Of a stretch of DNA of 64,000 nt, positions 1 to 64,000 are shown one piece after another; positions within the stretch are counted from its first letter, which is position 1, and every line of letters begins with the position of its first letter. The notes below the pieces were generated by a model, which worked only from the letters and a program-made list of their open reading frames with translations, made no database searches and was not told the origin of the DNA. A program made the position numbers and the translations under genes. The stretch comes from a virus. Location of the stretch: IMG/VR virus record IMGVR_UViG_3300033981_002454, positions 1-64,000 of that record. One strand, given 5' to 3'.

Positions 1-1
1 T

Positions 2-2167
2 CGCTTCCGGGTGGTCTTCCGTCTCCCTTGCCGCATCGACGACCCCGAGCTCTACAAGGCAGTCGTTACCCAGCTGATCGGCACCCTTGGCAGCGACAAG
101 AGTTGCTCAGACCCCTGCCGCATCTTCTACAGCTATTCCGGCGGCACCCAAAAACTCCTCCACCCAGAAGCCACACTCCCGGAAGCCGTCATCAATGCAG
201 CACGGGAACAACTGCAAGAGGACCTCAAGCGTCGCCGGCAGGCTACAGAGGAGGCAGATCCCATCTCCATTGCCCAGGCGGAATGGGTTCTGCAGAACGT
301 CATCAATCCCACCGCTGATGGCGAGCGGCATCTCTTCATCCGCATCACAGCAGCGGCGGCATCCGTTGGTGACGCTCTTTATGGGGCCTGGTCCGATTGG
401 GCCTCCCGCGGTCACCACGGCCAGGGCAAGAATCGCCGGCAAACCAGCGAGCGCTTCTTCCGCGGCTTCTCTGGCAACACCACCTTGGCGACTCTCTTCT
501 TCCTGGCGGGAGAGCAGGACCCCAGCTGGCGCAAGCACCTGCCTGATCATCTCCGCAGTGAATACAGCGATGCCGGCATCCCAGGAGTAGCTGGCTACTC
601 CCACCAGGATTTCCTGGGTCTCCACGAGATCGACCCAGATGATCCCGTCCTTGGAGCCTCCACCCCATCCCTCCTGGAATGGGGCGCCTCCTACTCCTCC
701 AGTCCCGCACCTGCAGACAGCGATCTACCCATGCCCGAGCCGCCGCCCTTTGATGACGCAGGAATCGAATCACAGCTCGATGACGATTTCGAAACCATCA
801 GTTACGGCGACGTCAGTCCAGACCCCGTCACCCCTCCGCCCAAAAGAGGCCGAGGCCGCCCCACAGGTAGCAAAGACAAATCAGCAGGTGGAGCCGCTGA
901 CGAGATCCTGGATCGCATCCGCATCTTCTACCCAGGCCTGCGACTGAACGTCCTGACCCAGACCATCGAATACGACGGCAAGGACGGCATCACCGAAGTT
1001 CCCGACCCCTCCACCGTCTACACCCGTATCTCCAGAGGGCGCAAGGGAGACCTCTATCCCAAAGGTGGCGTTCACGACATCCTCCAGGTGGAGGCATGGG
1101 AGCGGCGCTACAACCCAGTCACTGACTACCTGGAATCCTGCGCTGCCACTGCACCTGCTCCCTACTGGGACACCATCGCAGAAGAACTCCTCGGGGTGTC
1201 CTACGACGAGATCCTCAACCCCCGACTCCCCGATGGCCGCTTGCTAGCCAATGTCATCCTGCAGCGATTCCTGATTGGCGCCATTGCACGGGCCACTGAA
1301 CCTGGCTGCGAGCACAGCTGGATGATGATCCTCATCGGTGACCAGAACAAGGGCAAGTCCTTTTTCTTCCAATACCTCACCCCGCCGGACCACCTCAATC
1401 GCTACCCCATGTGCGCCACCGTGCAGCAGGGGATCGGCTACCTCAAGGACAGGCCCCACGTCTTGCATGCAGGCTGGGTTGTCCTTCTCGATGAATGCGA
1501 CCGCTTCTTTGAGCGCCGCTACGTCGAAGAACTCAAGAACCTCGTCTCAGTAGCCACCGACAGGTCCGCTCCCAAATACCAAAACGAAAGGTCCTATCCC
1601 AGGTCCTTCGTCCTGGCGGGCAACACCAACCATGACAGCTTCATGCTGGATCCCACCGGAAATCGGAGGTTTCTTCCCATCCGCGTCACCGGCAAGGTCC
1701 TCGCACCTCGCAGCGAGAAGAACCTGATCATCGACCTCGACAAGGTCAAGACCGATCGGGACGCCATCTGGTCTGCTGCTCGAAAGGCTTACCTCGATGG
1801 CGAGCCCCATGGCTTCAGCTCTGACGAGATCAGCCAGGTGGAGGAGTACATGACCAACTTCATGGTGGACGACCCATTGATGGATGCCGTCTCCAGGGTC
1901 CTGCAGCTCCATCCCAGCACGATCCATGTGGGGCGACCCGCCTACTTGATGGCTGATATCTGCAAGCACTTGAGCATCGAGGAAAAAGACTTCCACAGAG
2001 TGAGGCAGCCGATCGGTGATGTCCTCAAGAGGCTGGGCCTGCGAAAGGTCCGGATCAGACCTCCAGGCAAACGGAATCCTCAGAACTACTGGATGGAGGG
2101 CGACCCTGACGATCCCAACACGGAGGCGGAGCCCTCTGAGAAGAGCGACATTCCGCTCGACTGGTAG
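2..2167 (+). CDS. Primase-helicase with VirE-type P-loop domain (5' partial)
   Basis: The reading frame is open to the left window edge, so the N-terminus is missing. Residues are counted from the first in-frame start at 11. The first residues (FRLPCRIDDPELYKAVV, then DPCRIFY) match the end of an archaeo-eukaryotic (bifunctional) primase domain. A virulence-associated-E type ATPase follows: Walker A GDQNKGKS near residues 443-450, Walker B VVLLDECDRF near 490-499, and the family hallmark TGNRRFLPI near 549. A basic, proline-rich linker with an AT-hook-like stretch (KRGRGRPTG, about 275-285) separates the two. Such proteins prime and unwind DNA at phage or mobile-element origins. A terminator and the TGTCAAG repeat cluster lie directly downstream, so the origin may be adjacent. 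Family call is firm; exact activity is inferred. Confidence 0.85.
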   Translation, partial: RFRVVFRLPCRIDDPELYKAVVTQLIGTLGSDKSCSDPCRIFYSYSGGTQKLLHPEATLPEAVINAAREQLQEDLKRRRQATEEADPISIAQAEWVLQNVINPTADGERHLFIRITAAAASVGDALYGAWSDWASRGHHGQGKNRRQTSERFFRGFSGNTTLATLFFLAGEQDPSWRKHLPDHLRSEYSDAGIPGVAGYSHQDFLGLHEIDPDDPVLGASTPSLLEWGASYSSSPAPADSDLPMPEPPPFDDAGIESQLDDDFETISYGDVSPDPVTPPPKRGRGRPTGSKDKSAGGAADEILDRIRIFYPGLRLNVLTQTIEYDGKDGITEVPDPSTVYTRISRGRKGDLYPKGGVHDILQVEAWERRYNPVTDYLESCAATAPAPYWDTIAEELLGVSYDEILNPRLPDGRLLANVILQRFLIGAIARATEPGCEHSWMMILIGDQNKGKSFFFQYLTPPDHLNRYPMCATVQQGIGYLKDRPHVLHAGWVVLLDECDRFFERRYVEELKNLVSVATDRSAPKYQNERSYPRSFVLAGNTNHDSFMLDPTGNRRFLPIRVTGKVLAPRSEKNLIIDLDKVKTDRDAIWSAARKAYLDGEPHGFSSDEISQVEEYMTNFMVDDPLMDAVSRVLQLHPSTIHVGRPAYLMADICKHLSIEEKDFHRVRQPIGDVLKRLGLRKVRIRPPGKRNPQNYWMEGDPDDPNTEAEPSEKSDIPLDW

Positions 2168-2191
2168 CCCCTGCGACTATCTGTGTTGCAC

Positions 2192-2221
2192 CCTGCCAGA
2201 CGCGTCTTGCGGGACTTTTTC
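2192..2221 (+). terminator. Rho-independent terminator after the primase-helicase gene
   Basis: CCTGC and GCGGG arms plus an AGA/TCT inner stem (one mismatch, CGCG loop) are followed by ACTTTTTC, 24 bases past the stop codon. Confidence 0.6.
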
Positions 2222-2279
2222 TTGCTTGCGGGTGAGACTCGCTGGACTACCGCCCGGAATGTCCCCACTTGCCGCCTGT

Positions 2280-2594
2280 GTGTCAAGGGGTTTGACACGG
2301 GGAAACGCCTGTTGTGGCAAGGGGTTTAAGCTGCGGTGTTGGCTGTGTCAAGCTTTCTCCAAACCTTTTCTGGGAAAAATAAATTCCAAGGTCTCTCTTG
2401 CTGGGTTCCCCTTGGTGTCAAGCTTTTGTCCTTGCCTAGCTCTTTGAATTCTTGCTATCCTTGACAAGACAGTGCTGACAAGGGATTTCCTGGAATAAGG
2501 GAATTTCCCTAGGAAGGTATAGGAAAAGCTTGACGACCTTGACACACCTCGTCAAACTCCTTCCGCCCCAGTCGTTTTGCCCGTGTCAAGCTCG
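2280..2594. repeat. Cluster of TGTCAAG / CTTGACA sites, candidate origin iterons or operators
   Basis: This lies inside the gene-free stretch 2168-2737. GTGTCAA-GGGGT-TTGACAC (2280-2298) is a perfect 7-bp inverted repeat. A degenerate copy starts at 2314 (GTGGCAAGGGG). GTGTCAAGCTTT occurs at 2345 and 2415, CCTTGACAAG at 2459, GCTGACAAGG at 2474, GCTTGACG at 2528, CCTTGACAC at 2537, CGTCAAAC at 2550 and GTGTCAAGCTCG at 2583. A separate 13-bp palindrome AGGGAATTTCCCT sits at 2498-2510. The density and both orientations suggest a multi-site protein-binding region: an iteron origin next to the primase, or a lysogeny operator array. Some sites also resemble -35 TTGACA boxes, but I see no convincing -10 partner. 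Confidence 0.6.
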
Positions 2595-2737
2595 AAGGCA
2601 CTCGCGGCACTGTATCAACATGTACTTTTCCAAATTCTGGGAAGCCTCCTGATAGGCACCCCGCCGGCTCTTTACATACCAAACCATTGCCCATCTGCGT
2701 CAGAAGGCTTACAATCCGCACGCCAGACCTTCACCCC

Positions 2738-3061
2738 ATGAATCCTGCTGGAACCACAGCCTCGGGCGGCCATCCAATGGACGGCATCGACAGGCAGATC
2801 GTCCTCTCCCTTGAACAAGTGGGCACTCCTTGTGAGGCCGACATCGCTCATGCAGCCCGTCTTGTCCTGCGTTACGAGGGCTCTCTCCTCTCGGGAGATC
2901 TCCTTGATCGCCTCAGATCTATCGCTAAGCGGTGGGGGTTCCTCACCCGTGACCAACTCATGACTCGCGCCAGGGAGATCTGGGAGTCCGGCTGGAAGCC
3001 CAACGTCGTCGAAAGCATTGCCGTTCAAGCTGTTGGCTCCGGCGCCGACGTGGAGGGTTGA
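2738..3061 (+). CDS. Hypothetical protein, first gene of the left-arm operon
   Basis: 107 residues from the ATG at 2738. The frame is open upstream to an earlier ATG at 2687, but that start would run into the repeat region's flank. I do not recognise a family. The middle (DRQIVLSLEQVG, then LVLRYEGSLLSGDLLDRL) is predicted helical without membrane segments. It lies between the repeat cluster and a chain of coupled genes, so an early or regulatory role is plausible, by position only. Confidence 0.5.
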   Translation: MNPAGTTASGGHPMDGIDRQIVLSLEQVGTPCEADIAHAARLVLRYEGSLLSGDLLDRLRSIAKRWGFLTRDQLMTRAREIWESGWKPNVVESIAVQAVGSGADVEG

Positions 3062-3063
3062 TC

Positions 3064-3375
3064 ATGGCCAAAGCAACCAAAGCGAGCCACACGAAGCCTG
3101 GTCGCAGCCGGCTATCGATCGCCCAACGGCGACTCAGGGCTTATTCCTGTTCCCCTCGGAACTTGGATTTTCATGTCATTGCCTACGCCACCAACGCCCC
3201 CAAGGCACGGCTGATGTGCACGCAGGCCAATACTGAATGGAGCATTGAACAGTGGACAGCAACGCGCATGAGGGAGGCCGACGGCCTCTCCACCAGTGAG
3301 GCGATTTGGGAGGGACCGGAGGACATGCCAGCCCAGCACAAGGAGCTTGCATGCATGCTTTGGTCAGATTCATAA
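3064..3375 (+). CDS. Small basic hypothetical protein
   Basis: 103 residues from ATG 3064, two bases after the previous stop; a TTG six bases earlier is an alternative start. The N-terminus is strongly basic (KATKASHTKPGRSRL, RRLRAY), suggesting nucleic-acid contact, but no known fold is recognised. The 3' end is followed closely by the SD-led gene at 3402, so it belongs to the same operon. Confidence 0.45.
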   Translation: MAKATKASHTKPGRSRLSIAQRRLRAYSCSPRNLDFHVIAYATNAPKARLMCTQANTEWSIEQWTATRMREADGLSTSEAIWEGPEDMPAQHKELACMLWSDS

Positions 3376-3401
3376 CAACATTTATCAGGAGGACTAGAAC
3401 T

Positions 3402-3902
3402 TTGGACAATCAACACCCGACAGCAGCTGACTCGCTTGACAGAAGCGACGCCGCTGACGCCATCCGTTTTCGATGGATCCTCAGAGGCAATGGGTACTTC
3501 TTACCAGAACCTGATCCTTATGAGCGCGGGCCAATTGGCGTTGACGAGACAAGACGAGTGATTGACGGCATCATTGCAAAAAGTTCAATCAACCTCGGAG
3601 TCAACGCAAGCGAAGAACCACTAAATGATCTCGAAGAGGAACAGGAAACCAACCTCGGAGTCAACGCAAGCGAAGAACCGCTAAATACTCCCGAGCCTTT
3701 TACTCGTGTGCCGTCGAAAGAGCAGAGCTGCCGCAACTGCTACTACGCAAGACCCTCTGACAGGGGCAGGGCTTGGAAGGTCTCCTGCCGTGTCCACCCA
3801 CCGCATCAGGCTTGGAACTTCGCGACAGAAACTTTTGAGCCGCTATGGCCGCAGGTAGAGGTTGGCGAATGGTGCGGCCATTGGCACGAGGTGGACCAAT
3901 GA
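3402..3902 (+). CDS. DAxRxRW-motif phage protein with a C-terminal zinc-ribbon-like domain and a repeated NASEEPL peptide
   Basis: I chose TTG 3402 because AGGAGG (3387-3392) sits nine bases upstream. The N-terminal part carries DAADAIRFRWILRGNGYF, a variant of the DAxRYRWLR motif common in small phage proteins, followed by an Asp/Ile-rich helix (VIDGII). The middle contains two tandem copies of a peptide LGVNASEEPL, the first extended by an acidic EEEQET run. The C-terminus has CRNC, a later SCRVH and WCGHWH, which look like zinc ligands. A related RWILxGNGYF module ends the gene at 52750-53280. Function unknown. Confidence 0.65.
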   Translation: MDNQHPTAADSLDRSDAADAIRFRWILRGNGYFLPEPDPYERGPIGVDETRRVIDGIIAKSSINLGVNASEEPLNDLEEEQETNLGVNASEEPLNTPEPFTRVPSKEQSCRNCYYARPSDRGRAWKVSCRVHPPHQAWNFATETFEPLWPQVEVGEWCGHWHEVDQ

Positions 3903-4159
3903 GCTGGATTACTCATCGAGCGCCAACCGAAGAGGACGGGGACGGTGATGGCGACGTCATGGTGCACCGGCAGGGCACAAGGGGTAACCCCAAGGGTTAC
4001 TGGGCTTACAGGAAATGGCATGACGTCCAATTAGGGACCCCTTTCATGCCATACACGGAACCGAAAAAGGTTTCAGATATCGAGGACTTGCTGGGCCACG
4101 GATTCAGTATCAACGCAAGCGAAGAGCCGCTAAGAGATCCCGAAGAGGAACAGGAAACC
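3591..4159 (+). repeat. 60-bp tandem duplication (3591-3687) with a third copy at 4110-4159
   Basis: Copy 1 (3591-3650) is repeated directly from 3651. A 50-bp version with a few substitutions sits in the next gene at 4110-4159, in the frame that gives the same peptide (NASEEPL, then EEEQET). The 5' part TCAACGCAAGCGAAGA is identical in all three copies. Confidence 0.8.
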
Positions 4160-4222
4160 GAGGCAGGTCTTTCGAGCAGCAGGGCATACAAGATAACTGT
4201 AAACATTTCATTTCAGGAGTGA
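3899..4222 (+). CDS. Hypothetical acidic protein sharing the NASEEPL peptide with its upstream neighbour
   Basis: 107 residues; ATG 3899 overlaps the preceding stop (ATGA), indicating translational coupling. An Asp/Gly-rich stretch (EEDGDGDGDVM) is followed by a central part NPKGYWAYRKWHDVQLG and a third copy of the NASEEPL...EEEQET repeat near the C-terminus. The next gene begins at or within a few bases of its stop. No known domain recognised. Confidence 0.55.
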   Translation: MSWITHRAPTEEDGDGDGDVMVHRQGTRGNPKGYWAYRKWHDVQLGTPFMPYTEPKKVSDIEDLLGHGFSINASEEPLRDPEEEQETEAGLSSSRAYKITVNISFQE

Positions 4223-4224
4223 TG

Positions 4225-5130
4225 ATGACCACGAACCAGTTCAGCCATCCAACTTATACCAAGCCGTCTCTTATCGGCCTGGTGTCTCACGCGCCCGGAT
4301 CCGGCAAAAGTGCTATTGCTGAAATTCTGGATATCTACCACGGTTTCATCTGTGAGCCATTTGCCGGTCCTGTCAAGGAGTGCGCCTTGGGCGTTTTGAT
4401 CAATGCTGGTGTTCTGCCTGCAGATGCAGAGGAGTATCTCTATGAGAACAAGGCAAAAGTCATTCCAGAACTTGGTGTCACGGGGCGTCATATCCTCCAG
4501 ACCCTTGGCACCGACTGGGGGCGAAAGAAGATCAATCGCCGACTTTGGCTTCTTTGTTGGGAGAACACGTACCAGATCTACCTCAACGCTCGATACCATC
4601 CCATGACCGGGGTTCATTTCCCGGAGTTGGCCGACTTGCGGGTTGTCGCGGATGATGTCCGTTTTCCGGATGAAGCCGACACAATCCTCCGGCTGGGCGG
4701 TCAGCTTTGGGAGATCGTCCGCCCTGGGACACCTCGTCATTACCCACTGCCGGAGTGGCTCAGCTGGGCGTCTCGCCTCATCCCTAGGCGCTGGCGATCC
4801 CGCTTTCATGCAAGTGAAGGGCGCCTAAGAAATTACCCTCGATTCAATCTCCGGATTGTCAATGATGGCTCCCTGGATGACCTGGAGGCCACGATCAATT
4901 TTTTGCTGAAGGAAGTGCATCAGACCTGCCCTTCTGTGGCTTCTGTTCTTGGAAAGGCTAATCATCTCTATTCCATTCCCCGGGGATACACCATCTACAC
5001 CAAAGGGATGTATCGCCAAACCCTAAACATGGATACCCTTGCTGAGGACCTTGCTAAGGACCTTGCTCTTGCCTTGATCGAACATGAATCGTGCGCGACG
5101 GACGCTCCATCCATCACGAAGGCCTCATGA
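4225..5130 (+). CDS. Deoxynucleoside monophosphate kinase
   Basis: 301 residues. AGGAG at 4215-4219 favours ATG 4225; ATG 4222 overlaps the previous stop and is an alternative. The P-loop SHAPGSGKS (about 21-29), the family signature TGRHILQTLGTDWGR (about 85-100) and DDVRFPDEAD (about 143-152) match phage dNMP kinases of the T4 gp1 type. These phosphorylate dNMPs to feed phage DNA synthesis in the cytoplasm. The gene lies in the same operon as thyX and a dCMP-deaminase-like gene, and with mazG nearby forms a nucleotide-pool set. The length is somewhat above the family norm because of a C-terminal extension. Confidence 0.85.
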   Translation: MTTNQFSHPTYTKPSLIGLVSHAPGSGKSAIAEILDIYHGFICEPFAGPVKECALGVLINAGVLPADAEEYLYENKAKVIPELGVTGRHILQTLGTDWGRKKINRRLWLLCWENTYQIYLNARYHPMTGVHFPELADLRVVADDVRFPDEADTILRLGGQLWEIVRPGTPRHYPLPEWLSWASRLIPRRWRSRFHASEGRLRNYPRFNLRIVNDGSLDDLEATINFLLKEVHQTCPSVASVLGKANHLYSIPRGYTIYTKGMYRQTLNMDTLAEDLAKDLALALIEHESCATDAPSITKAS

Positions 5131-5714
5131 TGCCTGATTTTCAATTGGACGTGAGGCTGCCCGGGGCCGCCTTTCCTCCTGAGTCCACGAATGCCAATCA
5201 GTTCTGGCTTCGAATGGCTCGAGACCTGATTGGTCTTTCAGCAACTCGGCGCCGGACTAGGGCATCCTCTGCTCTAGCCAGAAGAGATGGGCAAATCATT
5301 GCCGCAGCCGTTGATGGCTTTCCTCCTTGTGTCAACAATTCAGCTGCCAGGGAGGCGGATTTCGCCTGTTGGGATGGCATGCACCTCGGTGCGGAAGCAG
5401 CCCTGGTTTCTCACGCGGCCTTGCATGGGACCTCTCTGCGAGGCAGCACCGTGTATTGCTGGCCCATGCTCAATTCATGCCACGACGCATCTCTGTTAAT
5501 TGCTGCAGGGGTGTCGGTGATTGTTGAGCCTGACTATCAAATCCCCGCATCACGGGAAGATGCTCGTCGACTAATTCGCTCAATGGCCGCAGAAGCAGGT
5601 GTCCTCTTGGTTAGAGAACAGTTCGACGCTATCTTTGGCGCGCACTATGAAATCTGTGGTGAACACCAACTCGAACCATCCCATGCACCAAAGAGTTCGA
5701 CGGACCAACCTTGA
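5127..5714 (+). CDS. dCMP/cytidine deaminase-like protein lacking the zinc ligands
   Basis: 195 residues from ATG 5127, overlapping the previous stop (ATGA). The order of elements follows dCMP deaminases: an N-terminal helix, GQIIAAAVDGFPP (cf. GyNGfP), GAEAALVSHAALHG (cf. HAENAI), TVYCWPM, then LLIAAGVSVIVEPDYQIP. The catalytic HAE is GAE here, and the PCxxC zinc pair is replaced by NSCHD, so zinc binding looks lost. It may be a regulatory or structural paralogue, or a decaying gene. The fold call rests on pattern only. Confidence 0.55.
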   Translation: MMPDFQLDVRLPGAAFPPESTNANQFWLRMARDLIGLSATRRRTRASSALARRDGQIIAAAVDGFPPCVNNSAAREADFACWDGMHLGAEAALVSHAALHGTSLRGSTVYCWPMLNSCHDASLLIAAGVSVIVEPDYQIPASREDARRLIRSMAAEAGVLLVREQFDAIFGAHYEICGEHQLEPSHAPKSSTDQP

Positions 5715-5934
5715 TGGGCGAGGGCGCCTTGCAATTGTTACAGGGGCAGAGCGCATGGAGTCTGGCATTGCGGTAATCGATGTCATCCCAGAAGGATGCA
5801 CCGATGGCAAACCGCGAACATGGCGACTGACCGACTTTGAACCTCTCCCGCAGGAGAAACAGCTAGAGAGTCTTGGCGGGTCTTTCAAGCCTCCAAAGGG
5901 CTACCCAATGATTCCATCGGATGATGCCAAATGA
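5683..5934 (+). CDS. Small hypothetical protein
   Basis: 83 residues from ATG 5683; an in-frame ATG at 5650 is possible. It overlaps the end of the deaminase-like gene and is itself overlapped by the next gene (ATGA). Its centre (GRLAIVTGAERMESGIAVIDVI) looks like a short beta-rich fold. No family recognised. Confidence 0.45.
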   Translation: MHQRVRRTNLDGRGRLAIVTGAERMESGIAVIDVIPEGCTDGKPRTWRLTDFEPLPQEKQLESLGGSFKPPKGYPMIPSDDAK

Positions 5935-6188
5935 CTAAAGGAAGTGTTTTTGCTGAAGGCGACAGGGTCATCGAACGCCCGAACCCAGGCGGCCATCTTG
6001 CGCCTTCTTCTTTAGAGAAGGGCAAGCGCTTCGGCCGGCGAATTGGCAGGATCGTTGCCACCGTCTCCATGCATGGCAAATCAGGCGTTTGCGTGAATTA
6101 CGCCCATGTCATTTGGGACGGGCTCAAGTCTCCCTCCATGCACGCTGTCTCCCGACTGCAACACCATGCCACGCTGGAAAATTCCTAA
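5931..6188 (+). CDS. Small beta-rich hypothetical protein
   Basis: 85 residues; ATG 5931 overlaps the previous stop. The alternating pattern FAEGDRVIERPNPGG, then RRIGRIVATV and CVNYAHVIWDG, resembles SH3-like barrels (KOW type) found in small phage proteins, but this is pattern-based. It overlaps the start of the HNH-like gene by 23 bases. Confidence 0.5.
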   Translation: MTKGSVFAEGDRVIERPNPGGHLAPSSLEKGKRFGRRIGRIVATVSMHGKSGVCVNYAHVIWDGLKSPSMHAVSRLQHHATLENS

Positions 6189-6810
6189 CGATCTTCACAG
6201 CAGGATCATCCAAGGTCCACTGTGTCCATTCCTGGATCACTCCCATGGATCCCTGGACGGTCAGATTCCCCGCTACGACGACAGCCACGCTTGCGTCCGC
6301 TGCATTGGGGCTCTCACTGAGGGACGAGTAGAGCTAAGCCTGCCACGGATTCATCCACAGTTCCGCAAGAGATTTCTTGAGTTCTGGTCTCTCGTGGACA
6401 TCAGCGACCCAATGGAGTGCTGGGACTGGCAGGGCTCCTATTACAAAGACGGCAGCTCCACCTACTTCCGCCTGAAGAGGCATTGGGGTGGAGGCCGTCA
6501 ATACTCTGCGCCTCGAGTGGCCACTTGGTTCACATGGGGCGACATCGGAAGGCTGCCGGTTAAGAACATCTGCGAAAATCCCTTCTGTTGCAACCCGTTG
6601 CATATTCGAGTGCAAGGGGTCCCACACTTTTACGCCAACAGGAAATTGGCCACGATCAAACTATTCCCTGCCGCTTCTGTCCTGATTTCTGACACCCAGT
6701 CCTACATCGAGGCTGCTCGTGACTGTTCTCCAGCCGCATTCGCCAGGCTTGAGCGAGCCAATGCCGAATGGATCAGGCAGAGAGTGGAAGGACCCCTGGA
6801 GTCCGAGTGA
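6166..6810 (+). CDS. HNH-nuclease-like protein with degenerate active site
   Basis: 214 residues from ATG 6166. The middle follows the phage HNH layout: MECWDWQGSYY (cf. CWxWxG), SAPRVATWFTWGDIG (cf. aHRvayel..G), KNICENPFCCNPLHIRV (cf. vlHxCdNPxCvNPxHL). The NPxH end and the paired cysteines remain, but the aHR histidine is Pro and the vlH histidine is Ile, so catalysis is doubtful. An N-terminal CPF...H...CVRC pattern could bind another zinc. It may be a DNA-binding remnant or a repurposed zinc protein. Confidence 0.55.
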   Translation: MPRWKIPNDLHSRIIQGPLCPFLDHSHGSLDGQIPRYDDSHACVRCIGALTEGRVELSLPRIHPQFRKRFLEFWSLVDISDPMECWDWQGSYYKDGSSTYFRLKRHWGGGRQYSAPRVATWFTWGDIGRLPVKNICENPFCCNPLHIRVQGVPHFYANRKLATIKLFPAASVLISDTQSYIEAARDCSPAAFARLERANAEWIRQRVEGPLESE

Positions 6811-6900
6811 TTAAGACTGCAAGACATAGCTTGCACGATTGCGCGCTTTAGAGTACGTTGTGCCATGTGAATCATCCGGGCCTCACCCCCGCGGTCTTCA

Positions 6901-7668
6901 ATGTCCACAAAACACGCATTCGAAGGGATGGCCCACCGCCCGGCCGAGTTGACTCACCACTTTTCATCGTGCCTGCCAGGGCCGGTTGCAAGTATTGCTC
7001 TGTCCATTTTCTTTGGGCCTCCCGAAGCATTTCCTCCTGAAGATCTCGACTCATTTACTGAGTTTTGCGCTCTCTCCAAGGGGAAGGACCTTTCCCTGGT
7101 CCTCTGGCAGTTCCTCTCCGCGGAGATCGCTTGCCTATTAAAATTGGATTCGCCTGCTGACAGGGATATGCAACGTGATTGTGCGCTCGATCCTGTCATT
7201 GCTGGCCTTGAGGTCCTTTGCGCAGGCGAGAAATGGGACCTAGCCCAAGAAGCGCGTGCTTATGCTTACGAACTGTCTCTTTCTTGGGGGAGGCGGATCG
7301 TCAATTCATCAGCCCTCCCCACTTGCCACGACAGCAGCCCTGAAGCCAAGGCTGAAATCAAGGCAATGCTTGTAGAGTCTCACATTGCACTTTCCGCCGC
7401 AGATGCCGCTGCTGTGGCGGAAATGATTGCAGGAGGGCAACCTCCGGAAAGCGAAGGTCTAGCTGACCTTGTTTATTGGACTATCAACCATATGTGCATC
7501 TGTCATGCCAGGGCTGCCCAAGCGGCCTTGGTTGAGGACGCTGACTCTGCTGATGCAGTCCTCCGATCATTGTCCGCAATGAAACAGCATCGATGTGTCC
7601 AGTTGAGCCGCTTGAGAACCCTGATCGAACAATCCCCAACAGTCGACTCTTTATCCACTTCCTCATGA
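6901..7668 (+). CDS. Hypothetical protein, distant paralogue of the Ala-rich protein at 56473
   Basis: 255 residues, preceded by a 90-base gap (6811-6900) that may hold a promoter; I see no clear boxes in it. LDPVIAGLEVLCAGEKW followed by an Ala-rich helix resembles VIDPVIHGMDLLASGNVW and the Ala-rich tail of the 56473-57189 product, and both have a preceding KDLSLVLW/KNLSLIHW segment. This supports a shared phage family of unknown function. The stop overlaps the thyX start (ATGA). Confidence 0.55.
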   Translation: MSTKHAFEGMAHRPAELTHHFSSCLPGPVASIALSIFFGPPEAFPPEDLDSFTEFCALSKGKDLSLVLWQFLSAEIACLLKLDSPADRDMQRDCALDPVIAGLEVLCAGEKWDLAQEARAYAYELSLSWGRRIVNSSALPTCHDSSPEAKAEIKAMLVESHIALSAADAAAVAEMIAGGQPPESEGLADLVYWTINHMCICHARAAQAALVEDADSADAVLRSLSAMKQHRCVQLSRLRTLIEQSPTVDSLSTSS

Positions 7669-8465
7669 CTGCAGCGCCTACCCCAGAGTGGCTCATGGAA
7701 ACCACCCCAGACGGGGAGGTTGCCCTTGCGCCCCTGCCTGTTCCGCCCAAATCAGAAAACCCCTTCAAGCTGTGGGTGATAGGACCTACAGGTGATATGC
7801 CGCAGCGGCGTATCTACCTTGCTCTTCACAACGATTACTCGGAAGTCCCTGTCTGGGATACCGATTTACCTGAGGACCGCTGCGGGGAAATTGTTGTCCG
7901 CCGTCTACTCAAGGGAGATCGCGGACATTACGGCCCCCTGGAGCACGCCCATCTATCGGTGTTACTCCAAGTGGATCACGACACGATGGTTCAACTAAGG
8001 ACGCATCGCATTGCCTCTTTCGATGTTCAGTCCAATCGATACACAGGGCAGCGCTTTATCGATGTCGCCACTGGTGCGCTCCCAGTTCAGGAGGCTTTCC
8101 ATTTCCGGCCCCCTGGCACCTACAGGGATCGCCAAGGGGACCCATATCTCTGGAGCGAGCATGACAACGCCAAGCTGGCCATCGTCTACCAGAACGCTTG
8201 CCACCAGTATCACGAACTTAGAAGGCAGGGGATATCAGAGGAGCATGCCAGGCAAGTTTTGCCGGGAGCCTTTCTCCAGAATGTTTTCCTGACCATGAAT
8301 GCTCGCATGTGGTTGCACCTGCTTGATGTGCGCCTCAAGCCAGATGCTCAGTACGAAATTCGCTGGGTTATGGAACTTCTAACTGGCTCCATTCGAAATT
8401 GGATTCCCGAGATTGCCAATTGGTACTCAGCTAACCGCCAGGGCAAAGCCCGGCTTGCCCCATGA
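7665..8465 (+). CDS. thyX: FAD-dependent thymidylate synthase ThyX
   Basis: 266 residues from ATG 7665 (ATGA overlap). The ThyX motif appears as RTHRIASFDVQSNRYTG near residues 112-128, the version used by cyanobacteria and their phages. AKLAIVYQNACHQYHEL and ARQVLPGAFLQNVFLTMNAR complete the flavin/dUMP site. The enzyme makes dTMP from dUMP with methylene-tetrahydrofolate and NAD(P)H. Length and motifs are normal, so it is probably active. The four genes after thyX follow in a coupled chain. Confidence 0.93.
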   Translation: MTAAPTPEWLMETTPDGEVALAPLPVPPKSENPFKLWVIGPTGDMPQRRIYLALHNDYSEVPVWDTDLPEDRCGEIVVRRLLKGDRGHYGPLEHAHLSVLLQVDHDTMVQLRTHRIASFDVQSNRYTGQRFIDVATGALPVQEAFHFRPPGTYRDRQGDPYLWSEHDNAKLAIVYQNACHQYHELRRQGISEEHARQVLPGAFLQNVFLTMNARMWLHLLDVRLKPDAQYEIRWVMELLTGSIRNWIPEIANWYSANRQGKARLAP

Positions 8466-8905
8466 AGAGACCCGATCGCGCCACCCTGCTCAAAAGCTTC
8501 TTCCAGGAACTTGGCGACACGCTCACGAAGGCCGATACAGAGGAGCAAATCGCCCTCAATACCAGGGCCTGTGAAGTGATCCTCGCGGACCACATCAAGC
8601 ACTTTGATCGGTTCTACGAAAAGCAAGGACCTGGCATCATGTGCATCAATTTGGCCAACAAGGGCTCAGCGGCCTACTACCTCACGATTGATGATTTTCA
8701 AGCTGACCTCAAAGTTGCCAAAAGCCTCGACCAGATCGACATTCATCAGATGCTCGAATCCCTGATCAAGGAGATCGAAGCTGCCAACTTCAAGGAGAAG
8801 GTCCTGCTCATGTTGATTGACAACAGCCAAAGCAGCTTGCTTCCTATCCCCCGGGATCACCCAGCCAAGGGAATCCAGGAGCTGCAGGAGAAGCTCACGG
8901 TATGA
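8462..8905 (+). CDS. Hypothetical helical protein
   Basis: 147 residues, ATG 8462 in an ATGA overlap with thyX. Mostly charged helices (LLKSFFQELGDTLTKADTEEQ, LIKEIEAANFKEKVLLMLID). No membrane segment and no family recognised. Stop overlaps the next start. Confidence 0.55.
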   Translation: MKRPDRATLLKSFFQELGDTLTKADTEEQIALNTRACEVILADHIKHFDRFYEKQGPGIMCINLANKGSAAYYLTIDDFQADLKVAKSLDQIDIHQMLESLIKEIEAANFKEKVLLMLIDNSQSSLLPIPRDHPAKGIQELQEKLTV

Positions 8906-9096
8906 GCTCCAAGATGTTTACAACGGAGTTTCAGGGCTACATCCTTATTCCCAAAGAGCTCTACGAAGCGATCCACGGCCTTTGCCATGGAAGCGATTGG
9001 AACCATGGCACGCATGCCCGAATTCATCGTCCGACGATTCGGCGCATCATGGGCGAACTGGATGGAACTCTTCCAGTGATGGATCCCCAGCCATGA
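8902..9096 (+). CDS. Small hypothetical protein
   Basis: 64 residues; ATG 8902 and the stop both lie in ATGA overlaps with their neighbours, which supports a real gene. It contains EFQGYILIPKELYEAIHGL, a short strand-helix motif, then a His-rich stretch. Function unknown. Confidence 0.55.
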   Translation: MSSKMFTTEFQGYILIPKELYEAIHGLCHGSDWNHGTHARIHRPTIRRIMGELDGTLPVMDPQP

Positions 9097-9722
9097 GTCA
9101 ACAGCCCCGGCGTGAGTTGATACCACCAAGGGCTGTTATTGAGATTGCTAGAAGCACCATGGGTGGGATCGATCTTGATCCCTACAGCACCGCGGAGGTG
9201 AACCATGTCGTCCAGGCCGCTCGCTATCTGGATCGATCGCCCCACATTGATATTGCAGCAGGGCGCCACTGGAGTCCATCGGGAAGCAAGCGTGTTTTCC
9301 TGGGAGTTCCCAGTGGGGTGCCCCTTGGTAAGGCCATGGCCAACAAGCTCCTGGAGGAATACCGAGCCGGCCACATCTGGGAAGCCATCCTCTGGCCCGG
9401 CTCCAACGAAGTGATCACACGATGTCCCTGGATCTGGGACTTTCCAGTTTGCTTCCCGTTCAGCAGGCTCGCTCCCCAGTTCTGGGATGACGAGCTAGAG
9501 GAGGCCGTTCGTGTACCGCCAGCGGACTGGTCCCCGATCGTCTACCTCCCTAGTGCGTTCCCTTCCACTGCATTCAATTCGTCCCTGGCCAGGTTCCATG
9601 CAGCAGCGTCACACCATGGGCGAGTTGTTCTCGATCAATGGAGCGGAGAAAGCCGCTGGAAGGATTCCTATCGCGCTTCTTTAAGGCGTGATTACGACGA
9701 CGCATTGCCTGAAGCGGAGTGA
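9093..9722 (+). CDS. Dam-type phage N6-adenine methylase-like protein without the catalytic DPPY/NPPY motif
   Basis: 209 residues from ATG 9093 (ATGA overlap). The SAM-site-like start IARSTMGGIDLDPYSTAEVN matches the phage Dam family (GgIDLDPAs...N), and HWSPSGSKRVFLG precedes the position where NPPYs is expected. Here that reads GVPSGVP. Later blocks (EAILWPGSNEV, CFPFSRLAPQFW) also follow the family. The lost motif suggests it no longer methylates adenine. Confidence 0.55.
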   Translation: MSQQPRRELIPPRAVIEIARSTMGGIDLDPYSTAEVNHVVQAARYLDRSPHIDIAAGRHWSPSGSKRVFLGVPSGVPLGKAMANKLLEEYRAGHIWEAILWPGSNEVITRCPWIWDFPVCFPFSRLAPQFWDDELEEAVRVPPADWSPIVYLPSAFPSTAFNSSLARFHAAASHHGRVVLDQWSGESRWKDSYRASLRRDYDDALPEAE

Positions 9723-9727
9723 TCTCA

Positions 9728-10366
9728 GTGCCACACCTACCCTGGGCAGAAAGCGACGATGACGAGTTCTACCATCCATCTCACGGGTGGTACCTCTTGA
9801 GTCGCTCGATCATCCATGATGGATGGCTTTCTTGGCGTCATGCCATTCCAGATTGCGTGCAAGCTCGGCAAGAGATGCCGCTCGATGTCAGCGCATCCAT
9901 TGCTTTCCTGGCCCAGGCCCTGCATGACGTCCACATGACGATTCCCGGGTACGGAGATCTGGATGACACCCCGTTTCGGGTTTTCCGTTGGTGGGATCCA
10001 GAAGCTGATGACGAATGGCAGACGGGATGCTGCATCCTGTTTCGTTACAACCCGCCATGTCCACTACTGGAAGACAGGCCAGCAGCAGTCTTTCAATCAG
10101 CCTGGGAGGCCAAGTACAGCTGGGAGGCCAAGTACAGCTGGGAATCCAAGTACAAGCAAGACCCACCGGCCAGGCTGATTGCTGTAAGCAACAGGCACCT
10201 GGAGGCAACACTCGTCAGGACACCGTTAGTGCTGAACCCCTGGATCGGGACCGGATCTCCGACTCCGGCGAACCGCCAAAGCTCTTCGAGTCGCCGTAAG
10301 TCCCGGACCCTTCCTCCTGGAAGACTCGATCAGCTGAACGACGCTCAGCAGCTCGAGCAGCACTGA
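9728..10366 (+). CDS. Hypothetical protein with an internal WEAKYS tandem repeat
   Basis: 212 residues from GTG 9728, chosen because GGAG (9715-9718) is nine bases upstream; GTG 9719 overlaps the previous stop and is the alternative. The N-terminal half contains many Trp/Tyr residues (HGWYLLSRSIIHDGWLSW). Three copies of a 6-residue WEAKYS-like unit follow around residue 125, and the C-terminus is Ser/Arg-rich and probably disordered. Last gene of the left-arm operon. No family recognised. Confidence 0.5.
   Translation: MPHLPWAESDDDEFYHPSHGWYLLSRSIIHDGWLSWRHAIPDCVQARQEMPLDVSASIAFLAQALHDVHMTIPGYGDLDDTPFRVFRWWDPEADDEWQTGCCILFRYNPPCPLLEDRPAAVFQSAWEAKYSWEAKYSWESKYKQDPPARLIAVSNRHLEATLVRTPLVLNPWIGTGSPTPANRQSSSSRRKSRTLPPGRLDQLNDAQQLEQH
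10100..10153 (+). repeat. 18-bp tandem repeat, three copies
   Basis: Units at 10100, 10118 and 10136 (RSCTGGGARKCCAAGTAC), in frame inside the 9728-10366 gene. Confidence 0.85.
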
Positions 10367-10546
10367 CTCTGCCGCCAGTGCCAAACTCGGTTCCCTTGGG
10401 ACCGCTTTCGTAGCCAGCTCTTTCGCTATTGATGGAGCGGGTCTGGCTTCTTGCGGAGGCCAGCATGGATCTGGTCAAGGCTTCTCTGCGCGCTTCTCCA
10501 TTCTTTGACGCCCCCTGGGCCTGCTTATATCTCCTGTCCAAGTGAA

Positions 10547-10608
10547 CCGGCCCCGAGACCAACCCAGTCTAGGGGTGGTTCCACTCATCATCGATCCCCT
10601 GGGGCCGG
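10547..10608. repeat. Inverted repeat at the junction of convergent operons
   Basis: CCGGCCCC (10547-10554) pairs with GGGGCCGG (10601-10608), with an inner AGGGG/CCCCT pair. It overlaps the 3' end of the leftward gene at 10588. The rest of 10367-10546 holds no gene I can support. A bidirectional terminator is possible, but no T run is present. Confidence 0.4.
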
Positions 10609-11070
10609 CATTCCTGCTCGGCGCATTTTCTCTTGTATTCCTGCCATGCGCTCATTCATCTCAGCAATGGCCTGGGCGGTGGACTGTCCCATATCAGCAG
10701 CGGGTGAACCAAATCCTGGCTGGGGCCTTGATGCCGCGGCTGCTCTCAATCGAGCCAATTCCTCTGCCTGGGCCTGGGCCTGGGCGTAAGCGATTTTCTG
10801 TTGCTCTGCTTGCGCCATGGCCGCCAGCACCTCGCTCATGGCAAGAGATACTTGTTGCTGCACGATTTCTTGGATACGCAAATCCATCCCATCGAGCTCG
10901 TTCTCGATAATGCCTTCTGTTTCCTCTACCAGCTTGGCGTAGGCCGGGCCAAATTCCCTGAGGGTTCTCTCCACCCTCCTCCCGTTCCGGCGAGAGAAGT
11001 ACCAGCCACTGCTGGCCCCGCTTGCGATTCCGAGGAGCAACAGGATGGACATCAATCCGGTAGAGATCAT
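10588..11070 (-). CDS. Single-pass membrane protein with coiled coil, lysis-cassette neighbour
   Basis: 160 residues. An N-terminal membrane anchor (MSILLLLGIASGASSGWYF) is followed by a long charged helix and a Gln/Ala stretch (AYAQAQAQAEELARL), then EMNERMAGIQEKMRRA. ATG 11052, inside the ORF, is an alternative start just before the anchor. Anchor plus coiled coil downstream of a holin-like gene and an endolysin suggests an inner-membrane spanin-like or other lysis accessory role. This is inference from topology and position. Confidence 0.5.
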   Translation of the reverse strand: MISTGLMSILLLLGIASGASSGWYFSRRNGRRVERTLREFGPAYAKLVEETEGIIENELDGMDLRIQEIVQQQVSLAMSEVLAAMAQAEQQKIAYAQAQAQAEELARLRAAAASRPQPGFGSPAADMGQSTAQAIAEMNERMAGIQEKMRRAGMPAPGDR

Positions 11071-11148
11071 GGGGCTTGGCGAACGTAGTGCATGCCTGGG
11101 CTGTCGCCCTGCGGTAAATGTACCAGTTTCACCCCATCAAGGCGAATT

Positions 11149-11442
11149 TCAGAATTGCTTTTCTTTTTCGCCCTCTTCCCTCCGAAGACGGGGGTTGTAT
11201 GTGTTGAAGCCCAGAGCCCAGCTGGCCATGCCGATGGCTCCTGCGATGAGGCCGCCTTCTGAATTCAGCCCCGCAGCTTGGCGACCATCCTGCCAACAGG
11301 CCTTGACCTCTCCGCCAGAGCGCCGGCAGTCCCAGATATACACGGCACCAAAGGCCAAGCTAGCTGCCATAGCAAGGACAGCAACAGAGCCAGCAGCAAC
11401 AGCTGGGCGTGCTCCGACACCAGGGATAGGAGTAGATGCCAT
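11149..11442 (-). CDS. Holin-like two-span membrane protein
   Basis: 97 residues with two hydrophobic segments (AVAAGSVAVLAMAASLAFGAV and GLIAGAIGMASWALGF), two cysteines between them and a highly charged tail (RLRREEGEKEKQF). Size, topology and placement beyond the endolysin fit a class II-type holin. There is no sequence signature that proves it, so another small membrane protein is possible. Confidence 0.5.
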   Translation of the reverse strand: MASTPIPGVGARPAVAAGSVAVLAMAASLAFGAVYIWDCRRSGGEVKACWQDGRQAAGLNSEGGLIAGAIGMASWALGFNTYNPRLRREEGEKEKQF

Positions 11443-11503
11443 AGCGCCGGGACCAAATCAATGCGAACCTATTCTGGCAGAAACGCATGACCTCTCTTTC
11501 ACC

Positions 11504-11833
11504 ATGGATCTCCGCGAGTATCAGATTCGCTCCTCCCAGTTCGCGATCTATCCCGACTGCGGCAGCAACCCCATCTACCCCACCCTGGGCCTCTGCGGTG
11601 AATCAGGGGAGGTGGCAGAGAAAGTCAAAAAGGTGATTCGTGACAAGGAGGGCCGCTTTGATAGCGCCGCCATCACGGCCATCACTCTTGAATTGGGTGA
11701 TGTTCTTTGGTACGTGGCGCAGTTGGCCAATGAACTGGACATCGACCTCGGGGATGTCGCCGCCAACAACCTAGACAAACTGGCCAACCGGCAACACAGG
11801 GGCGTGCTCAGCGGCAGCGGGGACGATCGGTAA
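11504..11833 (+). CDS. mazG: MazG-like nucleotide pyrophosphohydrolase
   Basis: 109 residues from ATG 11504. GESGEVAEKVKKVIRD and LELGDVLWYVAQLA give the ExxE...ExxD magnesium-binding set of the all-alpha NTP pyrophosphatases. AIYP at the start and RQHRGVLSGSGDDR at the end match cyanobacterial MazG. It hydrolyses NTP/dNTPs and is a common cyanophage auxiliary gene, thought to alter nucleotide or ppGpp pools. It is an opposite-strand insertion between the holin-like and endolysin genes; its stop abuts the endolysin stop. No SD site is visible. Confidence 0.85.
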   Translation: MDLREYQIRSSQFAIYPDCGSNPIYPTLGLCGESGEVAEKVKKVIRDKEGRFDSAAITAITLELGDVLWYVAQLANELDIDLGDVAANNLDKLANRQHRGVLSGSGDDR

Positions 11834-13123
11834 CTACCCCTTCCAGCGGAAGGGGAATCGCTTGATCGACTCTTGTCGTAATTCCACCAATCGTGCAGCG
11901 GCTTCCGATGAAAGGCCCCCGCTTGGGAGGCCTATGTGGATATGTGTTCCGTGTCCTCTGGGATCATTGTGGGGGCCAAAGATTTCAGCTCCGGTACCAG
12001 CCAGGGCGTTTTGGACCTGTTGCGCGTACCACTCCTTTCTTGGAAGCCAGGAGTTTTGGGATTCGTCTGGACGCTGCCAGTCTGTGATGTCGAGGGCTTT
12101 GCCGTCGTAGTGCAGGGAACCCTTTGAGTGTCCGCCTACTCCGCCAAAGTCTGGATGCTCTCTCACCCTGAGTCCTGCGCCCTGAAGCATCTTCCCGAGG
12201 TCTGTGATTTTCACCATCGCCCCGCCCCCTCCACTGGCGCGTGCAACTGCTGGAGGTGCTCCCGTAGCAGCGGCAGCGGCGGGGGCGGCAGGGGCTGGCG
12301 AGGCCTCTGGTGAATCCGACAGGATGGCCTGCACCAATGACGGAAAGAATACTCCTGCGGCCATCCTGGGGGCTTCTTGCCCGGCGCCCTGGGAGCGCTC
12401 TGCTCCGCCTCTCCCGTTCAGCCCAGCAATGGCGCCAACAAGTGGAGCAAAGGCTCCAGCAACACCGCCGCCCAGCAGGGCACTCGTGAACGGTGAGACC
12501 TGTCGATTCCGGGGAGCACTCAATGATGTGATCGGCCTAGATGAGGCCGTGTCGTCATCGCCGCCGCCCAGCATGGATTTCAGCAGGGTGCGCGTAAAGC
12601 TGTCGTTCTCTGGGGGACTAGGGGATGGCGTCACTGGGGCCGGGGCCGGGGCGCCCCCGCCTTTAGAGAGAGCTGCAATCTGTGAGTCGTAGAAGTTCTT
12701 GAGCTCTGAAAACTTCTTGACGGGCTGCCCGTAGTAGCTCGTGCCTTTCATCGTCGGGAACGATGCCCACTCTGGAGCCAGCTTGGCGGCCACATCCGGA
12801 GTGAAGCCTTCCTTGTTGATCAGGTCCCGAGCGCCACGCTGCCCGACCAGCTCAAGTGCTGCGAAGTCTTGAGACTGAGGCCCAAAATCCTTGAGCCCTA
12901 GGCGCTGTTGCAGTGGGCCCCAGGTACCCGGCATGAACTGGTAGGCACCCGCAGCGGCACTGCTGTAGCCGCTAGTTCTGATAACCCGGTCAGGATGCCG
13001 CTCCAGTGACGGTGTCTTGCCTCCCCCGAACATTACCCGGTACCCGCTGGGGTCCCCGCCTAGCCAGGTGCCTTCTGCGTGCCTGATGGTATTGAGAAGG
13101 GCGCGCTCTTGAATTGTTGTCAT
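11834..13123 (-). CDS. Bimodular endolysin: lambda R-type transglycosylase plus M15-like peptidase domain
   Basis: 429 residues; ATG 13123 overlaps the upstream stop (ATGA) with GGAG ten bases away. Residues 1-150 follow lambda R (GH104): LLNTIRHAEGT with the catalytic Glu17, GYRVMFGG, HPDRVI, AGAYQFMPGTW, LGLKDFGPQSQDFAALEL, ASFP. A Pro/Ala-rich linker with a possible hydrophobic patch follows. The C-terminal domain (about 300-410) carries GGHSKGSLHYDGKALDITDW and GHGTHIHIGLP, a His...Asp...His zinc arrangement like D-Ala-D-Ala carboxypeptidase M15. It should cut both glycan and peptide bonds of peptidoglycan. Confidence 0.85.
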   Translation of the reverse strand: MTTIQERALLNTIRHAEGTWLGGDPSGYRVMFGGGKTPSLERHPDRVIRTSGYSSAAAGAYQFMPGTWGPLQQRLGLKDFGPQSQDFAALELVGQRGARDLINKEGFTPDVAAKLAPEWASFPTMKGTSYYGQPVKKFSELKNFYDSQIAALSKGGGAPAPAPVTPSPSPPENDSFTRTLLKSMLGGGDDDTASSRPITSLSAPRNRQVSPFTSALLGGGVAGAFAPLVGAIAGLNGRGGAERSQGAGQEAPRMAAGVFFPSLVQAILSDSPEASPAPAAPAAAAATGAPPAVARASGGGGAMVKITDLGKMLQGAGLRVREHPDFGGVGGHSKGSLHYDGKALDITDWQRPDESQNSWLPRKEWYAQQVQNALAGTGAEIFGPHNDPRGHGTHIHIGLPSGGLSSEAAARLVELRQESIKRFPFRWKG

Positions 13124-13491
13124 AGATCCCAATCTCCGTCTTCTTCCATGGCGATATCGCTGAAGTCAATGTCCATGCCGTGGAAAGCCTGGAAAGCTTG
13201 AATGCGCTCTTCTGCGTAGCGCTCCACGTCTTCTGTGCTGGGCCTCCCCCCGAAGACCTGAACTAGCTCCTCCCCTGAATCAGGAAGACCGCAATCGAAG
13301 TCGTCGACAATCTCGATTTGCGTGGCAATCCCCGCCTCTGCAGCGACCTCTCGGAAGTGGTGGGCTAGGGAGAAGATCTTGGCCTGAGCCGTGATCACCA
13401 GATCCAGCAGCTCAGCTTGGGATGCTTGATGCAGGCTGTCCCTCATGCGACGCAGGATGAACTCCTCCTCCATCGTCAGCTCACCAGTCAT
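13120..13491 (-). CDS. nblA: NblA-like phycobilisome degradation protein with acidic extension
   Basis: 123 residues; GGGAG lies a few bases before ATG 13491. Residues 5-50 (LTMEEEFILRRMRDS, QASQAELLDL, AQAKIFSLAHHFREV) follow the NblA pattern LSLEQEFxLRxFExQVxxMSxEEAQELL of two antiparallel helices. NblA tethers phycobiliproteins to Clp protease, and several freshwater cyanophages carry it. This copy is about twice the usual length, with an acidic C-terminal half of unknown role. It is the first gene of the lysis operon. The match is by pattern; an unrelated helical protein is possible. Confidence 0.55.
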   Translation of the reverse strand: MTGELTMEEEFILRRMRDSLHQASQAELLDLVITAQAKIFSLAHHFREVAAEAGIATQIEIVDDFDCGLPDSGEELVQVFGGRPSTEDVERYAEERIQAFQAFHGMDIDFSDIAMEEDGDWDL

Positions 13492-13633
13492 TCAGTGCTC
13501 CCGCCCTAGACCCAATCTAAAGCCTGCGCAACTTCACTCATCTTGCTTTTGCGCATGATGTGTCTTACGCTCCGCCAGCCTCTTCCAGACCTCCATGCCA
13601 ACAACCCATCGCAGGAGCGCGGGTGCTGGCTCC

Positions 13634-13861
13634 ATGTCCTCCGTAAAGATTTCCGTCCCTATCGCCAGGCGGGACTGGTTCAAGACCCGGGCCGCCGCTG
13701 CTGTCCTGGGCTGCAGTGAACGCACTCTGCGCAGACGGTTGGAGCAGGAGCACTGGATAGAGGGGGTCCACTGGCGCTGGGTCACTGCCAGGCAGAGGGC
13801 AACCATCGAAATCAATCTTCCAGCCGTGGTGCGCCTGATGAATGCCCGTGGCTGGGTCTAG
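13634..13861 (+). CDS. Small helix-turn-helix (excisionase-like) DNA-binding protein
   Basis: 75 residues from ATG 13634 (an earlier in-frame ATG lies at 13595). RDWFKTRAAAAVLGCSERTLRRRLEQ is a clear helix-turn-helix of the MerR/Xis type, followed by a short wing (WIEGVHWRWVTARQRATIEIN). It is a single opposite-strand gene between two leftward blocks, as expected for a small regulator or excisionase. Bases 13492-13633 contain no other gene. Confidence 0.6.
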   Translation: MSSVKISVPIARRDWFKTRAAAAVLGCSERTLRRRLEQEHWIEGVHWRWVTARQRATIEINLPAVVRLMNARGWV

Positions 13862-13871
13862 CCCACCCCCG

Positions 13872-13889
13872 CCAGCCCGTTGAGGCTGG
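13872..13889. terminator. Hairpin between convergent genes
   Basis: CCAGCC-CGTTGA-GGCTGG lies just past the stop of the HTH gene. There is no T run, so termination is only suggested. Confidence 0.3.
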
Positions 13890-13928
13890 TCAGCAGGGCT
13901 GCAATGATCTGCTCGCGGCGGGAGGTGG

Positions 13929-14090
13929 TCATGCGTCAGGGAAGGGGGCGGTGGGGTCGTCCCACGGCGTTTTGGCCCATTCTTTGAATGCGGCGTCTAG
14001 CTTTGCTAGATCGACGGCGGGACCGATGCTGAACTCAAGAGTCTGAAACGGCTGCCGTGATTCGTTAACAGGAGCGATCGAGTTTTCCAT
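13929..14090 (-). CDS. Small hypothetical protein at the end of the adhesin operon
   Basis: 53 residues; ATG 14090 lies four bases after the stop of the receptor-binding protein gene. It contains FQTLEFSIGPAVDLAKLDAAFKEWAK and a Pro-rich end. The tight spacing suggests a fibre accessory protein. No family recognised. Confidence 0.5.
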   Translation of the reverse strand: MENSIAPVNESRQPFQTLEFSIGPAVDLAKLDAAFKEWAKTPWDDPTAPFPDA

Positions 14091-14094
14091 GGCT

Positions 14095-14892
14095 CTATGG
14101 TATCGCCACCGCCAGCGCATTCACCAATGCCGTCACACGGGCATCAAGTAGGGCGAGATTCAGGGATTCGCCGATGGAGTAGAAGGCTAGCCGGGTTGTT
14201 GAAGGCAGAAAGTTGAGTCCTGAGGCACTAAAAACAGCAATGTTTTCATTCAATGGAGACGCTGACGCAAAAGAGCTGCTGTATGTGACACTAGCATAGC
14301 GGGCTTGTAAATTGCTTGCGTTAAGCCTGCATATTCCTTTGAAGCCCACGCCTAAGTCTGGCGCCGTGTAATCCGTATTGAGTGTTTGATTTAATCTAGT
14401 CCTAAAATCATTAATATTTCTCCAAATTATCCAAGACGGACTACCTGTTATCACTCTGTTGCCGATTAGGTCCCTTCTTACACCCGATACAGTCGCTGTA
14501 ACGTAAACACTTAAATGTTTATTGTCTTCGGGGTCTGCGTTATTGTTTCTGTTGCTGTCCAAATAGTTATCAGTGCCATTCCCCGCTAGTCCAGTTTTTC
14601 GTGTGTAATTCCACCCACCAGCGGCGCCAACTTGACTTGGCGCCGCCCCTACCAGCGGCACCAGGGCACCAGCCAGCGTGCGGGCACCAGCAAGGATGCA
14701 ACTGGCCTTGATGGCGTTCCAGATGCCATCAGCCTTGCAACCCAGCACAAACGCATTGATGGCGTCCTTCACCCCAGTCTCTAGTGCCTGCCCGTCTGCG
14801 GCTTCTACGGCGGCGATGTAGGCAGCGGCGTCGGGGTCATAGCTGGTCAATCCCCCCAAAAACGCCGGATCCATCAGCCCCAGATTCCTCAT
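14095..14892 (-). CDS. Tail fibre / receptor-binding protein (LamG-like C-terminal domain)
   Basis: 265 residues. AAYIAAVEAADGQALE, AINAFVLGCKADGIW, IKASCILAGARTLAGALVPLVG and a C-terminal RLAFYSIGESLNLALLDARV form a block I recognise from tail-tip and surface proteins of cyanobacterial phages and related mobile elements, with a jelly-roll-like middle (NTDYTAPDLGVGFKG). It lies in one operon with a collagen-like fibre. It probably contacts the host surface; the ligand is unknown. Confidence 0.7.
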   Translation of the reverse strand: MRNLGLMDPAFLGGLTSYDPDAAAYIAAVEAADGQALETGVKDAINAFVLGCKADGIWNAIKASCILAGARTLAGALVPLVGAAPSQVGAAGGWNYTRKTGLAGNGTDNYLDSNRNNNADPEDNKHLSVYVTATVSGVRRDLIGNRVITGSPSWIIWRNINDFRTRLNQTLNTDYTAPDLGVGFKGICRLNASNLQARYASVTYSSSFASASPLNENIAVFSASGLNFLPSTTRLAFYSIGESLNLALLDARVTALVNALAVAIP

Positions 14893-15437
14893 GCCAACCC
14901 CTCCACGAATTCAGCCGGCAGGTCATGGGCAACGGCCAGCGTCTGCACGCCTGCAACCAGTTCCTGGCTCACCAGACCCAGCGATTGAGCCGCAGACCAT
15001 GCGGACAGAAATACTCTCTGATCACCATCCGCTGCCTTGCCCAGGCCCACGCTCAGTGCCATGGCCAGGGCTGGTACGTTCTCCAGTGCAGCTCCCAGCA
15101 GTGCATTGATCGCCGGATTGCTCTGCACTGCCTCCCCAAACTCCACCCACCTCGGCGGATGCGTGGCCTGATAGATCGCCTCGATTTCTGCTGCGCTCAA
15201 CTCAATCACCTGCCATTGCTGCCGCCATTGCCCATTGATTTTCTCTGGCGCAATCTCAACCACCCTTTGCAGGCTTGGATCATGCTCTGGCTGCTCTGTC
15301 GGCACCACCAGAAACACACCAAAATGAGCCAGCTCTGCCACAGAAGGCGCATAGGAAAAACTGCGCTCTGGTTCATCCGCCCGCAACCTGGAGAGGTCGT
15401 AGGGCCAGCGGGTTGGGCTGGTGCGAATCCAGTTCAT
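14889..15437 (-). CDS. Tail fibre accessory/assembly-type protein
   Basis: 182 residues; ATG 15437 overlaps the fibre gene's stop (TAATG), and its own stop overlaps the next start. The layout (short N-terminal beta part, WQVIELSAAEIEAIYQ, then a helical C-terminus) resembles phage tail fibre assembly or accessory proteins. The detailed family is uncertain. Confidence 0.5.
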   Translation of the reverse strand: MNWIRTSPTRWPYDLSRLRADEPERSFSYAPSVAELAHFGVFLVVPTEQPEHDPSLQRVVEIAPEKINGQWRQQWQVIELSAAEIEAIYQATHPPRWVEFGEAVQSNPAINALLGAALENVPALAMALSVGLGKAADGDQRVFLSAWSAAQSLGLVSQELVAGVQTLAVAHDLPAEFVEGLA

Positions 15438-16192
15438 TAGCTCTGCACTCCATAAGCCGCAATGCAGTCGGCATCTGCCGTTCCGAAAAATGTCAGGCTG
15501 AGCACTGCCACCTTGCTCGCCGCAATGTTGGCCGGCTTGCTGCCGACAAACTTCCAATCAGTTGGAAAAGTCAGCGTGCGCTGCGTCGAATCACACACCA
15601 GCCGAATCGTGACCGTGCGTCCATTGGCCCGGTTGCTGGTGGTGAACGTCAGGTTTCCCGTCAGGCTGATCGTCTTAAAAGTGCCATCCAGCGCCAACAT
15701 GCTCAGATCAACCGTGGCCCCATAGGTGATGGAATCAAATGCTGTTGCTGGCGACAGCCCCGCCGCCGATGTGATCGCAAGCGGCAGGGTCGCATCATCG
15801 CCAGTGCTGCTGGCAAGCGTGCGGGTTGCGGCGTCATAGCTGAGGTTGGTGCCAGGCGCCGGATCGCCCTGGGGCCCCTGCGCCCCAGTCGCCCCTGCTG
15901 GCCCCTGCGGGCCAGGAACAGTGCTGGCCGCGCCTGCAGGCCCAGCCGGGCCAATGCTTCCCTGAGGCCCTTGCGGCCCTTGCGGCCCAACCAGCGACGC
16001 CAGCCATTGAGCTTCAGTGCCGTTGAACCCACCAGCCACCGCTACCTGATAGGCGCTGCTGCCTGTTGGACCCTGGGCACCAGTCGCTCCAGCGGGGCCA
16101 GCGGGGCCTGTCGGCCCAGTCGGGCCCGTGGGTCCAGTCCCACCCACCATGTCCAGGTCGCTGGTTGTGGGATTGAGCTTGTACTTGCCCAT
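15437..16192 (-). CDS. Collagen-like tail fibre protein
   Basis: 251 residues. An N-terminal peptide (KYKLNPTTSDLDMV) is followed by Gly-X-Y triplets (GPTGPTGPAGPAGATG and a second run around residues 69-113) interrupted by a short FNGTEAQWLASLVG segment of the kind seen in phage fibre collagen domains. A beta-rich C-terminus follows (TISLTGNLTFTTSNRANG, VTIRLVCDSTQRTLTFP). The protein should form trimeric rods in the tail apparatus. Confidence 0.8.
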   Translation of the reverse strand: MGKYKLNPTTSDLDMVGGTGPTGPTGPTGPAGPAGATGAQGPTGSSAYQVAVAGGFNGTEAQWLASLVGPQGPQGPQGSIGPAGPAGAASTVPGPQGPAGATGAQGPQGDPAPGTNLSYDAATRTLASSTGDDATLPLAITSAAGLSPATAFDSITYGATVDLSMLALDGTFKTISLTGNLTFTTSNRANGRTVTIRLVCDSTQRTLTFPTDWKFVGSKPANIAASKVAVLSLTFFGTADADCIAAYGVQS

Positions 16193-16193
16193 C

Positions 16194-16451
16194 TCAGGCC
16201 AAGGTCAGCGTGATGCTGGTGACGTTTGCGCTGCCGTCGTAAGTGAAGGTCTTGGTCGCAACTGTCGTTCCCGAGCTGCCGCCTACCTTGTAGACAATTG
16301 CCGTTGGATCCCCTGCGCCGTTATACGTGAAACCCCTGTAGTCATGGGGAGGGACGCGCATGCCCCCATCACTGCCCTCGACCAGCAGTGGATCAGCCGA
16401 GACGACCGCAATCTCGTCATAGGTCTGACCATAGACGCGCCGTGTAGGCAT
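16194..16451 (-). CDS. Small beta-rich structural protein of the fibre operon
   Basis: 85 residues, ending one base before the collagen-like gene starts. Repeated strand motifs (FTYNGAGDPTAIVYKVG, KTFTYDGSANVTSITLTLA) look like a tail/fibre adaptor fold. No exact family. Confidence 0.55.
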   Translation of the reverse strand: MPTRRVYGQTYDEIAVVSADPLLVEGSDGGMRVPPHDYRGFTYNGAGDPTAIVYKVGGSSGTTVATKTFTYDGSANVTSITLTLA

Positions 16452-16490
16452 CTCGAATCAACAGCTCTGGCTGATGACATGCTAGCCAGG

Positions 16491-17648
16491 TCAGTCAAAG
16501 TACACTCCGATTGGATCCTCCCCTCCGAGCCACTCTCTGTACACCTGATTGTGGACTGCAACTGTGTGACCCATGAACAAGGCCGCATGGGTATCGGTCA
16601 CCCGGTACTTGGGGGAATGAAGCCGTCTGGCGTATGCATGCCGAAATCCATAGGCAGTGGAACTTCCGCGCTGCAGGATTCCCGTCTGGCGCAGTCGCTG
16701 ATTGACGCTCCAGCCCGATCTTGCTTTTCCCGCTCGGCTCGGCAGGGGCTGTGTCCATAGTTGTTCCAGCCCGAAATCCTCCACCCACTCAGGATGGAAA
16801 GGAGGCACCTGACGCGGCTTGGTTGTCCCCCTGTTATTTGTCTTGCCTTCTTTGATCCATGCGCACCCGGGGCGCTTGTTGCACGGCTCGGCGATCCAGG
16901 CTTCCCAGGGCCTCAGCCCATAGACAGCCATGACAGCAACAACACGTCGCCATGGCATAGTCAGGGATGGATGCATCACAATTCGTATCACTTCTTCGTC
17001 GGGGAAGAAGGGCTGCCCCCGTTGGGGTTCCCTGACCGCCGATTGAAGCGGGTCCAGGAGGTCAGCATTCCACGTCCCTCCGCACACCTTGACCACTTTG
17101 CGCAGGAAGGGGATCAGTCGCCTCCTGTGAAGCGTTCCCACCTTGGCCCCCTCGATTGCGCTCAGCAGCGACTCCTCGCTGAGGGGTCGATGCGAATCAA
17201 GCCTCTGGAGGATCGGCAGGTGATTCCTTTGGAAGGTCGACTCGGCGATCCCTTCTGCGAGCTTAAGCCTCTTCCAACGCGCAACAACGTCATCAAGGTC
17301 CAGTCTCGACTGGCTCGTCTTACCCTTCTTTACCCTTTCGACCGCGCAGGCACCCCTCCAGGCATCTGAGTCAAAGCCGTCCACTTGCGTACTCAGGTAG
17401 CCCTTGAGGTCCCATGCACGCTTTTGGACGGCCTCTGGGCCCGCTTCGAAATCCAGGTGCAGTGGGATTTTCCGGCCACTGACTTGAACGTAGAGGCGCT
17501 GTCCGATAGCCCTAAGACGGAATCCCCTGCCAAAGGTGCCACCGCACTTTTCCGACAGGAGGGCCACTGTTAAATCGACCACCTTTTGCTGGGGGGCCGA
17601 GGGTAAGTTTACCCTTTTTTGACCCCTTTTGCCTCCAGTTGCCTCCAC
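16491..17648 (-). CDS. int: Tyrosine recombinase (phage integrase)
   Basis: Up to 385 residues from GTG 17648; internal GTG starts (e.g. 17582) are possible. A SAM-like core-binding region (DVVARWKRLKLAEG, near 120) precedes the catalytic domain: Arg I in YGLRPWEAW (about 240), Arg II in YGFRHAYARR (R336), GHT (H361) and the nucleophile in VYREW (Y370). The usual His of HxxR is Tyr here. The enzyme integrates the phage at an att site. 10-bp direct repeats overlap its 5' end and may be arm-type sites. It indicates a temperate lifestyle. Confidence 0.9.
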   Translation of the reverse strand: MEATGGKRGQKRVNLPSAPQQKVVDLTVALLSEKCGGTFGRGFRLRAIGQRLYVQVSGRKIPLHLDFEAGPEAVQKRAWDLKGYLSTQVDGFDSDAWRGACAVERVKKGKTSQSRLDLDDVVARWKRLKLAEGIAESTFQRNHLPILQRLDSHRPLSEESLLSAIEGAKVGTLHRRRLIPFLRKVVKVCGGTWNADLLDPLQSAVREPQRGQPFFPDEEVIRIVMHPSLTMPWRRVVAVMAVYGLRPWEAWIAEPCNKRPGCAWIKEGKTNNRGTTKPRQVPPFHPEWVEDFGLEQLWTQPLPSRAGKARSGWSVNQRLRQTGILQRGSSTAYGFRHAYARRLHSPKYRVTDTHAALFMGHTVAVHNQVYREWLGGEDPIGVYFD

Positions 17649-17660
17649 TTGCCTCCAGTT
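17621..17660. repeat. 10-bp iterated repeats at the integrase start
   Basis: On the top strand, GCCTCCAGTT (17631), GCCTCCACTT (17641) and GCCTCCAGTT (17651) follow each other directly, with a degenerate GACCCCTTTT at 17621. An inverted repeat GGGTAA-GT-TTACCC lies at 17601-17614. One turn of helix per unit fits protein binding (arm-type or autoregulatory). No att core could be identified. Confidence 0.6.
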
Positions 17661-17751
17661 CCAGGAGCTCGAAACCTAGCTGGCAGAGTGGTTTTCTAGC
17701 AATAGCAGTGAGTTTGCCCGTCTCCGCCCCTCCCCCTCTATCAGGGGGGAT

Positions 17752-18111
17752 TCACTCCTCGAAAGCCTTTGCTAGCAGTGGGTTTGAGAGAGTGGTTTTT
17801 GGACTTACCCGTGGACTTACCCTTTCAATCATTGCCTCCATGTCCCCCCTCGAGGGGTACCTGGCCAGCAGCGCCCTTGCTTCCGCCCTGACAACCCTGG
17901 GTACTCTCGGGGTGCGCTTGGGGTCGATCAGGCTTCCCAGGAAGGTCCGAGCAGCCAGTAGGGCTTCTGTCTGAAGCCACGACACGGACGGCGCCTCTTT
18001 GCAGTACCCCCCGCATGGGGGAGCTTCTCCCGATGAGAGGGGCCCCAAGGGGAGCTCAAGTTGCACGTAAGTCGACACGGAATGTTCCTTGCTTCTGTCA
18101 GGATATGCCAT
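17752..18111 (-). CDS. BPSL0761-like small protein
   Basis: 119 residues from ATG 18111; GTG 18141 would add ten residues. The core ALLAARTFLGSLID, RTPRVPRVVRAEARALLARYPS, GDMEAMIERV resembles the small BPSL0761-type family found in bacteria and prophages, function unknown. It lies upstream of the integrase on the same strand. Its start codon lies inside the TGCCA-N4-TGGCA dyad. Confidence 0.55.
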   Translation of the reverse strand: MAYPDRSKEHSVSTYVQLELPLGPLSSGEAPPCGGYCKEAPSVSWLQTEALLAARTFLGSLIDPKRTPRVPRVVRAEARALLARYPSRGDMEAMIERVSPRVSPKTTLSNPLLAKAFEE

Positions 18112-18120
18112 ATCTGGCAC
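18105..18120. promoter_or_regulatory. Dyad ATGCCA-TATC-TGGCAC between divergent genes
   Basis: A near-perfect inverted repeat overlapping the start codon of the leftward gene and 27 bases before the rightward zinc-ribbon gene. It matches the GTGCCA-N4-TGGCAC hairpins at 54428 and 55199. Confidence 0.45.
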
Positions 18121-18146
18121 TATGCCATACAAATCAATCACTGTTC

Positions 18147-18356
18147 ATGCGTTGCCCCCAGTGTCAGGTGATGGAACACACCTGTGTCCTCAACACGGTT
18201 CATAGGGAGGACGGAGTTGTCCGTCGTCGCAGGGGCTGCAGGGCATGCCAGATCCGCTGGACCACCTACGAGGATATCGAGGTGGGAAGCCTGATCAATG
18301 CTTTTGTGCCGCGACCCGTCGTCGGCGATGGCATCGAAGAAGGAAGGCGGCCTTGA
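18147..18356 (+). CDS. NrdR-like zinc-ribbon protein
   Basis: 69 residues from ATG 18147. MRCPQCQVMEHT...VVRRRRGCRACQIRWTTYEDIE reproduces the zinc ribbon of NrdR (CPxCxxxxT...RRRRxCxxCxxRFTTYE) without the ATP-cone. It is probably a small DNA-binding regulator. Its stop abuts the convergent stop of the SWIM-motif virion gene. It is divergent from the 17752-18111 gene, across a 35-base gap containing the dyad. Confidence 0.7.
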   Translation: MRCPQCQVMEHTCVLNTVHREDGVVRRRRGCRACQIRWTTYEDIEVGSLINAFVPRPVVGDGIEEGRRP

Positions 18357-19787
18357 TCAGGGCTCCCGCGGGATCAATCCTTTGGCAGGAATCTCTTCGA
18401 GGAACGGCTTCCTAGAGGAGCCGACCGTGACCAGTTCGACAAAGCGCTCGGTCGATGGATCGAAGACCTTCAAGGTATTGGTCCCTCTCGGGAGCCACCA
18501 ATCGTCCTTCCGACATCTCAGTGCCGCTGGCTCCGTATCGGTTGACCAAAGGATTGGAGACCTGTCACCCGTCGGGACTTCTTCGTCGGCGGGGACTGTG
18601 TTGCGCGCATCGATCGAGATGCGACTGGATTCAGCCAGGGCATTCCCCAGTCGGTCCAGGGTCTGCTCTCTCCGCCTGTGGTAGCGGAGGACCTCACTGC
18701 TCTCTAGTCCCTCCCCGCTAGAGATCCCCTGGAAACCACGGTCTTCATTGCCGCTGATCTGATAGTCGCTGGGCTCGTAGAACGGATAGCCAACAGACCA
18801 GCGCACAGCATGAATATGCTTGCACTCCCTTCGTTGGTCCGAGCGATCAGAGAGCGTCCGAAACCGGCTGCTGTAGCCAACAGCCTGCGACTCCCATCGG
18901 CCCTCGAGGGATCGGCCAGCGCTGGGCCTGGGGAACAATGCCTGGCTGGCGCTGCTGTCTCCACTGAAGTCAGCAATTCGACTTCCGCTGTAGTCAGGGC
19001 AGGAGCAGAAGAAACGATGACTGCTGCAGAGATAGCGGGATCCGTTATTTCTCCAAGAGAGTGGCAGTCTACGGTCGTAGTTCACGCGCTGCCAAAATGC
19101 TCTGTCCTTCCTGGGGTTGGGCCGCCTGCGCATGAACGGGCGGGATAGATCAAAGAACAGTTGCCCCTGATCGGGATTGATATCTACCAGCGTGTAAGCA
19201 ATGGTATCGATCGGCTCTGCAATCAATCCCTGGGGCGACTCTGTCCCAACAGCCGAATCCTCAAATTGATCTCCGATAAACGCAGACCATTCCATGATCT
19301 GCGTGCTGGTCAGGGTCGAGCTGACATCAAGAATCAGCCGGTGGCGATCAGCTTCCGGGCGGGACGTGTCGAGAACCATGTTCTCCGCCCTGAGCAACTG
19401 CGGGAGGATGAGGGCTCCTCGGTTTCGATTGACGACCGTCCAGGATGCATCCGGGGAAGATCCGCTGGGGAAGTAGGTGACAGTCGTCAGCTGCGGACCC
19501 GGGAGCGCTCCATAATCCCTGAGGCTCCTGACCAGGAAGTATCTCTCAAGGTCGGCCCAGCTTTTGCCAGAGCCCTGCCAGTAATCCCAGCCAGCGCGCC
19601 ACCTCTTGTAATCGCTATCCCGGTTGTACGCCTCAAGGATGGTCGGATAGACCGTTCCCCCTGTTTGCCCTTGCCCCCCTCCACGGGCGCTGCTGCGGTA
19701 ACTTCCGGCTTTTGTTGCCCGAGCCGGCCTGGTCACGCTGTCCATTCGGGCGAAGTTATCGACCCGAGGGGATCGATCCACCCGCAT
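18357..19787 (-). CDS. Virion protein with SWIM-type zinc finger
   Basis: 476 residues. After a basic, disordered N-terminus come SDYKRWRAGWDYWQGSG and WADLERYFLVRSLRDYG, a pattern I associate with neck/tail-type proteins of cyanobacterial phages. Around residues 255-325, FCSCPDYSG...CKHIHAVRWS forms a CxC...CxH SWIM zinc-binding motif, then GYPFYEPSDYQI. It is the last gene of the leftward head-tail block; its ATG overlaps the stop of the gene before it. The zinc site may stabilise the particle. Confidence 0.65.
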   Translation of the reverse strand: MRVDRSPRVDNFARMDSVTRPARATKAGSYRSSARGGGQGQTGGTVYPTILEAYNRDSDYKRWRAGWDYWQGSGKSWADLERYFLVRSLRDYGALPGPQLTTVTYFPSGSSPDASWTVVNRNRGALILPQLLRAENMVLDTSRPEADRHRLILDVSSTLTSTQIMEWSAFIGDQFEDSAVGTESPQGLIAEPIDTIAYTLVDINPDQGQLFFDLSRPFMRRRPNPRKDRAFWQRVNYDRRLPLSWRNNGSRYLCSSHRFFCSCPDYSGSRIADFSGDSSASQALFPRPSAGRSLEGRWESQAVGYSSRFRTLSDRSDQRRECKHIHAVRWSVGYPFYEPSDYQISGNEDRGFQGISSGEGLESSEVLRYHRRREQTLDRLGNALAESSRISIDARNTVPADEEVPTGDRSPILWSTDTEPAALRCRKDDWWLPRGTNTLKVFDPSTERFVELVTVGSSRKPFLEEIPAKGLIPREP

Positions 19788-20308
19788 TAGTAGTAGCCGC
19801 CCTGGGCAAAAATGTTAACTTTTGTCAGGGGATTGGGGGCAGTGATGGCCCGATCCAGTCCCACATACAGCAGTTGATTGGCTTTGATCAAGAGCCCAGT
19901 GTTTTTCTTGGCCGTTTCTGATGTGGACGTGTCAGCCCCAAGATTCGGAACCGGCACAGACAAGGGAGGCAGGGAGACGTTCGTTCTTTGTCCCGCAGCG
20001 CCTGAGACAATCGCAGCAGAGGCCACAACAGCCGTGTTCTCTGTTGTGATCCCAAACGGTGTTGGCGAGGAGCTTAGGAAGAAAAGGACAACAGCAGCCG
20101 TGGTATTGGCCTCTGTGGCAACAAGGGAGAGACTGTCAATGACAGCACCATCGTTACCAAGGCAGTCCACCAGCACGGTGCAGCCACCACCAAGGATGCT
20201 AGCTAGGTTGGCCTGCGACGACAGGGCTGGCGTCGCCCCAAGAGTCGCGAACTCGTGAAGAGGTCGATCAACCAGCAGGGGCTGCTTGTTGGTGCTTGAA
20301 CTGCTCAC
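19787..20308 (-). CDS. Small virion protein (beta-rich)
   Basis: 173 residues. Alternating hydrophobic strands (GGCTVLVDCLGNDGAVIDSLSL, AAVVLFFLSSSP) resemble single-domain decoration or head-tail joining proteins. Its stop overlaps the next start. The virion role is inferred from the operon. Confidence 0.55.
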   Translation of the reverse strand: MSSSSTNKQPLLVDRPLHEFATLGATPALSSQANLASILGGGCTVLVDCLGNDGAVIDSLSLVATEANTTAAVVLFFLSSSPTPFGITTENTAVVASAAIVSGAAGQRTNVSLPPLSVPVPNLGADTSTSETAKKNTGLLIKANQLLYVGLDRAITAPNPLTKVNIFAQGGYY

Positions 20309-20348
20309 TTTTTCTTACAAGTTGCTGACCTGGTCATGCTAAGCAAAG

Positions 20349-20765
20349 TCAGGCACGCAATTGCGGCCCGCGCCTCAAAGCAGTGTTCATTCCCCTCGGC
20401 CCACGGGTCGGCCCGGTAAACATGTCCGGGTTGATGCCGTTGTCGGTACCAGCCCGCTGGTTCCCTGGCCCTCGGCGCTCTGTCTCCCCCATGGGGATTG
20501 TTGTGGTGGGGAAGCTAGCGAGGGCTTGCTCCTGTTGTGGAGTTAACGGAAACTGACTGCGGGGAGGGGTCGCCAGTGCATCGACAAGTTGCACCCCTGC
20601 AATGGGGTATCGAACGATGTTGTCGTTATATGGCGTTCTGTACTCGATCTCCATTGGCCGCAGTCCTGCGGTATTCATCGTGTTGTTGAGCTGATTCCTT
20701 GGATCACCCGGCGCTGTCGGATGCCCGCTGAAAAGAGCTGCCAGTGATGGAGCGTTCTTCATCAT
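20349..20765 (-). CDS. Proline-rich virion-block protein
   Basis: 138 residues; GGAGG precedes two adjacent ATGs (20765, 20762) that overlap the preceding stop. Mostly low-complexity (GPTRGPRGMNTALRRGP) with one ordered part (GLRPMEIEYRTPYNDNIVRYPIAGVQLVDAL). No family recognised. Confidence 0.5.
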   Translation of the reverse strand: MMKNAPSLAALFSGHPTAPGDPRNQLNNTMNTAGLRPMEIEYRTPYNDNIVRYPIAGVQLVDALATPPRSQFPLTPQQEQALASFPTTTIPMGETERRGPGNQRAGTDNGINPDMFTGPTRGPRGMNTALRRGPQLRA

Positions 20766-21742
20766 TTCCTCCAATTAAGGTTCCAAGGATTAACTCCCCT
20801 CAGTAGTTCCTCATCGGACTGGGGAGAGGGCGCGGCTGGCGCATCTCGCCGCCCCTTGCGAATTCTGTTGAGGTGCTCACCCAGGAGATCCCCTGCCTTG
20901 CCGTAAGGGGAGATGGCCTCTTCCTCCGGGGAAAACGCACGATTGGCCTGCACCGGGTCAGGCTCCCACGCCGGGATGTTGCTTACGGTGTCTTGAAATG
21001 CATCGGGACGGGGCTGGACTTCGGGGATGTTGAACTTGCTGCCAAGATTCACCTCTGGCAAGAACGGATTGCTTTCAGTTGATGCATAGGCCTGTTCTGC
21101 CGTGCCAGAGAAGTTGGGCAATTGGCTGACGACCGGGCGAACGATGCCCTCAATTGAGGCAGGCTCCACGTAGCCATGCTTGGCCTTGAGCTTGTCCGCA
21201 AGTTTTTTGTTGGCGCCAGCCCAGGACTTGATATCCGCCTGATCCCAGTATTCCTGCTGGGAAGGATCCAGTCTTCCATCAAGGGCTCCTCCTTTCCGGT
21301 ATTCCAGTGCGGCCTTTCCTCTTGCCTGTGCGGCATCAGCCTGCTCTGGCGTTAATCCCGCCTGTTGGACCATGGCGTTGTAGGCCCGTTCTCTTCCAGA
21401 GGGGCCGGTCACGGGCCTGGCCACATTGCTTATTCCAGGCGTCCGGGGTGGGGGAGCCTGAAAAGCGGGAATACGAGCAGAAGCCTGCCGGGTTGGAGGA
21501 GGAAGCGCTGAAGCCAGCCTCGAGCCCCCGGCGTTTCCGCCGCCGACGCTGCCGGTGGGAACGCCCTGGGGGTAATCTGCAATGACCTTGGCTGAAGGAG
21601 GCAGTCCTGACATCCGCCTAGGACCGAACCGGCCGCCTGGTTGCGTTGGATTTGGACTCCACCAGCGATTACCACCCTGGGCGGCAGTGGGACGGGGCTG
21701 CCTTGTGCTGCCACTGCCGTAAGCTCCGGGTTGGCCAGGCAT
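20762..21742 (-). CDS. Proline/Gly-rich virion-block protein
   Basis: 326 residues. The first 120 are disordered (PGQPGAYGSGSTRQPRPT). A helical centre (YNAMVQQAGLTPEQADAAQARG, WDQADIKSWAGANKKLADKLK) follows. Position between head-tail genes suggests a structural or assembly function. No homologue recognised. Confidence 0.5.
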   Translation of the reverse strand: MPGQPGAYGSGSTRQPRPTAAQGGNRWWSPNPTQPGGRFGPRRMSGLPPSAKVIADYPQGVPTGSVGGGNAGGSRLASALPPPTRQASARIPAFQAPPPRTPGISNVARPVTGPSGRERAYNAMVQQAGLTPEQADAAQARGKAALEYRKGGALDGRLDPSQQEYWDQADIKSWAGANKKLADKLKAKHGYVEPASIEGIVRPVVSQLPNFSGTAEQAYASTESNPFLPEVNLGSKFNIPEVQPRPDAFQDTVSNIPAWEPDPVQANRAFSPEEEAISPYGKAGDLLGEHLNRIRKGRRDAPAAPSPQSDEELLRGVNPWNLNWRK

Positions 21743-21745
21743 CTG

Positions 21746-22231
21746 TTACCTCCAGTTGATAGCGCCGGTCATGGTCGCCACGCGAGTCCCGACAGCCGTA
21801 TCAGCTGGACCGGGAACCGCCATGATGAACTCAGCACCGCTGCGAATAAACGCAAAGCGATGTACGTCCTCCCGCCGGTAATTGGGGACGTAAAGGGTTT
21901 CAGCCAATCGGTCCACTTCCCGAAGGTAGATCTCCCTGTACATCTGGTCCGCTTTTAACGGATCCGATTGGAAGATGGCCCGATCCGTGTCGCCCGTGAT
22001 GCGCTCAATCCGACTGGGCATCGGCTGGGTTTCATCCCGCAGTACTTCCGAGAGCTGCCAGGCGTTGTCGCATCGTTTGAGATGCTCCAAGACCTTGTCA
22101 TAGAAGAAGCTGTCGGGAACCCGGGCCATTGCTTCCTCTAACCTGGCCGCATCGCCAGCCGGGATTTGCGCCCCTAGGTTGTAGCCCAGGTGAAACCGGC
22201 AGCGGGATTTGTCGTAAGGATTGAGCTCCAC
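21746..22231 (-). CDS. Head-tail adaptor-type protein
   Basis: 161 residues. An N-terminal helical bundle (RCRFHLGYN, DAARLEEAMARVPD, VLEHLKRCDNAWQLSEVL) is followed by YREIYLREVDRLAETLYVPNYRR. Size and helical content fit connector/adaptor proteins next to the capsid genes; this is structural inference, not a recognised signature. Confidence 0.5.
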   Translation of the reverse strand: MELNPYDKSRCRFHLGYNLGAQIPAGDAARLEEAMARVPDSFFYDKVLEHLKRCDNAWQLSEVLRDETQPMPSRIERITGDTDRAIFQSDPLKADQMYREIYLREVDRLAETLYVPNYRREDVHRFAFIRSGAEFIMAVPGPADTAVGTRVATMTGAINWR

Positions 22232-22268
22232 GCCACCGCGGCTAATTGGCCTCGGTGAAGTCTAGCGA

Positions 22269-22700
22269 TCAGGCCACATAGATCAAATCGTCCAGGCGGA
22301 CCTGCTCCCAATCCACTCGGGGTACGGACTTGAGTTGCTCCAGATTCTGGAACTTCTCCCCAGGAAGGCTCATCCTCAGCTCGACAATCTTCTTGGCTGT
22401 TGAGAAGCCAACACCATTGACATGCTTGGCAATCTGCTCAGCTGTTGCCAGATTCAAATTCAATCGGGTATCGACAGGAATAGCCCGCTCAGGGATCTTG
22501 TCCTCGTCAGCGGAGTTGTCCGCCATGGGAGACTCTGGGCTGCCGCCAGTGCGGCCTTTGCCTGGGGTGTACTCCTCTAGGTCTTTCAGGAGCGGATAAA
22601 CCACTGCTCCTGACTGGGTCCGGACTTGGGCACAGTCCTTGCCATGGAAACTGATCAATTCAACGATCTGCCCAGTTTTCCGCTCGAGGTAAAGAGACAT
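22269..22700 (-). CDS. Helix-hairpin-helix protein in the head-tail block
   Basis: 143 residues. The C-terminal half (LNLNLATAEQIAKHVNGVGF, AKKIVELRMSLPGEKFQNL, LKSVPRVDW) is a ComEA-like helix-hairpin-helix that binds DNA without sequence preference. The N-terminal half is a small beta fold. In the capsid operon it may contact packaged DNA or act during maturation. Confidence 0.6.
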   Translation of the reverse strand: MSLYLERKTGQIVELISFHGKDCAQVRTQSGAVVYPLLKDLEEYTPGKGRTGGSPESPMADNSADEDKIPERAIPVDTRLNLNLATAEQIAKHVNGVGFSTAKKIVELRMSLPGEKFQNLEQLKSVPRVDWEQVRLDDLIYVA

Positions 22701-22797
22701 GCTTGCGCTCTCTTGGTAGAGGCCATTGTTCTAAGTAATCCTAAAGGGAAGGAGCAGGGCGACCGAGATCACCCTGCTCTGATTCCACGGGTTAGTC

Positions 22798-23445
22798 CTA
22801 GATGGTCTCGACGATGGCAGGCAGGCCACCAAACGCGCTTTCGTCGCTGGCCTCGTCATCCAGGTAGTAAGCCACCTCAGCAATGAGGAAGCTGCCACCA
22901 GGCTCGCTGGAGGTCAGCCCAGCAGCGTCGCCAGCTGCCGTGCTCCCGTTGTCATAGAACAGCTTCAGGGTCATCTGAGCTGTGGTCTTGACGGGGGTGA
23001 TCACACCAAACACCGAGCTCTGGGGAGCGGCAGTGTTACTGGTGTCATCAATCGGCGTGGTGGAGAGTGTCGTGGCGGTAATTGCCGCCCCGTTCACGCT
23101 CACTGCGCTAGCGAGCTTGATGCGGTCCGTGCCAGCACCCCAGACCAGTCCAGAACGGGCAGTGCCCTGGCCGGCGTCCTTGCGTGCATCCCGGATCCGT
23201 AGACCCAGGAAGTACACAAATGCGCCGTTGGGAATCACCAGACCGGTGATGTCGGGACGGGGCTTGTCATCGGGCCGCTTGTCAGGCGATGGCACAATGA
23301 CATTAAACTCGGTACGAGCGGTGGAATCGACCTTGATGTAGCCGACCCTGTGAATGTAGGTCCGACCGGGCATGGTCACGACGCCCTGGCTTTGGTAAGC
23401 ACTTAGCGCAGAAACATAGTTGCCCGGATAAATCTTCTTGGTCAT
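22798..23445 (-). CDS. Virion protein after the major capsid gene
   Basis: 215 residues starting 15 bases past the capsid stop. Beta-rich (TYIHRVGYIKVDS, TEFNVIVPSP, LVIPNGAFVYFLGLRIRD). Likely a decoration or tail-tube type protein, from position and fold pattern. Gap 22701-22797 has no gene. Confidence 0.55.
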   Translation of the reverse strand: MTKKIYPGNYVSALSAYQSQGVVTMPGRTYIHRVGYIKVDSTARTEFNVIVPSPDKRPDDKPRPDITGLVIPNGAFVYFLGLRIRDARKDAGQGTARSGLVWGAGTDRIKLASAVSVNGAAITATTLSTTPIDDTSNTAAPQSSVFGVITPVKTTAQMTLKLFYDNGSTAAGDAAGLTSSEPGGSFLIAEVAYYLDDEASDESAFGGLPAIVETI

Positions 23446-23460
23446 GTCAGTAGCCTCTGA

Positions 23461-24346
23461 TCAGTAAACGAAGCTGTAGGCGACCGTGATGAAGTCCTTG
23501 TTCAGCACTTCAAAGCCGGCCATGAGGCTCCACACCATGATGATGAATCGACCAAAGTCATCATTGTTGTTGAGCAGGATTTGAGCATTGTCACCGCCAA
23601 TACCCACGCCAACGGCCTGCATCCCGAAGAACAGGATTGGAGCAGCTTCCGTGACAGCAGCTGAGATGCTGGCCACGGGGATGGTGGTGGTGTAGCTCTT
23701 GTCTGGCAGGTTGGTCGATTCAAACCATTGAATCCCCTCGAAAAGGAATCCAGTCGGCATGACCGGCTGACCGGCCACAAAGCCAGCCTGGCCGTAGCCA
23801 ACGCCAGAACCCAGGTAGTTGATGGCATTGGGGGCCAGATGCGGTTGCATCGGATTGGCCATGCCATTGCCGGGGTAACGAGCGATCTCGCGGAAATCGC
23901 TGTCCTGGCGCAGGTGCTTCATCGCAGTGGGACTGGCGATGCAGCGATAGTGCCCATTCGGGAAGGTTGGCACGTTGCGCCGACGCATGCCTTCAAGGAC
24001 GTCCAGGAGGTCGTCCTTGACCCCAAATTTGGCGGACTGGCCGGAGCCGTAGCTTGCGACCGTGGTGCCGGTTTTGGTCTTGTTCTTGGGGAAGAAATAG
24101 CCACCCTGGGTGGAATCAGCCCTTCCGTTGGCTTCTGCTTTGAAGAGCTCGTCAGCGAACACCCGATCACGCCAACGGCGGTAATCGTCAAGAAGTGTTA
24201 AGGAGCCGATCGACTGGTGGAACGCCGCGATATTGCGGGTATCCAGCAGCAGGCGCTGAGAAGTCATCAGCGTCTCCCGTGCCACCTTGAAGGTGCTGGG
24301 CTGGTCAGCCTGTGAAGGGTCGGCGGGGCCGGTATCAGTGTTGTTA
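23461..24346 (-). CDS. Major capsid protein, exon 2
   Basis: Encodes the last 295 residues of the 383-residue capsid protein (TFKVARETLMTSQRLL, FHQSIGSLTLLDDYRRWRDRV, YRCIASPTAMKHL, GFEVLNKDFITVAYSF). The open frame reaches upstream past GTG 24285, giving NNTDTGPADPSQADQPSTF before the intron, so 24285 is not a real start. Joining 24346 to 25349 keeps the frame and restores LKEFNNTDTG. The fold is probably HK97-like. Confidence 0.8.
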
Positions 24347-25348
24347 CCCTAGAGGCTCTTTATCCCCTAGTTCTGCAGCTTTGCCATTGCTGCAGCTCAG
24401 ACTATATCATCACCCTTCAGGTCCACCTGATTCGGGTGCGGAGCACTCGTGCCGCCTTATCGTCCACTTCCTGCAAGCAGGTGTTGGGACTCGCTCAGCC
24501 ATTGGGCAACAGTGCCCGTTCGACTGAGGTCAACTTTGTAGGCAAGGCAGGGATGTATGTACTCAGTAATGGCTCCAACAAGTAGTCGAAACTGCTTGGC
24601 GAACCATCGGAGATACAGCATTCCACCTTTGTGACGAACAACTGAGCCAGAGGCTCCGGTGACGTCGTGAATCCAAGAAGCGACAACATCAACCTCCTCT
24701 TCATCCTTGCTGACGGGCAGCCAGCCAGAGCGCTCGACCTTGATCGAGCGAGGCCTCTGACGGCGACGGACCTCCAGGGATCCATCGTCCATCCAGAGAA
24801 GTGCCAACGCCTCGGGGCCGAGGTCACTGAACGCCTGAGGGGTGAATCTTTTGACGCCATTTGGATATAAGACGTCATACACGGGGGCGAGGTGCCGCTT
24901 GCTGCTGACGCCGAAACGGACGGCGGGGTATTTCCCTTTGTCCATAAACGAGCGCAGAGATGCAGCAGTCCCGAGCTCTTGATTCAGCCGAGCCAGCTGC
25001 CATTGCGCGTAAGGCGCCTGGCGCTGACAGCGGCTGATGTACAGCGTAACTGTTCCGAAACGCTTATCGCGTCTCAGACAGCCATCACCAAGAGCACATC
25101 CCATGAAAAACGCTTGTGTCACAACTTGATTGCCTAGGGAGTCGACAACGGTAGTCGTTGAACCTTCCAGCCATTCCTGGCTGGCTTGGCTGCTGATTAC
25201 CCGGCCCAGTGTCATCCGTAAGAGTCTACCGGTTGGAGGGCTTCCAGCAATTCACTCCGTGTTCGACGCGGATTACGCCGCGAAGGAGCTGATAGCCAGA
25301 GCTGGTACGTCCGCCTCAGGGGCGAACAGGCCAGTCAGGGCTTGAGCC
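24347..25348 (-). ncRNA. Group I intron in the major capsid gene
   Basis: 1002 bases on the minus strand. Core-like elements: GGGTAATCAGCAGCCAAGCC (complement of 25183-25202) resembles the R/P7 side, and GATGATATAGTCTGAGC (complement of 24396-24412) the P7/P3 side. A P9-like hairpin CTGCAG...CTGCAG and a CTAGGGG...CCTCTAG hairpin precede the 3' end. At the 5' site, exon AGTT pairs with GACT in the intron, giving the expected U-G at the cut. The end GGG then TAAC restores the frame. Boundaries are inferred. Confidence 0.75.
24457..25215 (-). CDS. LAGLIDADG homing endonuclease inside the capsid intron
   Basis: 252 residues if started at 25215. That start overlaps the conserved intron core, so a later start (e.g. 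the ATG of MGCALGDGCLRRD) is likely. Two LAGLIDADG motifs are visible: FFMGCALGDGCL and ALALLWMDDGSLE, each with the catalytic Asp. It should cut an intronless capsid gene and promote intron spread. Its stop lies just before the 3' core of the intron. Confidence 0.8.
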   Translation of the reverse strand: MTLGRVISSQASQEWLEGSTTTVVDSLGNQVVTQAFFMGCALGDGCLRRDKRFGTVTLYISRCQRQAPYAQWQLARLNQELGTAASLRSFMDKGKYPAVRFGVSSKRHLAPVYDVLYPNGVKRFTPQAFSDLGPEALALLWMDDGSLEVRRRQRPRSIKVERSGWLPVSKDEEEVDVVASWIHDVTGASGSVVRHKGGMLYLRWFAKQFRLLVGAITEYIHPCLAYKVDLSRTGTVAQWLSESQHLLAGSGR

Positions 25349-25614
25349 AACTCTTTAAGGGTCACATTGACCTTGTCCTTCACGATGTTGCGAGACGACG
25401 CCGTGCCGAGCGTCTGATCAGCAGTGCGCTCTCGGGAGTCCTTGGTGCCAGGATTTCCCCAGTAGCGATAGCGGTCTAGGGCGACCGTTTGACCTGGTTG
25501 TGCCCCGAAATCGTGAACGACAACAGGATCAACCGCCATCTCTACCACGTAGGCAGGATGGGGTCGATAAAGTTCGGCGCCCAGGATTTTCGGGAAATCA
25601 TTGTCTATCCACAT
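25349..25614 (-). CDS. Major capsid protein, exon 1
   Basis: 88 codons plus two bases from ATG 25614 (MWIDNDFPKILGAELYRPHP), which has GGAG nine bases upstream; starts further upstream lack support. YVVEMAVDPVVVHDFG and YRYWGNPGTK are typical of the N-arm of this capsid family. The frame reads on into the intron to a stop at 25273, but residues after LKEL (AQALTGLFAPEA...) are intron sequence. Confidence 0.8.
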
Positions 25615-25696
25615 TGGATGACACGCTCCGAAAGATAAAGGATGTTGATAGCAAGCATTCCGCCCGCTGCTTCTTACACTAGAAAGGACGCGTGGG

Positions 25697-26308
25697 GTGA
25701 AATTGAACGCACCAGACATTCGCGGCCTGCTGGGAGTCTTCCTTGGTGACGGCTTCCTCTCTCAAAGCAGGTCAGCGGTCAAGGGCCATATCAAGGCCAC
25801 CTTTCACGGTGGTGCCGACGAGCGTGAATTCCTCGAGGAGAAGGCAAGTGAAATCAAGCTCGTCATCCCAACCCAGGCCAAGATCTCGACCTATCAGATG
25901 CGCCCCAGCCAGACCGGCCATCAGACCACGGTGCTGCGATTCCGGTTCTCGAGTCCACTGCTAGATCCGGTCTACAACTTGTTCTATCCCGATGGATTTC
26001 GGGAAATCACGCACCCCCTCTTGGACATTCTTGGACTCAGAGCAGCAGCCTGGCTTTGGGCTGAGGGGTATCGAAAGGGGGACAAGGACCATCGCCTGAG
26101 GAGAGTTGGGGCCCTGCGAGACGAGGCTCGATTGGTCAGTGGCTGGCTCGAGTTTTTAACTGGCGCCAAGTCGTCCGTCACGGGCCAGTCCTCTCGAATA
26201 CTGCCTCAACTGTCGTTCAGCTCTAAGGATGCGGAAATCGTCAAGGAGGCCCTCCTTCCCTATGCCCCGATCAGCCGGAAGCATTTGTTTCTCCCGGGGG
26301 AAAAATGA
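25697..26308 (+). CDS. Free-standing LAGLIDADG-type endonuclease
   Basis: 203 residues from GTG 25697 with AAAGGA eight bases upstream. The first motif IRGLLGVFLGDGFLS is complete. The second, ILGLRAAAWLWAEGYRKG, has AEG where DDG is usual. VYNLFYPDGFREITHPLLD matches the intron enzyme's VYDVLYPNGVKRFTPQAFSD, so both belong to one subfamily. It is transcribed away from the capsid gene, only 83 bases from its start, with the next LAGLIDADG-type gene overlapping it. Confidence 0.7.
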   Translation: MKLNAPDIRGLLGVFLGDGFLSQSRSAVKGHIKATFHGGADEREFLEEKASEIKLVIPTQAKISTYQMRPSQTGHQTTVLRFRFSSPLLDPVYNLFYPDGFREITHPLLDILGLRAAAWLWAEGYRKGDKDHRLRRVGALRDEARLVSGWLEFLTGAKSSVTGQSSRILPQLSFSSKDAEIVKEALLPYAPISRKHLFLPGEK

Positions 26309-26913
26309 GCGCTCGTCTGGTTTCCATGGCCGTCGCCTATGCCATGGGCAGTGGCACTTTGAGGTGCAAGGGAGTCAAGCAGCGCCCCTGGCTGGAGCTA
26401 AAGCGGCTCGAAACAGAGCGAACCTACATGCTGCACCAGGTGCGATCCCTGCAGCGAGCGGGAGCGGGCCCCGTGCGCGCTGCTGTTGACATGCTTCCAG
26501 GCCGGCATTTTTACGATGTCTGCAGGGCCCGCCTGCAGCACGATGCATTCGAGAGGGCCATTGAACTGCTCGCTCCAGAAGGTGAAATCTCTCTCTCCAA
26601 AGAAGTCCTCGAGGTCGGAGGAGGCAGGGGCCTGGCCAGTATTTGGCTGGACCTGGGCCACTGGGATAGGGGAACCGCTGTGATCCCTCTCTCTAGTGAG
26701 CCCAATGCAGACGCCCTGCTGAGTCATTTGATCGGGCGTGGCGTTACTGGAATCGGCAAGGGGGGCAATCCAACAACCCTGCGCCTCTCAAAGCGGCAGT
26801 TCGCCCAATTCAGTGGGCTGATTCGACACCATGTGCACCGCTCGATGGCCCATGCCCTCAGGGAGGGTTCAAAACATGGCACCTCAATCATGCGAGTTGC
26901 TACCCTTGTCTGA
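26305..26913 (+). CDS. Second LAGLIDADG-like protein, degenerate motifs
   Basis: 202 residues; ATG 26305 overlaps the previous stop (ATGA). VAYAMGSGTLRCKG stands where GxxxGDGxL is expected and GLASIWLDLGHWD where ALALWYMDDGSW is expected, so both acidic catalytic positions are altered. DALLSHLIGRGVTGIG and KRQFAQFSGLI fit the C-terminal half of the fold. It may be an inactive partner subunit, a maturase-like protein or a decaying copy. Confidence 0.5.
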   Translation: MSARLVSMAVAYAMGSGTLRCKGVKQRPWLELKRLETERTYMLHQVRSLQRAGAGPVRAAVDMLPGRHFYDVCRARLQHDAFERAIELLAPEGEISLSKEVLEVGGGRGLASIWLDLGHWDRGTAVIPLSSEPNADALLSHLIGRGVTGIGKGGNPTTLRLSKRQFAQFSGLIRHHVHRSMAHALREGSKHGTSIMRVATLV

Positions 26914-27003
26914 CCCCCGAAGCAGAACGGCGTCAGGGGGTCGCCCTTGTTGGTAGCGCAAGGGCAATTGCCAGGGCGGTGGATTTTTGTCGTTTCTCCA
27001 CCG
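26912..27003 (+). other. Three successive perfect hairpins in an intergenic region
   Basis: GACCCCC/GGGGGTC (26912-26942), GCCCTTG/CAAGGGC (26943-26965) and CGGTGGA/TCCACCG (26977-27003), each with a 7-bp stem, fill the gap 26914-27088 before the long fibre gene. A weaker CTCCG/CGGAG pair follows. No T run follows the first two. Confidence 0.5.
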
Positions 27004-27088
27004 CGGTAACCGATCTCCGCTTGGGTCGCTCCCGGGCGGAGCGCCTGGTAAAACTCTCTAGGATTGCTAGATAGGGCAATCAGTTGGC

Positions 27089-30000
27089 ATGCCGGATCAG
27101 CCGGGCATTACGACAAGATCGGAGAAGGGTGAGCCTCTTTCGTTTCAGGAAGTTGACGATAACTGGCGCCTGCTGACTTACCGCATTGACGAGGCGGAGG
27201 ATGCACTTGATGACAAATACTCGCCCGATGACAGGGCAACAGAAGAGGAGGCTGTAGCCGGGAGCCTGGAAACACCAGGCAGTATCAGCAACACGACGCT
27301 GATGACCCCTTACACCACCGCATTGGCTCTGGACCAGCGGGTGGGTCTTGGCGACCTCCTGGACAGGGTCGACACCCTGGAAGAAGAAGTCGTACAACTG
27401 GGGGAGGACACCGAGTTCCTGTTCAACACCAAATACGACGCTTCTGATCGGGCGACCAATCAGGAGGCCGTAGCAGGAGATCTCTCGACTCCAAACAGCA
27501 TCAGCAATTCAGTGCTGATGACTCCGTACACCACGGCACTGGCGATTGACGAACGGGTCAGCAGCAGTGATTTGTCCTACGACCCGGCAACCGGCGAGCT
27601 CGATATCTCCACGGGCGAAGGAGTCACACTGCCGCTGGCGGAACCGGAGGGTGATCCAGGTCTCCTCACTGGGGAGGACAAGGCCAAAATTGACGATCTC
27701 AAGCTTGTTGCGCTCACTGGCTCCTACAACGACCTGTCGGATCTGCCGGACCTTGGCTCTGCAGCCTTTACTGACTCGGAAGACTATGCCACCTGGGAGC
27801 AAGGGGAACTCGCTGATACGGCGGTTCAGCCAGAGGAGCTGACAAGCGCCCTGTCTTCCAAGGCTGACCTGGTCAACGGTCTGGTCCCAGCCTCACAGTT
27901 GCCGGGATTCGTGGATGACGTTCGGGAATATACCAATTTGGCAAGTTTCCCAGACCCGGGAACGACAGGAGTCATTTACGTCGCACTCGATGAAAACAAG
28001 CAGTACCGATGGAGCGGCTCGAGTTACATCCAGCTCACGGCCTCTCCAGGATCAACGGACGCTGTCCCTGAAGGCAGTGTCAACAAATACTTCACGGAGC
28101 AAAGGGCAGCAGCAGCAGCGCCTGTTCAGTCAGTAGCTGGGCGCACGGGAAGCGTTGTTCTCAGTGTCGGCGATGTTTCTAATGCTGTTGCAACGGGAGA
28201 TTCCAGGCTGAGTGACTCCAGGGAGTGGAGCGCTCCAACAGCCACGGAAGCGGAGGCCACCCAGGGCACGTCTACGGAAAGGCGCGCCTGGACTCCAGTT
28301 CGAGTCTTCCAATCCATCGCAAGCTGGTGGAACGCCTCTAGCGATAAAACAAAACTCGACGGGATCACCCCGGGGGCCACTGCCAATTCCAGTGATGCCT
28401 TCTTGCTCAACAGGGCGAACCACACGGGAAGCCAGGCCGCTTCCACGATTTCAGGCTTGGCAACGGTCGCCACAAGCGGCTCCTTCCTTGATCTAACCAA
28501 TCGACCCACTCTCGGGACGGCCGCAGCCTTGGATGTTCCCGCGGCTGCTGGGGGGACCGCTCTCTCGGGCCAGGTCGTCAGGGGCGACGATCCACGTCTG
28601 GACAATAACCGCCCACCAGCTGCCCACAGCCACGGGAATATCACCAATGGCGGCGCTATTGGCAGCACTGCGAATCTCCCGATCATCACCACGACAGGGG
28701 GCGTCCTTACGACCGGCTCCTTTGGAGCAGCAGGGGGCACGTTTTGCGAGGGGAACGATTCAAGGCTGAGCGGCCCTCGAGAACCCACATCGCACAGCCA
28801 CGGGAATATCACCAATGGTGGCGCTATCGGCAGCACCGCAAATCTCCCGATCATTACGACGGCTGGGGGAGTCCTTACTGCTGGTTCCTTTGGGACGGCA
28901 GGGGGCACGTTTTGCGAAGGGAACGATTCCAGGTTGGCGACCAATCTCGGCTATACGGCTGCCTCCAGGATCATCACTAGCTCGACTGGCCTGAGTGCGA
29001 CGCTTCCGCTTGTAGAGGCAGCTGGTAACGCTGGGCTTCTGTCTGGTGCCGACAAGACCAAGCTCAATGGAATCAGCACGGGGGCCACTGCGAACTCCAG
29101 TGACGCGTTCCTGTTGAACAGGGCGAATCACACGGGAACGCAGCTCTTTTCGACGCTCACCTCAACGCCGACAACTCTGTCCGGGTATGGAATTACAAAT
29201 GCCTACACCAAGGCGGAGACGGATGCACTGGCTCAAGGCCTGAAGCCTAAAACCGCCGTCCGGGTTGCAACCACGGCAAACATCACGCTATCGGGGGCCC
29301 AGACTATTGATACTGTCACTACTTTAGCTACGGGCGACCGTGTTCTTGTAAAAGACCAGACTGATAAATCTAAGAATGGCTTTTACAACTACAACGCAGC
29401 AGGAGCATGGACGCGCACGGCGGACTTTGATGAATGGTCGGAAGTCCCAAATGCTTATGTATTTGTTAGAGAAGGTCTGGTCAATGCGGGCGATAGTTTT
29501 GTCTGTATAAGTGGCAGCAATCTGTTCGGTGCTAGTGAAATAGGCTCTTCAGATATTGAATTTATCCTGTTTAGCGCTGCCATTGAGATCGCCGCGGGGA
29601 CAGGTCTCAACAAGGCGGGAAACACGATCTCCCTCGCAAATACCGCGGTCACGCCTGGCACTTACGGAAGCGCATCTCAGGTTGCCACACTCACGGTTGA
29701 TCAACAGGGGAGGTTGACAGCAGCTGGCTCAACGCCACTTGGTGTTGGAACCACGCCCAATGTCCCGATCATCACCGGAGCAGGAGGGGTTCTCACTGCT
29801 GGCACTTTCGGAAACACCGCAAATTCTTTCTGTCAAGGCAACGACAGCAGGCTCAGTGATTCTCGTACACCATTAGCACACGCCCACGGCAATATCACCA
29901 ACAGTGGAGCAATTGGTACAAATCCCAACTTGCCAGTCATTACGACAACCAGTGGTTTACTAACTACAGGCACATTTGGAAACACTGCGAATTCTTTCTG

Positions 30001-33000
30001 TCAAGGTAACGACAGCAGACTGAGTGATGCTCGTACACCATCAGCACACACCCAGGCGTGGTCCACAATAACCGCCACTCCGACAAATCTGTCTGGATAC
30101 GGTATTACAGATGCTGTTAGCAGTGCAGACAGCAGACTGAGTGATGCTCGCACACCATTAGCGCATACCCACGGCAATATCACCAACGGTGGAGCGATTG
30201 GTGCAAATCCCAACTTGCCAGTCATTACTACAACTGGTGGCTTGCTAACTACAGGTACATTTGGAAACACTGCGAATTCTTTCTGTCAAGGTAACGACAG
30301 CAGACTCAGTGATTCTCGCACACCATTAGCACACACCCACGGCAATATCACCAACAGTGGAGCGATTGGTACAAATCCCAACTTGCCAGTCATTACGACA
30401 ACCAGTGGTTTACTAACTACAGGTACATTTGGAAACACTGCGAATTCTTTCTGTCAAGGTAACGACAGCAGACTGAGTGATGCTCGTACACCATTAGCAC
30501 ACACTCAGGCGTGGTCCACAATAACCGGCACTCCGACGAATTTATCTGGATACGGTATTACAGACGCGGCTAGCAGTTCTCACGCCCACGGCAATATCAC
30601 CAACGGTGGAGCGATTGGTACAAATCCCAACTTACCAATCATTACGACAACTAGTGGCTTGCTAACTACAGGTACATTTGGAAACACTGCGAATTCTTTC
30701 TGTCAAGGTAACGACAGCAGACTCAGTGATTCTCGTACACCCGTGGCACACACCCACGGCAATATCACCAACGGTGGAACGATTGGTACAAATCCCAACT
30801 TACCAATCATTACGACAACCAGTGGCTTGCTAACTACAGGTACATTTGGAAACACTGCGAATTCTTTCTGTCAAGGTAACGACAGCAGACTCAGTGATTC
30901 TCGCACACCATTAGCACACACCCACGGCAATATCACCAACAGTGGAGCAATTGGTACAAATCCCAACTTACCAATCATTACGACAACCAGTGGCTTGCTA
31001 ACTACAGGTACATTTGGAAACACTGCGAATTCTTTCTGTCAAGGTAACGACAGCAGACTCAGTGATTCTCGTACACCCGTGGCACACACTCAGGCGTGGT
31101 CCACAATAACCGGCACTCCGACGACTATATCCGGTTACGGGATTACAGATGCGCTGTCTACCGGTAATCAGAATCCCAATCTGGTGCTTGCCGGTCCATC
31201 GTCTGGCACTACTGCGGCCACGCCCACTTTCAGGGCTTTGGCTGCTGGAGACCTGCCTAATGTCTCAGGCCTGACGGCAGCGGGCTATGGCAGCGCGTCA
31301 AGCGTGCCCACGCTGACTGTTGACGCAAAGGGTCGAATCACCGCAATAAGCAATACGGCTATCTCCATTGCCAATACCGCCGTCAGCGGCCTGGGGACTG
31401 CGTCAACCCGCAATGTCCCTTCAGGGGGAGGCGGTTCCAGCACTCCCAGTCTTCTTCCGGCCCCGGCCTCGGTTTCAGGAATCGACCTCGATGGGGATGG
31501 GGACGGAAACGTATTGTTTCAGGAAGCCGATAAAGCCTTTGATAACAATGTCACCACTAAGTATCGCAACACTGGAGGAGCCAACTCCGGCTTGGAGTTC
31601 TCATACGGGACGGCAACACAACTTACATCATTTGTTATTACAACAGCAAATGATTCTACCGATCGAGACCCTGCCTCTTACCAGGTTTATGGATTCCAAA
31701 GCGGATCCTGGCAGCTGTTAACTTCCGGTTCCCTTAGCCTGCCTACGGCAAGGCAGACCGACTCAGCGTCAATCACGCTCCCCGGCAATTTGCCTTCACT
31801 GACGCAGTACCGAGTGGTATTCCCCACGCTTCGTGTCAGCGGCACAGCATCCATGCAGATTGCTGAGCTCAAGATGACCGGCATCCAGGGAACTGGGGGA
31901 GGCGGCGGGAGCACAAATGCCGCTGCTACCGAGGTCGTGCTCGGGAGCGATACCCGATTGACTGATGCCAGGACACCTACAACCCATTCCCATAGTGTTT
32001 TCAACAACACGACCTCCGGGTTTGCTCCTGCCTCAGGGGGTGGGACAACCAATTTTCTGCGCGCCGATGGAAGCTGGGCAGCACCTCCAGTCGGTGGGGG
32101 TGGGGGTGGAGGGACAGTAACCAGTGTTGGACTGGCCCTGCCGAATATCTTTACGGTCTCGAATAGTCCCGTAACAGGTTCCAATACTCTGACCGGGACT
32201 CTAAATACTCAAAACGCCAATCTCGTCTTTGCAGGGCCTGTTACAGGTGGTGCTGCAACGCCAGGTTTCAGGACACTTGTTGCAGCCGACATCCCGACCC
32301 ATTCCCATAGTGTTTTTTCCACTACTGCCGCTGGGTTTACTCCTATTTCACCAGGTGGGCAAACCAGGTACCTCCGCGCTGATGGGAACTGGGAGATACC
32401 TCCAGTTGGCGGAGGTGGAGGCGGCGGAACGGTCACGAGTGTTGGACTGTCCCTGCCGAATATCTTTACGGTCTCGAATAGCCCCGTAACAGGTTCTGGG
32501 ACTCTGACCGGGGCTCTAAATACTCAAAACGCCAATCTCGTCTTTGCAGGGCCCACTGCCGGTAATGCGGCAACGCCAGGTTTTAGGACACTTGTTGCAG
32601 CCGACATCCCAGCCCATTCCCATAGTCTTTTCACCAGTACTGCCTCCGGGTTTGCTCCTGCCTCAGGGGGTGGGACAACCAATTTCCTGCGCGCCGATGG
32701 AAGCTGGGCAGCACCTCCAGTCGGCGGAGGTGGAGGCGGCGGGACAGTAACCAGTGTTGGACTGTCCCTGCCGAATATCTTTACGGTCTCGAATAGCCCC
32801 GTAACAGGTTCTGGGACTCTGACCGGGGCTCTAAATACTCAAAACGCCAATCTCGTCTTTGCAGGGCCTGTTACAGGTGGTGCTGCAACGCCAGGTTTTA
32901 GAACCCTGGCTACAGAAGATCTGCCCACCATCTCAGGTCTGGCGTCAGGAACCTATGGCAGCTCATCTCAGGTACCCACCTTCACTGTTGACGCGAAGGG

Positions 33001-34183
33001 GAGGCTGACAGCAGTACAGAACGTAGGTGTGTCAGCTCCGGGTGTCGCGACTGCAAGCAACCTGATCACCAATGGAAACTTTGATATATGGCAGCGACGC
33101 ACTTCGTCGGGGTCGCTCGCCGTGACAGCTAGTCCTCCCAGGGTCGCAGATAGGTGGGCTTCCGCTGTCCTGTTTGCAGCGTCTAATAACGCCTCGGGCA
33201 CTTATACCGTTTCAAGACAAGCATGCACTTCAACCGAATTGGCAAGCTTTAGCGCTAGCTACTATCAAAGGATTGCAACAAGTAACGTATCCGCTGGGAC
33301 AACAGGATTGAACAGCCTGACTTCTGACAGCTTTGGGCTACTTGCACTCCAAAACGTTGAGGACGCGGCGTCTATCCTTGGTCAGACAGTGACCCTATCC
33401 TTCTGGGCCAGGGCTTCTGCTGCTACTCAGGTGGTTTCCGAATCTCAAATCTTTACCGTTGGTGCAGGGCGTTTTTGGACCCCCACGATATGCAAAACCT
33501 TCAATCTTACGACATCTTGGCAAAAGTTTACACATACATACACGATGCCAACCTATGCGCAGGTTGTGGCCTCTGCGTACAATCCAAATGCGGTCATTAC
33601 AACGCAGACCAATCCAACCTACACCCCTCTCGGTGAAGCCGCTTTACAGCCGCTGAGCAATTGGCTGTACCAGGTTGACATAAAATTTGCATGGTCCCTT
33701 GGTACGTGGAGGAGGTCTGGGAACGCTTATTCCACTCGCCCATCTGGCTTTGTGGGGACAGAACAAACCCAGGCGCAAATGAATAGCATGAACAACAGTT
33801 TGATCACAAACGGGTTCTACGACATTGCACAAATACAAGTGGTGCCGGGATCTGGTGACCCCCAGTTCTGGCGTAGACCCGCCCAGCAGGAGCTCGCGCT
33901 TTGCCAAAGATACTATTGCGTTGCTCTTGCCAATACTCGTGGATACAATAGTGGGTCGAACTGGTTAGAGACACCCATCGTCTGGCCAGTAACCATGAGA
34001 GCAGCGCCCACTTGCAGCTTTGTTTCAGGTGTTGGTACTTCTGGCAATATCCAACAAAACCTAATTGAGTCCGTAAGTCCCATTGGAGCTAGGCATGCCA
34101 TCCTGGGAATCAACAGCGTAAGCGACTCCTTTGCGCTCGCATTCCAGGTCGCTGCCGATGCTGAGAACAATTTAATTGACTAA
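27089..34183 (+). CDS. Long repetitive tail fibre protein
   Basis: 2364 residues. The N-terminus (GEPLSFQEVDDNWRLL) is a common phage fibre anchor. Two copies of ATxEEAVAGxLxTPxSISNxxLMTPYTTALA follow. Residues about 510-1330 hold many copies of a 56-residue unit (GNITNGGAIG, NLPVITTTSGLLTTGTFG, SFCQGNDSRLSDSRTP). A discoidin-like (F5/8 C) domain lies near 1480-1600 (AFDNNVTTKYRNTG...YQVYGFQSGSWQLL). Three Gly-hinged repeats (PPVGGGGGGGTVTSVG) follow. The C-terminal domain (NLITNGNFDIWQRR...DRW) is a carbohydrate-binding-like jelly roll. It presumably binds the cell surface. Confidence 0.9.
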   Translation: MPDQPGITTRSEKGEPLSFQEVDDNWRLLTYRIDEAEDALDDKYSPDDRATEEEAVAGSLETPGSISNTTLMTPYTTALALDQRVGLGDLLDRVDTLEEEVVQLGEDTEFLFNTKYDASDRATNQEAVAGDLSTPNSISNSVLMTPYTTALAIDERVSSSDLSYDPATGELDISTGEGVTLPLAEPEGDPGLLTGEDKAKIDDLKLVALTGSYNDLSDLPDLGSAAFTDSEDYATWEQGELADTAVQPEELTSALSSKADLVNGLVPASQLPGFVDDVREYTNLASFPDPGTTGVIYVALDENKQYRWSGSSYIQLTASPGSTDAVPEGSVNKYFTEQRAAAAAPVQSVAGRTGSVVLSVGDVSNAVATGDSRLSDSREWSAPTATEAEATQGTSTERRAWTPVRVFQSIASWWNASSDKTKLDGITPGATANSSDAFLLNRANHTGSQAASTISGLATVATSGSFLDLTNRPTLGTAAALDVPAAAGGTALSGQVVRGDDPRLDNNRPPAAHSHGNITNGGAIGSTANLPIITTTGGVLTTGSFGAAGGTFCEGNDSRLSGPREPTSHSHGNITNGGAIGSTANLPIITTAGGVLTAGSFGTAGGTFCEGNDSRLATNLGYTAASRIITSSTGLSATLPLVEAAGNAGLLSGADKTKLNGISTGATANSSDAFLLNRANHTGTQLFSTLTSTPTTLSGYGITNAYTKAETDALAQGLKPKTAVRVATTANITLSGAQTIDTVTTLATGDRVLVKDQTDKSKNGFYNYNAAGAWTRTADFDEWSEVPNAYVFVREGLVNAGDSFVCISGSNLFGASEIGSSDIEFILFSAAIEIAAGTGLNKAGNTISLANTAVTPGTYGSASQVATLTVDQQGRLTAAGSTPLGVGTTPNVPIITGAGGVLTAGTFGNTANSFCQGNDSRLSDSRTPLAHAHGNITNSGAIGTNPNLPVITTTSGLLTTGTFGNTANSFCQGNDSRLSDARTPSAHTQAWSTITATPTNLSGYGITDAVSSADSRLSDARTPLAHTHGNITNGGAIGANPNLPVITTTGGLLTTGTFGNTANSFCQGNDSRLSDSRTPLAHTHGNITNSGAIGTNPNLPVITTTSGLLTTGTFGNTANSFCQGNDSRLSDARTPLAHTQAWSTITGTPTNLSGYGITDAASSSHAHGNITNGGAIGTNPNLPIITTTSGLLTTGTFGNTANSFCQGNDSRLSDSRTPVAHTHGNITNGGTIGTNPNLPIITTTSGLLTTGTFGNTANSFCQGNDSRLSDSRTPLAHTHGNITNSGAIGTNPNLPIITTTSGLLTTGTFGNTANSFCQGNDSRLSDSRTPVAHTQAWSTITGTPTTISGYGITDALSTGNQNPNLVLAGPSSGTTAATPTFRALAAGDLPNVSGLTAAGYGSASSVPTLTVDAKGRITAISNTAISIANTAVSGLGTASTRNVPSGGGGSSTPSLLPAPASVSGIDLDGDGDGNVLFQEADKAFDNNVTTKYRNTGGANSGLEFSYGTATQLTSFVITTANDSTDRDPASYQVYGFQSGSWQLLTSGSLSLPTARQTDSASITLPGNLPSLTQYRVVFPTLRVSGTASMQIAELKMTGIQGTGGGGGSTNAAATEVVLGSDTRLTDARTPTTHSHSVFNNTTSGFAPASGGGTTNFLRADGSWAAPPVGGGGGGGTVTSVGLALPNIFTVSNSPVTGSNTLTGTLNTQNANLVFAGPVTGGAATPGFRTLVAADIPTHSHSVFSTTAAGFTPISPGGQTRYLRADGNWEIPPVGGGGGGGTVTSVGLSLPNIFTVSNSPVTGSGTLTGALNTQNANLVFAGPTAGNAATPGFRTLVAADIPAHSHSLFTSTASGFAPASGGGTTNFLRADGSWAAPPVGGGGGGGTVTSVGLSLPNIFTVSNSPVTGSGTLTGALNTQNANLVFAGPVTGGAATPGFRTLATEDLPTISGLASGTYGSSSQVPTFTVDAKGRLTAVQNVGVSAPGVATASNLITNGNFDIWQRRTSSGSLAVTASPPRVADRWASAVLFAASNNASGTYTVSRQACTSTELASFSASYYQRIATSNVSAGTTGLNSLTSDSFGLLALQNVEDAASILGQTVTLSFWARASAATQVVSESQIFTVGAGRFWTPTICKTFNLTTSWQKFTHTYTMPTYAQVVASAYNPNAVITTQTNPTYTPLGEAALQPLSNWLYQVDIKFAWSLGTWRRSGNAYSTRPSGFVGTEQTQAQMNSMNNSLITNGFYDIAQIQVVPGSGDPQFWRRPAQQELALCQRYYCVALANTRGYNSGSNWLETPIVWPVTMRAAPTCSFVSGVGTSGNIQQNLIESVSPIGARHAILGINSVSDSFALAFQVAADAENNLID
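28613..31100 (+). repeat. 168-bp direct repeats inside the tail fibre gene
   Basis: Copies of a 56-codon unit beginning CACGGCAATATCACCAAC occur from about 28629 and 28800 (diverged) and then near-identically from about 29884 to 31090, with some units shortened or replaced by a GYGITDA block. High identity among the later copies points to recent duplication or homogenisation. Confidence 0.85.
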
Positions 34184-34198
34184 AAGCTTTCGACTCAA

Positions 34199-34624
34199 AT
34201 GACGTACCAACTCACCAATGGCAATACCGTTATCAGGCTGGAGGATGGGGCGTTCATCCCTTCGGACTCCCAGAACTTGGATTACATCGCCTTTCAAAAG
34301 TGGCTGGACGAGGGCAACACCCCGGACCCGCCAGCTCCTTCCTCACCTCCTGGTCCTGATTACCAGGCGTTCTGGGATTCCCTGATTGAAAGCTCTGTCT
34401 ATGCATCTATCCGTGAGCAGTCTTTCACCAGCCTCCCACTGAACACTCTGGCCACTGAGTTCATCGCCCTTCTAGGGGATGCAAAAAACGGTCGCGCCAA
34501 CGTGCCTGCCATCCAAAGAGGAATCAGCGCAGTCCTGTCCGCTGGCTCGTTCACTCCAGATCAGCTGACTGAGTTCCGCTCGGCCCTTAGTGCTGGGCAC
34601 CTTGACAGTACCTACCCCCTCTAA
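34199..34624 (+). CDS. Tail fibre accessory protein
   Basis: 141 residues starting 16 bases after the fibre stop. AFQKWLDEGNTPDPP is the motif typical of small proteins encoded behind phage fibres. The C-terminal half is helical (AIQRGISAVLSAGSFTPDQLTEF). Confidence 0.65.
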   Translation: MTYQLTNGNTVIRLEDGAFIPSDSQNLDYIAFQKWLDEGNTPDPPAPSSPPGPDYQAFWDSLIESSVYASIREQSFTSLPLNTLATEFIALLGDAKNGRANVPAIQRGISAVLSAGSFTPDQLTEFRSALSAGHLDSTYPL

Positions 34625-34630
34625 ATCGCT

Positions 34631-35428
34631 GTGGACCAATCCGACTCAGTCCTCCTTGCTAATCGCACCTATGGTGGCAGTGACAGCACACGGCCGGACT
34701 TCAATCGCCAGGCCTACGTCAAGTACAACTCTGTCCACGACTCTAGGGACCTAGGTCCAATCTCGAATGCCAAGCTCGACTTTCGCGGTGTCGTCGGAGC
34801 GAAAAGCGGGACGCAGACCCTGTTCTTTTCCTTTGATATAGAGGCCCCCTCTCGAATTGGCCTCAGGCGTATCCGAATCAACAAATACACCGATCAATAC
34901 GTCATGGTCAGCCTGCGTAACAACGCTGGGCCTATTGCCCTTGGCGATGACGGCTTTGCAGGCTCCGAGCTCTATCCGGTGGAAGTCCTCAAGTCTCCCT
35001 ATTCGGTTGACCTTGGCTATGTCAACGCCGGTTACTGGCAGAGGGGCTACGCCACCTATGACTATGCATTGCGCGACGGCGGCTCCGCAGTTGTCCTAGC
35101 CAGCGAGGCAGAGGCTGACGAACCGTTCACATCAAACTACGGGATCCTCTTGCCACCTGGAAAGTATTGGTTCCTTGTCTCGAGCAGCCAGTGGACAGAA
35201 CTTCCTTACAGGGTTCAACTTGCAGTGATACCCCTGTCCGAGTCGGAGGCTGTCCTGGAGATGGAGTCTCAGATCCTGGCCCGGGCAGCCCTATCTGCGG
35301 GTTCCGCGGATATCGAGATGAGCACTGAACTCACGGCACGCGCAGTTCAAACCCTGGAACCCAGCATCTTGATAGAGGGGGAAACAACGATCACCGCATC
35401 ACCAACAATTCTTTCCCCTTATGGCTAG
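34631..35428 (+). CDS. Hypothetical virion/fibre-block protein
   Basis: 265 residues from GTG 34631, seven bases after the previous stop. The centre is beta-rich (GTQTLFFSFDIEAPSRIGLRR, YGILLPPGKYWFLVSSSQW), like bacterial pre-peptidase or carbohydrate-binding beta sandwiches. A short Ala/Glu-rich end follows. Likely part of the tail; no family proven. Confidence 0.55.
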   Translation: MDQSDSVLLANRTYGGSDSTRPDFNRQAYVKYNSVHDSRDLGPISNAKLDFRGVVGAKSGTQTLFFSFDIEAPSRIGLRRIRINKYTDQYVMVSLRNNAGPIALGDDGFAGSELYPVEVLKSPYSVDLGYVNAGYWQRGYATYDYALRDGGSAVVLASEAEADEPFTSNYGILLPPGKYWFLVSSSQWTELPYRVQLAVIPLSESEAVLEMESQILARAALSAGSADIEMSTELTARAVQTLEPSILIEGETTITASPTILSPYG

Positions 35429-35466
35429 TCTCAACCTGTCAGAATAGGTTGACTGCCAGGCCATTC

Positions 35467-35877
35467 ATGCCATCCTCTCAATACCACGCCACCAATAAGC
35501 TCAACTGGCTCCGGGGAACTACGTTTCCAGCGGCACTGAGCAATGTGTACCTCAGCCATCACACCGCGGATCCCGGCTCCTCCGGGGTCAATAGTGATGT
35601 CAGTACGGCTCTGGCTGGGGGGCGGACAACTTTGGCTACTTCGAGCTTGAGTGTGCCAGCAGCTAGCGCGGGAGGGGGTTTCCAGGTCAGCAATACGGCC
35701 ACGGTTACGGCTTCCAGTTCAGCCGCTTCGGCTCAGACCATCACGCATCTTGGTATTTGGGATGCGCCTACTGGGGGTAATTTCATTACCTACGGCCTGC
35801 TCTCGCCCGCAGCTGTTATCGCCACGGGTGACGTGTATCGCTTTGCCACTGGGCAGATTGTTATCCGCGAGTTGTGA
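35467..35877 (+). CDS. Phage tail fibre-associated protein
   Basis: 136 residues from ATG 35467 (TTG 35449 possible). KLNWLRGTTFPAALSNVYLSHH...G, then THLGIWDAPTGGNFITYGLL, follow a small family encoded next to phage fibres (cf. a general pattern N..LdwLrG...p..vyvaL...GxxxxG). Its end overlaps the convergent peptidase gene by 17 bases. Confidence 0.6.
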   Translation: MPSSQYHATNKLNWLRGTTFPAALSNVYLSHHTADPGSSGVNSDVSTALAGGRTTLATSSLSVPAASAGGGFQVSNTATVTASSSAASAQTITHLGIWDAPTGGNFITYGLLSPAAVIATGDVYRFATGQIVIREL

Positions 35878-36610
35878 TGCGATGGACCCACATCCCCTTG
35901 CGGGATCGGTCCACCTTGCCTGAACGGTAAACATTGCGGGCGTCACTCACGCTCGCACCGGCAACACAGGCTGCGTAAATGCAAGGCTCCGTATAGAAGC
36001 CGTCGTAGAATTTCACGCCAGACGCGGGATACTTCCAGGCCGGTGCAGAGAACTCCGACCATGGATCCGCCACGTTGATGAGGCATCGATCGCTCTTGTG
36101 GTCCCGCATCAGGCCATCAAGCACAATTACATGCCCAGAGCCTGTGAACCAGCCATGCGTGATCAGCAGCTCTCCTGCTTTCAGCCACTGGTAAACCTCG
36201 TCCAAAGAGGCGTTGCTTGTGTAGGTATGGGCGACATGGTCGTATCCCTTGATAACCCGGGCCATGACTGCCGGATCACCAGCTGTGCCGATACTGGTCA
36301 GCCGGCGGCGAATGTCCCTGATATCAGGATCCCGCACTGCCATGGCGATACAGGCCGCCTGACAGGTGAAAGCATCGGGCTGGCTGAGTTTGAGGGCTTT
36401 GACCTTGGTCTTCCACTCGTTGACCTCGGCCCTGACCTCATCGGCGGGGCGCTCCTGTGGTGGTTTTTTCCAGACACCTTCTCGGAGTTCGCCGCCATCG
36501 GCATAGAGAGCTCGCTGCTCTGGGGTTAGGCGAGCTTCCAGGGCATCCCAGAAGGCCAACTGATGAGGCTCTTCTGATGTGTGGATGGCGTATTGGCGCA
36601 GGGAAATCAT
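35861..36610 (-). CDS. C39-like cysteine peptidase
   Basis: 249 residues. FTCQAACIAMAV gives the nucleophile Cys in a Q-x-C-like context (here TCQAAC). HGWFTGSGHVIVLDGL gives the His, and LINVADPWSEF the Asp, as in papain-like C39 peptidases. An N-terminal helical region of about 85 residues precedes it. Possible roles: processing virion proteins or cutting wall peptides during entry. The gene lies in the leftward virion operon. Confidence 0.65.
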   Translation of the reverse strand: MISLRQYAIHTSEEPHQLAFWDALEARLTPEQRALYADGGELREGVWKKPPQERPADEVRAEVNEWKTKVKALKLSQPDAFTCQAACIAMAVRDPDIRDIRRRLTSIGTAGDPAVMARVIKGYDHVAHTYTSNASLDEVYQWLKAGELLITHGWFTGSGHVIVLDGLMRDHKSDRCLINVADPWSEFSAPAWKYPASGVKFYDGFYTEPCIYAACVAGASVSDARNVYRSGKVDRSRKGMWVHRITTRG

Positions 36611-36611
36611 G

Positions 36612-36890
36612 TCAGTCCTCGTAGGTGCCAGCGAATCGCCGCGTCATGGCCGGAGGGTCGCTCTCTCCCTCTAGTGCCTCGACTGCAAGGTGCTGAGCGG
36701 CTTGATCGGAGAAGCCCTTGTCCTTGTACATTCCGTAGTACCGCATGAATTCATCAATGCGGATGTCAGCGTCATCCCCATGCACCATGACCTCTGCGGC
36801 CATGTGTTCTGCGGCTGGACGAGGCACATCGTCGCTGACGAAGTGCTTGGCTAGCGCCTCGTAAATTTCCGGGCTGCCAGCAAGGCGCAT
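36612..36890 (-). CDS. Small helical hypothetical protein
   Basis: 92 residues, ending one base before the peptidase start. Helices AEHMAAEVMVHG and QAAQHLAVEALEG repeat a similar pattern. No family recognised. Tandem 29-bp repeats lie upstream. Confidence 0.5.
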   Translation of the reverse strand: MRLAGSPEIYEALAKHFVSDDVPRPAAEHMAAEVMVHGDDADIRIDEFMRYYGMYKDKGFSDQAAQHLAVEALEGESDPPAMTRRFAGTYED

Positions 36891-36939
36891 GGTCTACCGC
36901 GAGAGTAGTCCCATGCTAGCCACAGCTGGCATGCATTCC

Positions 36940-36998
36940 GATTGCCTTGTATTACCCCTGGGCCGAATGATTGCCTTGTATTACCCTTAGGCCGAAGA
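36940..36998. repeat. 29-bp tandem duplication
   Basis: GATTGCCTTGTATTACCC followed by YTRGGCCGAA occurs at 36940 and 36969, in the gap 36891-36986 and into the end of the 36987 gene. On the minus strand it reads GGGTAATACAAGGCAATC twice upstream of the 36890 gene. Confidence 0.8.
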
Positions 36999-37343
36999 GA
37001 GAAGATTTGCCAGCTTGTACATCGCAGGCACGTATTCCTCTTGGCGGTATTTCAACGCTGCGTTCAGCCGCCCATCCAGGCAGCATTTCTGCGCCGCCTG
37101 GGTGTTCAGTGTTGCATTGGCAGCAGTTCGGAGTTGGTGCTCCTGGGTGTTGCTGGCAACCTGCAAGGCGCGGGCACCATCGGTGACAGCGTTGATGCCT
37201 GCAGTCTCGGCCGTGGGGATAAGCATAAGCGCCGCATTGATGTGCTGCTGACCCAGCCGCGGGCCTTGGTCAAAAGCACCAATAGCTTGGCCCTGTGGTC
37301 CAGTATTGGGAGGGCGCATGGCTCCAGCGGGGAAGTTGGCCAT
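36987..37343 (-). CDS. Hypothetical virion-block protein
   Basis: 118 residues; ATG 37343 follows a GAGGG and the upstream stop by one base. Mainly Ala-rich helices (HINAALMLIPTAETAGINAV, QLRTAANATLNTQAAQKCC). No family recognised. It lies between the scaffold-like gene and the peptidase. Confidence 0.5.
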   Translation of the reverse strand: MANFPAGAMRPPNTGPQGQAIGAFDQGPRLGQQHINAALMLIPTAETAGINAVTDGARALQVASNTQEHQLRTAANATLNTQAAQKCCLDGRLNAALKYRQEEYVPAMYKLANLLSSA

Positions 37344-37344
37344 C

Positions 37345-38319
37345 TCAGCCCTCGCTCACGAGCCACTTAGAGGTCAGCAGTTCAGGAGCCTGGCTCTGGA
37401 CTTGGTCCAGCAGCATCCAGAGCTGGTCGGGCCTGGTGGTGGCTACCTGGTTGAACTGAGCCCAGAAGTCCTCTGGATTGACACCACCGCCACGGCCAGA
37501 TGGCGCGGGCATGGGCATCTCGGGCCTCTGATAGGGGCGCTGGTTGGCCTCTACCTCAGCACGCAGGCGGTCCTGAGGGAGCTCCACGGGAGCAGGGCCC
37601 TCGGGTCCGAAGAAGTCGTTGACGTAATCAGCCAGCAGGTCGGGATCAGTGGTCAGATAGTTGTAGGCGTTGTTGTCTTCAATGGCCGCATTAAGGATCA
37701 CCTCCATTTGGCTCATGTTCTGCGCCAGTTGCTGCAATTGCTGCATCGTGGTGCCGGTTTGCTCAGCCTGGGCCAGCAGGGCATCCTCTACGGTGCAGGC
37801 GTAACGATTGAGAAGGGCCGGGGCCTCAGCGCCGAAGTGCTGAAGAACCTCAAGACTTTCGTTGCTTACGCCGCTTAGGTACCCGTCCTCGACCTCTTGC
37901 GGGGCCTGGGTCGGGGCGTACTGCGCTGGCACGTTCTGCAGCGCGCTCGGATAGCTCGGCGAATAGACCGGCGTTGCTTGGGGCAGCGAAATCGGGATCC
38001 CCGTACTGAACGCCGCTGGGTAGCTGGTTGTAGGCGAAGGGTAGTAAGCCGGGGAGGGAGCCGCCTGTGGCGCTTGTTGCCAATACGGTGCCTGGGGCTG
38101 GGATTGGGGCATCCCGTTCAGCCCGCCGCTCAGGCGCTGATAGGCCGCCTGCCACGGATCCACCATTTGCGGTGCTGGACCGGGTGCTGTCTGGTAGGAA
38201 GAAGGGGCCGCTGCTGCCTGGTAGCTCTGCGGGGAGACCGGCGCCTGCGCGTGCTCTACCGATGGCATCGAGTTCGCTGGGGCCTGAGGCACCTGCGGCA
38301 TCGTTGAATTGTCCTGCAT
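37345..38319 (-). CDS. Scaffold-like protein, N-terminus overprinted on the portal gene
   Basis: 324 residues from ATG 38319. Residues 1-150 are Pro/Gln/Ala-rich and lie in another frame of the portal 3' end. The ordered part (SLEVLQHFGAEAPALLNRY, AQAEQTGTTMQQLQQLAQNM, AYNYLTTDPDLLADYVNDFF) is helical and acidic. Position between portal and capsid, disorder and helices suggest a scaffolding protein. A later start (e.g. ATG 38166) would shorten the overlap. Confidence 0.6.
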   Translation of the reverse strand: MQDNSTMPQVPQAPANSMPSVEHAQAPVSPQSYQAAAAPSSYQTAPGPAPQMVDPWQAAYQRLSGGLNGMPQSQPQAPYWQQAPQAAPSPAYYPSPTTSYPAAFSTGIPISLPQATPVYSPSYPSALQNVPAQYAPTQAPQEVEDGYLSGVSNESLEVLQHFGAEAPALLNRYACTVEDALLAQAEQTGTTMQQLQQLAQNMSQMEVILNAAIEDNNAYNYLTTDPDLLADYVNDFFGPEGPAPVELPQDRLRAEVEANQRPYQRPEMPMPAPSGRGGGVNPEDFWAQFNQVATTRPDQLWMLLDQVQSQAPELLTSKWLVSEG

Positions 38320-40126
38320 AGGTCAGTTCTCGCTTGAGGAAATCGAAAGCCCGATAAACGAATGGAACCAGGTCGAGCCTGGGGTCTGCCAGGAGTGGAA
38401 GATCGGGCTGCTGCGGATGAGGGATCTGCTGCATGTCCCCGATGAGCGAGAGGAATGTTCCAATGCTCTGTTGCGTGGCCTGGGCCATCCTGAATGGATA
38501 CCCTGACAGCATAGCGCTGCGTTCCTCATCTGTTTTTGAGGGGAATAAATGCTTCAGTGCTTCCACCGAGTCCACCCCAAGTTCTTGAAGGTTCCGCACC
38601 ACGATCGATGCGTTGAGAACGTCTTCAGGGCTCTCCTCAAAGACCGGCCCCCTCCAGCGCCACTCCACTCGCCGATCCCCGTCAGGAATCAGCCCGACAA
38701 CTCCAACTGGGAGATCCTGGTTCTCCAGTGCCTCCGAGAGGTTGGCCTCTATCTCCTGCTCCCAGGCGGCGTATTCCTCTCTGTAGATACGCTCCGCCTC
38801 CTCATACTCCGCAGTAGCGCCATCGGCTTCAAACTGCTCAAAGATTGGCGCACTTGGCGGCGCAATCCCTAATGCAGCAGAGAAGGAGTCGCGGAAGATT
38901 TTCTCCTCGTGATGGATCATCAGGCCTAGCAGTTTGCACAATCCGTAGGTCAGCAACCCGCGACACTTCCTGAGGGCCGTTGTTGCCGCACGGCCGAAGA
39001 GGCTCTTGATCTCGTAGGCGGTCGCGCCGGAGGAGATGCCGAGTTCATCAACGCCGCCTAGGGCTGTTCGGATCTCCTCCCGATACTGCCTGGCATACAT
39101 GTTCTGATCGCCGCTGACCGCATTGGGCGTGATGTATTGCACCCGGTCGGTGGCCTCGAGATTGGCGATCAGGCGAGGCACTCTCATGTTGGATCCCAGG
39201 GATGGGGCTCCTGTTAAATCAAAGCGGCCTCCGCCTGAATTAGACCAGTTAGAGCGAGGAGCGGTCGACTCGAAACCGGCTCTACTAGCAATAGTGGGCC
39301 GGCGAGACTGCTCATCCCCGGACTCCATCATCTCGTGCTTAGCCCGACTGGAAACAAGTGTGGGGTTGCCGTAGAAACGAATGTTTTCGCGGATATTACG
39401 AACCAGGGAGTCATGCACCATGATGTGTCCCTCCAGGCCATCAAAGTCCCCGGTGGCATCCATACCGGAAGAGCGCATGTTGTTAAACGCCTCGACCGCA
39501 GGGATAAAGCCCAGGGAGTTCCGTGTCGTCCGAGTCGACTTCCCAATGACCGACGAAGAGGCAGCAGCGGAGCCGAGGGAGGGGGAGAAGCGGCTTCCGA
39601 TGGGGTCCTCAAAGGACGGCCTCTCGTTACTGATTTCCTCAATGATCTCGTCTTTTCGAACGACCAGCCGGACCCATTTCGTCGTGAAACCGCCAGTGGT
39701 TGAAACATTGAGCTTGTTTGCCTGGCTGCGCTCTTTGTAGGAGTAGATCAGGTCGATCTCATCGATCTGCTCATCCGCGTCGTAGTAGGACCTGTAGTTG
39801 TCACGGGTGAACCACATGATGCGGTAGGTGTCCTTGACCGGGCGAAAGAACCAAAGCCCTAGCCCGTCAAGCACGAAGTCATCTCCAATCCCCTCGAGCC
39901 TGGCGTCGATCTCGTTTTCTTCGATGATCCTCTCCAGGAATGACTTCCGGAATCCGTAGGAATCCTGCCGAGGGTAGAACTCAACCCCCTGGCGCATCAT
40001 GAAAAGCCGCATCTGAGCAAGATGCCCAGTGATGACGGTGGTGTCACCGCTTCCGCCCTTGCGACTGCGCGCAGCTTCCAGGAGTTGCTGGAATGGGGAG
40101 GACCGGGAATCGTTGTATTCGCTCAT
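37850..40126 (-). CDS. Portal protein
   Basis: 758 residues. The N-terminal half (LERIIEENEIDARLEGIGDDFVLDGLG, MWFTRDNYRSYYDADEQIDEI) and the region VRNIRENIRFYGNPTLVSSRAKHEMM fit large phage portals. DELGISSGATAYEIKSLFGRAA and WRWRGPVFEESPEDVLNASIVV match the crown/wing parts. It lies directly downstream of the large terminase, as portals usually do. The last 150 residues are low-complexity, end in a basic run (GRGRVPKRRKQRKS) and share DNA with the next gene. Confidence 0.8.
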   Translation of the reverse strand: MSEYNDSRSSPFQQLLEAARSRKGGSGDTTVITGHLAQMRLFMMRQGVEFYPRQDSYGFRKSFLERIIEENEIDARLEGIGDDFVLDGLGLWFFRPVKDTYRIMWFTRDNYRSYYDADEQIDEIDLIYSYKERSQANKLNVSTTGGFTTKWVRLVVRKDEIIEEISNERPSFEDPIGSRFSPSLGSAAASSSVIGKSTRTTRNSLGFIPAVEAFNNMRSSGMDATGDFDGLEGHIMVHDSLVRNIRENIRFYGNPTLVSSRAKHEMMESGDEQSRRPTIASRAGFESTAPRSNWSNSGGGRFDLTGAPSLGSNMRVPRLIANLEATDRVQYITPNAVSGDQNMYARQYREEIRTALGGVDELGISSGATAYEIKSLFGRAATTALRKCRGLLTYGLCKLLGLMIHHEEKIFRDSFSAALGIAPPSAPIFEQFEADGATAEYEEAERIYREEYAAWEQEIEANLSEALENQDLPVGVVGLIPDGDRRVEWRWRGPVFEESPEDVLNASIVVRNLQELGVDSVEALKHLFPSKTDEERSAMLSGYPFRMAQATQQSIGTFLSLIGDMQQIPHPQQPDLPLLADPRLDLVPFVYRAFDFLKRELTYAGQFNDAAGASGPSELDAIGRARAGAGLPAELPGSSGPFFLPDSTRSSTANGGSVAGGLSAPERRAERDAPIPAPGTVLATSATGGSLPGLLPFAYNQLPSGVQYGDPDFAAPSNAGLFAELSERAAERASAVRPDPGPARGRGRVPKRRKQRKS

Positions 40127-40156
40127 TGGTCTATCCTAAGTTCGCCAGAGAAGGGG

Positions 40157-41686
40157 CTAATACTCGAGCTCTGCCGGACCGCGCCTGAACAACTGGTCCA
40201 GCAGGATCTGAACTCCGTCGGCACAGTCGTCATGGGCTGTGTGCCCAAGGTTCAGCACCTCTTCCAGCACGACAGACCAGTCCCTGTACTTGTTGAATAT
40301 CACGCGGTGGGTTTGGAATAGGCCCATGATCCCGCGGAACCGGGACAGCTTGTCACCGCGAATCCCGGTGACTGGAGACACCCTCAGATTAGTGAGGCCC
40401 CAGTCTTGGTGGGCAATCCTCTGGAAATCACCCTGGAACGATTTTTGATAGGCCACCGATTCAGGCCAGATCATCACATCAGAGCGAGTGGGCCGGTACT
40501 TGCTGCCATCGCGGATCAGCAAATTCCAGTCAGACAAGAGTTCGCACAGGGCCTCTACCTTCTCAATGTTCCCCATGGAGCGCACTCGCCTGTAATCAAT
40601 CAAATAGCCCTTCTCCCCATCCCTGCCGCCGAGCATGAACACGGTCCAGTCATTGCGCTCTTTCAGGCCAGAGGAGAGGTCCATCCCGACGCCGATCATG
40701 TCGAACGTGTCGGGAATGGATCCCTTGATAAACAACTCAGGGGAAATCCCCAGCTCCGCGGATCGCACCGCCTGGTTCATGTACTGATACGCAAAGGAGA
40801 CTCCGTCCTTGCGCTGCAGCCCTAACAGATATTCGAGCCCCCACATTTGCGGCCAGTAGGAGCGCACATCCCCGTCGTTGTTGTATTCAAGGGCGGCCTG
40901 AATCGTGACAGCCCACCCATTGCGTTCAATGAACGTGGTGGCGAACATGTCGTCAAAATGGAACCGGGTGCCCAGGGCGATGGCACGGGCGCCCTCGAAC
41001 ATGGTTGGAACAATGACGCTGTTCCAGTTCGCTTCCATTTCCCTGCGGATTTCTGGATTCGCAATGGACTGCTTGGATTTGATCAGGTCATCCAAAATCA
41101 CAAGACTGCTTCTCTTGGAAGCAATGGTTCCACGCAGGCCCGCGCAGGCGACAGTAAAGGCGTCTTCTCCTCTGACATCAATTCCTGCAAAATCAAAATC
41201 AATCGACCACAACTCGTCTGCTGTTCTCGCCTTGGAGAGGCGAACCATCGGAAAAACTTCCTGATAGTCCGATGACTGAATCAAAGTCTTAATGGCCAGG
41301 CTCTTCCCCCTGGCTACGTCGATGTTGTAGGACACGTAAAGAATCCGCAACAGCTTCCTTTGCAGGGCATGCCGCCCGATCAGCCAGGCGCATAGCAATC
41401 CCACGAAGGTGCTCTTTGCGGATCCCCTGGGACTCAGTAGGCATTCGTTGGGCCCAGCAACATCAAGGAGGTGGTCGCTGCTTTTGCCGGTGATGAACTT
41501 CTCGTGCCACAGCATCATGTGCGGCGCTGGCGGCTTCCCCATCCGGGTGCAAAAGGCCGCGAAATTGTCACGGGCCAGTTGAATGTCTTCTGGAACCGCC
41601 GCATCTGCGGATGTTCTCTTTGGGAGCCTTTTAGCAGCAGCAAGCGTGGAGCGCCTGCGCGCCTGGGCTATCGAAGTGCCAGCCAT
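40157..41686 (-). CDS. terL: Terminase large subunit
   Basis: 509 residues from ATG 41686; a TTG nine bases earlier is possible. The ATPase domain has Walker A SPRGSAKST (about 85-93) and Walker B SLVILDDL (about 190). The nuclease domain has GVGMDLSSG (about 320) and HDDCADGV near the end, the RNase H-like acidic residues. It packages DNA into the prohead through the portal encoded next to it. Confidence 0.92.
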   Translation of the reverse strand: MAGTSIAQARRRSTLAAAKRLPKRTSADAAVPEDIQLARDNFAAFCTRMGKPPAPHMMLWHEKFITGKSSDHLLDVAGPNECLLSPRGSAKSTFVGLLCAWLIGRHALQRKLLRILYVSYNIDVARGKSLAIKTLIQSSDYQEVFPMVRLSKARTADELWSIDFDFAGIDVRGEDAFTVACAGLRGTIASKRSSLVILDDLIKSKQSIANPEIRREMEANWNSVIVPTMFEGARAIALGTRFHFDDMFATTFIERNGWAVTIQAALEYNNDGDVRSYWPQMWGLEYLLGLQRKDGVSFAYQYMNQAVRSAELGISPELFIKGSIPDTFDMIGVGMDLSSGLKERNDWTVFMLGGRDGEKGYLIDYRRVRSMGNIEKVEALCELLSDWNLLIRDGSKYRPTRSDVMIWPESVAYQKSFQGDFQRIAHQDWGLTNLRVSPVTGIRGDKLSRFRGIMGLFQTHRVIFNKYRDWSVVLEEVLNLGHTAHDDCADGVQILLDQLFRRGPAELEY

Positions 41687-41704
41687 AACTGGCAATGTAA
41701 CAAC

Positions 41705-42244
41705 TCAGCGCTCCTCTCTCAGCTGGGCGAGGAAGGTCTCGAATGATTCCTCTAAAACGCTCTGCATTTCGGGGTCGTCAGGAAAGGAATCCTGCACGGT
41801 CTTCAGGAGTCGATCAGCTCCAGCCAGCAGGAGCCCCCGTCGATCTTGGCCGCGCTCCATCCGCTCGATCTCCACCAGGTGCCCTCGCAACTCCTTTGTC
41901 AGAGCAGCGATGAGCCTCGGGTCCGGATTTTCGCAAGCTCGAAGCGCTGCAATATCCTGCTGGAGCCGCACGGCCTCTGCGGTGAGCGCCAGTTTTCGAT
42001 TCAGCCTGGGATAGCGTTCTTTCTGCCAAGACTCCAGCTCGAGAAAGCACGATTCATATCCCATGGCACTGGCATACATCCAGAGCTGGTACACGGAATC
42101 GCGATTGTCGGCCTCTGTTAGGAATCTTTCCCGTTGCTCGTTATTTAGCGAGGAGAGAAAAGCCGATACCCCAGGATGGGAATCAGCCAAAGTATCTGGC
42201 GGCGGCCTTGCCGCGGGAGAACGGAGAGTAACGGCTAATGGCAC
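41705..42244 (-). CDS. Possible terminase small subunit
   Basis: 179 residues from GTG 42244, which overlaps the preceding gene by 62 bases; a TTG at 42190 would cut the overlap to eight bases. Helical and charged (VSAFLSSLNNEQRERFLTEAD, LTAEAVRLQQDIAAL, LTKELRGHLVEIERMERGQD). Only its place immediately before the large terminase gene supports the name. No HTH is obvious. Confidence 0.5.
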   Translation of the reverse strand: MPLAVTLRSPAARPPPDTLADSHPGVSAFLSSLNNEQRERFLTEADNRDSVYQLWMYASAMGYESCFLELESWQKERYPRLNRKLALTAEAVRLQQDIAALRACENPDPRLIAALTKELRGHLVEIERMERGQDRRGLLLAGADRLLKTVQDSFPDDPEMQSVLEESFETFLAQLREER

Positions 42245-45032
42245 CCCTCGCGTCGGCCCTTAGGCGCAGGGCCTCGTCGGTTCCTTGAGTGAGGGTCTTG
42301 CGCTCTTGCTCTCCAGCCATGCCGATTCGGCGCTCCTCGCTGGTGTTGCGGTCGCGGCCTATGCGCTCTTGAGAATCGGCGCTGTACCGGCCAAGGCGCT
42401 CCCGGCTGTCATCGCTGTACTTAGCAAGGCGCTCCTGAGAGTCGGACGTGTAACGTGTCCGCTCGGATTCCTGCTCTTGCCCAAAGCGGGATGCCCGCTC
42501 CTGGCTGTCGGAGGAATACCGGGTTCCCTCGAGGGCCCGATCAGCCCCATACATCTGGCCGCGGACCTGGGTCTGGGTGCCTTTGAGGGCTTGATCGGCA
42601 CCATACTTGCTAGTCCTCTCTTGAGAATCAGCTGTATAGCGAGTCCGCTCAGATTCTTGTTGTTGACCAAAACGAGAGGATCGCTCCTGGCTATCAGAGG
42701 AATACCGGGTTCCCTCGAGGGCCCGATCAGCCCCATACATCTGGCCGCGAACCTGGGTCTGGGTGCCTTTGAGGGCTTGATCGGCACCATACTTGCTAGT
42801 CCTCTCTTGAGAATCAGCTGTATAGCGAGTCCGCTCAGATTCTTGTTGTTGACCAAAACGAGAGGATCGCTCCTGGCTATCAGAGGAATACCGGGTGGCG
42901 TCAAGAGAGCGGTCAGCGCCATACATTTGGCCGCGGACCTGAGCCTGGGTCCCCCTTAGGGCTTGATCAGCGCCGTACTTGCTGGTCCTCTCCTGGGAAT
43001 CGGCCGTGTACTTGGTCCGGCCACTCTCTGCGTCCTGGCTGTAGCGGCTAATGGCCCGCTGGGTGTCAGCCGTGTATCTCGTCCTGCCACTTTCCGCATC
43101 CTGCCCATAGCGGGAGGATCGCTCTTGGCTATCAGAGGAATACCGGGTGGCATCAAGGGAGCGATCAGCCCCGTACATCTGACCGCGAACCTGGGCCCTG
43201 GTGCCTCTTAGGGTCTGATCAGCGCCGTACTTACTGGTTCTCTCCTGGGAGTCCGCGGTGTAACGTGTGCGTCCGGTCTCCTCTTTTTGGCCGAGAGCGA
43301 ATCGCTCGCTCTCCCGGTCCTGGGAGTACCGGTTGATGTCCCGCTGGGTGTCAGCTGTGTACCTGGTGCGCCCCGTTTCGGCATCTTGTGAGTACCGAAC
43401 GCGGCCAGTCTCCTCCCGCTGACCAAGGCCAAATCGGTCAGTTTCGGCGTCCTGTGCATAGCGAAGGCGTCCAGTCTCTTCCCGCTGGCCAAGGGTGAAC
43501 CTGCCAGTTTCTTGATCCTGGGCGTAGCGAGAGCGGGCGCTCTCCGCATCCTGTGAGTATCTGACCCGCCCGGTCTCTTCTCGCTGGCCAAGGCCAAACC
43601 TGTCGGTTTCAGCATCTTGCGCGTAACGAAGGCGACCGGTCTCCTCTCTTTGGCCAAGAGTGAACCTTCCGGTCTCTTGGTCCTGGCTGTATCGAGAGCG
43701 GGCGGTTTCTGCATCTTGCGAATACCTGACTCGCCCGGTCTCCTGTCTCTGGCCAAACTTGAATCTGCCAGTCTCTTGCTCTTGGGCAAATCGGGAACGA
43801 CCCGTCTCTGCGTCCTGGGAATATCTGACTCGGCCAGTTTCCTCTCTTTGGCCAAGACCGAACCTGTCGGTCTCGGCATCCTGGGCATACCGAAGGCGAC
43901 CAGTCTCTTGTTCTTGCGTGAATCGAGAGCGCCCCGTCTCTGCGTCCTGGGAGTACCTGACGCGTCCAGTTTCTTCTCTTTGGCCAAGACCAAACCTGTC
44001 GGTCTCTGCGTCCTGGGCGTAACGAAGACGTCCAGTCTCTTCTCTTTGGCCAAGATTAAATCGACCTGTCTCCGCGTCCTGAGAGTATCTGACACGTCCG
44101 GTTTCCTCTCGCTGGCCAAGGCCAAACCTATCGGTCTCGGCGTCCTGGGCGTAGCGTAGGCGGCCGGTCTCTTCTCTTTGACCAAGATTAAATCGACCTG
44201 TCTCTGCGTCCTGAGAGTATCTGACACGTCCAGTTTCTTCTCTTTGGCCAAGACCAAACCTGTCAGTCTCGGCGTCTTGAGCGTAACGAAGACGTCCAGT
44301 CTCTTCTCTTTGGCCGAGATTGAATCGACCCGTTTCTGCGTCTTGTGCGTAGCGAACGCGGCCGGTCTCTTCTCGCTGGCCAAGGGTGAATCTGCCTGTC
44401 TCCTGCTCCTGGCCGAAGCGGAAGCGGCCAGTCTCCTGGTCTTGCCCGTAACGTGATCGCCCTGTTTCTGCGTCCTGAGAATAACGATTGATTGCTGTCT
44501 GAGCATCAGTCGTATAACGGCTCCTGCCGCTTTCTGCGTCTTGGGCGTACTTTGTCCCCTCTAGTTGTCTGTCGTAGGCGTACTTCTGTCCGCCGACCCT
44601 GATGCCCTCAAGGTCTCGATCAATGACTCCTCTTTCATTCTGCAGGCGGCTTTGAATGTTTCCCTGCTCCTGCTGCAGGTAATTTTCGTTGGCCGTGTCG
44701 GCCTGTCTTAGTTGAAGCTGAATATCTCTGTCGACCCCGGACTGCCTGGTGTAACTGTCATCGGCGATGGACTGGGACTGCCGGGCATAGTCCAATGCCT
44801 TTGGCGCCATGGCATCGGTGTACCTGACGTTTAAGCCAAGCTGCTCTTCACCGATGCGCTTCCCCATTTGGAAGTCTTCTTCTGCCGCCTCTTTATAGGC
44901 CCTCGCCCGATCAGCAGCGGACTTCTGGTTGTCCTTGCTGGAGGACTTGCTCTTGCTAGAGGACTTGCTCTTGCTAGAGGAGTTGCTCTTGCTAGAGGAG
45001 TTGCTCTTGTTGTTCGACTTTTTAGGAGCCAT
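42183..45032 (-). CDS. 949-residue virion-type protein built of 11-residue repeats
   Basis: The start KKSNNKSNSSSKS is a Ser/Lys run. From about residue 160, units such as ETGRFRFGQEQ, ETGRVRYAQDA and ETDRFGLGQRE repeat every 11 residues without gaps. From about 600, a 55-residue (5 x 11) super-repeat appears (RTRYTADSQERTSKYGADQ, then QVRGQMYGADRSLDATRYS). Hendecads predict a long, slightly right-handed coiled coil or amphipathic rod. It precedes the terminase genes. It could be an internal or fibrous virion protein; membrane-active alpha-11 helices are another option. Confidence 0.75.
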   Translation of the reverse strand: MAPKKSNNKSNSSSKSNSSSKSKSSSKSKSSSKDNQKSAADRARAYKEAAEEDFQMGKRIGEEQLGLNVRYTDAMAPKALDYARQSQSIADDSYTRQSGVDRDIQLQLRQADTANENYLQQEQGNIQSRLQNERGVIDRDLEGIRVGGQKYAYDRQLEGTKYAQDAESGRSRYTTDAQTAINRYSQDAETGRSRYGQDQETGRFRFGQEQETGRFTLGQREETGRVRYAQDAETGRFNLGQREETGRLRYAQDAETDRFGLGQREETGRVRYSQDAETGRFNLGQREETGRLRYAQDAETDRFGLGQREETGRVRYSQDAETGRFNLGQREETGRLRYAQDAETDRFGLGQREETGRVRYSQDAETGRSRFTQEQETGRLRYAQDAETDRFGLGQREETGRVRYSQDAETGRSRFAQEQETGRFKFGQRQETGRVRYSQDAETARSRYSQDQETGRFTLGQREETGRLRYAQDAETDRFGLGQREETGRVRYSQDAESARSRYAQDQETGRFTLGQREETGRLRYAQDAETDRFGLGQREETGRVRYSQDAETGRTRYTADTQRDINRYSQDRESERFALGQKEETGRTRYTADSQERTSKYGADQTLRGTRAQVRGQMYGADRSLDATRYSSDSQERSSRYGQDAESGRTRYTADTQRAISRYSQDAESGRTKYTADSQERTSKYGADQALRGTQAQVRGQMYGADRSLDATRYSSDSQERSSRFGQQQESERTRYTADSQERTSKYGADQALKGTQTQVRGQMYGADRALEGTRYSSDSQERSSRFGQQQESERTRYTADSQERTSKYGADQALKGTQTQVRGQMYGADRALEGTRYSSDSQERASRFGQEQESERTRYTSDSQERLAKYSDDSRERLGRYSADSQERIGRDRNTSEERRIGMAGEQERKTLTQGTDEALRLRADARGAISRYSPFSRGKAAARYFG

Positions 45033-45035
45033 TGT

Positions 45036-45674
45036 TTACGCCCCGAACATCCCCAGAACCGTCCCCAGCAGCGCTGGTGCGTTTGCCGCTAGCACTGTTC
45101 CGAGCTTGGGTCTCATTCTTTCCTGCATTTCCATCATTCGTTGGTAGCTTCTTTCCCTTTCCCGCTCTTCAGCATTGATCGCGTACTGAAGGCCGTTTGT
45201 GAGAAGATTAGATTGCTGTGCCAGGACCCCATCGTTGACCATGGGGAACACAGCCTGAAAAGCGGTCGTAGCACCCTTCCTCTGCGTGGCATCGTAACTT
45301 TCGCTTGCTTGCCCCGCGGTCACTATGGTCTTTCTGTCCTGCTCTCCCTTGCCTTCGCCTATCTGTATGGTCGATGCCGTCTTGACAGGAATGATCCGGT
45401 TCAGCAGCTCGGTTTCACTAGCCTGCTTTGCGATACCACGCGTTAGATCGTTATCCTTGCCTTGCTCCCCACGGTTGAACGCTTTGTTTGCGTTTTGCTC
45501 GTCAATTGCGGTGAGCCCTCTCAGTTGCCCAAAGAAATCCTGCTGGGCCAGGGCTCGCCGCGTTCGCTCTTCGGCCTCCTTTTCCAGCCGCAGCCTCCTT
45601 TGATCGTTTCGCGCCGCTGTCGACTGGCTGGGGTCAATAGCTTTGCCGACCCCGTAGAGAAAGTTCCCAACCAT
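45036..45674 (-). CDS. Helical virion-type protein with hydrophobic C-terminus
   Basis: 212 residues; AGGAG lies eight bases before ATG 45674. Charged helices (DQRRLRLEKEAEERTRRALAQ) lead to a hydrophobic end (APALLGTVLGMFGA). Such tails are typical of the small internal proteins in this block. It ends three bases before the repeat protein starts. Confidence 0.55.
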   Translation of the reverse strand: MVGNFLYGVGKAIDPSQSTAARNDQRRLRLEKEAEERTRRALAQQDFFGQLRGLTAIDEQNANKAFNRGEQGKDNDLTRGIAKQASETELLNRIIPVKTASTIQIGEGKGEQDRKTIVTAGQASESYDATQRKGATTAFQAVFPMVNDGVLAQQSNLLTNGLQYAINAEERERERSYQRMMEMQERMRPKLGTVLAANAPALLGTVLGMFGA

Positions 45675-45711
45675 GGCCTAATCTCCTCGGATGCCAGACT
45701 TGTCAGTCATG

Positions 45712-46245
45712 CTAGCCCGGCCGGAAATAGGAGAGTCGAGGTGCGGTCCATAGATCCTTGTTTGAGTTGATTAGATCCGCCTGAAATGCAAGGGGCACGG
45801 CTGCTCCCAAGTTGTTGACATTGGCAGCTATCTCGCTTGCGTCCTGAAGTGCTTTGATCCCCACGTCAGTCATGGATGGTCGTTGTTCTATGGACTTCTG
45901 ATATGCATTCATCAGGGATTTGCCCCCCTCGGTAGGGAAGCCAGCTACAGCATTAGCGATATTGGCTAACGCACCTGTATTGGCAAGAGCAAAGAGGCGA
46001 TCACTGAATTTAGGCTTGGCCGACTTCGCGCTGCCGGGTGCAAGTTCTCGCAAGCTTTGCTCGTGCTTCCACCTATCGGACTCCAGTTCCGTATCAAGAC
46101 GCAGCTGGCTCGCTCTGAGCTCGGCGTCCTGCTCATCTCTGCTCCGCTGGGCGGCGGCGAACCCACCAGCGCCGGGGATAATCTGCGGGCCCGGCAGTCC
46201 CCTTGTTAGGTCTGCGAATGTGCTTTGCGGCAGGATGTATGCCAT
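45712..46245 (-). CDS. Hypothetical virion-type protein
   Basis: 177 residues; ATG 46245 overlaps the previous stop (TAATG). Gly/Pro-rich start (RGLPGPQIIPGAGGFAAAQ), charged middle helix and an Ala-rich segment (ALANTGALANIANAVAGFP). No family recognised. Confidence 0.5.
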   Translation of the reverse strand: MAYILPQSTFADLTRGLPGPQIIPGAGGFAAAQRSRDEQDAELRASQLRLDTELESDRWKHEQSLRELAPGSAKSAKPKFSDRLFALANTGALANIANAVAGFPTEGGKSLMNAYQKSIEQRPSMTDVGIKALQDASEIAANVNNLGAAVPLAFQADLINSNKDLWTAPRLSYFRPG

Positions 46246-46919
46246 TAGGCGAATCCCCCAAGAGCGTATTGAGCGAGAGCGGTGGAGAACCCGTTGTCCT
46301 GTACGGGTGGCCGATTGACTACCCCGTAAAGAGCAGAGCGATAGGCATCGAGTCCGCGGGCTCTCTCTTCAAGCAGCATTTGATCTGCGTACCCGCGTAA
46401 CGCCAAATCTTGCTGACTGCGCATCAAAGGAAGCGAAGCCTCCTGAGCTTCTCTTTGGAGTCGCGCCTGAGACTCGAACAGCCGCTCATTCATCCTGATC
46501 TGCTGCGAGAGGGCGTCCCCCTTTGTGAACCCTGCCACCCCTTGACCGACGTTGGCCCCTACCCCTGCAAGAGCCAATCCGCCGAGGGCCCCGCCAATGG
46601 TTCCCCCCACTTGACCACCGAGTCTCACTCCGGGGATGTCTGGATTCAATGGCTTACCAGTGCGGTAAGCAAGGGATCGCCCGCCCCTCCTGCCCAGGTA
46701 CGAGCCAAGGAGCGCCCCGGGAATTCCAACACCAAGGCTGCCCACTGCGGCACCTATGTTGTCAGACGTATCACGCGTGGGATCGGGATTATTCAGCTGG
46801 CTTGCTGCTTGGAAGATGAGTGGCCCGTAGGTCGCAGCAGCCATCAGCCCCTGGCGGGTCATGAGTCCCGACAATCCAGACAGGAATGAGCCACCTGCGG
46901 CTAGAGCGGGCAGCGGCAT
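46245..46919 (-). CDS. Glycine-zipper membrane-active virion-type protein
   Basis: 224 residues. Gly-rich hydrophobic stretches (AAVGSLGVGIPGALLGSYLG and GGTIGGALGGLALAGVGANVG) resemble glycine zippers of phage injection proteins, followed by a charged helix (RLQREAQEASLPLMRSQQDL). It may form part of a DNA-delivery channel. Inferred from composition. Confidence 0.55.
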   Translation of the reverse strand: MPLPALAAGGSFLSGLSGLMTRQGLMAAATYGPLIFQAASQLNNPDPTRDTSDNIGAAVGSLGVGIPGALLGSYLGRRGGRSLAYRTGKPLNPDIPGVRLGGQVGGTIGGALGGLALAGVGANVGQGVAGFTKGDALSQQIRMNERLFESQARLQREAQEASLPLMRSQQDLALRGYADQMLLEERARGLDAYRSALYGVVNRPPVQDNGFSTALAQYALGGFA

Positions 46920-46971
46920 TGTTCAGGGCTCCTCATTGTGTTGATTCTAGTGAGCATCGATAGGTGGCCTG

Positions 46972-47439
46972 TTAGGAGAAAGCATTGATACCGGCACTGA
47001 TGAGAGGCCCGACGCCTGGGATAAAGCTTGCAGCAGAGCTGACAAGTCCGAGGACTCCTCTTCTCCTTTGTTGTCCTTGGGCCCTCTTTTGTGCTTCCTC
47101 CTGGGCCTCCTTCGCAATCTTGGAGGTACTGTCTTGCAGTTTGAAGCCTCTTTCCTGAGCCTCGAGCGCAAAGTCGTGTTCGTCATCCTCGTAGGCTTTT
47201 TGCCAGTCCTCAAGTGAGTCCTGCGCGAAGCTGTCCTTGGCGCCGCTGTATTTGAACTGGGAGCTGCCAAACTTATTGTCAAATGGATTGAAACTGCTGG
47301 AGATATTGCTTTTGTAGGCGGGGTCCTTGTCGAAGGAAGGCCAGGCGCTGGAGCGTGCTTTCCTAGCGGCGCGTGCTCGATCAAATGCGAGCTTTTGAGA
47401 CTGCATTCGATCGTCTCTGCCGGCGGAGTAGTAACTCAT
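46972..47439 (-). CDS. Virion-type protein, paralogue of its upstream neighbour
   Basis: 155 residues; ATG 47439 overlaps the preceding stop. Residues 2-28 (YYSAGRDDRMQSQKLAFDRARAA) align with GGYRAFAGREDQMERQKLAL of the neighbour. The C-terminus is hydrophobic (GVLGLVSSAASFIPGVGPLI), a small membrane-inserting tail. Confidence 0.55.
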   Translation of the reverse strand: MSYYSAGRDDRMQSQKLAFDRARAARKARSSAWPSFDKDPAYKSNISSSFNPFDNKFGSSQFKYSGAKDSFAQDSLEDWQKAYEDDEHDFALEAQERGFKLQDSTSKIAKEAQEEAQKRAQGQQRRRGVLGLVSSAASFIPGVGPLISAGINAFS

Positions 47440-47867
47440 GGGTTAAAGGCTTTCGAGGGGTCAAAGCCCCAAGAGCTACGCGTGTTTAGAAAATCAGAGG
47501 TTACATCCCTTACTGCCTGTGGAACCTCATTCCGCCTCGACATATTGAAGGTCGTCTCTATGGGCCGAGTGTTGTCAGTTTTTGGCCGGAACAATCCCTG
47601 CTCCTTTGCAATTCCTAAAGCAGTTGAAGCAGCGTTGGCCGCAGAAGATACCCAGTCCTTCGGCTGGAATGGCACCTTGTATTCCTTGGCCATTTTCTCT
47701 CCTTGTTTGTATTCATTTTCAAGTAGTTCGCGCTTCTTCTCTCGGGCGCGCTCCAGTGCAAGCTTTTGTCTTTCCATCTGATCCTCCCTACCCGCAAAGG
47801 CGCGATATCCGCCGCCCTCGAAGGCGTTGCTGAACGGACTCGCTCCTGGGTTAAACGGATCGAACAT
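47436..47867 (-). CDS. Virion-type protein, paralogue of its downstream neighbour
   Basis: 143 residues. An N-terminal AGREDQMERQKLALERAREKK module is shared with the next gene; the rest (DWVSSAANAASTALGIAKEQG) is a short amphipathic helix and a polar end. Probably a duplication product. Confidence 0.5.
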   Translation of the reverse strand: MFDPFNPGASPFSNAFEGGGYRAFAGREDQMERQKLALERAREKKRELLENEYKQGEKMAKEYKVPFQPKDWVSSAANAASTALGIAKEQGLFRPKTDNTRPIETTFNMSRRNEVPQAVRDVTSDFLNTRSSWGFDPSKAFNP

Positions 47868-47891
47868 GGGAAAAGGTGCCCGGTTTCAATT

Positions 47892-49208
47892 CTAGTACGC
47901 TTCCACGGGTGTCAATTCTTCTGACTGCTTCTGGCGGTTTTCCTCCGCATTGGCCGCCCTGCGCATCTGCTCCATCAGCGAGGCTCCGGCAGCCGTGATA
48001 CTGAGTCCAGCAGCTGAGCCGCCAACGCCTCCGAGGAAGAGTGCATCTTCTATTTGGTTCTGAGCCTGTCTCTTCCGTTGTGAGGTTTTAGAGATCAACC
48101 TGTTGAGGTCCCTGCTTTTTTGCTCAGCCCTCTCGCGCTCCTGGTTAATAGAGGCGGCCCATCCGGATAGACGTGAATCCTCGGAGGTGGGAGACATGCG
48201 ATCCAGTCTCTCGATCTCGCGATCCACTTCCAGTGCTTGCTTGCGGAGTTGGCCGATTTTATCGTCCATTCTTTGTTGGGCCTGGAATTTATTGATCCTC
48301 CCGCTGGATGCCAGTCGCTTGCCGGCCATCCTCACTCCAAGGGCCCCTCCGGCAACGCCAGCCGCGACGGGGAGAATCCCGGTCAAAAGTGGAATCGGCT
48401 TGCCCAACAGGTTGACTTCCGCTCCGTGAATCCCGTCCATGTTGACCTTCACGGGCATGGGGTTTCCATGAAGGTAGGCCTTGTAGGACTCGTATTCGTC
48501 CCTAGAAACGTCTGGTCGTTCCTGAATGAAATCCTTGTACGGCAGAAGGCTTCCTGTCATGCCAAGCGAGCGCAGTCCAGCCTCCATGAGTGGATTGGAG
48601 GACTCAGTTCGATCCTCCTCATCAGGGAGTACCGCCGAATATCCAGGCTGCCGGAAGAGGTTCCCGACTGCGGCGCTGGCCCCTAGGACGAGGGGGAAAG
48701 TCGCAGAGACTGCGTAGTGCTGGCGAGTAAATGGAGTCTTCGGCGCGCCTGGTATTCCCCTGAGGGAATGATGCATAGCCTGCTGCCCCGCGGCAGATGA
48801 GGCTGCCTGGAAGGCGTTGATGAACCACCACAGGGATTGCGCGCCTTGGCTGGTGGCGTCTGCCGCAAGCATTCCTGCTCCTTGGGCTGCTCGTCGCGCT
48901 GCCTCTGCGGCAATCCCGTCTTTCTTTGGAATCGAGTCGGGGTACTCGCCCAATCGGACTGTTTGATCACGGAAAACCGGATCCTCGAGGCGTTCACGGT
49001 CGAACTCCTCCATTTGCTTTTTGCTATACCCGCCGGGGAGGCCTGCCATGGCCTGGCGGATTGCATGTAGAGACTGGGGCCTTTGGGCGAGCACCTCGAA
49101 GGGGCTCAATTCACGGTTTTCCCCGTTGATCCGAGTGGAGGCCCGGTAGGCGTGAGCGGCGATGTCTCTTAGCCCCAGCCCTGTTCGCGGGATCTTCGGG
49201 AACTCCAT
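47892..49208 (-). CDS. Large membrane-associated virion-type protein
   Basis: 438 residues. Hydrophobic segments FPLVLGASAAVGNLF and LLTGILPVAAGVAGGALGV, a coiled coil (LRKQALEVDREIERLDRM and RERAEQKSRDLNRLISK) and a third segment (LFLGGVGGSAAGLSITAAGAS). Stop-start overlap (TGATG) with the gene before. Resembles internal/ejection proteins by composition only. Confidence 0.55.
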   Translation of the reverse strand: MEFPKIPRTGLGLRDIAAHAYRASTRINGENRELSPFEVLAQRPQSLHAIRQAMAGLPGGYSKKQMEEFDRERLEDPVFRDQTVRLGEYPDSIPKKDGIAAEAARRAAQGAGMLAADATSQGAQSLWWFINAFQAASSAAGQQAMHHSLRGIPGAPKTPFTRQHYAVSATFPLVLGASAAVGNLFRQPGYSAVLPDEEDRTESSNPLMEAGLRSLGMTGSLLPYKDFIQERPDVSRDEYESYKAYLHGNPMPVKVNMDGIHGAEVNLLGKPIPLLTGILPVAAGVAGGALGVRMAGKRLASSGRINKFQAQQRMDDKIGQLRKQALEVDREIERLDRMSPTSEDSRLSGWAASINQERERAEQKSRDLNRLISKTSQRKRQAQNQIEDALFLGGVGGSAAGLSITAAGASLMEQMRRAANAEENRQKQSEELTPVEAY

Positions 49209-49846
49209 CAGCCAAGTCCCCCGAGGCCAGGGAAGCCCTCGAAGCCATACGAGGACAGCGCTGCTCCAGCCCCGCCATAGCCAGCCAGTGCCTGGGTCCG
49301 GCGCTGCCGCTCTTGTTCCGCTTCTGCCAGAATCTGTTCGCGATAGGCGCGCTTGTCGTTCTCCTGCATGGCCATGGCGACCTGGTTGTAGCGCTCGATG
49401 GCGCTATTGGTGAAGGGGTTCTGGACGACGCCAGACCCCCAGAGCGCTGTTTCGGCCCCCATGCCGGCCACACCCTGGATGCCCATTTCCCAGCCTGGAG
49501 ATAGCGGGCGCTTGCTGACACGGCCAATCCCTCTACTCAAACCCGCGCCGAGCAGTCGTCCCCCCATCCCGACGGGAATCGAGGTGGCCGCGTCAAATGC
49601 TGCGGCACCGGCTCTTTCCCCGAATGACGCGCCTTCGTATCCTGTGGCCCTGTCTTGTCCGGGCAGGGAGAAGCCAGTCATTCCAGCAAAGAGGAGGTTG
49701 CTGCCCAGGTCCATGGCGATATCTGGCGCCGCAGCGGAGAGGGACTCCATGGAGCGAATGCGCGGACCAGCGGCCAACCCCGGGTAGAGGACCTTGAGTG
49801 CCTTCGAGGCGAACGGAGCAGCAGCTGCAAATCGAAGGGGAAGCAT
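49208..49846 (-). CDS. Gly/Ala-rich virion-type protein
   Basis: 212 residues. Ala-rich N-terminus (RFAAAAPFASKALKVLYPGLAAG), Gly-rich middle and a Gln/Glu helix (EQILAEAEQERQRRTQAL). It ends in overlap with the next gene. Function unknown. Confidence 0.5.
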   Translation of the reverse strand: MLPLRFAAAAPFASKALKVLYPGLAAGPRIRSMESLSAAAPDIAMDLGSNLLFAGMTGFSLPGQDRATGYEGASFGERAGAAAFDAATSIPVGMGGRLLGAGLSRGIGRVSKRPLSPGWEMGIQGVAGMGAETALWGSGVVQNPFTNSAIERYNQVAMAMQENDKRAYREQILAEAEQERQRRTQALAGYGGAGAALSSYGFEGFPGLGGLG

Positions 49847-49852
49847 GGCGTG

Positions 49853-50146
49853 TTAGGCGGAAGGGCCTGGTTGGGGTCCGAAGTTCATCCCGGGCCCGGC
49901 CAAATGACGCGCCGTCCACTCCTCGAAGTAGCCAGGGTTCTTGGCGGCGTCCTCTCCGAAAGGGGCGTACATTCCAACCCGGTCAAATTCAGGTGATCCG
50001 ATTGTCTTGGCCATTCCATGGCTGCGCGGCAGGGGGCCAGAAGGGTTGTCGCCCTGTTTCCTCTTGGCCTCAAGACCCTTCGCAAGTCCATACATCACGG
50101 ACCTGTCTCGTGCTTGTTGTCGCGCCGGATTTAGCGGGAAAGCCAC
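49853..50146 (-). CDS. Small hypothetical virion-block protein
   Basis: 97 residues, six bases before the next gene. Basic N-terminus (NPARQQARDRSVMYGLAKGLE), Pro/Gly-rich end. No family recognised. Confidence 0.45.
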   Translation of the reverse strand: MAFPLNPARQQARDRSVMYGLAKGLEAKRKQGDNPSGPLPRSHGMAKTIGSPEFDRVGMYAPFGEDAAKNPGYFEEWTARHLAGPGMNFGPQPGPSA

Positions 50147-50181
50147 AAAGGAATACCAGCCTCACCACAGTCTAGGAGGAA

Positions 50182-52662
50182 TCAATTTGGCTGGAAAACC
50201 CTGTTCCTGCTTCTGAGTTGAGCGAGCAGCCCGAGACTTTCCAACTCTTCCTGCGTAGCCGGCAATTCATCTCTGCCTAGTGGGCGGACGGAGGGTTCAA
50301 TCTGTTCCCTCCTGTAAGTCGAGGCAGAGGGATTTACGCGTGAGGCGGGGAAGAACTCTCCCTGTTGGGTGGATGCATTTCTGACTCCTGCGCGTGGCAC
50401 GCTTGCGGCCCGGCGCGCCATATAGTCTGCCACTTCGTCGATGTAGCTTGGAGTGTATTGGCCGCCCAAGTCGCTCACTGGTAGAGACATCTGGCCCGAT
50501 TGACGCAGTATCCTCCTGGCGGCCTCTGCTTGAGGATGGGCTTCATTGAGATTGATCCCCAGCTGCACGACTCTCGGGTCCACTCGAGGTGCTGCCGTGG
50601 ACCGCTCGAAGCCTTGAGGTCTCCAGGTCTTCCAGAATTCGTTTGGTGATGACTGCCCTGCCGAGGGGGTTTCCGTCGCCGCGCCAGTGAGGGGGGCAAG
50701 GAGGTCTCGCCGGGCCCCGCCGGAGGAGCCCAATACCTCCTGCTCGAGGATTCTCCTTGCGTGGCTGCCCGGTCGGAACAGATGAGACAGCCTTGGATCC
50801 CCTTGGATCTGTTCTGCTGTCAGGCGTCCACTCGCAAGCATCGGAGCAATGACGTCCCTGATCCCATCGGCAGTCCTCGGGCTTTGCATAAAAGCCCCCT
50901 TGCCAAGCCGATTCAATGTGCCCTCGAACCCCGATTCGTACTGGCTCATTCCGCCACGTCGTGACCCAAATTCCTCTCCCCTGATTCGCTCAAGGGGCGT
51001 GGGCATAAGGAATGAAGGCCCCTCCGCCCGCTCCTGCAAGGGCAAGAATCGGCCTGTGTAAGTGCCGCCTCGGTCAACCTCGGGCACTATCGATTGAAGA
51101 AGCTGGCCATCTTTGTAGACGTCAAGCCGACCTCCAAACGAATTCATTGGCCGACCCGTCTCGCTGTCGATATCGGCAGACTGCTGCCTGAGCATGGCAA
51201 CACGCGCTTTCAATCCCTCAGGGGAAACACTCAGCAAGGGGGTGTCAGCCGAGACAATTTCAAATCCTTCGTCAGACTTCGTCAACAGAGCAGCAAGGCT
51301 TACAGGGCGATCAGCCTGCGGCGCAAGTCTTGTCCGGACCTGTAACTGGGGGATGTTGTTTAGCTCTGCCCTGATGAAGTCGTCGTCTCGATTTAGTGGA
51401 AGGCCGACCCTGTATGCCTGCTCAGGAACCTGCTTCACGTAGTCACCATAGGGGCCTCTCATCGCGATATCACGCGTCATCATGAGTGGCTCGTCGCCAT
51501 CCATCGGTGCAAAGATTGGCTTGCCGTCTAAATGGCCGATAAGGGTTCCATCTGGTTCCGAGAGGGGCTTGAACCGACCGTTGCGCCACGCTTGAATCAG
51601 CGCCGATCTCGGCATTATTGGGGTTTTGGCCTCTTCTTGAATTTCCCTGACGCGCTCTCCAAGTAGGACGTCTTTTGTTCGCTCGAACGCGGCAGTGCTA
51701 TCCGGATTCGGTGTTGCCTGGTCGACAGCGATTTGCGGGTCTATCATTGTTCTCCTTGCGATCCCATCAGCGCCGACGACGACGATTGGTTCCAGGGAGT
51801 TCAATGCCGCCTCAGTTCCAATTGCTCTTTGTCGCAGCGAGATCGTCCCAGGATCTTGAGACCTAAACCCCAGCGCATCGCCCGAAAGGCGTTCATTTTC
51901 CAGTGACTCACTGGCATAGCGCCCCCTGGCTGCTAAGGGCGTGTCTGACGGAAGGCCGGTTTTCCAGTCGATAGGAAATGTTTCGACTGGCGCCCCTCCC
52001 GAGTAATCCATGGACACCCGATCTCTGTATAACGGGGTCCGAGGGGCTTCACTGAGGAATTCGCGGTAGAAATCAATCCGGGCGGGGTCTTGGTCTAGTC
52101 CAAGGCTCCGATTTCTGGAGTCGGGGGAGCTGAGTCCAAGGGACGTGGTTTTCGGGTGGCCGCGCTTCGCTTCAGCAGGGGAGGGGGTCAAGAATTCACC
52201 TCTGCTTATGAGCTCTTTCCTGGTGTTTTTCCCTGTAATCGAGGGATCGACGACCGTTACAGAATCAGCAATCCCCGAAATTAGGCTTGCCAGCGAGCTT
52301 TTTAAGGGAGTTCGCTCTGGGGTGTCTTCAGGCTCGTAAAAGGGGCGCGACACGCTAGAAACATTGTTTGGCCGCTGTCCTAGTTCCTCTTCGGAGGGCG
52401 TAAACCACCTTCCTTGGGCCACGCTTCCGCGGTCAGCCAGTGGAGGTTCGTAGGGGATGACAGAAATCGGTTCGATGCTGCGATTTCCACCCAGGTAGGC
52501 CTCCGTGACGGGGAAAGCTACTTCCTGTCTTGTCCCGTCTGGACGAGGTAAGCCAAAAACTCCCCCACCAACGGTCTTGAATTTGCGTCGCCCTGCTACT
52601 TCGAGCCCATTCCACCTGTCGGGCAAGCGACCTGGAGAACCAAAAAACCCTGATTGCACCAC
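50182..52662 (-). CDS. Large hypothetical virion-type protein
   Basis: 826 residues from GTG 52662; no SD seen. Polar, Pro/Arg/Ser-rich with few hydrophobic segments; ordered-looking stretches include SLEPIVVVGADGIARRTMID, GHLDGKPIFAPMDGDEPLMM and GGRLDVYKDGQLLQSIVPEV. It is the first large gene of the leftward virion operon. Possibly a minor head or tail protein. No homologue recognised. Confidence 0.55.
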   Translation of the reverse strand: MVQSGFFGSPGRLPDRWNGLEVAGRRKFKTVGGGVFGLPRPDGTRQEVAFPVTEAYLGGNRSIEPISVIPYEPPLADRGSVAQGRWFTPSEEELGQRPNNVSSVSRPFYEPEDTPERTPLKSSLASLISGIADSVTVVDPSITGKNTRKELISRGEFLTPSPAEAKRGHPKTTSLGLSSPDSRNRSLGLDQDPARIDFYREFLSEAPRTPLYRDRVSMDYSGGAPVETFPIDWKTGLPSDTPLAARGRYASESLENERLSGDALGFRSQDPGTISLRQRAIGTEAALNSLEPIVVVGADGIARRTMIDPQIAVDQATPNPDSTAAFERTKDVLLGERVREIQEEAKTPIMPRSALIQAWRNGRFKPLSEPDGTLIGHLDGKPIFAPMDGDEPLMMTRDIAMRGPYGDYVKQVPEQAYRVGLPLNRDDDFIRAELNNIPQLQVRTRLAPQADRPVSLAALLTKSDEGFEIVSADTPLLSVSPEGLKARVAMLRQQSADIDSETGRPMNSFGGRLDVYKDGQLLQSIVPEVDRGGTYTGRFLPLQERAEGPSFLMPTPLERIRGEEFGSRRGGMSQYESGFEGTLNRLGKGAFMQSPRTADGIRDVIAPMLASGRLTAEQIQGDPRLSHLFRPGSHARRILEQEVLGSSGGARRDLLAPLTGAATETPSAGQSSPNEFWKTWRPQGFERSTAAPRVDPRVVQLGINLNEAHPQAEAARRILRQSGQMSLPVSDLGGQYTPSYIDEVADYMARRAASVPRAGVRNASTQQGEFFPASRVNPSASTYRREQIEPSVRPLGRDELPATQEELESLGLLAQLRSRNRVFQPN

Positions 52663-52749
52663 GAATCGAGCGCGTCTTGCTGTCAGACCAGTCTATCGGG
52701 GTTGATTTTGTTGTCTTACGGGGACACGGGGCGCCTGATTTTCCCTGAA

Positions 52750-53280
52750 TCAGCCCTTGCGTGACTCGTCTTCGGCCATTTGCTCGTCAATCTCTTTACG
52801 AGCGCTATTCATTTCGTTCTCGCTGCAGGTTCCGTGGCCGCATAACCCTCTTTCCTCCATGAAATAGCCATTCCCTTGCAGTATCCAGCGCATGCGTGCG
52901 GCATCGGCGGCCTCGCTGGTGTCTGGTGGGCGGCGGACTGTGCGGAGCTCCTCAGCAAGCCTTTGTTGTCCCTTCTCCACCAGGAACTTTGCGCACTCTT
53001 CCAGTTCTTCTTCGCGAGCTCGTTGCAGCGCGTAGCCAGGCGTCGGGGTTGCTTTGATGGGAGCTGCCGCCTCAGCCCATGGAACGGGGAACAGGCGTGA
53101 ATCGTCATGCCCAGGGACCCGCCCTGCGAAAGCGGACAGGCCGCCAGGCACCGCAGCAGCCCCTCCTCCTGCGCTTCTTTCTGTGGGGCGACGCCAGCCC
53201 TGTCGTCCGGATTCCACAGCCCAGAAGTGATCCGGCGAATTAGGGGGATTCGTTGGGTGCTGGGGTTTTGGATCGGTCAT
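52750..53280 (-). CDS. DAxRxRW-motif protein, first gene of the leftward operon
   Basis: 176 residues from ATG 53280, with GGAG eight bases upstream; the longer frame to 53475 lacks support. The first half is Pro/Gly-rich. The C-terminal module DAARMRWILQGNGYFMEE, then HGTC and an acidic helix (EMNSARKEIDEQM), matches the N-terminal module at 3402-3902. Function unknown. Confidence 0.6.
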   Translation of the reverse strand: MTDPKPQHPTNPPNSPDHFWAVESGRQGWRRPTERSAGGGAAAVPGGLSAFAGRVPGHDDSRLFPVPWAEAAAPIKATPTPGYALQRAREEELEECAKFLVEKGQQRLAEELRTVRRPPDTSEAADAARMRWILQGNGYFMEERGLCGHGTCSENEMNSARKEIDEQMAEDESRKG

Positions 53281-53394
53281 TGGGGCTGCTCCGATGGTTG
53301 GCTGCGCTTGCGTGCTGTGTCGCGCACTGCGAATCATAACGCCTTTCACCCCATGAATCAAACAACAGAAGCAAGCTCCCCTATGGAATTCTGA

Positions 53395-53660
53395 AAATTT
53401 TTTGCGGCGCGCCCCATACATTAAAAACCCCCCACGCAAAATGGGAACCTGGGAGGAAAAAAAAAGATTAGGCATGTAGCGCCCCTGTCAGCAGCGGTAG
53501 CAAGCGCCGCGAGCGGAGCAGCGAGGGGGGATACGTGCCTTGCCGCAACGCGTAGCAGTAGGTCGCGTAGCTAATGCATAGCAGCAGCTAGCGCCAATGC
53601 AGCGGATGCAGCAGCAGCAGCGATAGCTGCGGCATACGCTATACCTCCCTGGTTCCTTTT
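53395..53660. other. Gene-free GC-rich region with AGC/GCA-rich sequence
   Basis: No supported gene. It begins with an A/T-rich segment (AAAATTTTTTGCGG and a run of nine A), then sequence rich in GCAGC, GTAGC and AGCAGC triplets. It separates the divergent leftward virion and rightward right-arm operons, so promoters or an origin/packaging site are likely here; none can be pinned down. Confidence 0.45.
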
Positions 53661-53870
53661 ATCCTTTCTATACTTTTGCTACACTCCCTATACTACGCTC
53701 TACTCTTATACTCTACCCTCACTATCTCTATCTTACCCTTACATCTCTCATCCTCCCCTTCCCTTGCAGCACCTGCTATCTCTCGCTTCCCTAGCTCCCT
53801 ACACTACACTCCCGCTCCCGCTCCTACTCACACACACTCACGCACGCAGCGCGGTTGCACTACTCGTGAT
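53655..53870 (+). other. G-poor, pyrimidine-rich tract
   Basis: The top strand is almost purely C, T and A (e.g. CTCTACTCTTATACTCTACC) with very few G over about 200 bases. Repeated CTATACT and TATACTC words occur. The open frame here codes only low-complexity Ser/Leu/Pro/Thr peptide and is not accepted as a gene. Confidence 0.6.
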
Positions 53871-53889
53871 CACATCATCAGTGAAGCAA

Positions 53890-53915
53890 CTCAGCAGTGC
53901 ACACCATCTGTTGAG
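53890..53915 (+). promoter_or_regulatory. CAGCAG hairpin element, copy 1
   Basis: CTCAGCAG-TGCACACCAT-CTGTTGAG; eight base pairs including one G-U. 64 bases before ATG 53979. A second hairpin with GGGAGAT in its loop (GCGCT...AGCGC) follows. Confidence 0.7.
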
Positions 53916-53978
53916 AAGCATAGCGCTTTCACGGGAGATAAGCGCCCGACAACTACTGCTATTGCAGCAGCAACCTCA

Positions 53979-54158
53979 ATGGCTACCGTCATTCTTACTG
54001 ATCGGATCTACCGCTTCAGCACTCTCAATCCTGAGACCGTGGCAGTTAGCGTCTACCCCCTCAAGGGAGCGCGTGGGCTATGGCCCCAATCCACGAGTTA
54101 CTGCATCGAGAGGGCTCGCCGCCTTCTCGCCACACTTCGGACTCAGGCGATTGCTTGA
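53979..54158 (+). CDS. Small orphan protein, right arm
   Basis: 59 residues from ATG 53979: TVILTDRIYRFSTLNPETV, then a basic helix YCIERARRLLATLRTQ. Flanked by a hairpin element upstream and a strong terminator downstream, so it appears to be its own transcription unit. No family recognised. Confidence 0.55.
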   Translation: MATVILTDRIYRFSTLNPETVAVSVYPLKGARGLWPQSTSYCIERARRLLATLRTQAIA

Positions 54159-54164
54159 TCCCTT

Positions 54165-54200
54165 AGCCCCTGGTCCTTTACTGGATCAGGGGCTTTTCTT
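54165..54200 (+). terminator. Rho-independent terminator
   Basis: AGCCCCTG/CAGGGGCT perfect stem followed by TTTCTT, seven bases after the stop at 54158. Confidence 0.8.
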
Positions 54201-54210
54201 GTTGAACCTT

Positions 54211-54233
54211 CTCAGCAGTGCACACCACCTGCT
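54211..54233 (+). promoter_or_regulatory. CAGCAG hairpin element, copy 2
   Basis: CTCAGCAG-TGCACACCAC-CTGCT, ten bases after the terminator and seven before GTG 54240. Confidence 0.7.
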
Positions 54234-54239
54234 TTCCGC

Positions 54240-54428
54240 GTGACTCTTCCCTCTAATCTCCACTTCGGCTACGACATCTGGTACGGGCCCGTCCTCTGCT
54301 CCAATACCCTCCACGCAGTGGATGAGGCCCTGGGCTATCAAGACAGCCCCCTCGATGTCCTGAGATCCCTAACCTTCATCCCTGTCGGCCTTGAGTATTC
54401 TCGATGGCCACAGCTCACCATCTCCTAG
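54240..54428 (+). CDS. Small orphan protein, right arm
   Basis: 62 residues from GTG 54240 (no SD). Contains FGYDIWYGPVLCSNTLHAVDEALGY and a hydrophobic-aromatic end. Stop TAG is embedded in the following GTGCCA hairpin. No family recognised. Confidence 0.5.
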   Translation: MTLPSNLHFGYDIWYGPVLCSNTLHAVDEALGYQDSPLDVLRSLTFIPVGLEYSRWPQLTIS

Positions 54429-54443
54429 TGCCACATCTGGCAC
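54428..54443 (+). promoter_or_regulatory. GTGCCA-CATC-TGGCAC stop-codon hairpin
   Basis: A perfect 6-bp dyad with a 4-base loop that begins on the last base of the TAG stop. The identical sequence recurs at 55199 and a variant with a compensating G-U pair at 55623. Confidence 0.65.
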
Positions 54444-54455
54444 CCCCTACCCTCG

Positions 54456-54487
54456 CCCCGCTTGGAGTCGTCCAAGTGGGGCTTTTT
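54456..54487 (+). terminator. Rho-independent terminator
   Basis: CCCCGCTTGGA-GTCG-TCCAAGTGGGG, 11 bp with one G-U, then CTTTTT. Confidence 0.9.
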
Positions 54488-54498
54488 CGCTGGACCTT

Positions 54499-54520
54499 CT
54501 CAGCAGTGGACACCACTGCT
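54499..54520 (+). promoter_or_regulatory. CAGCAG hairpin element, copy 3
   Basis: AGCAGTG-GACAC-CACTGCT, a 7-bp stem seven bases before ATG 54528 and 11 bases after the terminator T run; no SD is present. Confidence 0.7.
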
Positions 54521-54527
54521 TCGACTT

Positions 54528-54692
54528 ATGGCAACCGCCTCCCCTCGCTCAGTGGCTGATCTCAATTGGCTCATTTCTCACGTCTCCGAGCGTTCTCGTG
54601 CGGGCGATCTTGAGGCGCAGGAACGCTTATCCGAGCTTCTCTGCGAACTCGAGGACCGCCTGGAGGCCAGCGGCTTCTACGACCGCAACTGA
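54528..54692 (+). CDS. Small orphan protein, right arm
   Basis: 54 residues from ATG 54528. One amphipathic helical unit (SVADLNWLISHVSERSRAGD, then ERLSELLCELEDRLEASG). Its own hairpin element and terminators on both sides. No family recognised. Confidence 0.55.
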   Translation: MATASPRSVADLNWLISHVSERSRAGDLEAQERLSELLCELEDRLEASGFYDRN

Positions 54693-54707
54693 ACTCTCAC
54701 GCCATCC

Positions 54708-54744
54708 GCCCCTGACTCCGCTCCGCGGGGATCGGGGGCTTTTT
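54708..54744 (+). terminator. Rho-independent terminator
   Basis: GCCCCTGA/TCGGGGGC stem with one G-U, then TTTTT. Confidence 0.8.
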
Positions 54745-54750
54745 CACTGA

Positions 54751-54773
54751 GTCCACTCAGCAGTGGACACCAC
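54751..54773 (+). promoter_or_regulatory. CAGCAG hairpin element, copy 4 (divergent)
   Basis: CTCAGCAG-TGGACACCAC keeps the consensus 5' arm and loop, but the 3' arm is CTTCTT. An alternative stem GTCCAC-TCAGCA-GTGGAC is perfect. ATG 54787 follows 14 bases later. Confidence 0.6.
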
Positions 54774-54786
54774 CTTCTTCGTTTCT

Positions 54787-55011
54787 ATGTCCCTTACATC
54801 CCTTTCCGATTTCCAGCTCCATCAACTAGCTGACCAGCTCGCCGACCAATACCGCCTCACGGAAGACGCATCCGTGGATGACCGCCTTATGGAGGTCTTC
54901 CGCGAAATGTCCCGCCGTGAGCACGCCATAGATGACCACTCCATGCAGGCTTTCTTCGACACGTCCTACCGTGAGCAAGTAGCCGAAATCCCTGTCATCG
55001 ACTGGCTATGA
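54787..55011 (+). CDS. Small orphan helical protein, right arm
   Basis: 74 residues from ATG 54787. SLSDFQLHQLADQLADQYRL and LMEVFREMSRREHAID are amphipathic helices. Stop overlaps the next start (ATGA). Confidence 0.5.
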   Translation: MSLTSLSDFQLHQLADQLADQYRLTEDASVDDRLMEVFREMSRREHAIDDHSMQAFFDTSYREQVAEIPVIDWL

Positions 55012-55199
55012 GCATCAACCACGCCTGGATGGGCTCCGCGATCGAATGCATGCACATGCGTGCTATCGATAGCGATGGAGACTACCGATCCCATCCCGAC
55101 TACAACGCCGGATGGAATCTCTTCTCCTCCTCCTCCTTCATGCCCATAGGGGACATGCTCCTCTCCCCAGAGGAGGATGATCCCCGCTGGTACACCTAG
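55008..55199 (+). CDS. Small orphan protein, right arm
   Basis: 63 residues; ATG 55008 in ATGA overlap, stop TAG embedded in the next GTGCCA hairpin. No family recognised. Confidence 0.5.
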   Translation: MSINHAWMGSAIECMHMRAIDSDGDYRSHPDYNAGWNLFSSSSFMPIGDMLLSPEEDDPRWYT

Positions 55200-55214
55200 T
55201 GCCACATCTGGCAC
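55199..55214 (+). promoter_or_regulatory. GTGCCA-CATC-TGGCAC stop-codon hairpin, second copy
   Basis: Identical to 54428-54443, again starting on the last base of a TAG stop, followed by the same CCCCTACCC. Confidence 0.65.
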
Positions 55215-55225
55215 CCCCTACCCCT

Positions 55226-55260
55226 GCCCCATCCGGCTATCCCCCGGGTGGGGCTTTTTT
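55226..55260 (+). terminator. Rho-independent terminator
   Basis: GCCCCA-T-CCGG ... CCGG-G-TGGGGC stem then TTTTTT. Confidence 0.9.
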
Positions 55261-55270
55261 AGTGAGCCTT

Positions 55271-55290
55271 CTCAGCAGTGCCACCTGCTG
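55271..55290 (+). promoter_or_regulatory. CAGCAG hairpin element, copy 5
   Basis: CAGCAG-TGCCAC-CTGCTG with a shortened loop, ten bases after the terminator; start at 55340. Confidence 0.7.
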
Positions 55291-55339
55291 TCTACGGCTC
55301 ACATCCCTTCGCCCCGGTTAGCAACCGGGCTACCCCTCA

Positions 55340-55609
55340 ATGACCGAGAACAACCTTCATTCTCTGTCTATTGATCTACGCTTGCTCGCAAGGGCAAGCA
55401 TCTGGACCTGCCCCTCCACTGGGCGGGTCCTCCAAGGCTCTATCGATCGCAAAATCGAAGCCCTCCGTGAGGTCATCCTTGATGCCCTCTGGGCCAAGCA
55501 AGATGGCCTCACCATCACCCAGCAGATGGTCGCCGCTGTCACCACAGCACGCACCCTCTGCCTCGATAACCAGCAAACGCTTCGCCAGCTGCGGCGAGCG
55601 GCTGCCTGA
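55340..55609 (+). CDS. Small orphan helical protein, right arm
   Basis: 89 residues. Helices LSIDLRLLARASIW, SIDRKIEALREVILDALWAK, then TQQMVAAVTTARTLC. No SD at ATG 55340. Function unknown. Confidence 0.55.
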   Translation: MTENNLHSLSIDLRLLARASIWTCPSTGRVLQGSIDRKIEALREVILDALWAKQDGLTITQQMVAAVTTARTLCLDNQQTLRQLRRAAA

Positions 55610-55622
55610 TGTATCTTCTGGG

Positions 55623-55638
55623 GTGTCATACCTGGCAC
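55623..55638 (+). promoter_or_regulatory. GTGTCA-TACC-TGGCAC hairpin, variant copy
   Basis: Variant of the 54428/55199 hairpin in which C to T in the left arm keeps a G-U pair, 14 bases after a stop codon. No T-run terminator follows. Confidence 0.5.
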
Positions 55639-55670
55639 CCCTCCCTTTGGTCCTATTCACTGAGCCAAAT

Positions 55671-55692
55671 CAGCAGTGCACACCGCCTGTTG
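55671..55692 (+). promoter_or_regulatory. CAGCAG hairpin element, copy 6
   Basis: CAGCAG-TGCACACCGC-CTGTTG (one G-U), 32 bases before ATG 55724. Confidence 0.7.
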
Positions 55693-55723
55693 TGCGGCTC
55701 AATACCCCTCACTGGAAATCCCC

Positions 55724-56287
55724 ATGTCCACTGCCACCAAGTCCAAGCCTTCCTCTACCGCCACCCCCGTGGCACCTGAAGCTCCCGAAGAACAGCCCAT
55801 CTTTGGTATCTACGAAGAGCTCGTCGCTGAGCTCGAAGCCGCCAAGGCAAGAATCACTGAGCTGGAGTCCTCAGGCGAACAGCTCAATCAAATCCTTTGG
55901 CTCCAAAAGACTCCCCCTAGGGGCTCTCGCCAGGGCTTCACTGACGGCGGCACGCCCTTTATTGAGTTTGGTGCCCAATTTGCGACTTTCAACAAGAAGA
56001 CCAATTCCAGGGTTTTCGGCGCCTGGAAGAACTTCACCGCATACGGCGAACTCGCTGAGACCATCGGTGAATTCTTCAACACAGACGATCGCCTCGTGCG
56101 CATCACTGCATACGAGCGCCCCTGGCACGGCACTGTTGCCGGTCCAGAGGGCCCTGTAAGCACCCGCAACACCGAATGGATCGTTGTCTCCTTCCAGCCC
56201 GTCGCAAGGCTGGATAGCCCCTCTCCGATGAGCGAGCCCGAGGCTCCCTTCTCGGGTGAGCCCACCTCGGAGGAAGTTTCCTTCTGA
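55724..56287 (+). CDS. Single-stranded DNA-binding (SSB/OB-fold) like protein
   Basis: 187 residues from ATG 55724. After a Pro-rich start and a coiled stretch (EELVAELEAAKARITELESS), FIEFGAQFATFNKK, WKNFTAYGELAETIGEFFNTDDRLVRITAY and TEWIVVSFQPVAR follow the strand order of SSB OB folds. The acidic tail ending SEEVSF resembles the SSB protein-interaction tip. It would coat ssDNA in replication. The N-terminal extension is unusual. Confidence 0.65.
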   Translation: MSTATKSKPSSTATPVAPEAPEEQPIFGIYEELVAELEAAKARITELESSGEQLNQILWLQKTPPRGSRQGFTDGGTPFIEFGAQFATFNKKTNSRVFGAWKNFTAYGELAETIGEFFNTDDRLVRITAYERPWHGTVAGPEGPVSTRNTEWIVVSFQPVARLDSPSPMSEPEAPFSGEPTSEEVSF

Positions 56288-56297
56288 GGTACATCCA

Positions 56298-56317
56298 GGC
56301 CCCGCCCGGGTGGGGCC
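56298..56317 (+). terminator. GC-rich hairpin after the SSB-like gene
   Basis: GGCCCC-GCCCGGGT-GGGGCC without a T run. The rest of 56288-56472 contains no gene I can support. Confidence 0.4.
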
Positions 56318-56472
56318 CTAATCCATCCAGTGGCCCCTTCCATGGCCGTTGCTCGGCCTCTCCTGGAGTCCATAACCATCAAGCAATTGTGTGTCCTAGC
56401 GCTCTTACAGAGCCGTGCCGGGCGACTTGCTAGCCATGGCATGCGGGCTAACCTCCTCTCAATTCTTTTCTT

Positions 56473-57189
56473 ATGACCACCCTCACCAAGAACACCGACC
56501 TCCTCAAACAGGAGGTCCACGAACACATCACGGCGGATGCCGTCGTCCAGGGTAATTACTGGTCAGACGGCAAAGGCTGCTTCATCGGGTGCCTGACTTA
56601 TTCAGGCGACCCCACTCCTGCTGTGGAGCGATTTGGGCTCACTGAGTCCATTCTTCGCATCGCGGAACGCATCTTTGAATCTCTTCCGCTTGAGGAAGCT
56701 AAGCAATTCTTCTTCGACTTTCCCGACGCCGTCGCTATGGACGGTAAAAACCTCTCCTTGATCCATTGGGTCTTCCTCGGTGAAACCCTAGGAAATCTCC
56801 CTCCTCAGCGGCCCGGAATCCAGGCCGTTATTGACCCAGTTATTCATGGCATGGATTTACTGGCTTCTGGCAACGTCTGGGGGACAGACGCCAGTGCCGC
56901 CGCCAGAGACGCCGCCTGGAACGCCGCCGGTGACGCCGCCTGGGCCGCCTCCTGTGCCGGCGCTAGGACCGGCTCCTGGGCCGCCTCCTGTGCCGCCTCC
57001 TGTGCCGGCGCTAGGACCGGCTCCTGGGCCGCCGCCATGGCCGCCGGTGACGCCGCCGGGGCCGCCTCCTGCGCCGCCAGGGACGCCGCCTGGAACGCCG
57101 CCGGTGACGCCAGTGACGCCGAAACTCGCCGGCAGCGGGACTCCCTGTTGTGGCTCATTCGAGAGGCGCCTGTTGTGACCCCTTCCTGA
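56473..57189 (+). CDS. Phage protein with Ala-rich tail (GxYWSDGKGCxxGC family)
   Basis: 238 residues. VVQGNYWSDGKGCFIGCLTYSG, ERFGLTESILRIAERIFESLP and VIDPVIHGMDLLASG follow a widespread phage/plasmid family of unknown function whose C-terminus is an Ala-rich repetitive helix. Here that is AARDAAWNAAGDAAWAAS with two 39-bp DNA repeats. LLWLIREAP closes the protein as in relatives. The product of 6901-7668 is a distant paralogue. Confidence 0.65.
   Translation: MTTLTKNTDLLKQEVHEHITADAVVQGNYWSDGKGCFIGCLTYSGDPTPAVERFGLTESILRIAERIFESLPLEEAKQFFFDFPDAVAMDGKNLSLIHWVFLGETLGNLPPQRPGIQAVIDPVIHGMDLLASGNVWGTDASAAARDAAWNAAGDAAWAASCAGARTGSWAASCAASCAGARTGSWAAAMAAGDAAGAASCAARDAAWNAAGDASDAETRRQRDSLLWLIREAPVVTPS
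56947..57033 (+). repeat. GC-rich 39-bp repeat, two copies offset by 48 bp
   Basis: GCCTCCTGTGCCGGCGCTAG and the following 19 bases occur at 56947 and 56995 within the Ala-rich coding tail. Confidence 0.75.
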
Positions 57190-57229
57190 TCACCCCTGTC
57201 CTGCAACCCTCTCTGATGTCTACTCCTTC

Positions 57230-57388
57230 ATGACAGCGCTATACACCCCTCGGCTGCTGCGCGGCGGCTCCTGGTTCAACTTCCCCAGGGACTGCCCCTC
57301 GGCCCATCGCTACCGCGCCCTGCCTGCTGATACCAGCGGCATCATCGGTTTCCGTGTGGTGTACCTCCCCCGGGAGGTAACACCATGA
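57230..57388 (+). CDS. FGE C-terminal segment cassette 1 (mini-ORF)
   Basis: 52 residues. RGGSWFNFPRDCPSAHRYR...IIGFRVVYLP is the C-terminal end of the formylglycine-generating-enzyme/sulfatase-modifying fold (a C-type-lectin fold), without the rest of the domain. The 3' end carries GGGAGGT eight bases before the next ATG, whose ATGA overlaps this stop. It aligns without gaps to cassette 2. Confidence 0.65.
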   Translation: MTALYTPRLLRGGSWFNFPRDCPSAHRYRALPADTSGIIGFRVVYLPREVTP

Positions 57389-57543
57389 CAACCCTTGACG
57401 CTTCTCGGCTACTGCGCGGGGGCTCCTGGATCTTTTATCCCGGGAGCTACGACTCGGCCTTCCGCTACCCCTTCCGGTGCGGCGGTGCCTTCAGTTTCAT
57501 CGGTTTCCGCGTGGTGTACCTCCCCCAGGAGGTAGCGCCATGA
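57385..57543 (+). CDS. FGE C-terminal segment cassette 2 (mini-ORF)
   Basis: 52 residues, same length and start (MTxLxxxRLLRGGSW) as cassette 1. The segment between W15 and G40 is almost entirely different (IFYPGSYDSAFRYPFRCGG), while the flanks are nearly identical. AGGAGGT sits before the next ATG, in an ATGA overlap. Confidence 0.65.
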   Translation: MTTLDASRLLRGGSWIFYPGSYDSAFRYPFRCGGAFSFIGFRVVYLPQEVAP

Positions 57544-58244
57544 CAGCCCCCGCAGTGCGCGGCGGCTCCTGGGTCAACGGACCGCTTGACTGCCGCGCCG
57601 CCTACCGGGGCAGCAGCGACCCGGCCTTCGTCAACTCCGACCTCGGCGTTCGCCCCTGCCGCCTCCTCCATCCATCTTCCATTTCTTCAGAGACCATGAC
57701 TACCTCCAATCACAGCATCTCCGCTTCCGCCCTCAACCTGCCGATGGTTTCCATCGCTCCAGGGCGCTTCATGATGGGATCCGATTCACCCTCCGCTTTC
57801 TCTGATGAGAAGCCGGTCCATGAGGTGATCATCGACAAAGGCTTTGAGATGGCGGAAGCTCCGACCACTCAAGCCCAGTGGCGATGGGTCGCCGAGAACC
57901 TGCCCAAGGTCGAGCGCGATCTCAATCCCGATCCCTCACGCTTCAAGGGCGATGATCGCCCCGTCGAATGCGTCTCCTGGTATGACGCCATGGAATTCTG
58001 TGCCCGCCTCAGTCAGGCCACAGGTAAGACCTACACCCTCCCTACCGAGGAGCAGTGGGAATACGCCTGCCGCGCAGGCACCACCACTGAATTCGCTTTC
58101 GGTGACACCCTCGATGAGTCCCAGGCACGCTTCAACGCAGATTCCACCTGCGATGTCAAGCAGTACCAACCCAACGCCTGGGGCCTCTACGACATGCATG
58201 GCCAGGTCTTCGAGTGGTGCCGCAACGAATACAAGCCCTATTGA
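57540..58244 (+). CDS. Cassette 3 fused in frame to a truncated FGE-sulfatase core
   Basis: 234 residues from ATG 57540 or 182 from ATG 57696. Residues 6-39 are a third C-terminal segment (VRGGSWVNGPLDCRAAYRG...) whose GFR end is altered to GVRP. From 57696 the normal N-terminal FGE core follows: PMVSIAPGRFMMGS, PVECVSWYDAMEFCARLS, YTLPTEEQWEYACRAGT, NAWGLYDMHGQVFEWC. It stops at CRNEYKPY, precisely before the point where relatives continue into RVLRGGSW...GFR. The order of parts is thus circularly permuted or the core is truncated. It may serve as a binding scaffold rather than an enzyme. Confidence 0.75.
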   Translation: MTAPAVRGGSWVNGPLDCRAAYRGSSDPAFVNSDLGVRPCRLLHPSSISSETMTTSNHSISASALNLPMVSIAPGRFMMGSDSPSAFSDEKPVHEVIIDKGFEMAEAPTTQAQWRWVAENLPKVERDLNPDPSRFKGDDRPVECVSWYDAMEFCARLSQATGKTYTLPTEEQWEYACRAGTTTEFAFGDTLDESQARFNADSTCDVKQYQPNAWGLYDMHGQVFEWCRNEYKPY

Positions 58245-58254
58245 TTCCCTGCCC

Positions 58255-58659
58255 ATGCATTCCGATCTGATTGGGGGCCGGCTTCGACATTTCATGCATC
58301 AAGCCGCCCCCTTTTTCTGCATTGCTATTGCCCTGCTCTGGCATCTTGTCGATGCCTCCTACGCCGCCGGCAGCCAGCTGCGTCTTGCCCTGGAAGAGCG
58401 CAGCCAGCAGCTAGCAGCCCTCCATCTCCACCTCCTCGGCCTCACTCCCCCTGAACCCCAATCCATCCCTCCTATGACCCTCTCTGTGCCCACTGCGGAA
58501 GACCCGGAGCTGACAGCCTTCCGCTGCGCTCTCAATGGAATCGACCTCAGCCTCAATGTGTCCCAGCTGCGTGCCCTGGCTCGCGAGCGGGGGCACCGCG
58601 GCAACAAGGTCTCCCGAGCTCGCCGCTCTGACCTGCTCCTCCTGCTGAGCAGGTCATGA
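58255..58659 (+). CDS. Membrane-anchored protein with SAP-like C-terminus
   Basis: 134 residues from ATG 58255. Membrane segment PFFCIAIALLWHLVDASYAA, coiled part (RLALEERSQQLAALHLHLL), and LNVSQLRALARERG...RRSDLLLLL resembling SAP/Rho-N DNA-binding helices. A second start at 58474 could give the SAP part alone. Stop overlaps the next cassette gene (ATGA). Confidence 0.5.
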   Translation: MHSDLIGGRLRHFMHQAAPFFCIAIALLWHLVDASYAAGSQLRLALEERSQQLAALHLHLLGLTPPEPQSIPPMTLSVPTAEDPELTAFRCALNGIDLSLNVSQLRALARERGHRGNKVSRARRSDLLLLLSRS

Positions 58660-59108
58660 CGTATCAAGTGCAACGCGGCGGTACTTGGTTTTTCAGGACG
58701 GAACAACAGGCGTATTTACGCTTGTCCTACCGACGCGCCGCTCCGCACTACCAAGACGATCTCGTCGGTTTCCGCGTGGTGTGCCTCCCTCGGGAGGTGG
58801 CACCACCTCGGATGCTACCGCCACTGCGCGGTGGCTCCTGGGGCAACAACCCCGGGTTCTGCCGCTCGGCCTGCCGCGGCTTCGGACGCTTCCAGCCCGG
58901 CTATGCCAGCAGCGGCTTGGGCTTCCGCGTGGTGTGCCTCCCTCTGGGGGTCAAGCCCACGCAGGTAACCATGCGCGGCGGCTCCCACGCCCAGCTCAGC
59001 TACCCCTGGTGCCGCTCGACCTGTCGCGGCATTTCCCATTCGCCCGACTATGCCGACTACGACCTCGGCTTTCGTGTGATCTGTCTTCCGCGGGGGATGA
59101 CACCATGA
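58656..59108 (+). CDS. Triple FGE C-terminal segment protein (cassettes 4-6)
   Basis: 150 residues holding three successive segments: QRGGTWFFRTEQQAYLRLSY...GFRVVCLP, LRGGSWGNNPGFCRSACRG...GFRVVCLP and MRGGSHAQLSYPWCRSTCRG...GFRVICLP, joined by short linkers. Each has conserved RGG and GFRV ends and a divergent interior. No FGE core is attached. Its stop overlaps the next ATG. Confidence 0.65.
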   Translation: MTYQVQRGGTWFFRTEQQAYLRLSYRRAAPHYQDDLVGFRVVCLPREVAPPRMLPPLRGGSWGNNPGFCRSACRGFGRFQPGYASSGLGFRVVCLPLGVKPTQVTMRGGSHAQLSYPWCRSTCRGISHSPDYADYDLGFRVICLPRGMTP

Positions 59109-59536
59109 CGATCCCCAATCGGGCGTTACGCGGCGGTCCCTGGGACTTCTTCCTTAGGCATTGCCGCTCTGCCCATCGCTTTCCCGGAGAACCCGGCGAG
59201 CCAATCGACAACATCGGTTTCCGCGTGGTGTGCGTCCCTCCAGGGGCCTCCACCGCACGCTGCGACTTGTCAATGCGCGGTGGCTCCTGGTTCAACTTCC
59301 CCAGGAACTGCCGCTCGGTCTACCGCTACCGCGACCAGCCCGGCTATGCCAACGACGTCATCGGGTTTCGCGTGGTGTGCCTCCCCCAGGAAGAAGCACC
59401 ATGCCGGGCGGTATTGCGCGGCGGCGGCTGGGACAGTCTCCCCTCAGACCGCCGCTTGGCTCACCGCGGCATTGACCTGCCCGGCTATACCGACGACTAC
59501 ATCGGCTTTCGTGTGATCTGTCTTCCGCCCTCCTGA
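59105..59536 (+). CDS. Triple FGE C-terminal segment protein (cassettes 7-9)
   Basis: 143 residues: LRGGPWDFFLRHCRSAHRF...GFRVVCVP, MRGGSWFNFPRNCRSVYRYR...GFRVVCLP, LRGGGWDSLPSDRRLAHRG...GFRVICLP. The middle unit is closest to cassette 1 (SWFNFPR shared). Same architecture as the preceding gene, so the two probably arose by duplication of a three-unit block. Confidence 0.65.
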   Translation: MTIPNRALRGGPWDFFLRHCRSAHRFPGEPGEPIDNIGFRVVCVPPGASTARCDLSMRGGSWFNFPRNCRSVYRYRDQPGYANDVIGFRVVCLPQEEAPCRAVLRGGGWDSLPSDRRLAHRGIDLPGYTDDYIGFRVICLPPS

Positions 59537-59565
59537 CCAACACACTTCACTTCTTTCTCAACCCC

Positions 59566-59835
59566 ATGACTTCTCTCCATCGACCTAAGCTCGGTAAAAG
59601 CCTCCGGCTCTCCATTTCTGCGGCCCTATTCCTCTACCTCGGGGTTGCAGCAGCTAACGATGCCAAGGACTTCTTCCTTGGAGGGCCCTATTGCGCGTGG
59701 TTCTCACTCGCTAGGCCCGTCTGCCAGGCTCCTTCCATCAGGAACTCCAGCAACTCAGTCTTGTTGAACATCCATGCTCCAGTTAAACCCTTGAGCCTTG
59801 CCAGCGTCCTCAACTCGTCAGCCTTGAGGCCATAG
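59566..59835 (+). CDS. Possible secreted small protein, overlaps an opposite-strand gene
   Basis: 89 residues. The start KLGKSLRLSISAALFLYLGV then AAAN-DAKD looks like a signal peptide with a cleavage site. From 59688 on, the frame is antisense to a better-supported zinc-ribbon gene, so the true 3' end is doubtful; it may be a truncated gene. Confidence 0.3.
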   Translation: MTSLHRPKLGKSLRLSISAALFLYLGVAAANDAKDFFLGGPYCAWFSLARPVCQAPSIRNSSNSVLLNIHAPVKPLSLASVLNSSALRP

Positions 59836-60086
59836 GCCATCTCTGGATTGGCCTCCCACTCCTCGATCGTCGGTGGCATGCGAGACCCCTTCTGTCTCGG
59901 CTCCGCCGCACGGCATGGCTTCCCATCTGTCCACTGCCTCAGCTCAGCTGGGATCACCTCCTCTGGCTGTTGAGACGTCCACAGCATTTGACTGCAACAG
60001 TCGCACTTCCTAGCTCTCACTCGTATCCCGTCTTCCCCCTTGTAGGTGTGAGCCACCTTTGTCTCACCACCGCATTCGCACTGCAT
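59688..60086 (-). CDS. Zinc-ribbon protein with SAP-like C-terminus
   Basis: 132 residues. CECGGETKVAHTYKGEDGIRV RARKCDCCSQ forms a ribbon with two Cys pairs, like the NrdR-type ribbon at 18147 (CPxC, RRRRxCxxC). GLKADELRTLARLKGL...NKTELLEFLM is SAP-like. Transcribed against the surrounding genes in a three-gene leftward islet. Confidence 0.6.
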   Translation of the reverse strand: MQCECGGETKVAHTYKGEDGIRVRARKCDCCSQMLWTSQQPEEVIPAELRQWTDGKPCRAAEPRQKGSRMPPTIEEWEANPEMAYGLKADELRTLARLKGLTGAWMFNKTELLEFLMEGAWQTGLASENHAQ

Positions 60087-60113
60087 GACGTGTGTTGCGC
60101 AATGCCCGACAAC

Positions 60114-60296
60114 TTACCCCATGTCATGCATTAGTGCATCCCATCCAGGCAGCTGGAGGCCCGCCAGGTCTTCAGTTGCGAACTTCCGGCGGAATCCCTC
60201 CAGCAGGGAGTGCTGAAGAATGGCCAGCTCTAAATCGCGCCGCATGGCGTCCTCGATCAACTGCGCCAGCTCAGTCTCCTCCCCTGCGTATCGCAT
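60114..60296 (-). CDS. Small hypothetical protein in the leftward islet
   Basis: 60 residues; ATG 60296 overlaps the preceding stop. Helical (ETELAQLIEDAMRRDLELAI). No family recognised. Confidence 0.5.
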   Translation of the reverse strand: MRYAGEETELAQLIEDAMRRDLELAILQHSLLEGFRRKFATEDLAGLQLPGWDALMHDMG

Positions 60297-60799
60297 CAGG
60301 CCAGTGGGCTCTCCTCAGTCCGCTGGACCTGTTGCTGCCCCTGCTGCATGAAGCCCATCAGAGCCATCAGTTGCTGAGCGCCTTCAGTCATGGCCGCACC
60401 GCCGGCCACTGCACCGCCAGCGGCCAATGCTGGGTAGGCGCCACGCCGCACAAGCGCACTATTCGCGAACTGGTGGCTCAGGCGCTCCCTTGGCCCCAGT
60501 GAGCCATGTCCACCCATTCCTCGTTTCATCTGGGATGAATACCTTGCCACGAAGTCGCTCTCCCCCATCTCGCTGAAGTCCTTCCGAATCGCTCCCATCT
60601 CGATCTGCTTACCAGATCCATCCCTGGCCCGATCGGCAATCTCCTGGATCATTCTGTCGGGATTGTCCTTGTAGAGCTTCCCGACGAGGTTGGCCTGCCT
60701 TGCCACGCCCGACGTCCTATGGGCAATCTCGTCTGCAATGGCTTTATCGATCATCTTCTGCTCGATGCCACCCAGCCATTTCAGCGGATTCATGCCCAT
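60296..60799 (-). CDS. Virion-type protein with hydrophobic Gly/Ala segment, leftward islet
   Basis: 167 residues from ATG 60799 (an upstream extension to 60862 lacks a good start). Charged helices (GGIEQKMIDKAIADEIAHR, RMIQEIADRARD), then PALAAGGAVAGGAAMTEGAQ and a Gln-rich end. Composition is like the internal virion-type proteins at 45036-49846, suggesting a displaced structural gene. Confidence 0.5.
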   Translation of the reverse strand: MGMNPLKWLGGIEQKMIDKAIADEIAHRTSGVARQANLVGKLYKDNPDRMIQEIADRARDGSGKQIEMGAIRKDFSEMGESDFVARYSSQMKRGMGGHGSLGPRERLSHQFANSALVRRGAYPALAAGGAVAGGAAMTEGAQQLMALMGFMQQGQQQVQRTEESPLA

Positions 60800-60847
60800 A
60801 ACTCGATCCTGGATCCCTCTCAGTCTAGTTCCTGTTTTGTGAGCCTT

Positions 60848-60873
60848 CTCAGCAGTGCACACTGCCTGTTGAG
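60848..60873 (+). promoter_or_regulatory. CAGCAG hairpin element, copy 7
   Basis: CTCAGCAG-TGCACACTGC-CTGTTGAG, 8 bp with one G-U, 34 bases before ATG 60907. Confidence 0.7.
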
Positions 60874-60906
60874 CGGGCCAATGTCCCTTTACCCTTTCCT
60901 CTGATC

Positions 60907-61326
60907 ATGCCCCAAATCTCTCTTCCCCTCGTTCCCATCGAGCTTCGCTGGTACAACATTCTCGACAGCGACAACTCCGAAAAGTCCAACTGGACTGAGG
61001 CCACCCTGGCTTTCGTGACCGGCCGCAAGGACGGCATCGCTGTTCGTGAGACAGCCGTCAAGGTTGGCTTCAAGTCCGACCACGCCATCGAGATGTTTGG
61101 CGAGGATGATCCATCCGAGTCCGTCGAGATCAACGGAGTGACCTACTTCGCCAAGATCGTCCAATCCCCGGAGGAAGGGAAGCCATACCGGCTGAGCGCC
61201 CTCCAGGTCGGCATGCGTGCCTGTCAGCTCAAGCAGCTGCAGGACGCCAGGAAGCAAGCCAAAGTGATCAACATCACTGACGCTCCCAGCAAGTCCGACG
61301 ACTCCGGCGAGGCTCAAACCGCCTAA
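60907..61326 (+). CDS. Hypothetical protein, right arm
   Basis: 139 residues from ATG 60907 (no SD). VPIELRWYNILDSDNSE...ATLAFVTGR, VTYFAKIVQSPEEGKPYRL and a Lys/Asp-rich tail. May be a single-domain replication accessory, by position near the SSB-like and Gp157-like genes. Ends before a strong terminator. Confidence 0.55.
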   Translation: MPQISLPLVPIELRWYNILDSDNSEKSNWTEATLAFVTGRKDGIAVRETAVKVGFKSDHAIEMFGEDDPSESVEINGVTYFAKIVQSPEEGKPYRLSALQVGMRACQLKQLQDARKQAKVINITDAPSKSDDSGEAQTA

Positions 61327-61352
61327 GACCAACATCTGTTTCGGTAGCAACG

Positions 61353-61378
61353 AGCCCTGGCGCAAGCCGGGGCTTTTC
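61353..61378 (+). terminator. Rho-independent terminator with GCAA tetraloop
   Basis: AGCCCTGGC-GCAA-GCCGGGGCT, nine base pairs (one G-U), then TTTC. Confidence 0.85.
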
Positions 61379-61439
61379 TGCTTCAATGACCGCCACGTCG
61401 GGCATACCGCCAGACACTCCATCCTTCCATCTCACTCCT

Positions 61440-62228
61440 ATGACCGTCGCTCCACCACCCAAGCCCACCACCTTTGAGCCCATTGTTCAGGCCAATGGCA
61501 GATCCCTCTTCCATCTGGCCATGGAGGCCCAGGAGATTGACGGCGAGCTTGCGATTGCCGTCGCCCAGCTCTCCTCTGAGGACCCCGAAGAGGTAGCTAC
61601 TGCAGAAGAGCTCATCTCCTCTATCCTCCAACGCGCCAATACCAGCCAGCAGTCATTGCTGGACAAGGTCAATCAAATGGCCTTTGTTGTTAAGTCACTG
61701 GAGAACCGTGCTGATTACTTCAAGCAGCAGGTCGAGACCTACAAGGAGAAGAGCAATCGCGACCAGGCCGATTCCGATCGCTTGCTCCGCTACCTGGTTC
61801 GAACCTTGGCGGCCCTCCACCCTGGCAAGAAGGAATTCCATCTTTCGGATTACGACCTCTGCTCACGTCAGAGTGACTCCACCGAGATCCTGGATGACCA
61901 GCAGGTCCCGCCGGATTTGTGCCGGCACGAAATCATCATCCAAGTCCCTGCTGGCAAGGGTGATTTAGGCCCCATGCTTCACAAGGAAATCAGTGATTTC
62001 ATTGCTGAGCTCATCACTGGTGTGTCGGGAGGTGATTATCTCTTGCCAACCCTTAATTCCTATCCAATCAAGAATCTTGTCAAGGAACGCATCAAGCAAA
62101 ATCCAGCCCCCGAAGAAGTCCGCTCCCTCTCAGCGGCTTACGGCCCAGCAACGCATGCGGTCGTCCTGAGATCAGACGCAGTCCCTGGCGCTGAGGTCGT
62201 TCGCAAGAAGACCTGGTCCATCAAGTGA
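61440..62228 (+). CDS. Gp157-like phage protein (Sipho_Gp157 family)
   Basis: 262 residues from ATG 61440; ATG 61386 is possible. LFHLAMEAQEIDGELAIAV, NQMAFVVKSLENRADYFKQQ, then SNRDQADSDRLLRYLVRTL follow the coiled-coil layout of phage Gp157 proteins, commonly encoded with SSB and recombination genes. A C-terminal region (residues about 130-262) with HEIIIQVPAGKG and NLVKERIKQNP is extra compared with short relatives. Role in recombination or phage resistance is only suggested for the family. Confidence 0.65.
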   Translation: MTVAPPPKPTTFEPIVQANGRSLFHLAMEAQEIDGELAIAVAQLSSEDPEEVATAEELISSILQRANTSQQSLLDKVNQMAFVVKSLENRADYFKQQVETYKEKSNRDQADSDRLLRYLVRTLAALHPGKKEFHLSDYDLCSRQSDSTEILDDQQVPPDLCRHEIIIQVPAGKGDLGPMLHKEISDFIAELITGVSGGDYLLPTLNSYPIKNLVKERIKQNPAPEEVRSLSAAYGPATHAVVLRSDAVPGAEVVRKKTWSIK

Positions 62229-62725
62229 CGCTCCAGCCGCCATGGCTGCAAGTGAGTTACACCCCGACCGGAGATGGGCTAATCACGCCCATCAATGGTC
62301 GGGCCAAAAGCGCACTCATCACCCTCTTCCCTCTCTACCAATTTGAGCGCATCGGCGAATCAGTCCTGCTCCCTCCTGAGCAGCTGAGCGCGATGTGCTC
62401 TTTCCTTTCATCCCTCCAATGCCAATTCACACCGTCACAACCCATCCCAAGCCCAGCTACAAAATCCCCGGCTGGGACTATTCCTACTTCGATAAACCCA
62501 CCAACGCAGGCGGGCAGTCCGTCGCTGTCTTCTCGCCCGCAATTTCAGACATCATCAAACCTGGATTTCAGTTCGACGAAAGCCAGCTCCGCTTCGAACC
62601 AACTCTCGGTGCTTCTGTCCTCGAATTGGACTTCCATGAGCCGCAGCAAATGGAAGAGCCTTCGATCCCTCCTAACCCTGAGGCCGGGTGGGGAGATCCT
62701 GACTGTCTCCCTACCGCGGAATTAG
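62225..62725 (+). CDS. Hypothetical protein, C-terminal part doubtful
   Basis: GTG 62225 overlaps the previous stop. The first 65 residues (YTPTGDGLITPINGRAKSAL, ITLFPLYQFERIGESVLLPP) look like a real small domain. The remaining Ser/Pro/Thr-rich part overlaps the next gene in another frame and looks like a shadow, so a frameshift or very long overlap is present. Confidence 0.4.
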   Translation: MTLQPPWLQVSYTPTGDGLITPINGRAKSALITLFPLYQFERIGESVLLPPEQLSAMCSFLSSLQCQFTPSQPIPSPATKSPAGTIPTSINPPTQAGSPSLSSRPQFQTSSNLDFSSTKASSASNQLSVLLSSNWTSMSRSKWKSLRSLLTLRPGGEILTVSLPRN

Positions 62726-63000
62726 GACACGGCAGCAACGGGCATCGACCGCCCCATCCCCATACCGCCCGTAAGCGGGCCAGGGAGGAGGGGGCTCAAA
62801 CCCTTCCAGCTGCCCTCGTCCGGATCGCAAGTGAAATTGCCTCCTGCTACTGCATGATATACAGGCTGATCTCGCCTGTCGTCAACGAGGCACGCCGAGC
62901 TGACGTCGCTCAGAAACTTACAGCTATTGCTTGTATTCCCTATTACAGGGCAGCAGGCGTCGAACTCAGTGAGGACGACGTCAAAGGCATGACCATGTGA
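62419..63000 (+). CDS. Hypothetical protein, right arm
   Basis: 193 residues from ATG 62419 (an in-frame GTG at 62395 is possible). YKIPGWDYSYFDKPTNAGGQ, VFSPAISDIIKPGFQFDESQ, a charged linker, then helices VRIASEIASCYCMIYRLI and VAQKLTAIACIPYYRAAGVE. Ordered ends with a disordered middle. No family recognised. Confidence 0.55.
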   Translation: MPIHTVTTHPKPSYKIPGWDYSYFDKPTNAGGQSVAVFSPAISDIIKPGFQFDESQLRFEPTLGASVLELDFHEPQQMEEPSIPPNPEAGWGDPDCLPTAELGHGSNGHRPPHPHTARKRAREEGAQTLPAALVRIASEIASCYCMIYRLISPVVNEARRADVAQKLTAIACIPYYRAAGVELSEDDVKGMTM

Positions 63001-63018
63001 CAAATTCTTGCGCCTGTT

Positions 63019-63040
63019 CAGCAGTGCGCACGACCTGCTG
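63019..63040 (+). promoter_or_regulatory. CAGCAG hairpin element, copy 8
   Basis: CAGCAG-TGCGCACGAC-CTGCTG, 18 bases before ATG 63059. Confidence 0.7.
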
Positions 63041-63058
63041 CGTTCATTTCATTTGCCC

Positions 63059-63643
63059 ATGACTTCCTCTCTATCCACTCAATCACCCGAGCTACCCCAC
63101 TGGGCGACTCCCACTCCTCCCCCTCCTCAGCCGATGACCATCGGCATCGACCCCCTAGCCAATTTCTACCTGTATGACCGCAAGGACGTCATCTTCCCTG
63201 AGATCCGCGGGGCAATCACTGCCCTCCGCTTGATCCAGCTAGCAGGGAACACCGAGTCAGGCCCTCGTGATTACCTCGAGGTACGCATGATCTCTGGTGC
63301 TCCTACTCAGCCGTTTCGTCTGCTTCTGCCCGCTGATGAGCGTCCCGTGGACAGAGAACCTGGCCAGGTTTCTACTTCCAACTCCATCAAAAGCCTTCTA
63401 GGGGCGCTGCTCGTTCTTGATCTGACTACCCAGGCAGTCAAGCTGATCACCTCAAAGGGTGAGGGTCGAGTCAAGAACCGCAAGCCGACGTTCATCAATG
63501 TCTGCGTCTGCGGTCCTGACTGGGAATCCATCGCCCAGGTCAGAGCTGAAAACATCGGCGGCTCCAAAGCCGACATGGTTGCAGCCATCGCCCAAATCAA
63601 TCAATCCCTTCAGCAAGGGGTAGTGGCCCTCCCCAGCCGCTAG
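63059..63643 (+). CDS. Hypothetical protein, right arm
   Basis: 194 residues from ATG 63059 (no SD). NFYLYDRKDVIFPEIRGAI, DYLEVRMISG, SIKSLLGALLVLDLTTQAVK and INVCVCGPDWESI. A mixed alpha/beta protein without recognised family. It carries its own hairpin element. Confidence 0.55.
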   Translation: MTSSLSTQSPELPHWATPTPPPPQPMTIGIDPLANFYLYDRKDVIFPEIRGAITALRLIQLAGNTESGPRDYLEVRMISGAPTQPFRLLLPADERPVDREPGQVSTSNSIKSLLGALLVLDLTTQAVKLITSKGEGRVKNRKPTFINVCVCGPDWESIAQVRAENIGGSKADMVAAIAQINQSLQQGVVALPSR

Positions 63644-63686
63644 CCCCGTCTTCTCCTTTCACTTTCTCATCCATTTCTTAAATCCC

Positions 63687-64000
63687 ATGGCACACGAAGT
63701 CACTTCTGCAGTCTTCATGCACGGCACTGCCGCCTGGCACCCCGAAGGCGACGTCATCGAAGGCACCATGCCCGCCCCTGACGCCTTCCGTCGCTACGGA
63801 GCTCTCTTCCCTGTGGAGAAGCTCCAGCTCTGGGCCGGCGACCTCAGCAATCCTGAGCTCCTCGATGCCATTGCCCTGGCGGCTGACCAGCCCTTCTCTA
63901 CCCCGCAAGAGCGTGGAGAAGCCATCCACCAGGCCGCGTATCAGCACCTGATCAGCATGGCGGACAGCCGTGTTGCCATCTGGCGTCCCGACACCCGCAA
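63687..64000 (+). CDS. DUF932-type phage/plasmid protein (3' partial)
   Basis: Open to the window end from ATG 63687 after a pyrimidine-rich leader. MAHEVTSAVFMHGTAAWHPE resembles the start of DUF932 (TIGR03299) proteins (MaHEL...pWHglG), which occur on many phages and plasmids. About 104 residues are visible. Function of the family is unknown. Confidence 0.6.
   Translation, partial: MAHEVTSAVFMHGTAAWHPEGDVIEGTMPAPDAFRRYGALFPVEKLQLWAGDLSNPELLDAIALAADQPFSTPQERGEAIHQAAYQHLISMADSRVAIWRPDTR

Follow-up and report, generated by a model that had tools for sequence, protein, structure and literature searches.

The right arm of this viral genome carries a repeated element whose invariant part is the sequence TG-N6-CTCAGCAGTGCACA with a T-rich tract ahead of it, and we tentatively favor the reading that it is a phage-specific start site from which transcripts would begin with a hairpin. 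The window, meaning the whole stretch of DNA analyzed, comprises bases 1–64000 of an 87,101-base IMG/VR virus record. The first-pass annotation had listed eight copies between 53890 and 63019, and all eight were confirmed; two more lie beyond the window, at 65327 and 69503 of the record, bringing the total to 10. Every one of the 10 is on the + strand of the right arm with an ORF start after it. Matches to CTCAGCAGTGCACACCRC with three or fewer mismatches number seven in the window versus 0.10 expected from dinucleotide shuffles, and a reversed pattern, run as a control for the strand and pattern scan, gave no match. Copy 5 (55271, CTCAGCAGTGCCACCTGCTG) is two bases shorter and was found with its own pattern. 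The fourth copy exists, but its core is at 54756; the position first given for it, 54751, is the start of its alternative hairpin (Table 1).

Conservation of the element is strict in sequence. TG and TCAGCAGTG, with six variable bases between them, keep a fixed register, every position being retained in at least 31 of the 32 non-redundant copies from seven phages, and CACA follows TCAGCAGTG in these 32 copies with few exceptions. The T-tract is kept even in copies that have no terminator ahead of them (44% T). The stem consensus proposed at first, CTCAGCAG/CTGYTGAG, is not common to all copies: those at 54756 and 63017 pair their core upstream, and 54211 folds poorly. An Rfam search of the window gave no match at the gathering score, and a hand-made consensus of the element compared by blastn with named phages returned half-length matches only (E 0.9).

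The element is found in seven viruses, the window's own and six relatives, down to ~70% terminase identity. Two of the relatives (G002 and G008) are near-identical to the window's phage, G013 has ~74% terminase identity, and G022, G023, and G024 have ~70%. The last three came to light through another feature, the TAGTGCCACATCTGGCACC hairpin found where small genes end, and because they were reached through this 3′ hairpin and not through the element, the copies that they carry are an independent confirmation. A covariance model built from 17 copies, a check that had been proposed along with the first description, recovered all 10 copies of the window's virus as well as those of G022–G024, although recovery of the 54499 copy was weak (E 0.06); apart from known copies, its hits with E above 0.01 probably arose by chance. 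Among named phages, the best terminase match is Synechococcus phage S-EIV1 (48% identity over 98%), a freshwater cyanobacterial phage, and by this measure the window's virus belongs with the S-EIV1-like cyanophages. Neither S-EIV1 nor the more distant G018 clade nor any other relative searched yielded a convincing copy in the covariance search; L013, L014, and L016 were covered by this search only. Pattern matches in L009, L011, L012, L015, L017, L018, and L020 were single hits with no further copies and were set aside, and neither the element pattern nor a right-arm protein had a match in the bacterial genomes scanned. Absence of the element from orthologous genes of related phages had been named as grounds for refutation. 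Genes E, F, 60907, and 63059 are element-led in 7 of 7 phages, yet they share only 30–41% amino acid identity between clades. Gene 65396, however, is element-led within the window's own type but apparently not in G013, G022–G024, or G018, and the G018 clade and S-EIV1 are without it. In the G018 clade, another motif, CTGTGCATTTTT, was spotted by eye ahead of three of these orthologous genes and is a lead only.

About 24 of the 32 non-redundant copies can form hairpin B, in which the core pairs downstream, and most of the others form hairpin A, in which the core pairs upstream. The stronger evidence for pairing is a test on all copies in which 3′ halves were swapped: native combinations have a mean of −18.2 kcal/mol versus −15.3 kcal/mol for swapped ones (z = −6.8), and none of 50,000 permutations was as good as the native pairing. 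In an alignment of 17 copies, whose members were chosen for folding as hairpin B so that the selection leans toward structure, 81% of cells are paired versus at most 43% when the partner is slid. Both sides change at four pairs of this alignment (e.g. C-G to U-A, G-C to C-G, and A-U to G-C), and its covariation score was reached by 1 of 500 shuffles; an unconstrained consensus fold of the same alignment supported only five inner pairs. The outer-helix pairs with compensating changes differ between clades, and one stem pair is G-U in 11 copies and G-C in 5. Because of the compensatory pairing, the double compensations, and the frequent G-U pairs, RNA is a likelier folded strand than DNA. A weak hairpin B tends to go together with a stable hairpin A (Spearman −0.46, p = 0.008), and the copies at the 63059 orthologs have a weak hairpin B in all clades, with hairpin A in its place, less clearly so in G013. 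In a first folding, a third of the copies had seemed structureless, a view dropped when, with more relatives, most of these were found to form the upstream hairpin A. Copies 54211 and 65328 (the copy also given as 65327) fold poorly, and hairpin B is therefore not strictly required.

Table 1. Coordinates of element copies, terminator-like sites, 3′ hairpins, and genes in the window
Feature	Position	Strand	Remarks
Element copy 1	53881–53932	+	TG at 53882, core from 53890; hairpin B, outer helix GTGAAGC/GCTT(T)CAC
Cassette gene A	53979–54158	+	59 aa, no family match
Terminator-like hairpin and T-run, before copy 2	54165–54194	+	
Element copy 2	54203–54233	+	Weak pairing only
Cassette gene B	54240–54428	+	62 aa, no family match; absent here in two closest relatives
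3′ hairpin GTGCCACATCTGGCAC	54428–54443	+	Overlaps stop codon TAG of cassette gene B
Terminator-like hairpin and T-run, before copy 3	54455–54482	+	
Element copy 3	54491–54520	+	Short hairpin AGCAGTG/CACTGCT; start codon close downstream
Cassette gene C	54528–54692	+	54 aa, no family match; absent here in two closest relatives
Terminator-like hairpin and T-run, before copy 4	54721–54737	+	
Element copy 4	54748–54773	+	Hairpin A GTCCACT/AGTGGAC (54751–54768) replaces hairpin B
Cassette D	54787–55199	+	Two small ORFs, 74 and 63 aa
3′ hairpin, second copy	55199–55214	+	End of cassette D
Terminator-like hairpin and T-run, before copy 5	55226–55254	+	
Element copy 5	55262–55302	+	Hairpin B, outer helix GTGAGCC/GGCTCAC
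Gene E	55340–55609	+	89 aa; element-led in all seven phages
3′ hairpin, diverged copy GTGTCATACCTGGCAC	55623–55638	+	
Element copy 6	55661–55701	+	Hairpin B, outer helix TGAGCC/GGCTCA
Gene F	55724–56287	+	187 aa; acidic SSB-like C-terminal tip; element-led in all seven phages
Element copy 7	60840–60880	+	Hairpin B; short gap behind divergent minus-strand gene
Gene behind copy 7	60907–61326	+	139 aa; element-led in all seven phages
Element copy 8	63009–63040	+	Hairpin A TGCGC/GCGCA replaces hairpin B
Gene behind copy 8	63059–63643	+	194 aa; element-led in all seven phages

Most copies of the element are operon starts. Adjacency to T-run terminators, claimed at first for three copies, is borne out, but the count in the window is four (54211, 54499, 54756, and 55271, each directly after a terminator within about a dozen bases), and the 69503 copy is placed likewise. 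Terminator-like sites are enriched, with 19 found versus 6.5 expected. Promoters of the σ70 type are another matter: none was found on the + strand of the region, and a single one overall, on the − strand, compares with 3.0 expected. TANNNT is almost absent in the 60 bases upstream of 21 copies, and a −10 box at a fixed distance from the element was sought and not found. From the A of AGCAG to the start codon there are 26–86 bases. The start codons behind the window copies all lack a Shine-Dalgarno sequence, the bases ahead of them being pyrimidine-rich with no AGGAG; the description of the genes behind the element as lacking this signal is thus accurate but not specific to the element, as the element-free neighbor 63687 lacks it too. 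At gene 60907 the element occupies a short gap behind an oppositely oriented gene, and, by similarity, the divergent neighbor adjoins the element at the orthologs in G002, G008, G022, G023, and G024; part of the same divergent gene was found near the 60907-ortholog element of G013. Because the 60907 element sits behind a divergent gene, rightward transcription there is more likely to start locally than to arrive by readthrough.

In the array at 54–56 kb, a conserved junction (stop codon, TGCCACATCTGGCAC hairpin, terminator, element) separates small ORFan genes, and it recurs in the window's type, in G013, and in G022–G024. The small genes between copies 1 and 6 differ in the two closest relatives, whereas the flanks are nearly identical. 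A 48-aa gene is common to G002 and the distant G013 (71% identical), but the window's phage does not have it at this position. Ordinary recombination at the repeats would explain such an exchange of cassettes. The proposal that the element makes each small gene its own unit fits the array from 53.9 to 55.7 kb, but elsewhere the element leads longer operons.

A factor bound to DNA might by itself account for the invariant core, leaving the RNA no part. On such a reading, which we regard as rather unlikely, a host polymerase modified by the phage or a DNA-binding factor would recognize TG-N6-CTCAGCAGTGCACA as a promoter or activator site, and the dyad would be incidental or would itself be a partly palindromic binding site. 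The near-invariant core, kept in register even where hairpin B is missing, the spacing of about one helical turn from TG to core, and a left half more conserved than the right, as in ESAS (PMC3203893), all agree with a DNA site; the swap test and the double compensations, including the outer-helix pairs that differ between clades, do not, and the G-U pairs would break a DNA palindrome. It is clearly improbable that the element is instead a put- or nut-like antitermination leader, with one promoter near 53.7 kb and each hairpin passing the polymerase over the next terminator. The units of the array all end in a terminator and begin with a hairpin, and TATACT-like boxes are present in the stretch upstream of copy 1, but the 60907-ortholog copies lie behind divergent genes, where readthrough would need more than 1 kb of antisense. 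Moreover, many element-led operons have no terminator immediately before them, and conservation extends upstream of the fold to the T-tract and TG.

An asymmetric core, a single orientation with transcription, placement in intergenic gaps, and the presence of an integrase-like gene (phrog_1, E 3e−7) could also indicate genome-wide repressor sites silencing a prophage, like the stoperators of cluster A; the chance of this seems slight, as no copy lies near the only weak HTH candidate (85827–86444) or the adjoining rightward operon start, and the RNA covariation would be left without explanation. The same tyrosine-recombinase-like gene, whose protein has no Pfam integrase match, and the differing small genes between copies in close relatives with nearly identical flanks might suggest a site of gene-cassette recombination similar to integron attC. 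We hold this to be very improbable: in every clade the element also stands before conserved genes that lie kilobases apart and are not exchanged, inspection of the copies by eye revealed no attC core boxes (RYYYAAC/GTTRRRY), and ordinary recombination at the repeats accounts for the exchange. A reading as an attachment site was also considered and ranked low. Scarcely credible is a single-stranded DNA hairpin promoter of the kind used by the phage N4 virion RNA polymerase, a comparison drawn in the first-pass annotation. There is a hairpin ahead of genes and no ordinary promoter is visible, but the stem is long and often G-U paired, the loop has 8–10 bases, some copies do without hairpin B altogether, and no large RNA polymerase gene was noticed among the ORFs.

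The preferred reading, a start site with a 5′ hairpin, would have the element mark where a class of non-structural phage transcripts has its 5′ end. The original suggestion of a phage-specific promoter or RNA regulatory element gains support from the six relatives, the operon-start positions, the compensatory pairing, and the lack of a σ70-like promoter nearby. Transcription would probably start at the invariant TG or slightly ahead of it, through a mode of initiation that depends on the phage and uses no recognizable −10 box, and the start signal read would be the T-tract, TG, N6, and CTCAGCAGTGCACA. The first ~40 bases of the RNA would then fold into hairpin B, often closed by an outer helix beginning at TG, or alternatively into hairpin A, with the core paired upstream. 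Pfam searches of five of the viruses revealed no phage sigma factor, and no phage RNA-binding protein, sigma factor, or polymerase able to read the element was identified; a PF00940 search for a single-subunit RNA polymerase had no match in the phage, nor did the control genomes give one. The 5′ hairpin may be bound by a factor, or it may shield a short mRNA. Host RNase E is raised by marine cyanophage infection (PMC9692554); that the hairpin protects the transcript is only a thought. Together with the 3′ hairpin and terminator, the 5′ element could render small accessory genes self-contained and exchangeable between phages, and the conserved, covarying fold points to a real, if putative, control element for such genes. 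It is possible, though we hold it with considerable doubt, that the element is bifunctional, its invariant core providing a phage-specific start and two mutually exclusive 5′ hairpins, and that with the 3′ hairpin and terminator it forms a portable cassette for small accessory genes of uncultured cyanophages.

To our knowledge, start-associated phage repeats have been known for years with no established function. The compensatory pairing of the element, which is absent in the best-known case, provides a direct means of distinguishing RNA roles from DNA roles. The element would also be a handle on how genes are switched on in an S-EIV1-related lineage with no recognizable promoters in the region. 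The small genes whose exchangeable array it marks have no assigned function, and genes acting on the host or its defenses could plausibly lie among them.

Among known systems, the promoter of the N4 virion RNA polymerase has a short stem and a 3-base loop and acts on single-stranded DNA. The element shares with it a hairpin, but the stem of the element is long and rich in G-U pairs, and its loop is larger. The stoperators of cluster A mycobacteriophages (PMC9283540) are also repeated asymmetric sites oriented with transcription; they are repressor binding sites that stop elongation, whereas the element has base-pair covariation and no repressor tied to it. The 17-bp dyad repeats of cluster O mycobacteriophages, whose function is unknown (PMC4351075), are likewise repeated dyads, dense in the right arm, with indels between copies, but they have no tie to translation starts, about one-third are inside genes, and their orientation is inconsistent. 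Closest in layout are the SAS/ESAS of cluster K mycobacteriophages, with similar motifs in cluster EF Microbacterium phages (PMC3203893, PMC7302621, PMC11373665, PMC12699233; cluster EF, PMC7302621). Like the element, they come in ~10–20 copies, at non-structural genes only, nearly all in one orientation, and in intergenic positions before start codons; one orientation ahead of non-structural genes holds for all 10 copies here. ESAS resembles the element further in being an imperfect inverted repeat with a better conserved left arm and a sequence that differs between subclusters. The element is nevertheless not a member of that family, as its sequence and host are unrelated. SAS is a 13-bp sequence, GGGATAGGAGCCC, with AGGAG preceding the start codon by a few bases, whereas the element has no Shine-Dalgarno part, and SigA-like −35/−10 boxes have been proposed inside ESAS (PMC11373665) but are not seen at the element. 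Finally, RNA pairing was judged unsupported for ESAS, whereas for the element it is supported.

The motif CTGTGCATTTTT, with at most one mismatch, lies upstream of orthologs of three element-led genes in the more distant clade of G018, and it is possible that this motif is the counterpart there of the hairpin-bearing start element. The gene that follows the element at 65327 encodes a protein with similarity to those of other phages that carry the annotation RIIA lysis inhibitor.

The gene of a protein with a weak HTH_31 match is divergent from the replication operon, and its product could possibly be a repressor. The integrase-like protein has no Pfam integrase match. Two ORFs resembling homing endonucleases are both close to the presumed capsid gene.

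Features and their coordinates (L058, stretch of G018; L021 and L022, stretches of the window's own record beyond the window)
Feature	Position	Strand	Basis
CTGTGCATTTTT sites	L058 6322, 13554, 16075 = G018 66322, 73554, 76075		
Weak helix-turn-helix protein	L022 2827-3444 = record 85827-86444	-	HTH_31, E 0.04, below cut-off
Integrase-like protein	window 16494-17648	-	phrog_1, E 3e-7
Homing endonuclease-like ORF	window 24457-25215	-	by eye only
Homing endonuclease-like ORF	window 25697-26308	+	by eye only
RIIA-like protein gene	L021 1396-2793 = record 65396-66793		similarity to annotated phage proteins

The last ORF of the record (L022 3697-4101) continues into the opening sequence of the window (11-2167), and therefore the ends of the record overlap. 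Such overlapping ends indicate a circular or circularly permuted genome.

Within the right arm, ORF 56473-57189 contains an alanine-rich repeat (AARDAAWNAAGDAAW...) at 56860-57140. Compared with the two closest relatives, the window differs in both the units and the length of this repeat. At 57230-59536, a series of short ORF segments carries, by eye, the recurring pattern RGGSW...CRS...GFRVVCLP; on visual inspection, these segments appear to resemble a sulfatase-modifying-factor or C-type-lectin fold repeated in tandem.

Follow-up and report, generated by a model that had tools for sequence, protein, structure and literature searches.

Organization of the tip array

The window analysed in this work is a stretch of 64,000 bases that comprises bases 1-64000 of an 87,101-base virus record. 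The large terminase of this phage is nearest to its counterpart in Synechococcus phage S-EIV1 (47.6% identity), and PHROGs matches were obtained for tail, head, terminase, primase-helicase and nucleotide genes. An earlier note, made from the sequence alone, had described nine tip segments of FGE/C-type-lectin kind. A profile built from these segments bore out the count: exactly nine cassettes were detected in the window (57260-59518), with scores of 51-69 bits, and a motif scan of the other 23 kb of the record found no further cassette. All nine lie on the same strand, within open, coupled ORFs.

The genes of the locus, all on the plus strand, are arranged as two mini-ORFs, a cassette-core fusion, an unrelated ORF and two three-cassette ORFs. 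Mini-ORF 1 (57230..57388, 52 aa) carries cassette 1 at 57260-57361, and mini-ORF 2 (57385..57543, 52 aa) carries cassette 2 at 57415-57516; both were recognized by the profile and by Pfam. In the fusion ORF (57540..58244, 234 aa), cassette 3 (57558-57659) stands in frame before an FGE/C-type-lectin scaffold core (57696..58244) that was assigned by Pfam, PHROG 18508 and Foldseek and has no C-terminal tip of its own. An ORF of 134 aa (58255..58659), family unassigned, separates the core from the right array. It retains an MHSDL start; in a closely related genome that lacks this ORF (L003), MHSDL opens a tip ORF. The right array consists of three-tip ORF A (58656..59108), with cassettes 4-6 at 58674, 58827 and 58974, and three-tip ORF B (59105..59536), with cassettes 7-9 at 59129, 59276 and 59417. 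Thus, one of the nine cassettes is fused ahead of the core; the remaining eight are detached and lie in ORFs linked through ATGA overlaps. The motifs of cassettes 4 and 6 are eroded, and the fused tip ends in GVRPC/GIRPC, unlike the GFRVV of the other cassettes.

Two details of the earlier description had to be amended. The core (57696-58244) had been taken to be without a tip; position 57696 is an internal ATG, and the true ORF begins at 57540 and includes cassette 3 at its N-terminus. The core had also been said to end exactly where a tip normally begins. On the 255-position Pfam FGE-sulfatase profile, the core matches positions 5-194 (138 bits) and the segments match positions 214-254; hence, a C-terminal tip is indeed absent, but the stop lies some 20 profile positions ahead of the normal tip start, and the YEGAPxDGSAW stretch is missing.

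Start and stop codons overlap as ATGA at 57385, 57540, 58656 and 59105, and two of these overlapping starts have strong Shine-Dalgarno sites: GGGAGGT for mini-ORF 2, inside the flank of cassette 1, and AGGAGGT for the fusion ORF. The site that serves the next ORF is located in the conserved 3' flank of the preceding cassette (GGGAGGTAACACC-ATG, AGGAGGTAGCGCC-ATG). No Shine-Dalgarno-like sequence was found upstream of mini-ORF 1. The proposal that the tips also exist as free mini-proteins is upheld as far as their expression is concerned, which appears likely given these sites and the ATGA coupling. The degenerate 23-nt 3' flank has six exact matches, compared with none expected in shuffled sequences, and chance is therefore excluded as the cause of the cassette repetition.

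The ORF immediately 5' of the array (56473-57189) contains Ala-rich AARDAAW/CAGARTGSW repeats. Further upstream, repeats of about 50-100 nt are dispersed among small ORFs (window 54425-54523, 54735-54781, 55196-55312 and 55658-55709) and are common to two close relatives, L001 and L002. The phage also encodes a Mu Gam-like end-protection protein and an exonuclease (window 61386-62228; L083:5518-6270, genome 80518-81270), which are possible parts of a phage recombination system. A search of the phage's own genome for the phrog_26464 recombinase family gave no match, and the control in that search was likewise silent.

Ancestry of the tips

The cellular relatives of the tips are cyanobacterial. 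A diversity-generating retroelement (DGR) with such a tip is present in Cyanobium sp. FGCU6 and in Synechococcus sp. Tobar12-5m-g, and a DGR with a cassette-like template was detected in 2 of the 251 genomes of the family of Cyanobium FGCU6. In the FGCU6 and Tobar12-5m-g elements, the reverse transcriptase (RT) ORF is 377-378 aa long and has a YVDD motif, and the template repeat (TR) lies about 30 nt 3' of it (L097, FGCU6: RT ORF 8071-9201, TR 9230). Translated, the template has (N/K)CRSA(H/Y)RNHN(Q/E) at its centre, with 10 residues before and 14 after.

When nine ungapped cassettes of the window lineage were compared with the FGCU6 template, adenines were found changed at 139 of 225 positions and other bases at 99 of 720 (odds ratio 10, p 3e-43). 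With all 17 sampled cassettes, gapped ones included, the counts were 270/425 for adenines and 265/1330 for other bases. At template AAY codons, positions 1, 2 and 3 were changed in 72, 49 and 10% of cases, and 88 of 90 such codons end in C or T in the cassettes, against a background of 57.5% (p 6e-19), in agreement with the NNY codons remarked upon earlier. In constant codons, most of the change falls on the third base (25% vs 14%), a bias of the kind seen under purifying selection on the protein. Taken together, adenine-biased change, C/T codon ends and third-base bias mark the tips, at the level of sequence, as descendants of DGR variable regions that have been kept as protein. The DGR descent proposed in the earlier note thus stands against real host templates.

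No RVT_1 match was found in the 87-kb record nor in 66 other virus records (65 with an FGE core plus L091, with a template-like cassette), some of which may be incomplete; a scan for adenine-rich, TR-like sequence across the whole record, window included, found no template. The absence of RT and template in cis, already noticed in the window, therefore extends to the entire record, and a live DGR in cis was rejected on this basis. Nor does the variable region occupy the 3' end of the C-type lectin gene: cassette 3 precedes the core and the other eight cassettes are in separate ORFs.

A pattern search for near-pristine templates in viral contigs gave a single match, on the RT-less L091. There, a small ORF contains a cassette (L091:393-480, 34 residues) nearly identical to the DGR template; it adjoins a second cassette, and RVT_1 is absent from its contig.

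Changes among near-identical phages

Four close genomes, the window phage (W), L001, L002 and L003, have core proteins that are 93-98% identical. All four retain the cassette 3-core fusion, and the reading frame is preserved across one 9-nt indel. A sequencing frameshift, which the earlier note had named as a trivial reason for the end of the core, was rejected: the four genomes keep the same stop together with the upstream fusion, and the array layout is repeated in two other phages (L057 and L059).

Comparison of these genomes revealed block replacements with sharp borders. Between W and L001, the right array shows no difference in 881 bases, the DNA just downstream is 100% identical and the core 97.1%, and the left minis are unrelated. 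Between W and L002, the left minis (95.5%), the core (97.8%), the neighbouring ORF (97.5%) and the downstream DNA (98.0%) are conserved, and the right array has been replaced (77.7%, with 222 gap columns); in the left minis, a variable codon was altered just once, by a two-base change. W and L001/L002 have different versions of cassette 3, with 3-nt indels, and both flanks are kept. L002 also harbors a chimeric cassette with a piece in shifted frame, another cassette with an internal duplication, and a 1-nt indel that fuses the first two minis. Exact stretches of 20-24 nt are shared by cassettes at different array positions.

Judging from these comparisons, the array changes by replacing and duplicating whole cassettes and not by point mutagenesis. 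Adenine mutagenesis as the current source of the differences was rejected in view of the identical W and L001 arrays, the indels and the block replacement. Whole-cassette exchange, as the earlier note had anticipated, is thus seen between near-identical genomes. Its suggestion of ongoing feeding by a DGR appears unlikely at this time scale because the right arrays of W and L001 are identical. As for its suggestion that array cassettes could be swapped onto the core, W and L001/L002 do have different fused tips between kept flanks, but no array donor was identified, as no array cassette was found to match the fused tip over a variable stretch.

An extra cassette copy was also observed in a separate pair of relatives, L017 and L020. 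These are 99.99% identical over 9.8 kb; one of them has an additional 127-bp copy, and the tip that follows is thereby put in another frame.

Recurrence of the layout, permutation and fold

Detached arrays of similar design were found in two distant phages. In L057, the core is followed by eight cassettes; ORFs overlap as ATGA/GTGA, and GGGAGG sites lie at 1026 and 1307. In L059, about 14 cassettes stand ahead of a cassette-core fusion, in short ORFs with mostly one cassette each, several of them ATGA-coupled. Permutation of cassette and core is also found in L004, L012, L014, L049, L051 and L059; in L012, L014, L049, L051 and L059 the fusion has no C-terminal tip. On the core tree, the permuted state requires at least 4-5 changes, a figure to be read with a weakly supported backbone that is also compatible with a single origin.

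The core ORF of the window is, as indicated by its sequence, a circular permutation of tip and scaffold. Either permutation or completion in trans is geometrically plausible because the N- and C-terminal strands of the C-type lectin fold pair antiparallel (PMC6328139). In the structure prediction of core plus cassette, an approach proposed in the earlier note, the two parts behaved differently. AlphaFold recovered the FGE core of the fusion ORF (mean pLDDT 73.6), and Foldseek matched it to PvdO/FGE structures (5hha and 1y4j, E 1e-7), but cassette residues 1-31 had pLDDT <50 in both runs. The RGGSW...GFR strands of the core ORF are found in the N-terminal, permuted position only (cassette-only rows were left out of the fold alignment because MAFFT misplaced them).

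In relatives L004, L005, L014 and L016, the surrounding genes have replication, recombination and nucleotide functions, and tail genes lie elsewhere. For this reason, a role at the tail tip is not favoured.

Candidate −1 frameshifting in relatives

In other relatives, a single core is followed by between two and six tips, the first of which is in the −1 frame. Sixteen distinct junctions of this kind were analyzed, in which the core is followed by a −1-frame tip and usually by a second tip in the 0 frame. GGGAAAG, AAAAAAG or GGGGGAG is present just upstream in 16/16 junctions and in none of 84 viral single-tip junctions. GGGGGAG was added to the site set post hoc, and the loci are related, so that p-values overstate independence. 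The strict X XXY YYZ form (GGGAAAG/AAAAAAG) is found in 10/16 junctions, compared with 0/84 viral and 2/94 cellular 0-frame junctions, and a Shine-Dalgarno-like element lies 7-12 nt upstream of the heptamer in 14/16 vs 0/178. Candidate −1 sites are located at L005 10555, L016 10555 and 11654, L019 10600, L022 10594, L017 10603, L023 9664, L008 2969 and L065 10570; candidate GGGGGAG sites are present in L011, L013, L018, L029, L072 and L203.

Both tips are intact, with NNC hypervariation each in its own frame; position entropies are 1.64/1.45/0.36 bits for the −1 tip and 1.80/1.61/0.32 bits for the 0 tip. Openness of the skipped frame is not evidence, as it is open in 72 of 84 single-tip viral cassettes too. 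Independent initiation of the −1 cassettes was considered and rejected: there is no conserved in-frame start between slippery site and tip. Compared with shuffled sequences, RNA structure downstream showed no consistent gain in strength. The −1-tip trait needs 5-6 changes on the core tree, only one of which is forced by well-supported branches.

The presence of slippery heptamers at all 16 junctions and of an SD-like stimulator at 14 points to programmed frameshifting as a putative tip selector in these relatives. In L004 (10552-11410), five tandem units of GGGAAAG, −1-frame tip and stop lie in one open zero frame and are followed by a further tip in the 0 frame; such an arrangement might possibly act as a graded tip selector. 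In the window lineage (W, L001-L003), the DNA downstream of the core yielded no slippery site. Among the papers searched, the one that mentioned both ribosomal frameshifting and DGRs was a phage-annotation review.

Interpretation of the array

The explanation that we consider probable is that, at this locus of an S-EIV1-like Synechococcus phage, binding tips of DGR origin are translated together from an array that surrounds a permuted lectin scaffold of FGE type. Homologous recombination in the conserved flanks would now redistribute existing variation, instead of new variation arising on site. Free tips would be real products that act with the scaffold; most likely, they would provide its absent C-terminal strand in trans or else exchange with the fused tip, and one operon would thus yield a set of alternative binding proteins. 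Docking of free tips onto the scaffold is the step that we infer. Given the replication and nucleotide context in relatives, an intracellular partner would be favoured over a tail fibre. Certain observations speak against this explanation: the fused tip may already fill the tip site of the core, in which case no partner for the free tips is obvious; AlphaFold gave the cassette residues low confidence in both runs; an SD is absent from mini-ORF 1; cassettes 4 and 6 are eroded; and the L002 chimera is as might be expected in a decaying array.

Other explanations deserve consideration. The free tips might work alone as small multivalent binders or decoys, for instance by titrating ligands or by blocking host FGE-type antigen sensors that cyanobacterial DGRs diversify. 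Three-tip ORFs without scaffold and the replication and nucleotide-metabolism neighbourhood of relatives, distinct from tail genes, agree with this idea, as does the description of proteins targeted by DGRs in multicellular bacteria as putative antigen sensors (PMC10907252). We nevertheless deem it unlikely, as a 35-residue C-type lectin segment would probably not fold without a scaffold. Somewhat less credit can be given to a donor store, expressed or partly so, from which recombination would convert the tip slot ahead of the core, as in antigenic variation based on silent cassettes. Block replacement of arrays, the change of the fused tip between kept flanks, the 20-24-nt stretches common to cassettes at different positions, and the phage-encoded exonuclease and Gam-like protein would all suit such a store; the lack of an array cassette that matches the fused tip over a variable stretch, the distinct end of that tip, and the SD sites and start codons of cassettes, in which they are unlike silent stores, do not.

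A decaying relic of tandemly duplicated DGR variable regions, now functionless, seems to us about as doubtful as the donor store. Eroded cassettes 4 and 6, the chimeric, frameshifted cassette of L002 and the lack of RT and template are what decay would leave; against it, every one of the nine cassettes lies within an open, coupled ORF, change at constant positions is biased towards synonymous substitutions, distant phages repeat the layout and the right array is without decay between W and L001. The least credible alternative, which we view as very improbable, is that a host DGR acts on the array in trans and continues to mutate it during infection. Host elements with a cassette-like template do exist (2/251 genomes), and variation is concentrated at template adenines. 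However, the right arrays of W and L001 are identical at 881/881 bases, the left minis of W and L002, 95.5% identical, show only one two-base change at a variable codon, and the 3-nt indels between arrays are not a product of adenine mutagenesis.

Beyond the co-translated array of the window, a more tentative generalization, about which we are inclined to doubt, is that cyanophages follow a principle of one scaffold and many tips, in which tips of host DGR origin have been uncoupled from the lectin scaffold and are delivered combinatorially in three modes. Free, co-translated tips would complete the scaffold in trans (window, L057, L059); circular permutation would place tips at the N-terminus (W, L012, L014, L049, L051); and programmed −1 frameshifting would pick among successive tips of one mRNA (L005, L016, L019 and others, and L004 with its five tandem slippery-site/tip units).

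Comparison with known systems

The closest known proteins are the FGE-type C-type lectin proteins of cyanobacterial DGRs (PMC7517822; FGCU6, Tobar12-5m-g), with which the array shares the fold of the scaffold, the RGGSW...CRSAxR...GFRVV region, adenine-derived NNY variation and a match to the template. In contrast with these proteins, the array has neither RT nor template, its segment is detached and present nine-fold, and one segment has been moved before the core instead of ending the gene. DGR-type variation of a lectin fold is likewise phage-borne in the tropism systems of BPP-1 (Mtd) and of crAss-like and Bacteroides phage DGRs; however, the array lacks an RT, a single C-terminal variable region and a tail-fibre context, and varies by cassette replacement.

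Arrays of alternative segments with conserved flanks are known from silent-cassette antigenic variation of the pilE/pilS and vlsE type. The phage array shares this design, but its cassettes carry SD sites and start codons, and none was found to match the fused tip over a variable stretch. Inverted cassettes and a site-specific recombinase characterize shufflons and other invertible cassette systems; in the phage array, all nine cassettes have one orientation. Programmed −1 frameshifting has precedents in dnaX and in lambda G-T. The relatives, not the window, resemble dnaX in having GGGAAAG/AAAAAAG in the zero frame with an SD-like element about 10 nt upstream; unlike dnaX and lambda G-T, they would choose between two or more diversified C-terminal tips. 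DGRs are known to diversify a single tip of each protein through mutation. In this phage family, tips appear to be retained and recombined as parts in their own right, and relatives appear to choose between them during translation. If true, this would be a new route to a repertoire of binding proteins that needs no mutating enzyme on site.
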